This document shows positions 1 through 60,000 of a stretch of 60,000 nt of DNA, one piece after another. The DNA lies in contig NC_087078.1 of NCBI RefSeq assembly GCF_026151205.1, positions 15,395,118 through 15,455,117 of the forward strand. Reading direction: 5' to 3'. A program made the translations under genes and the position numbers. The DNA comes from Bolinopsis microptera (taxonomy: Eukaryota > Ctenophora > Tentaculata > Lobata > Bolinopsidae). The notes beneath the pieces are model-generated. The model was not told the DNA's origin, ran no database searches, and worked only from the letters and a program-made list of their open reading frames with translations. How positions within the stretch are numbered: position 1 is the first letter of the stretch; every line of letters begins with the position of its first letter.

Positions 1-130
1 TATCTCCCAACCCTTTATTTTGTTTTGTGATGAAGTAGGAGAGCGACAAACAGTTTACAATAATCCCAACAAAGCTTATGACACTGGCAGTTACTGTTAG
101 TGGAATCATCCAAGGTTGATTCATAGCCAT
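1..130 (-). CDS. Class A GPCR, N-terminal fragment cut by window edge (tandem copy 1)
   Basis: The start codon is the complement of cat at 128-130 and the frame runs off the left edge. The visible residues (TM1 and its following loop, with GIIVNCLSLSYF and KQNKGLGD) match the intact receptor at 597-1619 almost exactly, apart from an extra N-Q before the first Pro-Trp and a Thr for Arg change after TM1. It is the next member of a head-to-tail tandem array on the minus strand. Whether it is intact beyond the window cannot be told. Confidence 0.75.
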   Translation of the reverse strand, partial: MAMNQPWMIPLTVTASVISFVGIIVNCLSLSYFITKQNKGLGD

Positions 131-596
131 ATTATCCTGGGAAATGTTTGGTCACGGTGATGTTTTAGACACTTATAATGTAACTAATCAAATTTCACAT
201 GATCTCTGAAGTCTATCATATTTCAAATATTTCTAGTTGCACTATAAAATATGGAGCTTGTAATGGCAGTAAAGAGTGCGTGTATCGATTTATAAAATGT
301 ATATACATACATTTTTTAATCGATATTAGTTGATTGTAATTCAAAGCAATGTTTAAAGTTTATACGTGTATATTAATATAGTTTTCAACAACAAATAGTC
401 AAAAATCAACATTTATGCGAAAAATCTTTCTTAAACATTTAATATTTTAATTGTATTTCATTCCTCTCCAAAGAGTCTTCTAAAAAAATTTAAATCATGT
501 AAATTATTTAAATAGATATCTCGGTCTTTAAATTTTGATGTACTATTTAATGGAATCATACGTTTTATATTACTTCAAAACAACAAATTAAGAAAA
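131..596. other. Spacer of the GPCR tandem array
   Basis: AT-rich intergenic DNA with no gene. It aligns with 1620-2325 and partly with the DNA after 3348, so it is part of the duplicated unit. At 367-374 it carries TGTATATT followed by AATATAG, which is the uninterrupted version of the site that holds a G/C-run insertion in the next spacer. Confidence 0.7.
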
Positions 597-1619
597 TCAC
601 AGATTAGTAGAGGTATCAGGAATAATATCTGGGCAATTTTCAATGTCCAAACGGGGATTATGAGCATTCAAGTTTCTCATGGCCAACCCCACATTGCTTT
701 CCTGCGGTCTATTGTTCTGTGATCCAGTATCATTTAGTCCACTATCACGTGACCTAGTTCTAAACCATCCCACCATAGTCCTGCAAGTTTCTGATACATG
801 TCGTCTCATATCTTCTTTTCGTGTCAGATAGATAATGGGGTTTACTGCTGAATTAGCGCCGACCATTACGTTCCATGTGATGTTATAGAACACGACCATC
901 AAGTTATCAGTTGTTTCGCTACTATCAAGTATCCCGAAATAAACGAATAATTCTAACACAAAAGTAAAGATGACTGATAAATTAAGAAGGCAAAATGTTG
1001 TTGACAAGATAAGTATGGTCACCGTTGCATGCCGATTACTATCAGATGTTGTGCCTTGAATCTTGCTATTCATCAAACGATATGTTGTAATCATGGTCGA
1101 GATGAACACTGTGATTACATTCAAAATGATCGTCAAGTGAATTCCCATCGCAATGTAATATATGGCATTTACATACTTATTATATACTTTATATCCTCCT
1201 ACAAATAACAAATAATACCAGCAATAGACAGTTTTTAATGCCGTCTCACAAAGACAATAGAGAAAGAAACTTGCTGCAACCCAAGATCCCCTTATGGAGA
1301 AAAAAGGTCGAACAACTTTGATTGCTCTGGTTACGCTCATAAGACATGTTGCAAATACTGTGCAATGAAAAAATATTTCGAAAATACTTTGAGTAATTAT
1401 CTGATTATATATAGAATATAATGGTGATAATGCACGAGGGAAATACATCGCACATACCAGCAAATCACATACATTAAGTAACATCAGTAGTTTATCTCCC
1501 AACCCTTTATTTTGTTTTCTGATGAAGTAGGAGAGCGACAAACAGTTTACAATAATCCCAACAAAGCTTATGACACTGGCAGTTACTATTAGTAGAATCA
1601 TCCAAGGTTCCATAGCCAT
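597..1619 (-). CDS. Intronless class A (rhodopsin-like) GPCR, intact tandem copy
   Basis: A 340-residue single-exon seven-TM receptor. TM1 is about residues 8-32 with the conserved Asn in GIIVNCLSL. TM2 carries LLNVCDLLVC, with the conserved Asp. TM7 carries NPIIY, the NPxxY motif, followed by a charged helix-8 stretch and a Ser/Asn-rich tail of about 60 residues. The DRY position at the end of TM3 reads T-R-A, so the acidic residue is lost although Arg remains. The ligand is not inferable. It sits in a head-to-tail array with a fragment at 1-130 and a pseudogene at 2326-3347, indicating lineage-specific expansion. The start is the first ATG after a stop-rich AT leader, and the same leader is present in all copies. 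Confidence 0.85.
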   Translation of the reverse strand: MAMEPWMILLIVTASVISFVGIIVNCLSLSYFIRKQNKGLGDKLLMLLNVCDLLVCAMYFPRALSPLYSIYNQIITQSIFEIFFHCTVFATCLMSVTRAIKVVRPFFSIRGSWVAASFFLYCLCETALKTVYCWYYLLFVGGYKVYNKYVNAIYYIAMGIHLTIILNVITVFISTMITTYRLMNSKIQGTTSDSNRHATVTILILSTTFCLLNLSVIFTFVLELFVYFGILDSSETTDNLMVVFYNITWNVMVGANSAVNPIIYLTRKEDMRRHVSETCRTMVGWFRTRSRDSGLNDTGSQNNRPQESNVGLAMRNLNAHNPRLDIENCPDIIPDTSTNL

Positions 1620-1770
1620 ATTATCCTGGGAAATGTTTGGTCACAGTGATTTTTTCGACACTTATAATGTAACTAATCAAAGTCCACATAATCTCTGAAT
1701 ACATACATTTTTTAATCAATATTCGTTGATTGTAATTCAAAGCAATATTTAAAGTTTATATATGTATATT

Positions 1771-2080
1771 GTATAGGGGGGGGGGGGGGGGGGTCCAAGG
1801 GGAACTTTGGGAAAGTCCCCCAAGATTTCTGAAGTTACCCAAAACTCCCCAAAATTTCCCAAAATTATTCAAAATTTCTCTAATATACATTAATACCCAT
1901 TAACATGTATGTTATTATAAGGTATTGAATCTTAACTTACTTGTTGATACTTGCAGCATGATAATTTTTTTGGCATGATAATTTTTTTGGGGAACTTTGG
2001 GAAAGTCCCCCAGGAATCCTGAAGTTCCCAAAAAAAAGTTCCCCAAAATTCCCCAAAGTTCCCCTTAGACCCCCCCCCCC
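1771..2080. mobile_element. Short non-autonomous DNA transposon with G-run/C-run ends, 8-bp TSD
   Basis: The left end has GTATA and then 18 G; the right end has 11 C. Beside the runs are inverted sequences (TCCAAGGGGAACTTTGGG on the left; its near complement on the right). TGTATATT flanks both ends (1763-1770 and 2081-2088). The paralogous spacer at 367-374 has a single TGTATATT running straight into AATATAG, which is the empty site. An 8-bp duplication is typical of hAT elements; the assignment to hAT is inference. No ORF inside. Confidence 0.75.
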
Positions 2081-2325
2081 TGTATATTAATACAGTTTTC
2101 AACAACAAATATAATATATTATATTATAATATATAATAGTCAAAAATCAACATTTATGCGAAAAATCTTTCTAAAACATTTAATATTTTAATTGTATTTC
2201 GTTCCTCTCCAAAGGGTCTTCTAAAATAATTTAAATCATGTAAATTATTTAAATAAATATCTCGGTCTTTAAATTATGATGTATTTAATGGAATCATACT
2301 TTTTATATTAATTCAAAACAACAAA

Positions 2326-3347
2326 TTAAGAAAATCGCAGATTAGTAGAGGCATCAGGAATAATATCTGGGCAATTTTCAATGTCCAAACGGGGATTATG
2401 AGCATTCAAGTTTCTCATGGCCAACCCCACATTGCTTTCCTGCGGTCTATTGTTCTGTGATCCAGTATCATTTAGTCCACTATCACGTGACATAGTTCTA
2501 AACCATCCCACCATAGTCCTGCAAGTTTCTGATACATATTGTCTCATATCTTCTTTTCGTGTCAGATAGATAATGGGGTTTACTGCTGAATTAGCGCAGA
2601 CTATTACGTTCCATGTGATGTAATAGAACACGATTATCAAGTTATTATATGTTGTTTCAAGTGTCCCGAAATTAACGAATAAAAAAAACACAAAATCAAA
2701 GATGAGTGATAAATTAAGAAGGCAAAATGTTGTTGACTAGATAAGTATGGTCACTGTTGCATGCCGATTACTTTCAGATATTGTGCCTTGAATCTTGCTA
2801 TTCATCAAACGATATGCTGTAATCATGGTCGAGATGAACACGGTGATTACATTCAGAGTGATCGTCGAGTAAATTACCATCGTCATATAATATAGGGCAT
2901 ATACAAAACGATCGTTATATTCTCTTAAAATAACAAAAAATACCAGCAATAGACAGTTTGTAATGCCGTCTCACAAAGACAATAGAGAAAGAAACTTGCT
3001 GCAACCCAAGATCCCCTTATGGAGAAAAAAGGTCGAACAACTTTGATTGCTCTGGTTACGCTTATAAGACATGTTGCAAATACTGTGCAATGAAAAAATA
3101 TATCGAAAATACTTTGAGTAATTATCTGATTATATAAAGAATATAATGGTGATAATGCACGAGGCATATACATCGCACATACCAGCAAATCACATACATT
3201 AAGTAACATCAGCAGTTTATCTCCCAACCCTTTATTTTGTTTTCTGATGAAGTAGGAGAGCGACAAACAGTTTACAATAATCCCAACAAAGCTTATGACA
3301 CTGGCAGTTACTGTTAGTAGAATTATCCAAGGTTGATTCGTAGCCAT
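2326..3347 (-). pseudogene. Decayed tandem copy of the 597-1619 GPCR
   Basis: Residues are highly similar to the intact receptor over its whole length but lie in three frames. The N-terminal part (TM1-TM4) spans 3347 down to about 2925, where a frameshift follows the WYFLLF stretch. The middle part continues from about 2940 and ends at a nonsense codon after VTILI, where the intact copy has TTG (Leu) and this copy has TAG. The C-terminal part (TM7 with NPIIY, tail) is open again to 2326, after further changes around 2680-2740. The tail is nearly identical to the intact copy, so decay is recent. Confidence 0.85.
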
Positions 3348-4530
3348 ATTATCCTGGGAAATGTTTGGTCACGGTGATGTTATCGACACTTATTAATGTA
3401 ACTAATCAAATTTCACATAATCTCTGAAGTCTAACATATTTCAAATATTTCTAGTTTCCCTACGAAATATAGGGCTTGTAATGAAAATAAAGAGTGCCTG
3501 GCCGGTAACGGTACAAAAAATAAATACTTTGATCGAAAAAAGCTCGAACAGTCGATAATCGATCATTTATCAATTTTGTCTGTTCCATCTGCATCATGGC
3601 CATCAAGTGGGTCTTACAGTACAAAGAGTTTGTTAGAATTATAAAGGCGTAGTTGAGAACTTTCAAAAGGTATTATTTGCCAGAGAAGAATGACATGTTC
3701 TTGCATCTGGTCCATGTGCTCAATTTGTCTGAGATTTGGACTTTATAATCCGTAATTAGGTCTCGAGAGGAGATCTAATGATAATGTGGAACGAGCCCAT
3801 GAAAAATGAAATCTATGGATATCATGCTAAAAACTTGTCTCTCTAAATTAACAGAAGAGAGGGGGGGGGGGTTTCACCCTGATTTTTTTGTAAAACTTGG
3901 TTTCGAGAAAGCAGTTGACCAAAAAACTAGGACCGGTGACCGAACTTTTGAGGGGGTCTCGGACCCCAACCGCCAAACGGTGCCCGCGGGGCAGCCAGTG
4001 CCACGCCCATATTTTGTCCAAATTAGGCATAATTTAGCCAAATACCCTGAACATGCCCAAAACCCAGATTTTAGGTGTTTTACTTGTAGCTAGTGGTCCC
4101 CTGAACTCGTATATGATTTTCATCAAGATTGGACAAAAAATGACTGAGTTATGAGCCAAAAACCACAATACCATATTTGGGCATACGCACCAAATTTGAT
4201 CGATTTTGGCCCATAAATTGGTCAAATATCAATATTTTTGAATGAAACCAACTTTATATGGAAGGTAAGTCTATACTACACATTCTTTATGATTATCAGC
4301 TCAGTATCTACCTAACTGTGGATTCGTGTTCAAATAATCGCAAAATGCCCGGCAAATGTTTTTAAAGGCCTCACTCAAAATTCCACTACAAAACTTAAGG
4401 TCAAAATGCGATTCTACGCTGATTCTGAAAATTTCATGTAAAAATATTGAAACTCTATTGAGTTCTATTGTTTTGAGCGAAATCAGTGTTTGCAAATATC
4501 GCGAACTGAGATGTGGGTGATTTTGTTCAT

Positions 4531-4797
4531 TAACGTCTCGAGTGTACCATTTTGCTACTCATACCTTCATACAATGTATATTATATATATTATACATTGT
4601 ATAATGTCCATTAGGATAACGTTACGGAATGTATGTACGCTCTCACTTTGAACTTTGTTAACCAAATCACTCAACGACTGTTCAATTATGTGTCTTGATT
4701 AATGGTATATATTTAGAAATAATGAAGTCATTGTTCCAGAATCAGTTTCAATCTAATAGATAAATATAATAATCGAAAACACAATTAGGAAAATTAT
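4531..4797 (+). repeat. Direct repeat copy A flanking the first visible sorting nexin exon
   Basis: Begins TAACGTCTCGAGTGTACC and ends ACACAATTAGGAAAATTAT. It matches 5668-5918 almost base for base, except for a short AT-rich palindromic insertion near 4575-4605 and a few indels. Confidence 0.8.
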
Positions 4798-4957
4798 CTC
4801 GGCTTCTGATTGAGCCAGGTGCCTCGTTTCAGGCATTAACATGTTCAAAATCATCATATTGAGTAGGGTAGAGCATAATTTCAAAGTCCTCCGACGTCAG
4901 GTAGTTAGTTAATGAGTGAGTTATTAAGCAAAAACCTATTTTTACGCTCTCGCGAGT

Positions 4958-5210
4958 AGTGATTGCGGACTTTTCGAAGTCCGCGCCTACCCCTCGATAC
5001 ACAATTTTGGACTCGAAGTTTCCCCCTGGTAATGCGATCTCGGAAGGCAGGCCTCCCCTTTGCAACACGAGCTCGGAATCGGCAGCTCTCGATACGGGAG
5101 GTACGTATCGAGAATGACTCTGTCAAAAAATGTTTCAAAGTTTTTCTGAAAACCACTTTTATCCATGTTTCATGGTACCCTGTTCATTATTAGCCGAAAA
5201 TATTTTCCAA
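4958..5210. repeat. Fragment of the 1.49-kb G/C-run element family
   Basis: Carries the diagnostic internal words of the elements at 17003-18495 and 29232-30716 (CCCCTCGATACACAATTTTG, CCTCCCCTTTGCAACACGAG, ACGTATCGAGAATGACTC), without the hairpin termini or G/C runs. Probably an old truncated copy. Confidence 0.7.
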
Positions 5211-5338
5211 ATCATGTGAAAAATTCTCATAATGTTTGTCCGTTAATGTCCGTCCGAGCCCACCAATGTCCGTCAATGTTTCGCTAATGTCCCCAAAAAC
5301 TCGTACGTTGTCCCCCCCTCCATTAATTAATCTCAAAG

Positions 5339-8300
5339 TACAATGTTTGAAACAATCCCACTTCAGCTTAAAGTGCGCTCAAAGAACAAGAAGGAGATAA
5401 TCGGTGGATTCTTCAAAAGCATGACAAAGAATGTGGACGAGGCTCTACTTTCCGGACAAAAAGACAAAGACGAGTTTTTCATCGAGAGGAGGACGTTTCT
5501 CGAGGACTACCATCTGAGAATCAAGGAAACTACCAAAAAGAGTGAATCTCTTTCTGCTTCTACTAACGGGCTCAGTTTCGATTATATGCAGGTATGATTT
5601 GTCATATTTTGTGTTTCTTTGCTGATCTTAATTTCCTTAGCACGTTTACTGTTTAGCTGTAACATGATAACGTCTCGAGTGTACCATTTTGCTACTCATA
5701 GCTTCATACAATGTATAATGTCCATTACAGTAATGTTACGGAATGTATGTACGCTCTCACTTTGAACTTTGTTAACCAAACCACTCAACGACTGTTCAAT
5801 TATGTGTCTTGATTAATGGTATATATTTAGAAATAATGAAGTCATTGATCCAGAATCAGTTTCAATCTAATAGATAAATATAATAATCATTATCGAGAAC
5901 ACAATTAGGAAAATTATAGAATCTTCAAACATTGTTCCGTGTTGGCTATAGGGATATATGTTGTTAAAATAGCTTCTTCTTTGTAGACTTATCATATCTT
6001 CAGGATGTTTATCGTTAACTACTTCAGATTTGTGTAAAATTTGATAATCATAATAGCTGAGAGAAACATCGTCTGCAGTGAGATGACATAAAGTCTTTGC
6101 GTTGTATTTCGTTATACCATTTCAATTCCAGAGTTCATGGAACAAGTAGAGTTGGTTTGATCAGAAACAAATATTGGTCCGATAACTAAGAAATCAAAAA
6201 TGAAGCAAACTGTTATCTCCCGTCCAATGGCGTCCATGTTTTCTTTTGCATTCTCCTAATAATTTGTTAGTCACATTCCTCGTCTGATAACATCTGTAAA
6301 TCCTGCAACGAGTTTATTTCTTGTTCTTTATCCTCAGAACGTTCGTCGACAAGTTTTCTTTTCTTCGGTGCCTCGTGGATCTTCTTTACGTGATTTGTGA
6401 GATGTTTCTTCTGTCGAGCACTGTACTCACAGTACTCACATGGGAATGGTCTTTTGCCAGAGTGAGTGAGTTTGTGGTTCTTCAATCCTGATTTAGTTTT
6501 TGAAGCATGATCACATTCATTACAAACCCATGGCCTTTCTGCAGTATGTACTCTTTCGTGCAATTTCAGGTTGCTTTTGGATTTTGACCTGAAGTCGCAT
6601 TTGTCGCACTCGAATAGTTTTTCTTGCGAACCTTCGTGGATATTCTCAATATGTCGGATGAGTGTACTTTTGGTTCGAGCACTGTAATCGCAGTGTTTAC
6701 ATTTGAACGGCCTTCCGTTTTTGTTTGAATGCCTAGTAGCTGCATGTGCATTTAGATTCTTCTTCGAAGTTGCTTTATAGTCACATTTGGGGCATTCAAA
6801 GGGTTTTTTGTCAGAGTGAGTTAGTTTGTGAGTCTTCAGCTGAAAAAGAGTCTTTGAGGCGTGATCACACTCATCGCAATTCCAATTTCTTTCACTGGTA
6901 TGAGACAACTTGTGAATTTTCAAATTAGATTTCAATTTGGTTCGGTATTCGCATTTATCACACTCATGTTGACGAACATCGCTGTGGGTTAGTTTATGAC
7001 TCTCCACAGCTCCTTTAGTGGCTGATCTGTAGTCACATTCCTCACATTCATATGGCTTCTCCCCTGTGTGAGTTCGTCTATGCTGGGTCAGGTGACTGCT
7101 CTGGGTCGTTGAATAATCACACAAATCACACTTGTAAGGCCGTTCACCTGTGTGAGTACGTTTATGCGATGTCAAGCCTTGTCTTTGTGTTGCAGCATAA
7201 TCACACAGATCACATTTAAAGTGTCGTTCTATAGAATGGGTGAGCTCGTGGCTTCTCAAGTTGTCAACTCTGTTGGTCGAATAATCACATTTTTCACAAT
7301 GAATAGGTTTCTTTCCGGTATGCGTAACCATATGTTGTTTAAGATGAGCCGACTGTTTTGCTGAGTAATCACACAAGTCACACTTAAAGGGTCGCTCACC
7401 AGTGTGAGTGAGTCTGTGTGATCCTAATGTAGATTTGTATGCAGAGGCATAGTCACACAAATCACACTTGTAACGCCTATCAGCTGCTGAGTGAGACAGC
7501 ATATGTACTTTCAACTGAGATTTCTGGACGGCGTGATAGTCACACTTTTCGCACTCATAAGGTCTCTCTCCAGTGTGAGTGCGAATGTGAGCTTCTAGGT
7601 GAGGTTTGTATTTAGCTCGGTAATCGCAATGATTACATTCGAATGGTTTGTCTTGATGTTCTTCATTAGTTAAGATCTGTGTCTTCAGATCGCCGACCAT
7701 CTTGGTACCGCTGTTACTTGATTTATCGATGTTGTTATATCTTCGTAACTAACTTCATTTACATCAGGTATCTGAATGGTAGAAATCAGGCTATTAGTTA
7801 AATGCAGATTGCAGAATCTTACAAGTTACAATCTTTAACCATTTAAAAGCCAAGCTAATTTAGTTCACATTTAGTATGAGATTCGTGGGTACGGTTCCCG
7901 TTGCACATCGGATTTAGTTAAGTCGACTTATTATCCCGGCCATAAAATTAAAAAGAAACAAATAAATTTGTCTCAGATTTAATGGGGATAAACAAACAAA
8001 TGAAAGAATGAAAGTAACAGAAATTAGAACGATCTCAACTAGGATGACGCGTAATACGATGAAAGATACTCAACAAAGATTACCAGTGTTTAGTTTCAAC
8101 GGGTGGCCGACAACTGAACCCAATTGAACATAATTCCCACTTACCAATCAGCTTAATTGGTTAGGGTTAGGGTTAGGGTTAGGGTTGAGGTTAGGGTCAG
8201 GGTCAGGGTTAGGGTTAGGGTAAGGGTTAGACTTTAGAGTTAGGGTTAATCTAAATGTCTTAATTGGGTTCAGTTGTCCGGTAGCAGTTTCAATACTGTC

Positions 8301-11300
8301 GCCCATATGACTACACAATTAATAACAAAATCAATATATCAATTATTATCGTATTAAGTTGTGTACTGTTGTACTCTGTAATCGGGATCTCGAGAATCGA
8401 GGGGTACTCGAGAGGCAACTCGATTCAATTGAAGTAATACACGAGTTAGGTGGGTGGCTCGAAAGGTTTAAATCACGGACATTGTATTATATTGTATTAA
8501 TATATAATAATGATTAATATAATATAAAGGCGCTTTTACAAAACCGTTGCGTATGACTATGAGAAGTTTCTACGAAAAACCAATTAGATGTGAGACCACG
8601 GACCACGGACGGCTATGGGGGGTGAATGAAGTGTCATGTGATTTTTAAATGATTTGTGATTGGTTGTTGTTAGGCTAGACGTGTTAACTGTGTGGCAACT
8701 GGGTCAAATTGGGTTCTAATTTGATATTCCTAGCTAGGTCAGTTAAATTGTTCCCTGATGAAAGTAACTTTAGACCTGGTCCCAATTCGGTCCTCTGGGA
8801 AGTTACTAATATTTAAGTAATAAGTATATCACTACACACTATATCAAAGTCTTCCTAGGTTGACTTATGCTGCACTCAGTTCCTTTGGCGTGCCAATGGC
8901 AATGTACCCTCATCAATATATCATAACATATTTAAAACTAATTACAACACTACAAATCTATTACATTTATTGAGTATTATGTATCGTGATGGAAATATTT
9001 TAAGCGGGTAATATCCTGTCCAAACCCAGAATACATAACATGAAGACTTTGTTGTAACTTGTATGAAAAGCATTAATATACAATATACATTTGTAACAAG
9101 TAATATCATTATTATTTTCCACAACCACCAATACAATCCATCTGCTCGCCACAGTATCAATTAGCGACAAAATCTACCGTGTACAAATATTCTACTTAAG
9201 ATAACGTATACTCAATATTAGTAGTGACTAACTAGCTCCCTCCCTCAGGTAGCAGGTTGTCTAGCCCTCCTCTCCAATATTACGATAAGTAGTGACTAAC
9301 TAGCTCCCCCCCTCAGGTAGCAGGTTGTCTAGCCCTCCTCTCCAATATTACGATGAGTAGTGACTAACTAGCTCCCTCCCTCAGGTAGCAGGTTGTCTAG
9401 CCCTCCTCTCCAATATTACGATGAGTAGTGACTAACTAGCTCCCTCCCTCAGGTAGCAGGTTGTCTAGCCCTCCTCTCCAATATTACGATGAGTAGTGAC
9501 TAACTAGCTCCCTCCCTCAGGTAGCAGGTTGTCTAGCCCTCCTCTCCAATATTACGATGAGTAGTGACTAACTAGCTCCCTCCCTCAGGTAGCAGGTTGT
9601 CTAGCCCTCCTCTCCAATATTACGATGAGTAGTGACTAACTAGCTCCCTCCCTCAGGTAGCAGGTTGTCTAGCCCTCCTCTCCAATATTACGATAAGTAG
9701 TGACTAACTAGCTCCCTCCCTCAGGTAGCTGGTTGTCTAGCCCTCCTCTCCAATATTACGATGAGTAGTGACTAACTAGCTCCCTCCCTCAGGTAGCAGG
9801 TTGTCTAGCCCTCCTCTCCAATATTACGATGAGTAGTGACTAACTAGCTCCCTCCCTCAGGTAGCAGGTTGTCTAGCCCTCCTCTCCAATATTAAGATGA
9901 GTAGTGACTAACTAGCTCCCTCCCTCAGGTAGCAGGTTGTCTAGCCCTCCTCTCCAATATTACGATGAGTAGTGACTAACTAGCTCCCTCCCTCAGGTAG
10001 CAGGTTGTCTAGCCCTCCTCTCCAATATTAAGATAAGTAGTGACTAACTAGCTCCCTCCCTCAGGTAGCAGGTTGTCTAGCCCTCCTCTCCAATATTACG
10101 ATGAGTGGTGACTAACTAGCTCCCTCCCTCAGGTAGCAGGTTGTCTAGCCCTCCTCTCCAATATTAAGATAAGTAGTAACTAACTAGCTCCCTCCCTCAG
10201 GTAGCAGGTTGTCTAGCCCTCCTCTCCAATATTAAGATAAGTAGTAACTAACTAGCTCCCTCCCTCAGGTAGCAGGTTGTCTAGCCCTCCTCTCCAATAT
10301 TACGATAAGTAGTGACTAACTAGCTCCCTCCCTCAGGTAGCAGGTTGTCTAGCCCTCCTCTCCAATATTACGATAAGTAGTGACTAACTAGCTCCCTCCC
10401 TCAGGTAGCAGGTTGTCTAGCCCTCCTCTCCAATATTACGATGAGTAGTGACTAACTAGCTCCCTCCCTCAGGTAGCAGGTTGTCTAGCCCTCCTCTCCA
10501 ATATTACGATAAGTAGTGACTAACTAGCTCCCTCCCTCAGGTAGCAGGTTGTCTAGCCCTCCTCTCCAATATTACGATAAGTAGTGACTAACTAGCTCCC
10601 TCCCTCAGGTAGCAGGTTGTCTAGCCCTCCTCTCCAATATTACGATGAGTAGTGACTAACTAGCTCCCTCCCTCAGGTAGCAGGTTGTCTAGCCCTCCTC
10701 TCCAATATTACGATGAGTAGTGACTAACTAGCTCCCTCCCTCAGGTAGCAGGTTGTCTAGCCCTCCTCTCCAATATTACGATGAGTAGTGACTAACTAGC
10801 TCCCTCCCTCAGGTAGCAGGTTGTCTAGCCCTCCTCTCCAATATTACGATGAGTAGTGACTAACTAGCTCCCTCCCTCAGGTAGCAGGTTGTCTAGCCCT
10901 CCTCTCCAATATTACGATGAGTAGTGACTAACTAGCTCCCTCCCTCAGGTAGCAGGTTGTCTAGCCCTCCTCTCCAATATTACGATGAGTAGTGACTAAC
11001 TAGCTCCCTCCCTCAGGTAGCAGGTTGTCTAGCCCTCCTCTCCAATATTACGATGAGTAGTGACTAACTAGCTCCCTCCCTCAGGTAGCAGGTTGTCTAG
11101 CCCTCCTCTCCAATATTACGATGAGTAGTGACTAACTAGCTCCCTCCCTCAGGTAGCAGGTTGTCTAGCCCTCCTCTCCAATATTACGATAAGTAGTGAC
11201 TAACTAGCTCCCTCCCTCAGGTAGCAGGTTGTCTAGCCCTCCTCTCCAATATTACGATGAGTAGTGACTAACTAGCTCCCTCCCTCAGGTAGCAGGTTGT

Positions 11301-14300
11301 CTAGCCCTCCTCTCCAATATTACGATGAGTAGTGACTAACTAGCTCCCTCCCTCAGGTAGCAGGTTGTCTAGCCCTCCTCTCCAATATTACGATGAGTAG
11401 TGACTAACTAGCTCCCTCCCTCAGGTAGCAGGTTGTCTAGCCCTCCTCTCCAATATTACGATGAGTAGTGACTAACTAGCTCCCTCCCTCAGGTAGCAGG
11501 TTGTCTAGCCCTCCTCTCCAATATTACGATAAGTAGTGACTAACTAGCTCCCTCCCTCAGGTAGCAGGTTGTCTAGCCCTCCTCTCCAATATTACGATGA
11601 GTAGTGACTAACTAGCTCCCTCCCTCAGGTAGCAGGTTGTCTAGCCCTCCTCTCCAATATTACGATGAGTAGTGACTAACTAGCTCCCTCCCTCAGGTAG
11701 CAGGTTGTCTAGCCCTCCTCTCCAATATTACGATAAGTAGTGACTAACTAGCTCCCTCCCTCAGGTAGCAGGTTGTCTAGCCCTCCTCTCCAATATTACG
11801 ATGAGTAGTGACTAACTAGCTCCCTCCCTCAGGTAGCAGGTTGTCTAGCCCTCCTCTCCAATATTACGATAAGTAGTGACTAACTAGCTCCCTCCCTCAG
11901 GTAGCAGGTTGTCTAGCCCTCCTCTCCAATATTACGATAAGTAGTGACTAACTAGCTCCCTCCCTCAGGTAGCAGGTTGTCTAGCCCTCCTCTCCAATAT
12001 TACGATGAGTAGTGACTAACTAGCTCCCTCCCTCAGGTAGCAGGTTGTCTAGCCCTCCTCTCCAATATTACGATAAGTAGTGACTAACTAGCTCCCTCCC
12101 TCAGGTAGCAGGTTGTCTAGCCCTCCTCTCCAATATTACGATGAGTAGTGACTAACTAGCTCCCTCCCTCAGGTAGCAGGTTGTCTAGCCCTCCTCTCCA
12201 ATATTACGATGAGTAGTGACTAACTAGCTCCCTCCCTCAGGTAGCAGGTTGTCTAGCCCTCCTCTCCAATATTACGATGAGTAGTGACTAACTAGCTCCC
12301 TCCCTCAGGTAGCAGGTTGTCTAGCCCTCCTCTCCAATATTACGATGAGTAGTGACTAACTAGCTCCCTCCCTCAGGTAGCAGGTTGTCTAGCCCTCCTC
12401 TCCAATATTACGATAAGTAGTGACTAACTAGCTCCCTCCCTCAGGTAGCAGGTTGTCTAGCCCTCCTCTCCAATATTACGATAAGTAGTGACTAACTAGC
12501 TCCCTCCCTCAGGTAGCAGGTTGTCTAGCCCTCCTCTCCAATATTACGATGAGTAGTGACTAACTAGCTCCCTCCCTCAGGTAGCAGGTTGTCTAGCCCT
12601 CCTCTCCAATATTACGATAAGTAGTGACTAACTAGCTCCCTCCCTCAGGTAGCAGGTTGTCTAGCCCTCCTCTCCAATATTACGATAAGTAGTGACTAAC
12701 TAGCTCCCTCCCTCAGGTAGCAGGTTGTCTAGCCCTCCTCTCCAATATTACGATGAGTAGTGACTAACTAGCTCCCTCCCTCAGGTAGCAGGTTGTCTAG
12801 CCCTCCTCTCCAATATTACGATGAGTAGTGACTAACTAGCTCCCTCCCTCAGGTAGCAGGTTGTCTAGCCCTCCTCTCCAATATTACGATGAGTAGTGAC
12901 TAACTAGCTCCCTCCCTCAGGTAGCAGGTTGTCTAGCCCTCCTCTCCAATATTACGATGAGTAGGTGACTAACTAGCTCCCTCCCTCAGGTAGCAGGTTG
13001 TCTAGCCCTCCTCTCCAATATTACGATGAGTAGTGACTAACTAGCTCCCTCCCTCAGGTAGCAGGTTGTCTAGCCCTCCTCTCCAATATTACGATGAGTA
13101 GTGACTAACTAGCTCCCTCCCTCAGGTAGCAGGTTGTCTAGCCCTCCTCTCCAATATTACGATGAGTAGTGACTAACTAGCTGCCTCCCTCAGGTAGCAG
13201 GTTGTCTAGCCCTCCTCTCCAATATTACGATAAGTAGTGACTAACTAGCTCCCTCCCTCAGGTAGCAGGTTGTCTAGCCCTCCTCTCCAATATTACGATG
13301 AGTAGTGACTAACTAGCTCCCTCCCTCAGGTAGCAGGTTGTCTAGCCCTCCTCTCCACAAGGGACCCCTCTCTACAGCGCTTCATGGCTCAAAGTGCCAT
13401 TACATTCGAGTCGCTCCAGAAACTACAAAAGAGAACAAGTACTGACGAAGATTTGAAACTGACGGATTTGTTCAAGTATTATCAAAGGGAAACTCAAGCT
13501 GCGAAGTCTTTACTTTACAGGTACGGAGATTAAGGCCAGAGGGGGGGGGGGGCGGGGGGGGTAAAAGTCGTTTATCCGGTTTTCACATATTTTATCAGAG
13601 CTGCTGGAGACGAACAAGAAGAAAAAAACCGGACCAAAATCTGACCTTGCATCGCGCCAAATATTGAGGTTTACCTGTAATTACATGTAAATTGTAAAAC
13701 TTAAACTTAAACTGTAAAAAGTTCAAAAACCTTAACTCGAAAAGACTTGAAAAGATATACGCAAAAACGTTATGTTTGAGAATTTTGATTTTTGCCTTTG
13801 TTCTTGAAATATAAGGTTAACTTTACCCCAAATTCGATTTTTCAAAAAATGTTAACCTCATATTTCAAAGATGAAGGCAAAATTCTAAATTCTAAAACAT
13901 TACGTTTTTGCGCAACAACCCAAGGAACAACTGTGCCAAGTTTCAGCTTCTGGGTGTGGCCAGTCTTCTCAAGTTAAGGATTTTGGTATGAAAAAACCGT
14001 TTCGAGTAAAACGAGTTTTAGTGTTTTTATTTCACTGCCAAAATCTCAAATTCTGCATTATTTTCCGTATTTATAATTTAGTAGCATCTCCATACAATTT
14101 TTGCGTTAAGGTGAGAAGATGTTTATTGAGATACTTTATATCGGGAAAATCAATATCATAAACCAAAATGTGTCTAAAAATGAGGTTAACTATCATGATA
14201 TCTAATTGTAGTAGTAGTAAAAATATGATTGTTAACCTCGCTATAGACCATATTACACTTGGATTGGTTTATCAATACATTGTTGTACATGTAATAAAAC

Positions 14301-17300
14301 ATTTGCCCAGTATTACGATTAAGTTTTTGAGGTTAACATGTGATTGACTGGCCTATTGATTATTTAAATAATTTTTAATTGTATTACCGTGTAGTTAATA
14401 GTTGCTTTTCTTCAATAGTAAATTATTTCTATAAAATAGTTTTGTGTCCAATGCAATGTCAATGAGTCATGTAAGGCGCAATGAAACTACCGGACTACGA
14501 TGTATAGTATGGGGACTAGCACCCCATGGCAACATTAAAATATATCGACTCTGTTACATCGTTTCCTGTTAAATGTTAATATAAAACTCCGTTACAAATT
14601 GAACTGGGATTTGGCAATACTACAACTTAGATAAATAAAATATGATAAAATAATGTATAACTAGACTTAAGTAGAAGTCTGAAAGAATACAGAAAACAAA
14701 ATATTTTACTGCTTGAAAGCTTAATAATAAACTGTGAAAGAGTGGTCAACGTAAATAAAACTGTTCCGATACAACCAAAGAAATTTAAATAGCTTACGTA
14801 AAAGGTAAAAGGTATTATATAGAGGTTTCACTCTTTACAAACACTCAGTCCTTGAAGTTATTAGAATCGTTCCTTCATAAAGCAGATGACCACCAGCTCG
14901 ACACACACTATCACTAAGGTGGTCACAACTGCTGTGTACGGATTCAGGAATGCAGCTAGAGAGGTCCCTAACATGCTCCCTATCATTCCACTAGCCATGG
15001 TTATGTTAATCCCCAGCTCCAGCCGTGACTTCCCGTAATAACCGTAATCGTATGCCAGTATAGCAACCTCTACAGCCTGTATAGAGTAACAAAACTTTGC
15101 GAGCCCTAACAGCATCACTGAAGCTATCAGGCCCGGATCTGCCAGAATAATACCGTAGCTCAAAGCTATTGTTGCTGTGACCGTAAATTGCAGGATCAGG
15201 AACTTTACTCGACTCCACAAGAAATACCCTATGAGTCTCCCTATCACGTTAGCACCATTCACTGCCACCAGTATTAGAAAATCGTTACCTTGCACTATTT
15301 CCTCATTTTCAAGAGAAAGACGTTTCTTGTAGCTTCTCATCAGCCATGGAAGAAGAATAATACATCCATATCCAACGCAAAGGTTAGAGAAGAAAAAGAG
15401 ACTTGATTTTATGACCCTATTGGTAAAATTGAGGAGACTCAGTGGTTCTGTGCTGACTAGGCTGGCAGTTTCAGTCGGAACAATATTAATCTCCTCAACT
15501 GGCTCACTTTCTCCTCTCTCCGGCTTTTCAACGATGCAAAAGTGAAGCATGATGATTGGAGGGACAAAGAGTGGGATAGAAGTGAGCAGAACGAAAACTC
15601 TCCAGTTGACGAGGTCTAGAAGGAGCCACCCGAGCACTGAAACCCAAGCTCCACCGACTGGAGTAGCAAGACCTTCTGCTATAAAGGAACTTTGGGTAAG
15701 TACTTCTTTGGAGGAAAGGAGCTTGGCGAGGAATATGCCAATAGTACCATCGTTCAAACCAATACAGATACCGGTTAAGGCTCGTGAGAGAAGGAGGGTA
15801 TAATAATTAGGAACCACCGCACACAGGATAGCGAACCCTATGGACAGATAGAGTGACAAAAGCAATGTGACTCTTTCCCCAAATCTTTCTGAAGTCCAGA
15901 GTGATACCAAGACTGCGATTGACCAAAACAAAAAGAGTATCACAGCTAGGATTCCCTCTTGAAAGTCCGATATACCGAGCTCAAACGAAACTTTCTGCGT
16001 GATGACTCCGGGGAGGTAAGCCTCGACACCGTCACCGATCTTTATCATTACCGCCAGTGAGACCATCAGGTAGTCCTGTTTAGTCCAAGAGTTGGATTGT
16101 GGAGATGTACCAGTGGAAGATGATTTCATGGTTACCGTGATTGCAGTTGCTGCTGCTCCTGATTTCATGGTTAGTTCCTTTTCGTCGGACATTTCCATGG
16201 GCTGCTTAATTATCCTATTAGTATTACTGAGTGAAATTAAAATCGTAAACCAAAATGAAATGTATTTACATTCTGAGTTACCTTATCGTACTGATCAACT
16301 CAAGGCTTACTCAAAACGTGAAAAATCGAAAATAAGTTCAAAGTTGAGTACTAAATTGTAAATGATATGGTTATTTAAGCATAGCTGTGGTCAACTTTAC
16401 TACCGCCCTCATCAGATACAAATTTCAATTGTAAACTCTTAATAACTTTTATAGTAAATAATATTATTATGCACCAACTAATTATGTCCATTGACCATTC
16501 CATTGGTCTCGACGTGATGAGGGACATTCTACACTTATGATTATACTGATAGTTTGCGCAGGAATATTGAACAATTGAGTTGTGGGTTGGGAGCGTTCAC
16601 ATATTATGACGTCAGCAGCCGAGTGGAAAGAGCGGGTTTGGAAATGCTGAACGGGGGCCGTTTCTTGGAGTGAAATAACATCTTAAACTCAATTTTAGTA
16701 ACCTTAATGTTGTTTAATTAATTTTGTAAGAATCGGTTAACCTCAATTATCAAAAAAAAGTTAAGCAGTTACATTTTTTTGAGCCTTAACCCCCTCTGGA
16801 CTTAAATCCGGCGAAGTGTTACTTACTAAATCACGGTACCTAAAATCATATGCCGTATTTTTTGGCTAAATTTCATCTACAAATAATCTTGAAAGTGGCA
16901 GATGGAACATGATTTCACGGCTTGTGATGAACAGACTACTTTATTTATCCTATTTAAAGATGGTAACTGTGCTGGATATCATATAAATTACATACCTCTT
17001 ATGGGGGGGGGGGGCCAATGGCATAAATGGAGAAAATGGAGAATTACTCATAGGTTTTTCCATTTTCTCCATAGAAATAGTCTCCATTTTATGCCATTTT
17101 ATGCCATTTTATGCCATTGAAAACTTAAAAAATTAGAATTTCGAGAAAAATTATTTTAAAAAAAGATATTTTCGGCCAATAATGAACAGAGTATCATGAA
17201 ACATGGAGAAAAGTGGTTTTCAGAAAAACTTTGAAAAATGTTGACTTAGAAAATGTTCGGTCCGAGTCATTTACGATACGTACCTCCCGTATCGAGAGCT

Positions 17301-19025
17301 CCCGATTCCCAGCTCGTGTTGCAAAGGGGAGGCCTGCCTTCCGAGATCGCATTACTTCGAGTCCAAAATTGTGTATCGAGGGGAAGGTGTGGACTTCGAA
17401 AAACCGAAAAAATATTTTCGGCAAATAATGAACAGAGTAGCATGAAACGTGGAGAAAAGCGGTTTTCAGAAAAAATTTGAAAAATGTTGACTTAGAAAAT
17501 GTTCGGTCCGAGTCATTTTTGATACGTACCTCCCGTATCGAGAGCTCCCGATTCCGAGCTCGTGTTGCAAAGGGGAGGCCTGCCTTCCGAGATCGCATTA
17601 CCTCGAGTCCAAAATTGTGTATCGAGGGGAAGGTGTGGACTTCGAAAAACCGATAAAATATTTTTGGCCAATAATGGACAGAGTAGCATGAAACGTGGAG
17701 AAAATTGTTTTTCAGAAAAACTTTGAAAAATTTTGACTTAGAAATTACCCCTCGGTACACAATTTTGGACTCGAGGCTTCCCCCTGGTAATGCGATCTCG
17801 GAAGCAGGCCTCCCCTTTGCAACACGAGCTCGGAATCGGGAGCTCTCGATACGAGAGGTACGTATCGAGAATGACTCGGGCCGAAAATTTTCTAAGTCAA
17901 AATTTTTTTTCTAAAAACCACTTTTCTCCACGTTTCATGCTACCTCCTTCATTATAAGCCGAAAATATTTTTTTGGTTTTTCGGTTTATCGAAGTCTGCA
18001 CCTACCCCTCGATACACAAATTTGGACTCGAGGCTTCCCCCTGGTAATGCGATCTCGGAAGGCAGGCCTCCCCTTTACAGTGCGAGCTTGTTTCGACTGT
18101 CGAGGATGTAGGTCTCACTTCTCAGTGCCTATTACTCTCCCCTATTACTCACTCCTGCTGTAGCCTGTAGAAATAACTTTACACTAGGCTTGAGTTATTA
18201 TGAGTTTGCCTGAAGTGTGCCTCTACTAACCTAGTATAAGCATCTAGTAGCCTACTATGAGCTTTCATAAGCTTGTTACGCCCCTAGTAAGCGTTTAAAA
18301 TAAACATGTTCTAGGATGTCCAATTTAGGTGTTAAATGGTGTTAAAGATGAAATTTCGAAGACAAAATTCATGGCATAAAATGGAGAAAATGGAGAATTA
18401 CTCATGGGTTTTTCCATTTTCTCCATAGAAAAAGTCTCCATTTTATGCCATTTTATGCCATTTTATGCCATTTTATGCCATTGGCCCCCCCCCCCCCTCT
18501 TATCTTAATACTATTCAGGAGAGGACGCGCGCTTGCTGACAAGGAAATAGCCGAGGGGAAACTGGAACAAGCACAGAAGAAATTTAAAGATATCCCCACA
18601 GCAGAGGCTTACGTTGAGGACTGTAAGATCAGATTTGAATCGATATCAGATATGGCTAAGACGGGTAAGGAATGCTATTTGAATTCTTGAAATTTCTGCT
18701 TGTTAATCGTCCTTAAATACCGTCAGTTTCAATCTATTCTCAAAAGAAATTAGCCCGGACTTGAATCACTGAAAAGGTCAGCCACAAATAATTATAGTGT
18801 TTACTTTTATTTTTATTGTGAGAGGCTTATCTGATCTAACTGAAAGTTATGATAATCAATGATAATTAATAAACAAATCCTCCTGTAGAACTGGATACGT
18901 TCAAGAATCGCCGACTGGAAACATACCGGAAACACCTGGTTGACATGTCAGAACTTCAAATTCGTCACTCTCAGTCCATTATCAGTGAGCTGACCAAGGG
19001 ACTGGAATTATTAAAAGATTTTTAG
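5339..19025 (+). CDS. Sorting nexin of the SNX5/SNX6/SNX32 type, BAR-domain half, four exons (5' part missing)
   Basis: Exons 5339-5591, 13330-13520, 18519-18664 and 18889-19025, all bounded by AG/GT and with matching phases. The spliced product reads through GGFFKSMTKNVDEALLSG, STDEDLKLTDLFKYY, AAKSLLYR and DTFKNRRLETYRKHL. These align along the BAR domain of SNX5/SNX6, which drive endosome-to-Golgi sorting as part of the SNX-BAR (ESCPE-1/retromer-linked) coat. The N-terminal PX domain must lie in upstream exons I could not recognise. The first visible exon has a plausible acceptor at 5337-5338, so the ATG at 5343 is probably internal. Two opposite-strand intronless genes lie in its introns. 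The acceptor of the second visible exon lies in the last unit of a 61-fold minisatellite. The third exon begins 24 bp after a transposon. The stop is TAG at 19023-19025. Confidence 0.88.
5668..5918 (+). repeat. Direct repeat copy B, in the sorting nexin intron
   Basis: Second copy of the 4531-4797 sequence, same orientation, about 77 bp after the exon ending at 5591. The two copies bracket the exon. Confidence 0.8.
5919..6266. other. Intronic DNA between repeat and zinc-finger gene
   Basis: No feature recognised; it is 3' flank of the minus-strand zinc-finger gene. Confidence 0.5.
6267..7700 (-). CDS. C2H2 zinc-finger protein with 15 fingers
   Basis: A 477-residue single-exon protein made almost wholly of tandem C2H2 fingers. 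I count 15 from about residue 19 to 450, with C-x2-C and H-x3-H or H-x4-H pairs. Linkers vary from the canonical HTGERPY/HTGEKPY to divergent forms such as HSDKKPF and HTSERNW. Nearly every finger has the form C-x-x-C-D-Y after the second Cys, as in REST/ZNF64-like polyzinc-finger proteins. The C-terminus is basic (KKRKL, a possible nuclear signal) and then acidic. No KRAB, BTB or SCAN domain is present. Probably a DNA-binding nuclear regulator; its target is unknown. It lies antisense inside a sorting nexin intron. Confidence 0.9.
   Translation of the reverse strand: MVGDLKTQILTNEEHQDKPFECNHCDYRAKYKPHLEAHIRTHTGERPYECEKCDYHAVQKSQLKVHMLSHSAADRRYKCDLCDYASAYKSTLGSHRLTHTGERPFKCDLCDYSAKQSAHLKQHMVTHTGKKPIHCEKCDYSTNRVDNLRSHELTHSIERHFKCDLCDYAATQRQGLTSHKRTHTGERPYKCDLCDYSTTQSSHLTQHRRTHTGEKPYECEECDYRSATKGAVESHKLTHSDVRQHECDKCEYRTKLKSNLKIHKLSHTSERNWNCDECDHASKTLFQLKTHKLTHSDKKPFECPKCDYKATSKKNLNAHAATRHSNKNGRPFKCKHCDYSARTKSTLIRHIENIHEGSQEKLFECDKCDFRSKSKSNLKLHERVHTAERPWVCNECDHASKTKSGLKNHKLTHSGKRPFPCEYCEYSARQKKHLTNHVKKIHEAPKKRKLVDERSEDKEQEINSLQDLQMLSDEECD
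7701..9220. other. Intronic DNA upstream of the zinc-finger gene
   Basis: No gene. Holds the telomere-like repeat element at 8100-8285 and AT-rich unique sequence. ORFs here lack any recognisable motif. Confidence 0.5.
8100..8285. mobile_element. Candidate MITE carrying TTAGGG-type repeats
   Basis: Inverted ends GACAACTGAACCCAATT and AATTGGGTTCAGTTGTC enclose about 90 bp of imperfect GGTTAG repeats (8160-8253). The flanks both read AGTTTCAA (8092-8099 and 8286-8293), a possible 8-bp target duplication. The outermost bases of the inverted ends match poorly, so the exact termini are uncertain. Confidence 0.55.
9221..13356 (+). repeat. 68-bp minisatellite, about 61 units, each an intron/exon boundary of the sorting nexin gene
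   Basis: Period 68 bp. Each unit is 41 bp of intron end (AATATTACGATGA, then GTAGTGACTAACTAG, then CTCCCTCCCTCAG) plus 27 bp of exon start (GTAGCAGGTTGTCTAGCC followed by CTCCTCTCC). The CAG acceptors run from one ending at 9248 to one ending at 13329: 4081 bp, or 60 periods plus one inserted base near 12965. Units are almost identical, with the commonest variants at GATGAG/GATAAG and ACGAT/AAGAT. The last unit continues into ACAAGGGACCCC, the body of the exon. Confidence 0.95.
13521..14860. other. Intronic DNA between sorting nexin exon and MFS gene
   Basis: No gene recognised. Starts with a G-rich run (13539-13560). The rest is AT-rich unique sequence and the 3' flank of the minus-strand transporter. 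Confidence 0.5.
14861..16198 (-). CDS. Major facilitator superfamily transporter (SLC22/SV2-SVOP-like)
   Basis: A 445-residue single-exon membrane protein with a Ser/Thr-rich N-terminal tail of about 40 residues, then roughly 12 hydrophobic segments split by a charged central loop (about residues 225-255, rich in Glu). After TM2 the stretch WTSERFGERVTLL resembles the MFS A-motif (G-x3-D-R-x-G-R-R), with the key Asp replaced by Glu and the motif preserved only in outline. SRALTGICIG resembles the TM4 motif of organic-ion and SV2-like transporters. The substrate cannot be inferred. It is antisense in the sorting nexin intron, and the start ATG gives the expected short cytoplasmic tail. Confidence 0.82.
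   Translation of the reverse strand: MEMSDEKELTMKSGAAATAITVTMKSSSTGTSPQSNSWTKQDYLMVSLAVMIKIGDGVEAYLPGVITQKVSFELGISDFQEGILAVILFLFWSIAVLVSLWTSERFGERVTLLLSLYLSIGFAILCAVVPNYYTLLLSRALTGICIGLNDGTIGIFLAKLLSSKEVLTQSSFIAEGLATPVGGAWVSVLGWLLLDLVNWRVFVLLTSIPLFVPPIIMLHFCIVEKPERGESEPVEEINIVPTETASLVSTEPLSLLNFTNRVIKSSLFFFSNLCVGYGCIILLPWLMRSYKKRLSLENEEIVQGNDFLILVAVNGANVIGRLIGYFLWSRVKFLILQFTVTATIALSYGIILADPGLIASVMLLGLAKFCYSIQAVEVAILAYDYGYYGKSRLELGINITMASGMIGSMLGTSLAAFLNPYTAVVTTLVIVCVELVVICFMKERF
16199..17002. other. Intronic DNA upstream of the MFS gene
   Basis: Unique AT-rich sequence, likely the promoter side of the transporter. No element or exon recognised. The last 8 bp (16995-17002) are the target duplication of the adjoining transposon. 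Confidence 0.5.
17003..18495. mobile_element. 1.49-kb non-autonomous transposon with G/C-run hairpin ends, copy 1
   Basis: Starts with 12 G then CCAATGGCATAAATGGAGAA and ends ATGCCATTTTATGCCATTGG then 11 C (more C belong to the duplication). Each end also folds on itself: a segment of about 100 bp with ATGGAGAAAATGG and its complement around a short loop. The interior holds several alternating-orientation copies of a unit with CGATACGTACCTCCCGTATC and GGGGAGGCCTGCCTTCCGAG. CCTCTTAT is duplicated at 16995-17002 and 18496-18503. There is no transposase. The copy at 29232-30716 is nearly identical. The 8-bp duplication suggests mobilisation by a hAT-type transposase (inference). Confidence 0.88.
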
Positions 19026-19153
19026 AAAATTTGGTTTTAGTTTGCAAAAGCAGGACGTGTGATCCGGAAATTTTAAAACGATTTCTTATTTTGTGGTTAA
19101 TCGGGATGATGATGATGATAATAATAATAGCGATTTGTCAATTTTGTGACGAC

Positions 19154-19159
19154 AATAAA
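19154..19159 (+). promoter_or_regulatory. Possible poly(A) signal of the sorting nexin
   Basis: AATAAA lies 129 bp after the TAG stop and is followed by a GT-rich stretch (GTAAAGTGTTGTGC). This is the canonical signal at a normal distance, but it is a short motif. Confidence 0.4.
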
Positions 19160-20469
19160 AATGTAAAGTGTTGTGCAATGTACATTATCAGAATGGCAAA
19201 TTAAAATGTTTGATCTATCATTTTTACATATTGGGACCGTTCATTTGAGTCCTCAAGAGATTTCAACCTGCGTTAATTGATTCTAGTACATTTTTATGAT
19301 TTTTAATTGGTAGAGTTACATAGAAGTGTGAACAATTTTCGTTTAACGTTATCTGAAATGGGCATGGGTTACTATTTTTGTTTCGATTTCTTGACTGACT
19401 CTATCTACATATTAGATTATTACCATTAAGAAACATAGCATAACATAGTTTATGGTTGAATTTTCATTTTTGTAATCCTACCAGGTAACTAAGTTATGAT
19501 TTCCTCGTAAATGCAGAACGCAAAACAAACATACCCACAAAATCTTTCTATGTTTCAGTAAACAGGGTGGTAACACACATTCTTAAATAACACAGATGGG
19601 TATCAATTTCTAATTCCTCTTCCTAGGATAAATGTGATAAATCTCCTTCACAGTTCACATAATATGTGATTTTTACTTTTAACACTTAATGTTTCTTGTA
19701 TCCGGTATTTGTTCTGCACCTCGTAGAAACCATTCAGGGACTGATTTTTTCATGCAGTCTTTAAAGTTTTAGTCTAAGAATCAAACGCACTAATGGATAA
19801 TCGTTTTAGCAGTTATAATGTGTAATTTTCACTTTCAATATTTGTTCGAACTTTATACTTTCATTACTTTACCTGTTAGATATTCGGAAAATGAACTTTT
19901 TTATTTTATTACGGCGCAGATTATAAGTTTATTTCCTTAAAAAAGCAAACAATATCTTCAATTCAAAATTTGAAGTGCTGCCAAAGTGCTGTCGAACATA
20001 AATGCAGTCTCTGTACGGGATGGGCCTCAAAATACCGCTTTGGCTTCCAGTTTCAGTTTATGGTTGATTTATTTGAACGTGAATGGTTAAGAAAACGGAT
20101 GATTAATACACAGTACTCAGGAAGCTGTCCGAAACTCGCAAAACTTAACAATGTCAAAACCACCGAATCTGCTGCCCAAATGCGACTAGGAAAAATCAAT
20201 GGTAGCGAAGCCGAAAGTATGGCAGCTTACAGTTACAGAACGATCAAATTCTAGCGCTGATAAATCGAAGGGCCAAGTACGAATCAGCCCAATACTGATC
20301 GGAGCACAAAGTTTATGCATAAAATTCAATAAATAGTCAAACAAATTTCGATCTAATACCGATTAAGGGAGGTGAACAATTTCAGTCTGTAAAACCGTTT
20401 ATTATGTCTATATAGCCTAGTACTACTACTGGAGTCAAGGACACGGGCGAATGGTAGCAACCCACAAAG

Positions 20470-20700
20470 TCATACTCATACGAGCAGCAAAACTGACAGT
20501 CAAACGTGGTGCCAAGAAACTTCAAAATTCTCAAATACAATTGAAAATTAACTTTCACACCGCCGCTAATTTATTCTTCGGCGTGGCGGTGTGAGCAAAA
20601 ACACATCTTGTAAAAATTAACACTGAAATGCCGGAGATGGTCAAATAAAAAATTGTTTTCAAAAAGCAGGTATTACTGATGTGATGCTTTAAGCATGGAC
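20470..20700 (+). repeat. Dispersed repeat, copy 1
   Basis: Words such as CATACGAGCAGCAAAACTGA, CGCCGCTAATTTATTCTTCG and AAAGCAGGTATTACTGAT recur in the same order at about 31956-32280. A GC-rich hairpin (CCGCCGC ... GGCGTGGCGG) sits in the middle. Class unknown, no ORF. Confidence 0.7.
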
Positions 20701-21039
20701 CCAGAAACCCTTACTGGATGGGACCTAACTTTGAAAGTAAAAGAGTTAGAGACTTCCGGTTTTTTGTAACATGTTCGTCTTGTAAAAGTAACGTTACCTC
20801 CCCAGGAGGAAAATTTAAGACAACGTAGTTGTTAAGTTATCTCAAAATCTCCAGAAAAGTCCCATTTTGGGCCGATCAAAAGTTTGCAACTTTAACTTTG
20901 CGGATTCCTGTACTCTGATTGGCTGAATCGTGTCACGTGCTAGCTGCTTGAACATTGGAATGCGCCGTACGCGTGCAAATCATATGCTTAATGTCGAGCG
21001 TGAGGTCAAGCCGTCTGTTTAATTTTAAATTAAACCAAC

Positions 21040-21305
21040 TCTAGTAGTACTAGTAGTACCAACCCTAACCCTAACGTGAAATTAGACCAACTTCCTTAAA
21101 TGGTCATATCACGTGATCGAAACAATTTTTCGCCAGGGGAGCATTTTAACCCTAGATTATATGGTCATGAGGGTGATTCGGAATCATCGTCCGAAAATAC
21201 ATTGATTTAAGTTGGTCTTAACTGTCCGGGGGGGCCCTTTTAGAAAAATCTCGAAGATCGACTGTAGACTGTAGAGTGATTTACAGATTTAGCACGCTCG
21301 AAAAA
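21040..21305. repeat. Dispersed repeat shared with 46385-46620 (inverted)
   Basis: Shares, in reverse complement and reverse order, AACCCTAACCCTAACG, TCACGTGATCGA, AGGGGAGCATTTTAACCCTA and GACTGTAGAGTGATTTA with the right-hand part of the 9.2-kb inverted-repeat element. Confidence 0.7.
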
Positions 21306-22489
21306 TAATCATCTTTCATTGTATAGACAAAAAATTGTAGTTTTTGAAGGATTTGCTGATTAATTTTTGGATTCTTTCCTGCAGATACAGCGAAATAGTA
21401 ACATTCAATTTGAACTGCTTATCATCGCACAACCAGGTAACAGCAATATCAGACAGTAAAATTTCTCCAAATCGGTGGTTTGCAGTGCAGTACTGGTACC
21501 AGGGCATATATCTGGAGATCCAACTATACGATTTTCTTGAAACTTTCCAGATAGTAAGAAAGCTTTAAAACGAATAATCTGTGCCAGTTTGGGTGAATTT
21601 CTATGTGCCAAATTTGAGATATCACTTCAAACACAAAAAAGTGCTGTCGGACAAGAGTCGCTGTCGGACAGAAGTCGTGTTACCACTTACCAGTATGTAT
21701 TTATGTATTAGAGGATGATGTGATATGTACAACATGGAGCGGTGACGACTGACGGTGACAAGTAGTCACTGACACTAGTCAAGTGCAACATATGGATCGA
21801 ATTACATACAGAAGTTCAGTTTATTGTTAGTACCGGTATATATTATGTTTATGAGAGAAGCACCTCAGGCCATCCCAACTTGTGGGAGAGACCTGCCCCT
21901 TGTATCTTGTTGTTGTATTCTAATCTAAGTAAACTATAGGTAAAAATATAATATTAATCATAAGCTAAAATGTACTAATCTTTGTATTCTAAATGGGGAA
22001 AAAGAAGAAACATTGTCAGTCAGTCGAGAAAATTGTCAGTCAGGCTATATGGCAGCTTTGTAGATGTTGTGACTATGCTAGTAGTGGTCCCAGGCTTGCG
22101 ACTGGAATTGCGGTGTTAAATCGATTTAATGGTACCAACGATCCACCTCCCACTTGTTGTTTGGTACTTAGCATTAATAGTGTTAGCTGTAGCCGTTTAT
22201 AGCAAGAATCTTAAAACTAAAGGGGATGACAAGGAAAAGAGGAAGGAAAAAGAATAACGGGACAAACAATTAATTAAAGTATTTATAGGAGCATTAGATA
22301 TTGTAATTACAAGCTTCAATAATAAATCACTGACTAAAACTTCTAATTAAAATGACACTTGGTACGCTCGCCCATTTTCACTGGTCAGTCTGAACTTCGG
22401 TTTAGCACGTTGTACACTTATTCACCTAAGTTTCAGAATTTGTTCAGTTTAGCAGAGTTAGTACCCGTGTTTCAATAAATCAAAAGATA

Positions 22490-25282
22490 TCAGGGGAGTT
22501 CTTTAATAATGTTACGGTCATCTAGAATACCGAACTTCCTGAAAACGTTATCATATTTCCTCAGACAACGTTTAATGCCTTTAATCAGTCTATCACGGCT
22601 ATATCCTCTATCAATTAGAATTTTGAATATTTTGTGAAGATGGGAGGTAAAGATATCCAATCTAGTGCAAACATTACCATATCTAAGAACTTGACTTGAA
22701 AAAACGTTGTAGCCAACCTCGGTTGGGATGTTACTGTGAGGAAATGTAAGGGATACAACATGAAAATTAAAATCATCAGTTTTGTTATACACTGATATTT
22801 CTAGTCCTTCTGTGGAAATATTAATATTTAAATCAAGGTAGTTAATGATTTTATTATTGGAACCAGCTCGCTCCATCTCCAATGAATTAGGATAAATATC
22901 TTTAATCAATTTATGAAAGTAAAGGTAGTTAATAATAGATAAATCGTCAACATATCGTTTATTATTGGATAATATCTTTGCTAATCCCATTTTCTTTTCC
23001 TGAAGTAAACGTTTCATATAATTAAATTCCTTTTTGCCAACAGTGAGATCAGCTATAGGGGAACTTGAATTTCCACCCATAGGAATACCCTTGGTTTGTA
23101 TGAATACAATCCCACCGAAGACGACATAAGTGTTATAAATAATAAATTTAACAGCCTCTTTTAGGTCATCTTGACTAAAGCAGGCATGACAATCATAGGT
23201 TTTATTGGAAAAGAAACATGTATTACTGTCTCTTTTAGAAATACAAATATATCTATTACGGTCTGAAAATATTAAATCAACAACTTCATTAATCATATTC
23301 TCTACTTCAATCAAGTCTAATCTGGTATAAAGAGTAGTAAAATCATATACTTGTATATTATAAACATCGCTATTTTTGATAGCTTCAAGGAATTCACTTG
23401 AGGAATCTATGCTCCAAAACATGTTTATACTGCTGTTGTTGTAGATTGCCTCGCAGTATTTCTTGAAGTATTTCCTCAAAAGTTTCAGACAACAGTTAAC
23501 TTGGACGTTAAGTTGTTTCGTAACGCAAAAACGGGCACCTGCAATGAACCTCGCCTTGTAAGGATTCTTATGAAGCTTAGGGTTCCAGAAGATGCGTGCT
23601 AGTCGCAAGTTTTTATCTTCAACTTGTACATTAAATCTCTCCTTTAGACTCTCAGATATTTTATTGACATAATGAGTCTCGTCTTCGCTACAGGGTTTAT
23701 ATGTATCATTACCTATACATTCTAGAGTATTAGGATCAAAACCCATTTCATTGACAAGAGTTTTTACATAAAACTTTTTACAAATAAATGAAAAATTACC
23801 AGAAGCTTTGTCGATACTACAAATAATGTATTTACTTTTCAGCAATTTAAGACTTCTTTTAACATCATCTTTTTCCAGTGTGTTTTCTTTTATTTCAAAT
23901 GTTTCAGGAAAGTTTTTCTTGTAATATTCAATACGATTGGAAACTATTGATAACACTTTTTCCTTCCAATCGCTGAACTTTACTTCTTTTTGACAGTATT
24001 TTCTACTTTTTGATTTTATAAATTTATCGACAGCTTCGGTAACTGACATATATATCTCATCTGGAGATTTAAATGTGGGAATTCTGTATTTACAACCGTA
24101 GGAAAGTACTTCCCTAAGTTCAACATTATCAACAATATCTAAATTACCAGTAACTACATGTCCACGAGGAGGATAATTGAAAGGGGAGGAGTGACAATCG
24201 CATGGACTACCTAAAATAGATTTAATATCAGAAATAGAAAGTTTCTTTAAGAATGAAGCATAGTTACAAATAGAAAGACTTATAGGATCATTATACTCAT
24301 AATAAATCTGTAATGGTGTAAAAGACTGAATCAAAATGGGAAGCAAATCAATGACTGAAGTGTCAGAGAAAATAGATTTTAGGTTAAGATTATCAATGAA
24401 TTTGCAATTAAATGGAACAATTATAAATTCTCTATTACTGGATTCAGATTTGTTCTGATGGTATTTGGGGGAAAATGTTGAACAGAAAGAGGAACATACG
24501 TTGTAAATCAATCCTGAATTATTTTGACTCAAAGAGTAGAGAGTGTCTAAATCTGATAAGCTATAACATTTTAATGTTTTGTATATGGAATGTTCTGAAG
24601 AGATGTTATCTTTCAGCCTGTTAATATCAGACTCTATGGTATCCAGAGACTTCTTAGGCTGAACTTTCTTCTTTCCATTCCCTCTGCCACGTTTGTATCG
24701 AGCAATTTGTCCACTAAAATAATTCATAACCCGATCTTGGGAGATGTTGCCCGTTCCTTTCTTCTTGTCATTAAGACCAAGAGGGAATGCTGTCCCAAGC
24801 TTCTCTATCCAGTAATCCTCCAGGAGAAGTAAATCATTTTTGACATCGGTGGACATGTCAGAATCAACATAATCTACAATCTGTATGGAAGCATCTGAGA
24901 AGACGTGACCAGGAATATTAAAATGTTCATATAAAAATGTGGATGATTTGGCTTTGACACAATTTCTGTGGCCATTGACTCTTTTATGAAGTGGTTGAGT
25001 TGTTTCTCCAACATATTGTTTTTTACAGGTAGAACAGGTAATAACATAAATAACATTATTAGTTTTACAATTAAATATAAAATTTGTATGTCCAAAGATA
25101 AAATCATTATTAAAAGTACTGCTCCTAAATGTATTAACAGGATTAAAACTGTTGCAAGTGAGACAACCTCTACCATTGCAACATCTAAAAGTGCTAGAAA
25201 AGACATTACTAGGGGTTACCCATTTATTCAAGGATTTTGAGAAAAATCTACCATTACGTTTAAGTCAAGAAGGTAACATCAT
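22490..25282 (-). mobile_element. Penelope-like retroelement, N-terminal GIY-YIG then RT (Naiad-type order)
   Basis: A 913-codon open frame ending at 22490, with a further in-frame ATG-ATG at 25277-25282 separated from it by one UGA (25265-25267). Near the N-terminus is a Cys cluster (R-C-C-N-G-R-G-C-L-T-C) and then a GIY-YIG fold: VIYVITCSTCKKQYVGET with a downstream Arg and His. The RT part has GIPMGGNSSSPIADL near residue 714 and RYVDDL near residue 759, the B and catalytic C motifs typical of Penelope-like RTs. Classical Penelope elements carry GIY-YIG at the C-terminus; the permuted order plus the zinc-finger-like Cys cluster is that described for Naiad and Chlamys elements. No long terminal repeats were identified on either side. 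The frame is otherwise intact. Confidence 0.88.
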
Positions 25283-25375
25283 CCCTTTCGGCGTTTCCGC
25301 CTAGACCCAACGACTCGAGATAGGCCAAGGACAACGGGTCGGATATATGTTTGCGTATTCACTATATCAAATGTA

Positions 25376-26132
25376 CAGGGTGGGCCAAAAGTCAGCGTAC
25401 AAACGTTGGGTCTTATACCTCCGCCGTGTTTTATATTTGAGGGTTGTTGCTTTGCAGATGGTTTACTATACCTACTGGTTCGAGGATTCCGTAACCAAAA
25501 TTTGAAAATTCAATTATTTTAGACCACGCCCATTCAATATTAAAACACTTATATTGTTCTCCCCGAACATGCTAGATGTCTAATTTTTTCAGAGACGGTA
25601 GATTATTAAATGTTGCATCTGATCTAAAAAAAATGACGTGAAACGGATTAGAAATGACGAAGTTATCAAGCATTTTGAGTATCTCGTTAACAAAATTGAC
25701 TGGGTGATTATGTGATACCGTGACATGACACCTTAATTGGGCAGCCTTAACGATTCCCATAATTGGTTAACGGGGTCACCTAATCACGTGATCAGGTAAG
25801 CCAATCACCTGATCACACGTAATGAATAACCTCGTTAAGGTTCATATCTCGGTCATCTGAGAAGCTAGAACTCTCATTTTTTCAGGGCAAACGTAATTTA
25901 AATGGCCAAACACAATTCAATAAAATTTGGCTCGATCCGACTATCCAAACTATCAAATAAATGCGAAAATGAACCTTCTTTTGAAAAAAATGAACACAAA
26001 TATGTTTCGATTTGACAAATTTCTCGAACCAGTGGTGGTAGTAAGTCATACCAAAACAAATTATTTCAATTGGGCACTCAGTGACTGAGCTATTAAGGCC
26101 CACGTTTGCACACTGACTTTTGGCCCACCCTG
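25376..26132. mobile_element. Tc1/mariner-like MITE, TA target
   Basis: Terminal inverted repeats CAGGGTGGGCCAAAAGTCAG (left) and CTGACTTTTGGCCCACCCTG (right), each extending about ten more bases with mismatches to ACGT, flanked by TA on both sides (25374-25375, 26133-26134). The 757-bp interior has no transposase. It lies just upstream of the Penelope element. Confidence 0.85.
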
Positions 26133-26134
26133 TA

Positions 26135-26522
26135 TATAATATGTTGTTGTTTCCATGGCCATCTTTTAATATTTATAGAAGCAGATCTATCTCAAATAGG
26201 AGGTCTAATTCGATTAGATAGGACACTTTTTTCCGTGTTTCCTCACTCGGTCATGTAGTTGTATATATAACTAATATATATAGTAAGTATATATAATATA
26301 TACTTTATGAAACTGTTATGTTGCCTGCTACACATTTGATATTTGTGGACACGAGCTTTAGCTTCTATCTGGATGCATTATTCGGGGTGCACAGAGCTAG
26401 TTAATAGTATTTCGTTCTGTGCGACACTGGATCCTGGCTGAAGGGTGTGTTGCACTGCATGTTTTATGTATTTTTAAATCACCGTCTTTTATTAGATTGA
26501 AGGCAGAACAATCGCTGCAGAG
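26135..26522. other. Upstream region of the BTB gene
   Basis: AT-rich flanking DNA. A pyrimidine-rich stretch and TTATTAG near 26490 could be a splice acceptor of a 5' untranslated exon, but this is not certain. Confidence 0.4.
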
Positions 26523-28124
26523 ATGGCAGTGAAGCTCGAGTTCAACAATGATTTCACGTACTTCCTGGAAAAGGATGAATTTAATGATTCAGTTCAGATT
26601 GTAACGGAATCTGAAATTATTAAATGCAGTGCAGTGTTATTAGCCCAACATAGTTCTGTGCTTAGAGAGTATATAAAAGAGGACAATGAATTATTCCTTA
26701 CAGACAACAAACACGTCAGAGAATGTTTGACCATTCTTTATGGTGGTTCAGTCAGTCTTACTGAGGAAAACTTCCAAGATATTCTCAAGTTCATGGTAGC
26801 TTTTGACATTCCTGGAGCTCGAAAGCAGGTCTTGGATTGGATGTCCGAAAATATATGGAATTTGGACAATGCAGGCTTGTTGATCAATGGTTCTATGGTT
26901 GCCACCAAGGCCATTGAAGGCAAGTGGACGTGCTCAAAAGAAGAGATTTACAAACCGTGTAGGTTGTTCTTCGCACAACACCTACCCAAAATAATCGTAC
27001 CAGATAGCACTGATGAACGGTACACGAACCTTGACAGTGCCATAGACGATGTTATCTCAGGAGTTGTAGACAAGAAGGAACTACTAACTATACTGCTTCA
27101 TCAAGATCTTATCCCGGATTATATTCCGTGGGTCAATATGCTCCTAGACCAGTCCAACTACAATCTTTTATTGGATTCGTTTGAAAAACCCGAAATTTCA
27201 AATGTAATGTCCTTATGTTCTCGGACTAAATTTGAAGAACTTTTTGAGATAATGGAAGATTTTGACAATATAACATTGAAGGAATACAAGCATTTAAACA
27301 GATATAAGATGAAAATTAATGAAAAAATAACCGTGCTACAGTCATTAAGATTCATGAAAGAATGTGGCAGTCTTTACTCGTGCTGGAAGATTCTTGATGC
27401 AGAGGGAATGTGTGTGCTTTCTACGGCATTTACAGATAAATCAGACCAGTTTTGTGTCATAGAGTGTCTCCTGTCTTGGCTTGCAGCCAATAAATCGTCG
27501 TATGACATGGATATTGTTCAAAAGATTCTCTCAAAAGCTATCCATCATTGGTCAGGACACCCGCCGGAGAACATAAACGTTCAAGCATACTGTACGGGCT
27601 ATGTAAAGAATGCTATGGATATGCTGAAAATTCTGCCAAACCAATATAACGCAATCAGTAAGATCACGAAAGATCGACAAAGTTTCAGTGTAATGTCGAC
27701 CGCAGCTACCTTCGGCGAAGAAATTATATTGCAATTATCTGTACAAAATCAGTTCACTGTTAGTGTTACTCTGTACCAGGATAGAATCCCAAAAGTTAGC
27801 TGTGATAAATCTTTTGGGAACTACCATATGTACGTCTACGCTTGGAAAAACGTTTACGAAAAAGCAGAAAATCATTGGAATTCAACTAGACTTCCTCTCT
27901 ACTGTGATCCAGACAGCGCTTACAAAACCCTCAAACTATTCCTGTATTGTAATGGCAATGCACTTGTAAAGGTCAGCCCTGCACATGCCCAATCTAATAT
28001 GGGTATGAGTCTACATGGTATTTATATTCCCGGTTGCCCTGCATATCAATATGATATGGGCATGAGGGAAGACTTACAACGACAAGATAGTATACGTTTC
28101 TCAGTTCTCTGGGTTAGCGTCTAA
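26523..28124 (+). CDS. BTB/POZ-domain protein, intronless coding region
   Basis: A 533-residue protein. Residues about 18-105 form a BTB fold: DSVQIVTESEIIKCSAVLLA, then QHSSVLREYI, then the helical LTEENFQDILKFMVAFDIPG, then a short BACK-like start (ARKQVLDWMSENIW). The remaining 400 residues are mainly helical to about residue 380 and then become beta-rich, ending in IRFSVLWVSV, which recalls a MATH-like or jelly-roll strand pattern. I do not recognise a kelch or MATH domain outright. BTB proteins usually serve as dimerising or cullin-3 adaptors; no such role can be shown here. The ATG is preceded by an in-frame-stop-rich leader. Confidence 0.85.
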   Translation: MAVKLEFNNDFTYFLEKDEFNDSVQIVTESEIIKCSAVLLAQHSSVLREYIKEDNELFLTDNKHVRECLTILYGGSVSLTEENFQDILKFMVAFDIPGARKQVLDWMSENIWNLDNAGLLINGSMVATKAIEGKWTCSKEEIYKPCRLFFAQHLPKIIVPDSTDERYTNLDSAIDDVISGVVDKKELLTILLHQDLIPDYIPWVNMLLDQSNYNLLLDSFEKPEISNVMSLCSRTKFEELFEIMEDFDNITLKEYKHLNRYKMKINEKITVLQSLRFMKECGSLYSCWKILDAEGMCVLSTAFTDKSDQFCVIECLLSWLAANKSSYDMDIVQKILSKAIHHWSGHPPENINVQAYCTGYVKNAMDMLKILPNQYNAISKITKDRQSFSVMSTAATFGEEIILQLSVQNQFTVSVTLYQDRIPKVSCDKSFGNYHMYVYAWKNVYEKAENHWNSTRLPLYCDPDSAYKTLKLFLYCNGNALVKVSPAHAQSNMGMSLHGIYIPGCPAYQYDMGMREDLQRQDSIRFSVLWVSV

Positions 28125-28140
28125 GACTACTTTAGAACTA

Positions 28141-29011
28141 CCTTACTCGGGAATATTATAGCGGGTTAATTTATGACTGGGAAAATTAATAACCGGGAAA
28201 AATATGGCGGAATTTCCCAAAACCCGCCAAATTATCCCGGTCATGTATTTACCGGTGGCCGACCTTTCAAGTTTTTTTTCAGAGGTCAACAAATTTTCAA
28301 CCGAAATTTCTGTTTTTGTTACTTGTTAAAGAAGTTATTTCAATTTACAGTTACTGATATTACTCAGAAATAGAAAAAAAGACACGTCTAGTATTTAAAG
28401 GAAAATAAATCTATAGCAATAATAAGTCAAATCTTCATTAAAGCGTATTCTCATTCTCATTATCGCTAATGTCCCCTCTATTATCATTATTGATGTCCCC
28501 CTGCTGCTGACCGTCAAATTCGAAGTTGTATTGTTGTCTTAACAAGACTTTCATTTTGTCCGCTAATGGGGCTACTGCTCTGAAGGTCAGCCGGAGCTTA
28601 ATTTCCTGCCCACCGCTTGGTATTGGGGAACGTCGTTGCATCTTCAACTGCTCCAGTAATCAATCCACCGTGGACCATGAAATAGTGGCACAGTTTACTC
28701 ACTTCATGGGCAAGAAAAGTGAGAATCACGGTCCACCCTGAAATCTGATTTCTATAACCAAATTGTGATTTTTATAACGAAATTATGGTAGCAACCGCCA
28801 ATAAAGTTACAGCCCTCCATCCACTGCTTCAAAAGTCTTCTCTAGCACATATGAGACTTCAGGTAAAATATGATGATCACCACCCCCTTGGAACCCCATA
28901 ATCTGAGTCGGCGGGTTTTTTTATGACTGGTAAAATTTTTGACCGGGAAAAATATGGCGGAATCTTCCAAAACCCACCACTTTATCCCGGTTATAATAAT
29001 CCCGAGTAAGG
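28141..29011. mobile_element. TA-flanked MITE with TIR CCTTACTCGGGA
   Basis: Left end CCTTACTCGGGAATATTATA, right end TATAATAATCCCGAGTAAGG, with TA on both sides (28139-28140, 29012-29013). Just inside each end lies a directly repeated segment of about 75 bp with ATGACTGG, GACCGGGAAAAATATGGCGG and CCAAAACCC. No transposase. It begins 16 bp after the stop codon of the BTB gene, so it probably forms part of that gene's 3' untranslated region; AATAAA near 28404 could serve as its poly(A) signal. Confidence 0.8.
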
Positions 29012-29231
29012 TATATAAACTTGTTGTTTCTTTGTTTTGGTTTCGAAGAGTAGAGGTTATAAGTAATAGGAGGCTTTGGTCGGTGTAATATCCGGATCGA
29101 AAAGTTGTTTATAAGTCGCATTATTGTGATGATTCTGATTCAAAATGTGTGATCATTACAATTTTTGATATTTCATTTTAACAAATACTTTAGTATACAG
29201 GCTAAATTATGTTCTAGTAGCATGACATGTG

Positions 29232-30716
29232 GGGGGGGGGGGCCAATGGCATAAATGGAGAAAATGGAGAATTACTCATAGGTTTTTCCATTTTCTCCAT
29301 AGAAATAGTCTCCATTTTATGCCATTTTATGCCATTTTATGCCATTGAAAACTTTAAAAATTAGAATTTCGAGAAAAATTATTTAAAAAAAAGATATTTT
29401 CGGCCAATAATGAACAGAGTATCATGAAACATGGAGAAAAGTGGTTTTCAGAAAAACTTTGAAAAATGTTGACTTAGAAAATGTTCGGTCCGAGTCATTT
29501 ACGATACGTACCTCCCGTATCGAGAGCTCCCGATTCCCAGCTCGTGTTGCAAAGGGGAGGCCTGCCTTCCGAGATCGCATTACTTCGAGTCCAAAATTGT
29601 GTATCGAGGGGAAGGTGTGGACTTCGAAAAACCGAAAAAATATTTTCGGCAAATAATGAACAGAGTAGCATGAAACGTGGAGAAAAGCGGTTTTCAGAAA
29701 AAATTTGAAAAATGTTGACTTAGAAAATGTTCGGTCCGAGTCATTTTTGATACGTACCTCCCGTATCGAGAGCTCCCGATTCCGAGCTCGTGTTGCAAAG
29801 GGGAGGCCTGCCTTCCGAGATCGCATTACCTCGAGTCCAAAATTGTGTATCGAGGGGAAGGTGCGGACTTCGAAAAACCGATAAAATATTTTTGGCCAAT
29901 AATGGACAGAGTAGCATGAAACGTGGAGAAAATTGTTTTTCAGAAAAACTTTGAAAAATTTTGACTTAGAAATTACCCCTCGGTACACAATTTTGGACTC
30001 GAGGCTTCCCCCTGGTAATGCGATCTCGGAAGCAGGCCTCCCCTTTGCAACACGAGCTCGGAATCGGGAGCTCTCGATACGAGAGGTACGTATCGAGAAT
30101 GACTCGGGCCGAAAATTTTCTAAGTCAAAATTTTTTTTTCTAAAAACCACTTTTCTCCACGTTTCATGCTACCTCCTTCATTATAAGCCGAAAATATTTT
30201 TTTGGTTTTTCGGTTTATCGAAGTCTGCACCTACCCCTCGATACACAAATTTGGACTCGAGGCTTCCCCCTGGTAATGCGATCTCGGAAGGCAGGCCTCC
30301 CCTTTACAGTGCGAGCTTGTTTCGACTGTCGAGGATGTAGGTCTCACTTCTCAGTGCCTATTACTCTCCCCTATTACTCAATCCTGCTGTAGCCTGTAGA
30401 AATAACTTTACACTAGGCTTGAGTTATTATGAGTTTGCCTGAAGTGTGCCTCTACTAACCTAGTATAAGCATCTAGTAGCCTACTATGAGCTTTCATAAG
30501 CTTGTTACGCCCCTAGTAAGCGTTTAAAATAAACATGTTCTAGGATGTCCAATTTAGGTGTTAAATGGTGTTAAAGATGAAATTTCGAAGACAAAATTCA
30601 TGGCATAAAATGGAGAAAATGGAGAATTACTCATGGGTTTTTCCATTTTCTCCATAGAAAAAGTCTCCATTTTATGCCATTTTATGCCATTTTATGCCAT
30701 TGGCCCCCCCCCCCCC
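29232..30716. mobile_element. 1.49-kb non-autonomous transposon with G/C-run hairpin ends, copy 2
   Basis: Nearly base-identical to 17003-18495 over its length. Starts with 11 G and CCAATGGCATAAATGGAG and ends ATGCCATTGG with 13 C. GACATGTG is duplicated exactly at 29224-29231 and 30717-30724. The homopolymer lengths and the number of terminal ATGCCATTTT units differ between copies. ORFs inside come from the repeated internal unit being open on both strands and are not genes. Confidence 0.9.
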
Positions 30717-30724
30717 GACATGTG

Positions 30725-32801
30725 TAATGTGACTTGGTCCCAATTGTCATATCAAGAGAGATGAGACTGATCAGAGAGAGGTAGAGAGAGGTAGAGAGGA
30801 TTGTTGAATTAGGAGAAGAGGAAATGTGACGTCATTGAAGGGTGGATAAAAGAGAAAAGTAGCCCATTCGGAACCCTATCTTTAAAAGAGAGCTCCTCAA
30901 ATCGTTATTAATAATTATATAATAATTGAATAGTCTTTGAGCTAAGAGACATCTAAGAGTCTATCATAATTTTACCTAGTCAAGCAATTAACAATTTAAC
31001 TAGACTCAAAATTCGGATGCTGGGATTCTTCCTACTCCTAGAGGGCCTTTGCCAGTTTTATTCTACGTGAAGAGGAATTTTTGACGTTGATAAAAGAGAT
31101 AAGTTAAAAATTCAAATAATCGCTTGATCCCAGAAAACCTAACTGGCTAGGCCTTATCTCAGGAATTCTAAAAGAGTCGTTCAGTTTTTTGCGAATTGTT
31201 CGTAAATCTTATCGTTAAAAAACATTTTCCCATCAGGAGCAACATTGTGATTGGGGAACTTGATCCTTTCAAGTTATTTAGCGATTTAGTAGGAGCGCCT
31301 AAAAGGGGCCAATAAGTCATGCAAACTTTCGAGTGCAGAGTGGTGGACCATTGATAAAATTCGGGCGTTGTCAGGTTTAGTTAAATATGATCTTACAAAC
31401 TTACAAAGTGCAGGGCTACATTTTTAACTCTAAAGTGAAATGTCTTTAACCTCCATCACGTAGATTTAACGTTGGAATATCTCCACACTTCATGAATGTG
31501 GGTATATACTATATAGTTAATGTTATTAGTTATTCTGCTGTTTTATTCAGTTCAATAAAAATACATCCAATTAAATTCCAGACAATGCTGTGTCCAAGAA
31601 AATTGTAAATACTCATAAATCATGTAAATCATCAACAGTGACTATATTTTATGACGATTCTCACAGTTTCGAGCAGTAAAAAGTGGTAAAACTGTAACCC
31701 AAGAAATAAAACGTCTCCGGTTTTATCGACGCAGGGATCATTTCACTTATATCGCTAAAGTCTTAATCTGATTCACTGTTCTGCACCTCTAACACTAATG
31801 TTTTTTATAAATGAGTGGGATTCAATTTCATGGCTAGCGTTGCGCGCATCATAACACTAACAGACGCTTCCTATCACCTATACACTTAATTATAGTGCAT
31901 AGTGGAGTGGCCTCTATATTTCGAAGGAGCAGACTTTTTTCATCACCGCAGTGATACAAGCGTCATACGAGCAGCAAAACTGACAGTCAAACGTGGTGGC
32001 AAGAAATTAATTTAATTTTACCGATGGAAGATATTTCAAAATCCTCAAAGTCAAAATACAATTGAAAGTTAACTTTCACGCCGCCGCTAATTTATTCTTC
32101 GGCGTGGCGCGGCGGCGTGAGCAAAAACTCGGCGCGGGCGTTCGGCGGCGGTGTGCACCACTGACATTTTGTAAAAGTTAACACTGAAAATGAAATGCAG
32201 GACCGAGGTCGGAGGTGGTCAAATAAAAAATTGTTTTCAAAAAGCAGGTATTACTGATAAGATGCTTTAACTTTAAGCATGCGGAATATTTAATGCACGA
32301 TAACCCATTTGAGGAAGATGACTTGTAATAATAATATGATCATCAAATCTGGTTATAATTATATTTCGTATTTGTTGTTTTTACACAACTTTCATAATAT
32401 TAATCATATTACTATTAGACACTGATCTACAGATATTTTGACATTTTTACTGCTTAACTCGACTGCCTTTTTTGCTCTTTGTATGAAGAATTAATTAATT
32501 TTAATATACAAATATTATCTGCTAAAATAAAAAAAAAACGCAAAAAAAAAGATCTAGATGACAAAATTTTTGATACATGTTACGTATTCCAAATTTGGCG
32601 GCGCGCGATTCGCGCGCGAAAAGTGGCATGCAACGTATGTCAACACACAACAAAATTTGGATTTTTGATGGTTTTGAATGCCTTCGAGCGTTCATTTTAA
32701 TGTCCGTTCATAATTATGTCTAATGTCTGTTCATTTAATGTCCGTTCATAATTATGTCCGTTCATTTAATGTCCGGTCAAATAAGGCCAAGATCCGCAAT
32801 A
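30725..32801. other. Intergenic, no gene recognised
   Basis: Contains GAGAGAGGTAGAG purine repeats (30768-30800), the second copy of the 20470-20700 repeat (about 31956-32280), and a short tandem AATGTCCGTTCATAATTATG array (about 32699-32785). Otherwise unique AT-rich DNA. Confidence 0.5.
31956..32280 (+). repeat. Dispersed repeat, copy 2
   Basis: Same ordered words as 20470-20700, with an extra GC-rich stretch (GCGCGGCGGCG, CGGCGCGGGCG) around 32105-32150 that extends the central hairpin. Confidence 0.7.
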
Positions 32802-33192
32802 AGGGGCCATCTACTTAGGACGTCCGCCAAAATCGCAGATTTTCGGACCAACCTCCGCCCCCTGTCCGAGTGTGTCCGAATTCTCAAAACCACCCCCTTC
32901 CCCGGACGCGGCGTCCGGATTTCCAGCTACTTTTAAGAGTACGAATAAAACTAGACTCATGACCTGCTGATCTGGGAATCTACTTCTCGTTCAAAATACA
33001 GGGATCTAAACTTACAAAGTATTTAGTGTCAAAGAGTTGAAACAAATGACACTTTTTTGTTAACTCTGCGAAAATTTCCGGACGTCCGGATTTTCAGAAA
33101 CCACCTTACCTCTGATCCTTGTCCGGATTTGTCCAAAATTCCAAAACCACCCCCCCTCTCTATTTGCCGGACGTCCTAAGTAGATGGCTCCT
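32802..33192. mobile_element. MITE with TIR AGGRGCCATCTACTTAGGAC
   Basis: Left end AGGGGCCATCTACTTAGGAC and right end GTCCTAAGTAGATGGCTCCT are inverted, each followed inward by GTCCG words. The right end abuts a GPCR gene fragment. A target duplication is not clear. The right end alone recurs at 33789-33834 as part of a tandem duplication. Confidence 0.7.
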
Positions 33193-33384
33193 AAGGTATC
33201 TCTAAACAGATCAAGTCAGTTTCCAGCCAGCTCCAATCAACGTCATGTGACCATCGCTGTAATCCTCATGTCAACCCTGTTTGTCGTCTGCAACTCTGCG
33301 TACTACGGATATCTGTTTACAACAATGTTTCAATTAACATTTGTATTTGAATTCAGATTGGATATTTCAACCTTTATCTGGTAC
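33193..33384 (+). pseudogene. GPCR fragment (TM5 end to TM7 start), copy 1
   Basis: Reads SLNRSSQFPASSNQRHVTI, then a TM6 VILMSTLFVVCNSAYYGYLF, then FQLTFVFEFR, closely matching residues of the receptor at 51113-52481. Homology starts abruptly at the MITE end and stops after CAACCTTTAT, so this is a promoterless fragment. Confidence 0.85.
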
Positions 33385-33595
33385 CACTAGTGCCATTCCC
33401 AAAATTGAAATTTGAGGTAAAATGGGTTTTTTTGGGGTTGGACATCCCCTTTATCATTTATAGTACCATGTACTAACTGTTTTTCTGGAAAATGAGCAGC
33501 AGACCCACCACTTTGACTTAGTACAAAAGTACTAACTGCGTTTTGGAAGAAAATATGACCCACCCCCAACGTCACGTCCGATTCTGACCTTATGA

Positions 33596-33628
<33 letters not shown>

Positions 33629-33833
33629 ATTTTAGGTATATCTAAATTATTTAAAGCTTTAAATCATTAGGTACTTTTATGAACACAGTTTAACCCCCCG
33701 TTTGGGAGGAGGGCAAATAGAGTCTTCTGGATGACACCCATGAATTATAGGCCAATTATATTAGTTTAGCAATACATTGTACAATGTGATATCCCCCTCC
33801 CTATTTGCCGGACGTCCTAAGTAGATGGCTCCT

Positions 33834-34025
33834 AAGGTATCTCTAAACAGATCAAGTCAGTTTCCAGCCAGCTTCAATCAACGTCATGTGACCATTACTG
33901 TAATCCTCATGTCAACTCTGTTTGTCGTCTGCAACTCTGTGTACTACGGATATCTGTTTACAACAATGTTTCAATTAACATTTGTATTTGAATTCAGATT
34001 GGATATTTCAACCTTTATCTGGTAC
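33834..34025 (+). pseudogene. GPCR fragment, copy 2
   Basis: Second copy in the tandem duplication, with three or four substitutions relative to copy 1 (for example SFNQRHVTITVI and CNSVYYG). Same abrupt borders. Confidence 0.85.
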
Positions 34026-34531
34026 CACTAGTGCCATTCCCAAAATTGAAATTTGAGGTAAAATGGGTTTTTTTGGGGTTGGACATCCCCTTTATAGTAC
34101 CATGTACTAACTGTTTTTCTGGAAAATGAGCAGCAGACCCACCACTTAGTACAATAGTACTAACTGCGTTTTGGAAGAAAATATGACCCACCCCCAACGT
34201 CACGTCTGATTCTGACCTTATGATCCCCCCCCCCCCCCCCCCCCCCCCCCCCGATTTTAGGTATATCTAAATTATTTAAAGCTTTAAATCATTAGGTACT
34301 TTTATGAACACAGTTTAACCCCCCGTTTGGGAGGAGGGCAAATAGAGTCTTCTGGATGACACCCATGAATTATAGGCCAATTATATTAGTTTAGCAATAC
34401 ATTGTACAATGTGATATCCTTTCTAATTTATTATTTTTGTAACACTATTTTCACGATTACTGAAAGTGTTTCACTGATCAAATAGATCAAGGAATATAAT
34501 TAAACAAAAGTTTGATTTCCACGATAAATGT

Positions 34532-34644
34532 TGGGGGGGGGGGGAGTCAAATGAATAAATGTACATAAATTATACGGTATACCTATACCTATTTTGAAAT
34601 CGGAGGGAATGATAGGTATTTATGAGGTTGATGCCCCCCCCTCG
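34532..34644. mobile_element. Possible tiny G-run/C-run element
   Basis: About 12 G at the left and 9 C at the right enclose about 90 bp, with weakly inverted inner ends (GTCAAATGAATAAAT against ATCAACCTCATAAAT). No target duplication seen, so this may be an old copy or coincidence. Confidence 0.35.
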
Positions 34645-35343
34645 TACTGATTATGGAGAATGTAAATCTATCGGTTCCACTTAAACATTTAACATAAAAT
34701 TTACTATGAAATTCGGAATTATGCAAATTATTTCAATGAATATTGTTTCGGATAATATTGCATAATTACATTGAATCACAGACTTTACTCTTTAGGTACC
34801 AATGAAAAGAAACAAAACACCACGACTCAGTGATATGTAGAAGCTCAATGATATTAAAGTCACTGTTGTGACGGTACATTAGAACAAGACAGAAACAAAG
34901 TGTGAAGGGCCTGAACGGAACCCCTCGGTTTCAGTTCCTTGTTTAACACTACCGTACAACAAGGACATTTGCTGGGTTCTCCAAGGATGGGCACATACTC
35001 CACATACTCCACACTATGCTCTGTCAAATGTTGCTTATATACCAAGGATCTACAGGAAGTATCTCCTTGTAAGTTTAGAGGGCGATCTGTGAACAGACAA
35101 CTATAACCTCATTCCCAACTATAGGAACCAGAATTCCTATACTATCCCAACGAGCTACACCAAGCATAGTTTCATATAGCTCCCCATCACATACGTGTTT
35201 CTTCGTTTACTCTTAGCTCGCTCTCTTCTAGTATTTCCTCTCCTAGTTTCATAAAGTCACAGGATTATGTTGGGCATTTTGTTTCAATGTTCAAATTCTG
35301 TGAAAATAAAGGAATTCATCCTAAAACACTTCTTAATCATCAC
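34645..35343. other. Intergenic, no gene recognised
   Basis: AT-rich unique sequence. The first exon of the SLC10-like gene should lie upstream of 36727 and could be here, but I could not identify it. Confidence 0.4.
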
Positions 35344-36571
35344 CATGGGCACATATTAGGTGCGATGGGTGCGGGATCGCACAATTTACCGTTTTCCGCA
35401 CACTTCCGCATAATTTATTGTTTTCCGCACATTTCCGCACATTTTGTAATTATCTGCATATTTCCGCATAATCTAGCATTTTCCGCGTAATTTCGCATAA
35501 TTTTGAAATTTTCGCGTAAAGATTTTCGAGTGTAAAACCAAAATATGTTAAAAGTTGGGCCCTTTTAGGACCGTGACTCAGGCCCTTTCGGGACCCTGGC
35601 CCAGGCCCTTTCGGGACCCTGACCCAGGCCCTTTCGGGACCGTGACCCAGGCCCTTTTGGAACTCATAACTAGGCCACGTGACCCAGTTACCACGTGACT
35701 CAGGCCCTTTCGGGACCCTGACCCAGGCCCTTTCGGGACCCTGACCCAGGCCCTTTCGGGACCCTGACCCAGGCCTTTTCGGGACCGTGACGCAGGCCCT
35801 TTTGGAACTCATGCTTAGGTCACGTGACCCGGTTACCACGTGACCCAGGCCCTTTCGGGACCGTGACCCAGGCCCTTTTGGAACTCATTCTTAGGCCACG
35901 TGACTCAGGCCCTTTCGGGACCGTGACCCAGGCCCTTTCGGGACCGTTACCCAGGCCCTTTCGGGACCGTGACCCAGGCCATTATGGAACCCTCGTCGTT
36001 ACCGTACTTCGATTATAGTGTATCAGTTATCATTCGTAGGTGATAATAGAAGAAGTAGGCGTAAAGGGTAATGAGCTTTATTCGTTGCAGCGTTGGCTTT
36101 ATAGTGGGCTTAATGGATCTTGGATCAAATGGTTCACAAATACTGACGATCAATGCCAACAAGCGTGTCACATATTTGCGATCACGCATGGGATCTGATC
36201 GACTCTATCAAGAGGCGTCTTCAAATAACTGTATCCTGATTCCTGATCTCTACCAGATCAAGTCACTGTTCCCAGATAACTGAATCTCAATATAGGTTCA
36301 ATCATGGTCTTAGTAAAGAACTACACCCTCAGTAACACATAAACAGACCTATTTTTGATAAGAGCGGCGGTTATACGTTTAGAATTTCCAAAGTCCTCGA
36401 GAAAGTGCAAAAAAAACCTGCACAATTCCCGCACAAATTTCGAAAAAATCGCCGCACATTTGCCGCATAATTGGTAAAAATTTACCGCACCTTACCGCAC
36501 ATTTTACCTTTATAGTCGGGTGCGGTACCGCATAATTTCGATTTTTTTACCGCACCTAATATGTGCCTCTG
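35344..36571. mobile_element. hAT-like non-autonomous element with internal GGACC repeats
   Basis: Right end (read inward) CAGAGGCACATATTAGGTGC; left end CATGGGCACATATTAGGTGC. ATCATCAC is duplicated at 35336-35343 and 36572-36579. CAGRG ends plus an 8-bp duplication are the hAT signature. Subterminal regions are full of TTTCCGCAC/GTGCGG words. The interior (about 35565-35985) is an array of a roughly 23-bp unit like CCCTTTCGGGACCGTGACCC, with CACGTGAC words. No transposase. Confidence 0.82.
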
Positions 36572-36726
36572 ATCATCACTGAGGTATGAGTACGATTGTT
36601 TATTCTTGTTTCAGTCTCTTTCGTTTTGTGCGGTTTTGATATTTTTGTGGGCGATAGATATTAATAATCTCTCCCCAGTAATAATCACCTATTGTAATCG
36701 TTATAAACATCCCTTCATTTGATCAG

Positions 36727-39700
36727 GTTATAGCAGTAGTATTAGCGTTTGCTTGGCCGCTTCCCGGATCCAAACTGTCCAACTCAACTGTCTCTCTTTG
36801 CATTGTGGCTGTCATATTTTTCTTTACTGGTAAATTATTCTTGAAGCTAGTAAACAGCACATTTTTTGGCAATTCGGTAGTGTGGCAAAGCACGGTTAAC
36901 GCACGGTTAAGGCACGGTTAAAGCACAGTTAAGGCACGGTTAAGGCACGGTTAAGGCACGGTTAAGGCACAAGGGTTACATAAGGCACGGTTCTTAAGGC
37001 ACGGTTAACGCACGGTTAAGGCACGGTTAAGACACAAACTGCCCAAAAGCAACCATTATGGTCGCTTAAGGCACGGTTAACACACGGTTAACGCACGGTT
37101 GGGGAAATCTAACATATAAACATACAAGTGGTTAACTAAGGCACGGTTAAGGCACGGCTAGGGAACAAGGGATACATAAGGCACGGTTGAGGCACGGTCA
37201 CTTAAGGCACGGTTAACGCACAGTTAAGGCACGGTTAAGGCACAAACTGCCCAAAAGCAACCATTATGGTCGCTTAGGGTCGCTTAAGGCACGGTTAACG
37301 CACGGTTGGGGAAATATAACCTATAACTAAGGCACATGATCTGAATGTGACGATCTGTAAATTTTACAGTGCGATTCCCGCTATGAGTAAAGTTTCTAAT
37401 TCTAAAGCAACAGCCCTGCTTCGTTTGAACGTCCTATATTTGAAATCCTTATCTCGATTAACGATCTCTTCATGTAACCAGGCTCTTCAAATTAAGTTAA
37501 CATCTCTTAGATCTCACACCTGTTTATTTGAGCGAGGTGATCTACACATCCTACTTCGCAGTCATGTATCACATCACATCACCCAACCTTGCTGGCTTGC
37601 TGCGTGCTGACACCACCCGCACACTTATCAATACATGCAAACTTTTGATCTCGTTGATCAGCTGACATGGATCATATCCTGAAATAAACAAGCCTTATGT
37701 AGCCCTTGTTCCCTAGCCGTGCTTTAACCGTGCCTTAGTTAACCACTTGTATGTTTATATGTTAGATTTCCCCAACCGTGCGTTAACCGTGTGTTAACCG
37801 TGCCTTAAGCGACCATAATGGTTGCTTTTGGGCAGTTTGTATCTTAACCGTGCGTTAACCGTGCCTTAAGAACCGTGCCTTAACCGTGCCTTAACTGTGC
37901 TTTAACTGTGCCTTAACCGTGCGTTAACCGTGCGTTAACCGTGCTTTGCCACACTACCGAATTGCCCATTTTTTATAACTATTCAGTTGCAGTGCTTCAC
38001 AGCTTACCTTAAATCAACAATCGTGTACATGACGATATCTGCATTACAGCTTTATAGAATGAAATTGAGAACATTTTCACATATTTCAGGACTAAAGCTG
38101 AAGACAGATGAACTAAAATCAGTCTACAGGGCAGTTGATGTTGTCATCATTTGTTGTGTTACTTCACTGGTTATTACAACACTCATTCCAGGATACATCG
38201 TTCATCAGGTATGTGTTTACATTAGGAATTTATTGCCCCAAAATATCTGATAGTAATAACCGATTCGAATTCATGTTAAAACTGAAATTTAATTTCGTTT
38301 AGTTGTATTATAGTCCTTAAAATACACGTCGCTCCAGTTGCCATTTGATAAGAAAGATGGTTCAAGCAACGGAACCTTTACATTTGGTCCAGATGAACTG
38401 AAACTTGGGATAATTCTCTTTAACTGTGCACCTGCTACTATCGCTACTGGTATGTATGTTGGACTAATACTTCCTAACCGAATAATTATGATTGACCATA
38501 TTTTCTTCATATCAAACATTATCAGTTTAATACCAGCTGTTCTTTTTCCGAATGCCAAAATCGGTCGACGAACACATTTACATTTTTCATTCGAATCTAA
38601 TAGAAACACGAACATAAGTTTCTAACATCTACATTTACTCGTGCTGACCTTGTACCTTACTTTTAGGTATAATCATGGTAACGGGATCTAAAGGTGACGT
38701 GGCTGTAGCAGTGGCTGTCTCCACTATCACAAACCTTGCTGGCTGTTTCCTTACTCCTCTTCTCTTCTCAGTCTTTGTAGACGCAGGTTGGAATACAACC
38801 TAGTAGTTTCAACAGTAGTATTGACTAGTAGAACATTAGGGCGGAAGTGAGTTTTACTCAAAACTTAGCGGAGAGTTTTCTTTTTAATTTTTTTAATTTT
38901 TTTAGAGAGGCTGGGCCTGGTTGGCCCACGAGAGGATAGCATATGGATGCTTTGCCTACCTCTGGGGTATGGCAGTCCTGTGGGAGGATGCCGGTGGAAT
39001 CAAGATGTGTAATCAAGGATGATGGTAAGTGTTGTGGGGTGTGTCATGGATGAACGCTTAAGTGGTGGTTGAGTGTGGAAGAGAGAGGCGAAATAAGACG
39101 GCGTTTGAGTAGTCGCTATGTTACACCGGTCTGGTCCAACTCCTCTGGCACCATTAAGCGTTTAGTGTGGTTTGCAAAGTTAGCGGAGAGTTTGTTATTG
39201 TGTATTATGAAATAGAAGAGAATATTAGATAATGGTATAGCCAATAGTATAGACAAGAAGTATAGCTTTAAAATGAGGTGTTAACTTTCAGAGGCCATGA
39301 AAGCAGACAGTACAAAACTGGTGATGAAACTGGGATTGTCACTGATACTACCACTTTTTGTAGGTTTACAATTTCTCTTTTGTTAAAAACACTTTCCTCT
39401 TAATGTTATTTATCTATGGAAACTGTTCGTTAAGCTCGTAGTGACTAGTGAATTACGAAAATAATTAATTTCTCAGTACTTCTTCAGTCATTATAATGTC
39501 TAAAAATAAGACTTGACATCTCAGGTAAAGTGGTGTCCATGGTGTTCGCTCGTGTGAGAGAGGTCGTTAAAGTCCACAAAAGAAAAATAGGTTTAGTTCA
39601 AAGTATGGGAATCGTCATCATATTGTGGATTAAACTTAGCACCAGCATCAAGAAAGGAACTTTTGAATTGATAGCGTGAGTTTTTAGTTTGATAAAAATG

Positions 39701-42700
39701 TACTTTTGCCGGAAGATCAGGGAATTTATTGTTCGTTTTCTATCTGTATTCAGTGTTATTTAGTATGCAATGATTTTCTATCTATCATTATTAGTAGTAG
39801 TAGTATGGTGGACCATGAGTATCACTAATTTTTTTAGGGGGTGGGACATATTGACCCATGCCCCATCAGTATCAATGATATTTTTAGGGGGTGGGACATA
39901 CCTGTCCCATGCCCCATCAGTATCAAAATATTTTTTTCAGAGGGTGGGCCGCCCCATCAGTATCAAGAAGAAAACATTGGTGGGATTTCGTGTACCATGC
40001 CCCATGAGTATCAATAAAAATTTTATAGGGTGGGAAATACCTGTCCCATGCCCCATCAGTATCAAAAGATTTTTTTCAGAGGGTGGGCCGCCCCATCAGT
40101 ATCAAGAAGAAAACATTGGTGGGATTTCGTGTACCATGCCCCATGAGTATCAATAAAAATTTTATGGGGTGGGAAATACCTGTCCCATGCCCCATCAGTA
40201 TCAAAATATTTTTTTCAGAGGGTTGGCCGCCCCATCAGTATCAAGAAGAAAACATTGGTGGGATTTCGTGTACCATGCCCCATGAGTATCAATTAAATTT
40301 TTGTGGGGTGGGACATACCTGACCCATGCCCCATCAGTATCAAAAACATTTTCAGAGGGTGGGCCGCCCCAGGAGTATCAAAATTTCTTTTTAACGGGTG
40401 GGCCGCCCCATGAGTATCAAAATTTCTTTTCTTTTTCTTTTTTTAAAAAGAAAAAAAAGAAAAAAAAACCAAAAAAAAAAAAAAAAAGAAAAAAAATTTC
40501 TTTTTAACGGGTGGGGCATACCTGACCCATGCCACATCAGTATCAAAATTTCTTTTTAACGGGTGGGCCGCCCCATGAGTATAAAAATTTCTTTTTAACG
40601 GGTGGGCCGCCCCATGAGTATCAAAATTTCTTTTTAACGGGTGGGACATACCTGACCCATGCCCCATCAGTATCAAAAACATTTTCAGAGGGTGGGCCGC
40701 CCCATGAATATCAAAATTTCTTTTTAACGGGTGGGCCGCCCCATGAGTATCAAAATTTCTTTTTAACGGGTGGGACATACCTGACCCATGCCCCATCAGT
40801 ATCAAAAACATTTTCAGAGGGTGGGCCACCCCATGAGTATCAAAACTTCTTTTTAACGGGTGGGACATACCTGACCCATGCCCCATCAGAGTTAGTGGGA
40901 CCATAGGCGGCAGCCCCGGCGGCGATCAGATCAGGGAATCATTAAAACCTGTACGAGTGGGACGGTATGGTTTGGGTAAACGTTAGGGTTAGGGTAAGGG
41001 TTAGGTAGGGGGTGCACGATAAAAATAAACTTGCTCGGATTTAAAAAATTTTTGTACCACTGTTTTCTAGAGACTGTGAGAATTTTCACAATACCAAATT
41101 TTTCATACCTTTTTGGAAAGATCAGTGAGTTTCACCTAGGTGCCATATTTGATGGTGCGCGGCTTTTGGAGCAAAAGTAGTTGTAAAAGTCGCGTAATTT
41201 GACCAAATTCGTCCAAATTTGACCATTTTTGTCGTATTATTCGGATTTATCTCCAGTTCCTTAAATGAGATCATTCTGGAAATTGGCGACGACCTTCCAA
41301 TAGGGCTTTTACAACTGTCCGAAAAATTTGGTGGATATCGGAGTTGACATAGTGATCAAAATGGGGCAAAATACGCTGCTTTTAGCTGTAACATAATGTC
41401 TGATGGTTGGATATGCTTTAAATTTTTCGGACACTTTCCTTGTAAGTCTATGAGTAAGCTTACCAATTTTTGTTGCAATTAGAGGTCGGGAAGGATACTC
41501 AATATCTATTTGTTTGAAGAAAATTGTGCTGGCCGAAATTAGCGCTAAAAACCATCCTACAGTCGGCACGCGCGGCTCACTGTCGATGGCGCACTACCTA
41601 GGTTAGGGTTAGGGTTTGTGTTAGGGTTAGGGCTAGGGATGAGGTTAGGGTTAGGGATGAGGTTAGGGTTAGGGTTAGGGTTAGGTAATACAAACCGTCC
41701 TACTTGTACAGATTACGATTGGACCCATCAGATCAAGGGACAGAGGCCGCTTGCCTTCCGATCAATTTCCGTAAACGTTGCTATTTTTCTGAGTCTGTGC
41801 GTGGACGATTCCATTTCCCGTTGGTTTTGGATCGTTACGAAGTCCGAAAGACGTCAAACTGACATGCAACATGGTCACGCACATTCACTGCAATGGTAAG
41901 TTGGGTAATTGTAGCGCAGATCGTCCAAACGATCGCTGTCCTGTCGCGTCTTTCGAATCATTCCATGTTATATGTGCCGAATGAATGAGGGACCAAAACG
42001 CTTGGGGCTAACAATGGCCCATTTACAAACCACTTCAGACATTGTAGCGCGATGCACTACTGGGTCGCGCGCGCATCAAATAATGCTTCTCGCAACCACG
42101 TAGATCGGCGAAATGCACCACGGTGCCTCACCGAGCTGCGAAGGATTGACATCGTGAATCAACTTCAGACATGGCAATGATGTCATTTATGCTTAATTCG
42201 TCTGAAACTGACCCTACTGGGATTGGATACAGTGCTCCATGCACGCGTAAGATATAGCGGCCTTGGCGGAGCATTTTACAGTAACGTAGCTTGGGCCAAT
42301 AAGAATCTAGGACGGTTTGTATTACCTTATTCTAATATAACGCGACGCCCGCCGGGAGAACTGACAAGTGATGTTACACTCAACACTACCACTACAGTAT
42401 ATGTTACGCTTGCCCACCGCGAGCTGATTACTCAGGACGCGCAAACACGTCAAGATAAAAACGTTTCGCGCCCTACAAAGTTCGGTAGACCTTGATTTGC
42501 AACTAAACGCTTGTAGTTTGCATTGCGCGCGCAGCTTTTGCACAGTTTAGTTCAACATCAACCATGCACATAACTATTGTTAATATTTATACTGCATTAA
42601 ATTTCTAATTTTTGACATTTGATGGGAATTTTGATGTGCAATTGCTGTTTTTTATATGAATTAGTATGACTATGCCGTTATATAATGCAAAATATAAGTA

Positions 42701-45700
42701 ATACGATTACTTGTATTTAAAACACATTGTAAAATGTACATCATGCGCGCTGGTCTCAAGTTAGGATAAGGGTTCAGGTTAGGGTTAGTAACCCTAACCT
42801 GAACCCTATCCCTATAGCTTAGCGTCACTCGTCAGTTCCTCATGTCACTCGTCAGAAACCAGTCTACCAATTTCACGCGCATACCATGGTAACCACGTCA
42901 TCATGCTCACTGGGCCGCGCTCAGCCTGTCATTCCGCCTAATCTCTATTAGGGCTGAGTGAATTACGACCTCCATCGCCCTGAAAAAAGTGCGGATGCTC
43001 ATTGGAAGTTGTTGTGCGCGTGACCAGCATTCACGTGATCGTTAAGAACCAATTGTAGCCTCAGAAAAAACACGTGCACGCTAACTACCAATCAGAGAAA
43101 AGTGACGTATACGCTACAGGAGCCGCGCGCTGAGTTAGATTGTAAAATTTGATTATTGGATTGCGCGTAGTAATTAACGCGGTATTAATTAAGGCGCGTA
43201 TTAATTAACGCGCACAAAGCTGAATTTTCAGACGCGCGCGCCTGTTTTTCATGTAACAGGGCAAAATCAGCTAAAAATGGGCAAAAATCCAGAAATGCGT
43301 AGCTTTTTTAATTGTTTAAAATTAACGCGCGCGTTAATTAACGCGCAAAGGCTCATTTTTCGAAAATAACGCGCATTTAATACGGCGTATTAAATGCGCG
43401 CGCTAATTAATACGTTTACAGTATCTGCGGTAATTATCAAATTTTATTTCGGCGCGCGTGTCCGAAATTTCAAATTTTAAATTTACTGTAAAAGTGACAT
43501 GAGGAACTGACGAGTGACGCTAACCTATAGGGATAGGGTTCAGGTTAAGGTTACTAACCCTAACCTGAACCTTTATCCTAACTTGAGACCAGCGCACAAG
43601 CGTAACATATACCGTATAGTCTATGTAATAAGCGCCATGAGTTGGCACAGAATTTTTTGTTTCTGATTTTGATAAATTTGGTACCAAAAGTTGCCTTTAA
43701 CTGTGAATAATGAAAATTCACCGTGTAGCACGATTCATTGAGATGTATGTGGGCCTCCTGTGCATTGCAAAAGTGTACTATGGACGAAAAATGGTTAATT
43801 TATTGCTTAAAATGCCTATAACTCCTAAAATATTGAATATTTTGAAATCACAGTGCTGGCAAGCACGACCGGTGCATTTATTGTGGGTTTACTATGTACC
43901 CCCTTTACTATTATACCCCCTTTGGTACACGTTACAAGCCTCTTTCGTGCACGCGAAGCGTGCACTCCGGCCGGAGGCGGCGGCCGAAGGCCGCCGCCTC
44001 CGGCAGGAGTTTTTCAGGCATTAAGACTCATCGGAAGTCGTTCAGCAGATTTATTTTTAGTTCAAAACATTCTAATTTGATGTCAAAGATGACAGGAATA
44101 AAAAATAGTTATGTTGAGATTTTTAAGAAATTTGCATAAAATACTCGCCAGCACTGTTATACGAAATTCGGTAAAAAACCCAAAATCGCCATATTCAGGT
44201 GCCTTAAAAACCATGTTAAAATCGAGTTAGAGATCTGAAATTTTTCAGGGCGTCTAGACGTTGACCAAATCGACTGCAAAAAAAGTTTCAGGTTTCAGGA
44301 ACATCGGGAAGTGGGTTTTCTAGAACCCCTGTTTTACGACAGATTGTCGTGACATAGATAGATATACATATATATTCAGGGATAGACGCTTTGCCAGTCA
44401 ATTGTAGCCTGTATTTAATTGTCCATAGATTCAAAAGTATAAAAGATAAAGCCATTTCCGACCACAGGCCTTGCAAATAATTGTTTACACTTTAGTTTAC
44501 ATTGTATAAAAAAATTATTTGACGTCACAAACACCCCTTGATGACGTCATCAAGTTAACCGTTTTTAAAACTTGATTTTTGACAAAGTAATAACTTTTAA
44601 AATTAATTTTAAACCATTAAGGAGTAATTTTATTCAAAATCTGAGGAGATTTTCACCTTAGATAATTGTTCAAGCATTCTGAAAATCTACCGGAAAGTTT
44701 TTCTAGCTTGCTCCTTCATAAAGATATTCGTCATTGAAGTTTGTGCTTTTTTGAAGAATTATTTTATAAAAACGTCAATTTTGCGATTTAGTATTCTCTG
44801 GTGTTGGGCCATGCCTTGAGTTGAGGAGCTCAGTTCTGCTTCCTATAGGTATAAATTGTGCATTAGGCTAGTTTTGAAGTTGAAAATCGAAAAGTTGCAC
44901 ACGTGGGGACACGCCCAAATTGATAGAAAATTGCTAAAATCACTGAAAATTGCTGTTTTCGTCATTTTCTGTCAACTTTAGAGTGCCGTTGTGATTACAG
45001 TTCTTCTTGAAATACTTTGAAACTTTGCCTGCTTATCAAGCTATATATAAAACAATTACATGAAAAAATTTACGGCGATTCAATATTGGATGCGCACGCA
45101 ACGTCCGCTCAAAGTTTGCACGTGCGAAAGGTGAGAATTTTGCTCATTCGTGATTTACAACAAATTCTGCTTTGCCACGACAGTTTAATGTCATTATATA
45201 TGAATTTAATGCCAACTTGAATGAGTATTAGGTGGCATATTCAGTCAGTGATCGACCGATATGCTTACCTAAACACAAGGAAATGTTTTTAAAGGAAAAT
45301 TTCGAAATCGTTGAAATCAGAAATTTCCTCCTTATTAATGAAGATATCAGTTTATATTTCGACTTTATAAAGTACCCTGACATTATAATCAAAAAGAGAT
45401 GATATTTTACCAAAACCCATATTCATGGGTAGAGTGGACCGCTGCCAGTGTCTCTCTTTCCCAAACAAAAGGAAATGATATTAATTTGATTGACCGTTCT
45501 CAAATGCAAAATGATACCGAGAATGAAATCGGTCGCTCGCTTTTCCCATTCATTTACAATTGTAATAGATTAAGAAGATCTACCCAAAGGCAGCTGTACT
45601 CGGCAATAAAGATTCAATAAACTTCAGCTAATTCAATAAGCAATAACTACTACCCTTACCCCGAAATACTAGGTATCGATCCGAACGCAACCCAAAGCGA

Positions 45701-48700
45701 TTTTTACAGCATCTGACTGATGTAATCAATCGAAATTTATTACAATTCGTAAGCCGTGAATGAATGGAAAAAGCGAGCGACCGATTTCATTCTCGGTATC
45801 ATTTTGCATTTGAGAACGGTCAATCAAATTAATATCATTTCCTTTTGTTTGGGAAAGAGAGACACTGGCAGCGGTCCACTCTACCCATGAATATGGGTTT
45901 TGGTAAAATAATTCTTACAGAATCGTAATGAGCTTAATCAGATGCAACGTTTGGTACCAAAATTATAATATTTAAAGCACCAAATTTTTCGAAAATTTGT
46001 TCAAAATTTTACACAAGGGGGGACCCTTGTGTTCAGATTAAAAACGTTTGAAAAAAAAATTCCTTTAAATCTTAAAATATTAGTACTAAAATTTTTGTCT
46101 CGATGAGCTGATTACGATACCATAATAACTATGTGATAATAATTTAAAATGTGAAAGTTATAGGCCAAAAACTAAAAATTTACTCGAAAAAAGCACGCGC
46201 GGCGAACAAGCGCCGTATAGCATTTTTTCCGAAAATTGCTACACGGTGGATTTATTTTATTCACATTTTTAGACAACTTTTGGTACCAAATTTATCGAAA
46301 TCGGGGAAAAAAAGTTTTGTGCTCGCGCTTGGCGCTTATTACACTGACTAGTAGTGGTAGTGTAACATCACTTGTCAGTTCTCCCGGTGCGAGCGTGCTA
46401 AATCACTCTACAGTCGATCTTCGAGATTGTTCTAAAAGGGCCCCCGACGGTTGTAACCAACTTCAATCGATGTATTTTCGGACGCTGATTCCGAATCACC
46501 CCCCATGACATAGGGTTAAAATGCTCCCCTGACGAGATATTGGCGAAAAACTGTCTCGATCACGTGATATGACCGTATAAGGAAGTTAGTCTAATATCTC
46601 GTTAGGGTTAGGGTTTCAGCATATGTTTTTGTTAAGGATTGGGTTAGGGTTAGGGTTGGGATCAGATTAGAGGGTTAGGGTTTCGAAAAGTCGTTCAGAA
46701 CCAGCTAGAGAACGGGTTGAAAAAGTCACGTGACAGTCGAGTGTAGAGTGATTAATCATCATCCCTCCCGGTGGGCGTCGCGTTATATTAAAATAAGGTA
46801 ATACAAACCGTCCTAGATTCTTATTGGCCCAAGCTACGTTACTGTAAAATGCTCCGCCAAGGCCGTTATTTCTTTTGCGTGCATGGAGCACTGTATCCAA
46901 TCCCGATCAATTATAATTATAAACAGAAAAATTCGAAATAGGCTCACAATTAAAATTTAAATTTCGGCACATATAACATGGAATAATTCGAAAGACGCGA
47001 CAGGACAGCGATCGTTTGGACGATCTGAGCTGCGCTACAATTACCCAACTTACCAGTGCAGTGAATGTGCGTGACCATGTTGCATGTCAGTTTGACGTCT
47101 TTCGGACTTCGTAATGATCCAAAACCAACGGGAAATGGAAACGTCCGCGCACAGACTCAGAAAAATAGCAATGGTTACGGAGATTGATCGGAAGGCAAGC
47201 GGCCTCTGTCACTTGATCTGATGGGTCCAATTGTAATCTGTACAAGTACGAAGGTTTGTATTACCTAACCCTAACCCTAACCTCATCCCTAGCCCTAACC
47301 CTTACTCTAACCCTAACGTTTACCCAAACCATACCGTCCCACTCGTACAGGTTTTAATGATTCCCTGATCTGATCGCCGCCGGGGCTGCCGCCTATGGTC
47401 CCCACTAACTCTGATGGGGCATGGGTCAGGTATGTCCCACCCTTTAAAAAGAAACTTTGATACTCATGGGGCGGCCCACCCGTTAAAAAGAAATTCTGAT
47501 ACTTATGGGGCGGCCCACCCTCTGAAAATGTTTTTGATACTGATGGGGCATGGGTCAGGTATGTCCCACCCGTTAAAAAGAAATTTTGATACTCATGGGG
47601 CGGCCCACCCGTTAAAAAGAAATTTTGATATTCATGGGGCGGCCCACCCTCTGAAAATGTTTTTGATACTGATGGGGTATGGGTCAGGTATGTCCCACCC
47701 GTAAAAAAGAAATTTTGATACTCATGGGGCGGCCCACTCGTTAAAAAGAAATTTTGATACTGATGGGGCATGGGTCAGGTATGTCCCACCCGTTAAAAAG
47801 AAATTTTGATACTCATGGGGCGGCCCACCCGTTAAAAAGAAATTTTGATACTCATGGGGCGGCCCACCCTCTGAAAATGTTTTTGATACTGATGGGGCAT
47901 GGGTCAGGTATGTCCCACCCGTTAAAAAGAAATTTTGATACTCATGGGGCGGCCCACTCGTTAAAAAGAAATTTTGATACTGATGGGGCATGGGTCAGGT
48001 ATGTCCCACCCGTTAAAAAGAAATTTTGATACTCATGGGGCGGCCCACCCGTTAAAAAGAAATTTTGATACTCATGGGGCGGCCCACCCTCTGAAAATGT
48101 TTTTGATACTGATGGGGCATGGGTCAGGTATGTCCCACCCGTTAAAAAGAAATTTTGATACTCATGGGGCGGCCCACCCTCTGAAAATGTTTTTGATACT
48201 GATGGGGCATGGGTCAGGTATGTCCCACCCGTTAAAAAGAAATTTTGATACTCATGGGGCATGGGTCAGGTATGTCCCACCCGTTAAAAAGAAATTTTGA
48301 TACTCATGGGGCGGCCCACCCGTTAAAAAGAAATTTTGATACTCATGGGGCGGCCCACCCTCTGAAAATGTTTTTGATACTGATGGGGCATGGGTCAGGT
48401 ATGTCCCACCCCACAAAAATTTGATTGATACTCATGGGGCATGGTACACGAAATCCCACCAATGTTTTCTTCTTGATACTGATGGGGCGGCCCACCCTCT
48501 GAAAAAAATATTTTGATACTGATGGGGCATGGGACAGGTATTTCCCACCCCATAAAATTTGATTGATACTCATGGGGCATGGTACACGAAATCCCACCAA
48601 TGTTTTCTTCTTGATACTGATGGGGCGGCCCACCCTCTGAAAAAAATATTTTGATACTGATGGGGCATGGGACAGGTATTTCCCACCCCATAAAATTTTT

Positions 48701-50060
48701 ATTGATACTCATGGGGCATGGTACACGAAATCCCACCAATGTTTTCTTCTTGATACTGATGGGGCGGCCCACCCTCTGAAAAAAATATTTTGATACTGAT
48801 GGGGCATGGGACAGGTATTTCCCACCCCATAAAATTTTTATTGATACTCATGGGGCATGGTACACGAAATCCCACCAATGTTTTCTTCTTGATACTGATG
48901 GGGCGGCCCACCCTCTGAAAAAAATATTTTGATACTGATGGGGCATGGGACAGGTATGTCCCACCCCCTAAAAATATCATTGATACTGATGGGGCATGGG
49001 TCAATATGTCCCACCCCCTGAAAAAATTAGTGATACTCATGGTCCACCATAGTAGTAGTACTGTTGTCAGTATTAGATAAAACGATTTATTATTTATGTA
49101 TGACTCATTTATGAGATTCTCTTTTTACAGGTTGACCGATATCCTTATACTCATTGTAATAATTATAGCCTGTCATCTTCTTCTCTTGCTCCTCAATTTC
49201 CTTGTCTCGGTTTCCTTCTGTTTTAAGAGGTTAGAAATTTAAAGAATTCAGTTAATTTATTGATTACCGATGACGAGATGAGAGTTTCGCTATGAAACAA
49301 AGTACATTTAAACACGCACACCTAATGTATTTTGTTTCGTAGCGAGTGGAGATTCCCTGACTCCCATTTTGTCCTTAGTAATGAGTAATCAGTAATGATC
49401 TTCCCACTCAAGACTCAAGAGAGAAAAGAATGAAAAGATCTCAGCGAATAATTTAAAGTATTTTAATCATGTCAATGTACATGTTACTCTCAGGATACAC
49501 CTGTCAGTAATGCTATTGCTCTGCTCACAAAAGACTTTAGTGCTCCCGGCTGCTATAGCGTCAGCGCTTCCCGACAAAATAGGTCAGTCAACTCAAGTTT
49601 CTTAGTCGTATTTGTGAAATTTAATTAGCTGATAACAATTAGCAATTTCTAATTTTCTGATATATCTGAATCTCAGCTCCGGTTATGAAGATCGTTAAGG
49701 TTTTATTTTAAGCCTGGGGGAGTATCCCTTAGACGGGAAACATCTTTGTCATGAAAGATTGAATTGTCATGTGAATAGTTTATTAATATTTTATTAATTA
49801 TTTATTAATTTTCAGGAGACCCAGCCCTGATACTGCTGCCCTGTTTTATTGCTCAACTCCTACAAATGTTAATAGACTCCTTCCTAATTCAACCTCTTAA
49901 AAAATCTCCACATTTCCCTCTCTGTGTACCTGGCTTTTGTGCGAAATGTCGCAGTTCTGAAGGAGATGAAACAGACAAGAAAGAGAACAATCAAACTAAC
50001 GGGGAAAATACCGCTAATAATGCGGTATATGTGGTGGAAAATCCGTCAGCCTCAGTATAA
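36727..50060 (+). CDS. SLC10A7-like (bile-acid:sodium symporter family) transporter, nine exons found
   Basis: Exons 36727-36829, 38090-38208, 38338-38449, 38667-38786, 39292-39363, 39525-39675, 49131-49229, 49494-49582 and 49816-50060, all with AG/GT borders and matching phases. Key stretches are VAVIFFFTG joined to LKLKTDELKS (SLC10A7 has FFNSG-LSLKTEEL), FNCAPATIATGIIMVTGSKG (the crossover-type motif region), LLLCSQKTLVLPAAIASALP, and ALILLPCFIAQLLQ. The order and spacing follow SLC10A7, an eight-to-ten TM Golgi or plasma-membrane protein linked to calcium handling and glycosylation. The N-terminal exon upstream of 36727 is missing from my annotation. The C-terminal tail is hydrophilic and Asn/Glu-rich. 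Introns host a 1.1-kb foldback element and a 9.2-kb inverted-repeat element. Confidence 0.87.
36868..37966. mobile_element. 1.1-kb foldback element with 8-bp TSD in an SLC10-like intron
   Basis: Termini GGCAATTCGGTAGTGTGGCA and its exact inverse, flanked by CATTTTTT at 36860-36867 and 37967-37974. Both arms consist of repeated AAGGCACGGTTAACGCACGG words (left about 36890-37330, right about 37700-37950, inverted). The middle 370 bp is unique and non-coding. The 8-bp duplication again fits hAT; no transposase. Confidence 0.88.
39830..40890 (+). repeat. Tandem array in the left arm of the 9.2-kb element
   Basis: Units of about 38-52 bp of the forms GGTGGGCCGCCCCATGAGTA, then TCAAAATTTCTTTTTAACGG, alternating with GGTGGGACATACCTGACCCA, then TGCCCCATCAGTATCAAAA. 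The first third uses a variant with AAGAAGAAAACATTGGTGGG. A purine/A-rich interruption sits at 40425-40500. Confidence 0.9.
41010..41590. other. Left-arm insertion not matched in the right arm
   Basis: This block has no inverted partner between 46960 and 47330. It is unique, non-coding DNA, presumably inserted into the left arm or lost from the right. Confidence 0.5.
42748..43597. repeat. Nested inverted repeat with head-to-head telomere-like ends
   Basis: Arms of about 100 bp (42748-42848 and 43494-43597) share GTCTCAAGTTAGGATAAGG, GGTTAGGGTTAGTAACCCTA-type palindromes and CACTCGTCAGTTCCTCATGT in opposite orientation. Between them lies a CpG-rich block (about 43120-43480) with repeated TTAATTAACGCGC words. 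Confidence 0.8.
43947..44004. repeat. Two adjacent perfect GC-rich hairpins with GAA loops
   Basis: 43947-43965: GTGCACGC, loop GAA, GCGTGCAC (8-bp stem). 43970-44004: GCCGGAGGCGGCGGCC, loop GAA, and the exact complement (16-bp stem). Surrounding DNA is AT-rich. Confidence 0.85.
45403..45910. repeat. Inverted repeat with two 152-bp arms
   Basis: Arms 45403-45554 and 45759-45910, nearly exact complements, start TATTTTACCAAAACCCATAT and end TTTTCCCATTCATT. The loop is 204 bp. The arms look like the terminal repeats of a small foldback element nested in the 9.2-kb one. Confidence 0.85.
47398..49030 (-). repeat. Tandem array in the right arm of the 9.2-kb element
   Basis: Reverse complement of the left-arm array and longer (about 1630 against 1060 bp), so the arms have expanded unequally. 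Higher-order units of about 220 bp repeat several times between 47700 and 48260. Confidence 0.9.
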
Positions 50061-51112
50061 ATGTAGGACTTGAAGCAAAGACACTGCTATAATACTGCAG
50101 CTGAGAAGTAGGATTTTCGTACACCTTTATCAGACAAGGAGGATATTCACTTTGCTCACTTCGAAAAAAGCCGGTTGGCCTCTCCTTGGCCTTCCCATCC
50201 TAAATCCTCTAAATATGAATGCGACTTTTTTGTTTGATTTTCCTAAAACACAATATCTTACTTTCAGGTTTTGTGGTAGGCTCAGTAGTCGGGAGAATTG
50301 TTCTTACCAAAAACCAAGTGGTACCATATTAGGAGCATCGCCTGCTTTAAGATGACTAATTTATTTTATAATATATCGCTTAGAAACTATAATCATTTCC
50401 GCTTTTTGTGATATTATATGTTATTAGATACTGTTAGATTCTATTCTGGACTATAAGACAGACAAATATAGATTTTACTGGGAACGGAAATGAAAATGTT
50501 TTATGTACAAATTTTGAAACATTTTATAAAAATAGCTTATTATACGTATTACGTAATCGTAAACATTTTTGATCAAAATATATTTTTGAATTTAAAAAAA
50601 TTTACTTATTATTTAATTAATAAATTAATTAATGATTTTATTAAAAATTTGCCACAGAAAAAGTTGTTCTCCTTTATTTTTTGAACACACTTGTTTAAAC
50701 TTGCCTCACGTTGGTCGTTGAGGGCCCGCCGACAGTGACGATCACGACGTGAGACAAGTTTAAACTAAAATATTCTACGCGAACATTCTGAAGATGAATT
50801 ATAATTATGATTTGAGGGAAATAAATGTGGTATAAAAGTGGTAATAGTGGATTTTGCTGTAATCGTGGATTTTTACTGTAATCAAAATCTTATATTATTC
50901 AAATAAGTTAAGATTGTTAGTGACTATTCGATTATGATGACTCATTGTTTTTGGAAAGTCCTGAAAAAATAATAAGCATACCTTAGTCTTACGTTAAATA
51001 AACCAAGTCCCAGCGCAGTATTCACGTGTTATTGAAAAATCCAGCCCAAACTGTAAGTGTAATCCAGATTTGTAAGTAGTTGTTCGAAAGATTTCCCCAC
51101 GTATTTCTTAAT
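50061..51112. other. Intergenic between SLC10-like gene and GPCR
   Basis: Very AT-rich, no gene. Contains an inverted repeat: GTTTAAACTTGCCTCACGT (50693-50711) and ACGTGAGACAAGTTTAAAC (50747-50765), one mismatch, 35-bp loop. Confidence 0.6.
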
Positions 51113-52481
51113 TTAGTTAACATCAGTGATCCCAGTTTGCTCTGTTGCATTGGTTGTTTCATTTGAATTTTGACTTCCGAAACTTGTCAAAAGTCTCGTT
51201 GCTGTACCCGAAAACTTTCTTCTCAATCCACTGCTTCTAGAAATGATGATGACAGGATTTAGGACTGAGCCTATAATTGGTAGCACTGTCCCAAAAACTG
51301 CTATGTAAAGCATAAAGGTTGAAGTATCGAATCTGAATTCTAATACAAATGTTAATTGAAACATTGTTGTAAACAGATATCCGTAGTACGCAGAGTTGCA
51401 GACGACAAACAGGGTTGACATGAGGATTACAGTAATGGTCACATGACGTTGATTGGAGCTGGCTGGAAACTGACTTGATCTGTTTAGAGATATCACCTGG
51501 GCAATGCACGTGATAATGATAAGAACAACTGGTATTAGAAATGCAATAACCAGAAGTGCGATTAATACTATATAACACAAAGAACGATTTCCGGTTGAGA
51601 TCCGGAGTATTTGTGGAAGACTGGAGCCCATAACAATATATTCAGCATACAAACCACTACTGAAATTGTCATCCAAAATATAAAACTTGTATATATCAAT
51701 TCCGGCAATAAAAATCCACGGCACAACGTAAAGAACACACGCCACTATCACTATCTTTATCTTGATATGGTGGAAGGGACTGAGGATCATAACAGTCCTG
51801 GAAAAAGCCAGCACTAAGTTGTAGAATACGGAAGATCTGTAGCTTATTTGTATGAGAGTGTAGCAGACTACTGTGTTATGGTCCAGTGTTCCCTCGCTGA
51901 TCAAATCTCTTGTGAAGAGTGAGATGGCAATGGACTGATGTATGATCCCAACAGCAGTCAGAATATCAGCCCCAGATATCATCGTGTAGAGAAGAGGGAC
52001 AAGAGTGAGTTTGTTTTTCCGATAGAAGTTCATAACGAAGATGTTGAGGACAGGGACAAAAGGATTTCGCGGGATGTACGAAATCGCGAAATTTCCCATT
52101 CTCCGCGACAAATTTTATGTATAGTTTAATGTATAGCCTGTTAAATTTCGCGGTACCGCGATTTTTGGCCAAAATAATCGCGAAATCCTTTTGTCCCTGG
52201 TTGAGGATAATCGTAATGATACTCAGTAGAATGCACGGCACTGCAGAGATAAAATAAGGTTCCAGTCTTGATCTTGATTCAAAACTGGTTACCGCGAAAT
52301 AGGCAGAAGTAGTATAAGGAGAGGGGAACCGGAAATAGGGTTCCAGTTTTGATGTCAAACTGGGATCTTCTGGGTAGTCCGAGAAAAAATCATCAGGATA
52401 ATGATCAGTGATGAACGGTTCTAGTTCCGTATCGTGAGGATACTGTGCAAGGTTTCCTTGATCTGTCATCACTTTCTGCAT
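51113..52481 (-). pseudogene. Intronless class A GPCR interrupted by a 149-bp MITE
   Basis: Two open segments lie on one frame once the insertion is discounted. The N-terminal part (52481 down to 52208) has an acidic, Tyr/Pro-rich extracellular tail of about 75 residues and TM1 ending SIITIILN. The C-terminal part resumes IFVMNFYRKNKLTLVPLLYT (TM1 end/TM2) and runs through TM7 with NPVIIIS and a Ser/Asn/Thr tail. Total length less 157 bp is 1212 bp, exactly 404 codons with the stop, so the insertion is the only lesion seen. NPxxY is NPVII and no DRY is obvious. Fragments of this receptor occur at 33193 and 33834. It could be a null allele rather than a fixed pseudogene. Confidence 0.88.
52051..52199. 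mobile_element. hAT-like MITE inserted in GPCR coding sequence
   Basis: Perfect inverted ends CAGGGACAAAAGGATTTCGC (plus one more base), 149 bp long, with GTTGAGGA duplicated at 52043-52050 and 52200-52207. The interior is CGCGAAAT-rich and palindromic. CAGGG ends and an 8-bp duplication fit hAT. Confidence 0.93.
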
Positions 52482-54315
52482 TCTGGAATTTATTAAGAGT
52501 CATATTAATTTGAGTTAAGAGAATGAATCTGGGTACTTAATATTGGCATTTTTGATGAATGTCTGTTTGTTTTAACTGGGAACCTCAGGCTTTTGTGTTC
52601 ATAAACACAATTGAAGATTGAAGATATGGTGGAATGACAGGATCCGACCTTCAACATCGACCTTCAAACCTCGACTGTTCACTCTCCACTCTCTAGTGTC
52701 CATTCATTACTCTCTACTCATCTACCTGTTCACCATCCCCCCAATTTACCGATCTAGATATATCCGCCCACAGTGTGGGCCCCACACCCACTGCAAAAAC
52801 AGATTGCAGATACAAGATATAACTCAACGAGATTAAGGTCATTTCGGCTCATCTTTTTAATTTTATACTAGATAGAGGATGATTTGATCTTTATGAATAC
52901 AATTACTTTAATACTTTCAACACTACATTATAACAAAGAATTTGAGGCTCTAATGATGTAGTTTTACGAAGATTTCAAGCTTAAGCCTTATGTTGTGTGT
53001 TTCCCTTCGTGTCCAAAAGCATTATACAATTAATTTAATGGCCTATGAGTTCTAGGTTGTCCAATTTTGAAACGCACATTAGTATAGCACGTGACTAATA
53101 TGTAATAAGGCCCCATTCATATTTCGAAGCGGATTCTGATTCCTTTTATTTTTATAATATAGTTATACTATTATGTCGCATGATTTGTCAGGTTGGCTAA
53201 TCTGTAATATTAACAGGAAAGTTGCCTTTTTCCTGTAACAGCCTCCATTAATACGTCCAGTAAGCTAAACAAGTTATAAACCTGTACGATATCGACATAA
53301 AATTCGTCGAAGAATGAAATTACAAAGCAATTATGTGAATTGTCACTGTGAAGAATAATGGCTCTTTCACAAAATGGATGATTGTTTATGAACTAATTGC
53401 GAGGACAGAAGAAGTAATGGTATCTCAGAGGCACAAGTTTCAGGTCCGACCCGGTTGGGAACGCGCATTGAACTAATAAACAAAAAAAGTTTCACTTAAG
53501 TTGCAAGTATAATAAACTTGTTGGTTGCAACTAAATATTACATAAGTTACAGCAAGTTAACAAATAATAATTACACACTTAAATTGAACACAAATGATTC
53601 GTTATTAAAATGGCACGTAGCGTATCCATACCTTATTAACCTGGTTATTGGTATTCATTCTGACGACCTTAATTGTTACTGATAGAGGCCTCAGCAATTA
53701 AATAGGTACACTCAAGTTTGACACGCACTCTGGTTAGACACGTACTGTAGTTCGAAAAATCCTTCGTCAGAATTAATAAAATAAAATGACGTATAAATAT
53801 ATGACGTATAGATAGCCAAAAGATTGCAATTAACATATAAACTGGATGTAAACAAGCTGCTTAAACTTAAAGTTTAAGGCCTTCACATTGCTCATCTTCC
53901 CTTTTGAAAGTTTACAGTTTTATGCCAATTCTACCACCGGGTTGCACTTTGAACACAAATAACAGATTCAGCAACATCTAAATTTAAACAGACCGAAATT
54001 AACATCAGTCGCCCAGTCGGGTACATATTTATATTTCAGCCAGTTTCTAGATTGTAAATGGCGGATAATGTATCTGAACTAGAGTCTTTATCTCTAGATG
54101 ACAAATAAGGTAGTTCTGAAGATGACGGATAGAAACACTGACCTAGAGTCCCTTTTTCAGATGACGGATAAAGTGGCTGAACTAGACTATCCTTCTGTAA
54201 ACGAAGGATAATGTATCTGACCTAGAGTCCCTTTTTCAGATGACAGATAAGGTATTTGAACTTTTGTCTTTATTTCTATACGACAGTCAAGGTAGTTGAA
54301 CTGACATCTCTTTCT
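52482..54315. other. Intergenic, no gene recognised
   Basis: AT-rich unique DNA. From about 54050 to 54340 there is a degenerate tandem repeat with GATGACGGATAA, CTAGAGTC and TCTTTTTCAGATGAC words at roughly 55-60 bp spacing. Confidence 0.5.
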
Positions 54316-54469
54316 CTAAATGGCGGATGAGGTATCCGAAATAGAGTGACCACCAGCACTAGATAACTGACAATGTAGCTGAACTGTGGGATATGCGCCG
54401 GAACTGATCAGACTGGAAGGGGGGAGCAGAACTGTCTCCACCAGCTGGACTTCGTGTTGTTTCCGTGCA
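54316..54469 (-). CDS. Candidate alternative C-terminal exon for the GPCR upstream
   Basis: A strong acceptor (CCCCATTTCAG) precedes 54469. In the phase needed to follow the TM7 exon at 58751-58846 the frame is open for 50 codons to a TAG at 54316, giving a Ser/Gly-rich tail ending DTSSAI. A second frame is also open for 36 codons to 54359 (ending ATLSVI). It could instead be a chance open stretch or an exon of another gene; transcript data would decide. Confidence 0.3.
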
Positions 54470-55988
54470 CTGAAATGGGGGAAATTAAGCGTTAGTTTCT
54501 TATCAGAAACAACAGCACAGATTCCGGATAATATGCGTGTGATAGGTGATGTACTGACGTAATGAATCTTGTAACATTTAACTGGCGCTTATCATTTGTA
54601 AAATGTGTAATTTAAATGTTCCAGAGGTTAGAAGAAGTGGTCGAAATGTGTTTCCCCCGAGAGGCATCTCATGTCCATGTCAACGCAGCAGTAGCCACAT
54701 TATATTTTGTGATTGCGTTCTTCCACGCCTGGCGTGAAAACGGATCGGGGACCAGTAAAGCACTTGGAATGTCTTAAAAATTATCGTGTTTAACCGAATT
54801 AAGATTTGAGAGTTTCACTTACTTATAGTTGCTTGCCTTTACACATGGTGGATTTAAGTGGCTATGTGAGACTATCTGTTGGCGTTGCATACTACAGTCG
54901 ATATTAGTTTTTGATCAGTGATCAAGTGCAAAACAGTCAAATCAGTTCAAGACTATAAATTGAAGGAACGTGAAATGTTGAGAACGGGCGATTGGATTGA
55001 TAGTCTTTTACAAAGTTTTCAGATTATGTGTTTGAATTGTGTTGTGAGATAGCAGTTAGGTCGATCAGTTGGGGGTTGTCACCCCACAGAGTCAAACTTC
55101 TCACATGTTGAACTTAACTTTGCCGGCAAGAAATGCAGTTCAATTATCAGTTTATGTTACCAGCAGAAATGTTGTTCTAAGTGTCCAATGCAAGATTAAC
55201 CTCAAAGAAGAGGAAATAGTCCAGTCATTTATGGACATTTTTGGTTTGGTACCTGCAAATCTTCAGTCTCAGATACTCCTGAAACTTTGCACAGGCCTTC
55301 CTTATGCTCTTATGGTATGACTTACTGATTTCCAGTTGGAGACAATTTTTGTTACATGGGCAATTCCCAGGAGGGCCACGCCCATATTGACCTAATAACG
55401 CAACTGACCCTTGGCTTCTCAAGATCGTAGAGACTTCTAAATAGGCTGGAGTTATAGATCAATATATATGGCCTAAAATCCTTACTTTTCGAGAAATTCG
55501 CCTAAAACCATTTTGGGCGTGGCGATGAGCCCATTTTGCAAACTTTTTATAGGAGTATGATAGAGTCTTCGGATAGAGTGCAAAAGAACCGCGATTGACA
55601 CATTTATATATAATATAGTTATATGACTTACGAAGAAACATATGCCTTAAAGCGCTAACTTTTTCAGTTATTGGCGAAAAAATGATTTTAGGTTCCGGAA
55701 TCATGCAAAAGTATGGCTATCTGGTAAATTAGGCTATGAAGGTTCTAGAAGTTTTTAAATGAGTGCAACTTGTGCAGAATAGCCATGTTTATATGCAACT
55801 TAAATGAAGCAACATGTACCCTAAAATGCTTACTTTTCGAGTTTAAAAATTATAGGCAATGTCGCGAGCTAGAAACTTCCTGAACGGGAAACCCAAACGT
55901 ATGATCTCCACCAAAGAAGAGGGGAGCTACTCGGACTCCTATTTAAAAAGGTCAACTTAAAATGATGCGTACATGTTAATTGTTAAGC
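54470..55988. other. Intron or 3' flank of the multi-exon GPCR, no exon recognised
   Basis: An 83-codon ORF at 55069-55320 (+) and others nearby show no recognisable motif. The stretch 55330-55870 has the monotone look of old repeat DNA. Confidence 0.45.
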
Positions 55989-58900
55989 TCAAATCACATC
56001 CACAAACTGAGCGGGAGGTAGACTGGTTGAGCCCCTCTTCACTCTTTCTGCTATTAAGTTTGAGTCTTTATTGCAGCGAACCTGAGTCTCACTCCTTATC
56101 GTCATTGTCATTACGTCTCCTCTTCGTGTGGTGGTGGCTCCTGGCTTATCTGTTACCATACTCAAGCTTCTTCTTTTCTGGTTCTTGTCTCTTCCCACTC
56201 CCAGCGCGATCAGCATTTTCCTGGAAGAGGAAAACGGTTGAAGAAGAGGGCGGTACAGACGAGTATTATAGTACATAGTCACAATCGCAGACAGTATTAC
56301 TTACTGTAATCGGATTATATTTAAGTTTTAACATTGCATTATTCAACCGCTTTTAATCATGATACATATATTCATTGAAAAAATTATTATCCATTGTTGC
56401 TAATTCAGACACTGATTAGTATCAATGAGAGTTATTTTTATAGTTGCATCCAATTTGACTTGCATAACGAAAAAGGCTCAGTCTTAAATTAGTTGCCACT
56501 TGCCATGTATAACTATAATTTGAAGAGGCGATAATCTGATAATGCATGCGACGAATGTTTGAGACCCACGTGACTTCATCACGTGAGTGAAAATTTACCA
56601 CAGCATTGGCCATCACATCAGCACAAAGTTTTAAAATACATGATGGTTCCTCAGATGCTTTTCAATGGATGCCACTTGACAGTCAGCAAGGGACGACATT
56701 GGTCAGTTATTCCAGATATTGCCAACAATTGGCTAAACTCTCATAACAGTAAGGGATCTTCATCAGACCTCCGTGTTTTCCGTTTTAATATCTTTCTGCG
56801 TCGTATGCTTCTTGGCAGTGCGGGAAACTCTGTGCTGGTGTTTTTAATAACATAATATACATATTATCATGGATCATCTAAACGTTGATAGGACGACAGC
56901 CTCCGCTGGAGAACAGCGCGAAGACTACGATGAGGTCAGCATTCAGTTTGTTTCCAGTAGGGCGTGTTCGAGCGTGTCCATGTACGGTAATTCGCTGTTG
57001 TCAAGTGTAACCAGGATGGACGGTCAAGTTACCACATCTTATCAGTATCTCAGAGAGGATGGGAGGTACCTTCATGCTGCTCCCGAGGACCTTTCTAAGG
57101 TAGCTGTATAATTGTGAGGACTTAACTTGAAATATCAAATGAAACGTTTGTTTTTCTCCTGGGTTCGACTAAAAGTAGCTTGTTAGAGAGTTAGCACTAT
57201 GTATCTTATTATAGCTTTGTTGAACGGTTATTTATTCAGAGAATCTTCGAGACCAGGAGTAACAATGACCGTCTATTTCACAACATAAACTGTTATCGTG
57301 AATTATAGTTAAGTAAAGTTCTTCCTTTCAGGTCCTTTCAGCTGACGGCCTCACCGTTCAGTTTGAAGAGGATGTCTACGAGCTGCTCCTAGACTGGGTC
57401 TACTACGACTTCGAGCGGAGAAAACAATACTTCGGACTACTATTCGAGGCTCTCAGACTTCCTTACATCCCCTTTACATACGTTCAGAAGATTATCAAAA
57501 AGGAGGAACTAGTGCAAAACAACCCGGTCAGTTACGGAGCTGTAGTTCAGTACGAGAGGCTAGCCTCCAAACTTGCCAAAGGAGTCAGCATCAGAAGCAG
57601 GGCGAGTATAGAGAAACTGGTGGGAGGACCCCGTGCTAACTACAAGGACATGTGTATATTCGTTTGTGGGGGTAAGGGAACTGAACAACTCTGTGAGGTG
57701 TATAACCCGGCTACAAACTCGTGGAGGAGTGTGGATGACATGCCAGTGGGACGGAGTAACGCGGCTGTTTTCAATGTTTCGGAGGATGATATTTGTTTTG
57801 TTGGAGGAGAGGACAAGTTGAAGGAGGTTGTTAACACGACTGGTTGTTACAAGTGTTCAAAGGATGGGTGGGTTGAAGGGATACCGATACCAGGCCAGAT
57901 TAGGAGTGGTGCTAGGTCTGCTACTCTCGCTGGTAAAACTTATCTTATCGGAGGTATTGCCTCGGACGAGGGCTACACTCAATCAGTTGAACGGTTCAAC
58001 CCAGATGGCCACAGATGGGTGCCAGTCAAATCTATGGACTACAAACGGTTTTCATTTGGTTGTGCAACTCTTGATGGTTTTGTCTATGCTTGTGGTGGTT
58101 TTGACGGAGACCAAGATTTGAAGGAGTGTGAATTCTTCATGCCAGACTGCAACGAATGGACAGGATTAGCTTCCATGAATATTCGCAGATCCGGCTGCAA
58201 AACTGTGGCAGCAGAGGGAAAACTGTACACTCTGGGAGGATGGAACGGTTCAGAAATTCTCGATAGTTGTGAGGTTTATGATCCGAGAAGTAACAGATGG
58301 ACTATGATCGAGCCTATGAACCGAGCTAGACACGGGCTGGATGTGGTTGTTATTGGGAACGTTATCTACGCCATCGGGGGCTGGAACGGCTCAAAGCAGC
58401 TGTCCTCGATTGAGCGATATCACACCAGATCGAACTCGTGGGAATTTGTCAAGCCCATGTCAATGGGACGATGGTTAACGACTGCTATACCCATCCCAAC
58501 CCAACAAGTGAAACCAATCATAAATGAACCTCCAGTAAATGAGGCTTGAGGTGTTTTGTGCGTATCCTTTAAACATGGAATATTCCAGATCAGATATCAG
58601 ACGTGTAATCCAGTGAATAGTAAAGAAGAAATCTATAATTTAGCTGAGATAAAGCTGAAATGTGCTGATATTAAAATGAAATGTAGCTGAAATTTGCTGT
58701 GATTTTACTGAAATTTTGCTGAGATTTTGCTGTAATGCTTTAAAGCTCACCTGTAAGCATCTCTGATGGGCTTGTTGGCGATACCAAAGATGAGTGGGTT
58801 AGCTGAGCTTCTACCCACATTAACCCAGTGAGCAGCCACTATGTACCTGACGTCATGACGTTAACAGATATAACCAAAACATTGCTTTATCTTACGTGGA

Positions 58901-59781
58901 TCTTTATGATATTATCTTGAACTTAAGTCTCATCCGAGGTATTTAAATGTAGCCTGTCATGTTAGAAATCTGAAATAGGACTGATGATATAAAACGCTAC
59001 TACTGGTCTAATGTGAACTGTCAACTGTGTGGTGGATCCTCTTAAAGTCTTAATAAGGATTCAAGTCAATCAGTTTCCGACATTTGTGCTGCCATTTTAA
59101 GGCTGCTGTAGTGCTCTCTTAATTGTTGTAAATCATTAAAGCAGCACAATGAGAGCTCATCTCCAGACACTGTCAGATTGACGGCACAATTTGATTAATA
59201 ATAGCAGAGGGAGAGAGATAGAGAGAGAGGTTATATTTTGTGTAATTATTAAAGAAGTGAACCATGTGAGGTTATACGGTTTAAATTTATAAGTAAAACT
59301 TATATTACGTTTTGGAAAGATTTGGTGGGCAGCCAAATACTCTTATACTAATGAAATTAAAATCATATGATTACGATATTGGAGAGACCATTTGCTTTGT
59401 AATTCTAATTTCTGCAGAGAGCCTCAGCAGCGGCCCGCCGTTTGGCGAATGCTGTTTATATTTGACCATGGACACTTACTTGTGAGGTGAATAATGACAA
59501 TAAATGGGTGTTTGTAACACTAATTAATAAATGGCACCTAATTACAAGTTATTATAATGAACAATTTCTACGATTGAACATTTTAAAAACCTGGTGAGGA
59601 GAACGAAATGAGCCGAGAAATAATAGAAAGGAAAAAATAAAAAGCAAATAATATTACCTGGTGGAAGGCTGACAGGTACTGCAGCCGAACAGGACTGCCA
59701 GTGAAATGCACATGATGGGGAAGACTGTGACTATCAGTGTCATCACCACCACCAGTATCGATATCGCCACCTTCATCTGCT
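55989..59781 (-). CDS. Multi-exon class A GPCR, last three exons (5' part beyond window)
   Basis: Exons 59658-59781, 58751-58846 and 55989-56220, minus strand, with correct AG/GT borders and matching phases (each junction splits an Arg codon). The product reads QMKVAISILVVVMTLIVTVF (TM6), CQPSTR joined to YIVAAHWVNVGRSSANPLIF (TM7 with NPxxF), IANKPIRDAYR, then a basic, Ser/Thr-rich tail (RKMLIALGVGRDKNQKRRSL) ending QFVDVI and TGA. TM6 has F-P but not the usual C-W-x-P. The ligand is unknown. TM1-TM5 must lie in exons to the right of 59781 or outside the window. A kelch gene lies antisense in the last intron. Confidence 0.8.
56869..58549 (+). CDS. BACK-kelch (KLHL-like) protein, two exons, no BTB seen
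   Basis: Exons 56869-57099 and 57332-58549 join in phase (…EDLSK to VLSADGL…) to give about 482 residues. The BACK domain follows (EEDVYELLLDWVYYD, RLPYIPFTYVQKII). Then come about six kelch blades, from DMCIFVCGGKG to the C-terminus, with GG doublets and spaced Tyr/Trp (CEVYNPATNSW, LYTLGGWNGS, VIYAIGGWNGS). KLHL proteins are normally BTB-BACK-kelch cullin-3 substrate adaptors. Here the residues before BACK (MDHLNVDRTT to about 60) do not look like BTB, and an in-frame stop lies just upstream of the ATG. An unrecognised upstream BTB exon remains possible. Confidence 0.82.
58847..59657. other. GPCR intron
   Basis: No exon or mobile element recognised. Contains a GAGAGAGATAGAGAGAG purine run near 59210. 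Confidence 0.5.
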
Positions 59782-60000
59782 CTGAAAGAGTTGAAAAGGC
59801 TAAAAATGAGTCACGAGGAAAGAAGTTAGGGTTTTTAATGCTCATTTTACGAAGTTCGTTTTAATTTGAAGATAATATAACGATGATGGTATTTGATGCT
59901 GGAGCTGCTGAAAACCCCAGACTTGTGTCATCATTGAAGCTCTAATTATAAATGAACCCCGAATTTGTTACATATGAGCCAATAGACCAGAAGATGATCT

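Follow-up and report, generated by a model that had tools for sequence, protein, structure and literature searches.

A minisatellite of 61 copies of a 3' splice junction in a ctenophore sorting nexin gene, of which the last is probably used through exon definition

The window analysed here, a stretch of 60,000 nucleotides from the ctenophore Bolinopsis microptera, carries a sorting nexin gene with a large minisatellite at the 3' end of one of its introns (Table 1). A nine-exon model of the gene is 100% identical over 389 aa to the NCBI protein 'sorting nexin-6-like isoform X2' (P0001) and its frame runs to the stop codon, which rules out a pseudogene. Pfam domains PF00787 and PF09325 are listed for P0001, and the protein search returned many animal SNX5/6/32 matches. 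Judged by these similarities, the host gene is the SNX5/6/32 orthologue, a PX-BAR sorting nexin, in line with the SNX5/SNX6 assignment made in an earlier note on this DNA. Joining the exon that ends at 5591 (phase 0) to 13330 leaves the frame open, and this two-exon piece aligns through the junction with 8afz_B, a solved chain of sorting nexin-5 (E 1.1e-32). Since the nine-exon model equals P0001, the public model uses the last acceptor of the array (13329/13330); P0001 is an annotation, possibly guided by protein homology, and its designation X2 means that an X1 isoform exists by name. The three closest relatives (P0002-P0004; 86, 82 and 75% identical, from contigs of 1.2-1.5 kb) read DYMQLAGG, DYMQVAGC and DYMQIGGC at the junction and align there without an insert, and P0001 contains no added exon residues at this point. 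Both observations agree with the earlier proposal of a phase 0 junction whose last acceptor is the productive one. No truncated isoform was found among the best 120 of 1031 protein matches, and the 90% cluster of P0001 (13 members) could conceal such forms. When the last 232 aa were searched against the genome, six matches came up, four in the SNX gene itself and two ~155 kb away, where its last two exons recur as a partial inverted copy; no second full copy of the gene was found in this search.

Table 1. Features of the sorting nexin gene and its array (coordinates within the window; a slash marks the splice site)
Feature	Coordinates	Strand	Evidence
Preceding coding exon, 225 nt, ends ATGCAG/GTATGA, phase 0	5367..5591	+	
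Intron, 7738 bp, array at its 3' end	5592..13329	+	
5' part of the amplified segment, present in single copy: AATATT, then AGTAGTG...CTCAG (35 nt of intron); end of the first acceptor at 9248	9214..9248	+	unit table, direct reading
68-bp minisatellite, 61 units, each with a complete 3' splice site and exon start	9220..13357	+	TRF, unit table, core identity
Following coding exon, 191 nt, donor TTTACAG/GTACGG	13330..13520	+	
27 exon nt common to every unit, coding copy (VAGCLALLS)	13330..13356	+	
Next coding exon, 146 nt	18519..18664	+	
Last coding exon with stop codon	18889..19025	+	

TRF reports the array at 9220-13357 with a period of 68, 60.8 copies and 98% match, confirming the 61-fold minisatellite that had been placed at 9221..13357 except for its start. 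A count of CTCAGGTAGC in the window gave 61 occurrences on the + strand and none on the - strand. The intron ends of the units run from 9248 to 13329, spaced 68 nt apart in 59 of 60 intervals and 69 nt in the other. A 30-nt core, from CTAAC to exon position +9, is identical in 58 of the 61 units and carries one base change in each of the remaining three; CTAAC, CAG and GTAGC are intact in all 61. The AG/GT join is therefore real, with GTAGC directly after every CAG as the earlier note had described. Between positions -35 and +27 (62 nt), 36 of the 61 splice sites, the last one among them, are identical and 24 deviate at 1 to 3 positions, while unit 56 deviates at more because of an insertion. 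A G/A variant at unit position 68 (A in 20 of 60 units) is not clustered along the array (25 switches compared to a shuffled mean of 26.7, P 0.35). The longest stop-free run within the array in six frames is 23 aa, and at least 100 stops in each of the six frames rule out a coding array.

Short reads have no unique placement inside a 4-kb array. According to an excerpt of PMC10232365, the published B. microptera assembly, which we take to be that of the window, was made with wtdbg, gap-closed and Illumina-polished, and the copy number or unit order could thus be partly a product of assembly. Distinct variants are found among the units, and the two flanks are unique sequences that belong to the gene, which makes such an artefact very unlikely; the doubt concerns the number 61 and not the existence of the array. 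The same paper states that Iso-Seq and RNA-seq reads of B. microptera have been published.

Each unit has three parts: the last 35 bp of the intron (with the branch-point-like CTAAC, a pyrimidine tract and CAG), the first 27 bp of the exon, and a 6-bp filler. Intron end and exon start come from one and the same junction. This composition had been described before as CTAAC, pyrimidine tract, CAG and 27 exon nt, and needs only the correction that the 27 nt are accompanied by one A common to both sides. The 5' flank reads CAATATT/AGTAGTG compared to the internal CAATATT(ACGATG)AGTAGTG and so continues the unit, and the 3' flank, which also continues the unit, is the exon itself. Both flanks and the unit composition bear out the idea that the repeat arose by tandem amplification of the intron/exon junction. 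In the sequence of events that we propose, a tandem duplication that included 6 bp of filler would have doubled a 62-bp segment across the SNX5/6/32 3' splice junction. Growth to 61 near-identical units would have followed, presumably by the process that also produced the numerous minisatellites elsewhere in this genome. The array is confined to the intron because only the last unit is continuous with the exon. Among 200,000 randomly sampled bases of the genome, 18,789 lie in arrays (period at least 20, at least 3 copies), affecting 15 of 20 stretches. We also screened 22 other arrays (period at least 20, at least 4 copies, at least 85% match) from 280 kb, made up of the randomly sampled 200 kb together with 20 kb of upstream sequence and the window. 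A second junction array was supported in 0 of these 22 by a loose acceptor-motif test that could easily miss cases; the single array passing the motif filter was dropped because it forms an open 25-codon repeat on the motif strand. A dispersed or introner-type element with copies in many genes is unsupported, as a 401-bp probe against the 264.65-Mb assembly gave 19 matches, all within the SNX array at one locus, in a search that scores the best candidates only and skips very common words.

Going by this arrangement, the cell must select one correct splice site among 61 near-identical ones, and the correct acceptor is the last to be transcribed. All 60 earlier acceptors read into a stop. The expected run of 16 codons before the stop was found for 59 of them, the exception being unit 55, where a 1-bp insertion shifts the frame and the stop follows after 15. 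The strength of the sites was scored on a small set of 18 introns, eight from the SNX gene and ten from chaperonin-family (PF00118) genes. The latter were identified, on the basis of frame and length, among 21 of 35 profile matches at four fetched loci; of 17 neighbouring exon pairs, six were left out for too wide a gap in the profile and 11 were tried, yielding ten introns (eight from a single candidate, two by best donor match) and one failure. Genuine donors and acceptors were scored leave-one-out, and the unit acceptor and its donor-like site lie outside the matrices. The consensus unit acceptor reached 13.15 bits, above 17 of the 18 genuine acceptors of this genome, and therefore local strength cannot explain the choice.

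We consider it likely that the array is an amplified 3' splice junction whose last unit is used through exon definition, with errors cleared by nonsense-mediated decay. The productive mRNA would join 5591 to 13330, and the spliceosome would pick the last unit mainly for the adjoining strong downstream donor at 13520, which would define a 191-nt exon. That donor scores 10.18 bits and the one at 5592 scores 8.7, in each case with a matrix that includes the site itself. A wrong choice of acceptor would give an mRNA with an early stop that is removed by nonsense-mediated decay. By itself, exon definition does not point uniquely to unit 61: with units 60, 59 and 58 the exon would be 259, 327 and 395 nt long. 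Cassette mini-exons made from the units are unlikely, the next best GT of the unit scoring 2.75 bits compared to 3.02-10.77 for genuine donors. Nor does RNA structure seem to hide the sites: three units folded at -43.8, no better than 200 mononucleotide shuffles (-43.3, s.d. 4.2).

The same acceptor scores could be read differently. A strong consensus acceptor in nearly all inner units, each followed by a stop within 16 codons, is also what would be seen if early acceptors were used frequently, so that most transcripts entered nonsense-mediated decay and array length, whether selected or tolerated, set the output of the gene. Such a length-dependent attenuator appears quite unlikely, since the gene is intact in the model and has only the partial second copy found with the last 232 aa, so that heavy loss of transcript would probably be costly.

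The AG/GT join raises the weaker idea of recursive splicing. Any acceptor might be used first, whereupon ATGCAG/GTAGCA would serve as a new donor and a few jumps on average would lead to the last unit. GTAGC follows all 61 acceptors, and the join CAG/GTAGCA of the consensus unit scores 5.13 bits, within the genuine range and above 6 of 18 donors. In a toy model of random forward jumps with 90% re-splicing, 69% of the product ended on the last unit. However, the donor-like site has no G at +5, a feature shared by 5 of 18 genuine donors (0 of 8 in the SNX gene, 5 of 10 in the chaperonin set); 9.5% of 283 background GTs score as well; and AG/GT is ordinary, being found at 5 of 18 other acceptors. 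The same join also persists in the final mRNA, where it might be expected to re-splice into the next exon. We regard these jumps as rather unlikely. It is likewise unlikely that the array works as a self-correcting field in which transcripts move forward through up to 61 equal acceptors, wrong choices regenerate a donor and length sets the yield. Hardly credible is the strict one-by-one ratchet envisaged in the earlier note: AG/GT recurs at a 68-nt spacing as it demands, but the introns would be 68 nt long when the shortest of the 18 sampled is 116 nt, and each step would need 98.9% efficiency for a 50% yield.

Studies of competition between 3' splice sites mostly use sites of differing strength. 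Provided that the public model is correct, neither 'first come, first served' nor local strength is enough to account for the choice in the SNX gene, which must then depend on position relative to the downstream donor or on re-splicing. The array would thus offer a natural experiment on how the splicing machinery decides between equivalent signals. Its length may well differ from one animal to another, and such variation would amount to a natural dose series. The array also raises the copy number of intron-exon junction duplications from two to about sixty, and it suggests that similar junction arrays may occur in other genes of a genome so rich in minisatellites.

In zero-length recursive splice sites a 3' splice site is joined directly to GT, as it is in each SNX unit; here the donor half is mediocre and there are 61 copies at 68-nt spacing. 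In the fission yeast genes SPOG_01682 and SOCG_00815, a 24-bp exonic segment containing AGGT is present in several tandem copies, with an intron across four and two copies, respectively (excerpt of PMC4974935). Tandem AGGT-bearing segments and the splicing out of several copies are common to both cases, but the yeast unit is exonic and creates an intron, whereas in SNX the 3' end of a pre-existing intron was multiplied. The minisatellite of IFI6 (6-16), with multiple splice donor sites (Turri et al. 1995, as cited in an excerpt of PMC4526556), likewise has units that hold a splice site of the host gene, each SNX unit holding a consensus-like acceptor. It differs in carrying donors rather than acceptors and in that the units are described there as used for three mRNA species. 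The potato RdRp gene has a tandem duplication across an intron-exon boundary (excerpt of PMC4974935), in which the duplicated piece spans an existing intron's branch site, pyrimidine tract and 3' splice site together with the beginning of the exon, as in the SNX unit. There, two copies with ten differences are described, and a cryptic upstream donor was activated to give a new intron and exon in the mRNA. In contrast, the SNX array has 61 copies, all but the last of which are silent within the intron according to the public model.

For the sorting nexin gene, nine exons were found across the window and an upstream stretch, and the four inside the window are listed in the table. The joined translation of all nine, 389 aa to the stop, is a 100% match to the 400-aa NCBI protein 'sorting nexin-6-like isoform X2 [Bolinopsis microptera]'. 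The exon encoding the first 11 residues was not found in the window or the upstream stretch. This public model is an annotation, and its name entails, by name only, an isoform X1; Iso-Seq and RNA-seq are stated as used for B. microptera in an excerpt of PMC10232365. Searching the genome with the last 232 aa turned up no second complete copy of the gene.

Sorting nexin exons inside the window
Feature	Positions
Sorting nexin exon	5367-5591
Sorting nexin exon	13330-13520
Sorting nexin exon	18519-18664
Sorting nexin exon	18889-19025

The exon ending at 5591 terminates in ATGCAG in phase 0. Joining it to the last acceptor of the array, as the earlier note had proposed, yields FDYMQ|VAGCLALLSTRDPSLQRFM. 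This reading matches the public model and pairs with DYIHTAACLHSLALEEPT in an alignment to the solved sorting nexin-5 chain 8afz_B. The three closest relatives have DYMQLAGGFALLSVQDP (P0002), DYMQVAGCMALISKIDP (P0003) and DYMQIGGCCVLLANADP (P0004) at the same place; their contigs are 1.2-1.5 kb long, which fits transcripts. On these alignments the exon start is old coding sequence, from which the array is derived, rather than the exon start from the array. All 60 earlier acceptors lead to a stop: the distance of 16 codons given in the earlier note held for 59 of them, and the remaining one stops after 15.

The 61-fold minisatellite of the earlier note was confirmed, with a 68-nt period, 60.8 copies at 9220-13357 and 61 occurrences of CTCAGGTAGC, spaced by 68 nt in 59 of 60 steps and by 69 in the other. 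Variation between units is slight, except at the exon-ward end of the last unit. At position 68, 40 units carry G and 20 carry A; among the 60 full units, 4 have A at position 64; and the remaining variants affect few bases, each differing in 1-2 units. Of the 61 units, 58 share exactly the same 30-nt core, CTAAC...CAG|GTAGCAGGT, and three depart from it by a single change each. The published assembly, presumably the same as that of the window, was made with wtdbg and Illumina polishing (excerpt of PMC10232365), so the count of 61 and the precise variants may be inaccurate.

AATATT directly abuts AGTAGTG in the 5' flank, whereas the order in the array interior is exon ...CTCTCC, AATATT, ACGATG (or ACGATA), AGTAGTG. 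Read directly from this difference, the 68-nt unit breaks down into 6 + 29 nt of intron, 27 nt of exon and 6 nt of filler. The sequence thus bears out the claim of a tandemly amplified intron/exon junction: the 3' splice junction was duplicated in tandem, with filler, and expanded afterwards. Either the filler arose with the first duplication, or the 5' flank once had it and lost it. The genome setting makes such an array less odd, since arrays of period >=20 with at least 3 copies occupied 18,789 of 200,000 bases and occurred in 15 of 20 random 10-kb stretches, 8 arrays having at least 10 copies at >=85% match.

Acceptors were scored with a matrix of 18 genuine acceptors, 8 from the sorting nexin gene (the array's own excluded) and 10 from chaperonin genes. 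The consensus unit acceptor scored 13.15 bits, above 17 of the 18 (those scored leave-one-out), and 0.5% of 194 background AGs scored as high. The 60 upstream copies have nearly the same sequence, are transcribed earlier and lead to stops; if the public model is right, neither local strength nor transcription order alone explains the productive choice. The 13520 donor, which scores 10.18 bits by a matrix in which it is included, would define the exon and favour nearby acceptors. An exon limit of 400 nt admits 4 of the 61 acceptors, so some misuse of inner acceptors, with decay of the resulting products, would be expected.

Recursive splicing is possible, as a splice to almost any unit creates the donor-like CAG|GTAGCA, whose score of 5.13 exceeds those of 6 of 18 genuine donors. 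In a toy model, random forward jumps with 80-90% re-splicing gave a 47-69% yield, but a one-by-one ratchet required 98.9% per step for half yield. The same donor score is reached by 9.5% of 283 GTs from the array-bearing intron, and GT also directly follows 5 of 18 ordinary acceptors. CAG|GTAGCA moreover lacks the +5 G present in 8/8 sorting nexin and 5/10 chaperonin donors, and a unit-to-unit hop would remove a 68-nt intron, whereas the shortest of the 18 sampled introns is 116 nt.

Other repeats and elements were also observed. On the minus strand of the array-bearing intron, 6201-7760 can be read open for as many as 493 codons and shows 15 C2H2 zinc-finger motifs. Two direct copies, 17002-18482 and 29230-30701, lie 12.2 kb apart, are 99% alike (300-nt blocks compared) and contain subrepeats of 246 bp and 10 bp; since the end of the first copy just precedes exon 18519, this copy resembles a mobile element within a sorting nexin intron. 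At 15569172-15569682 of the window's contig (minus strand; L014, L016), the last two sorting nexin exons and the intron between them recur as a partial inverted copy, which lacks this element as judged by eye and therefore may preserve the state prior to insertion. Inverted arms at 39793-40430 and 48287-49062, up to 98-99% complementary, ~8 kb apart and with 139-bp subrepeats, are reminiscent of a large element bounded by terminal inverted repeats. Elsewhere in the assembly, the fetched stretch L029 (G000:C10:251671-261670) has 51-bp repeats at 8686-9474 and 3823-4050, the array at 8686 being an open, neuropeptide-precursor-like frame of repeated RSAEPQQNGEPFVDFGK separated by KR. Minisatellites are densely clustered in L041/L026 (G000:C13:697636-712635), including two long open repeats, one with 43 units of 45 bp and one with 24 units of 75 bp.

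In the literature searched, we came across no minisatellite whose units are complete acceptors; the search was incomplete and absence is not claimed. Human IFI6 has a minisatellite bearing multiple splice donors (cited in an excerpt of PMC4526556). Excerpts of PMC4974935 describe fission yeast genes with several AGGT copies in tandem and a potato gene in which an intron-exon boundary was duplicated together with the branch site, pyrimidine tract and acceptor. In contrast to the array, the potato gene has two copies and a new intron.
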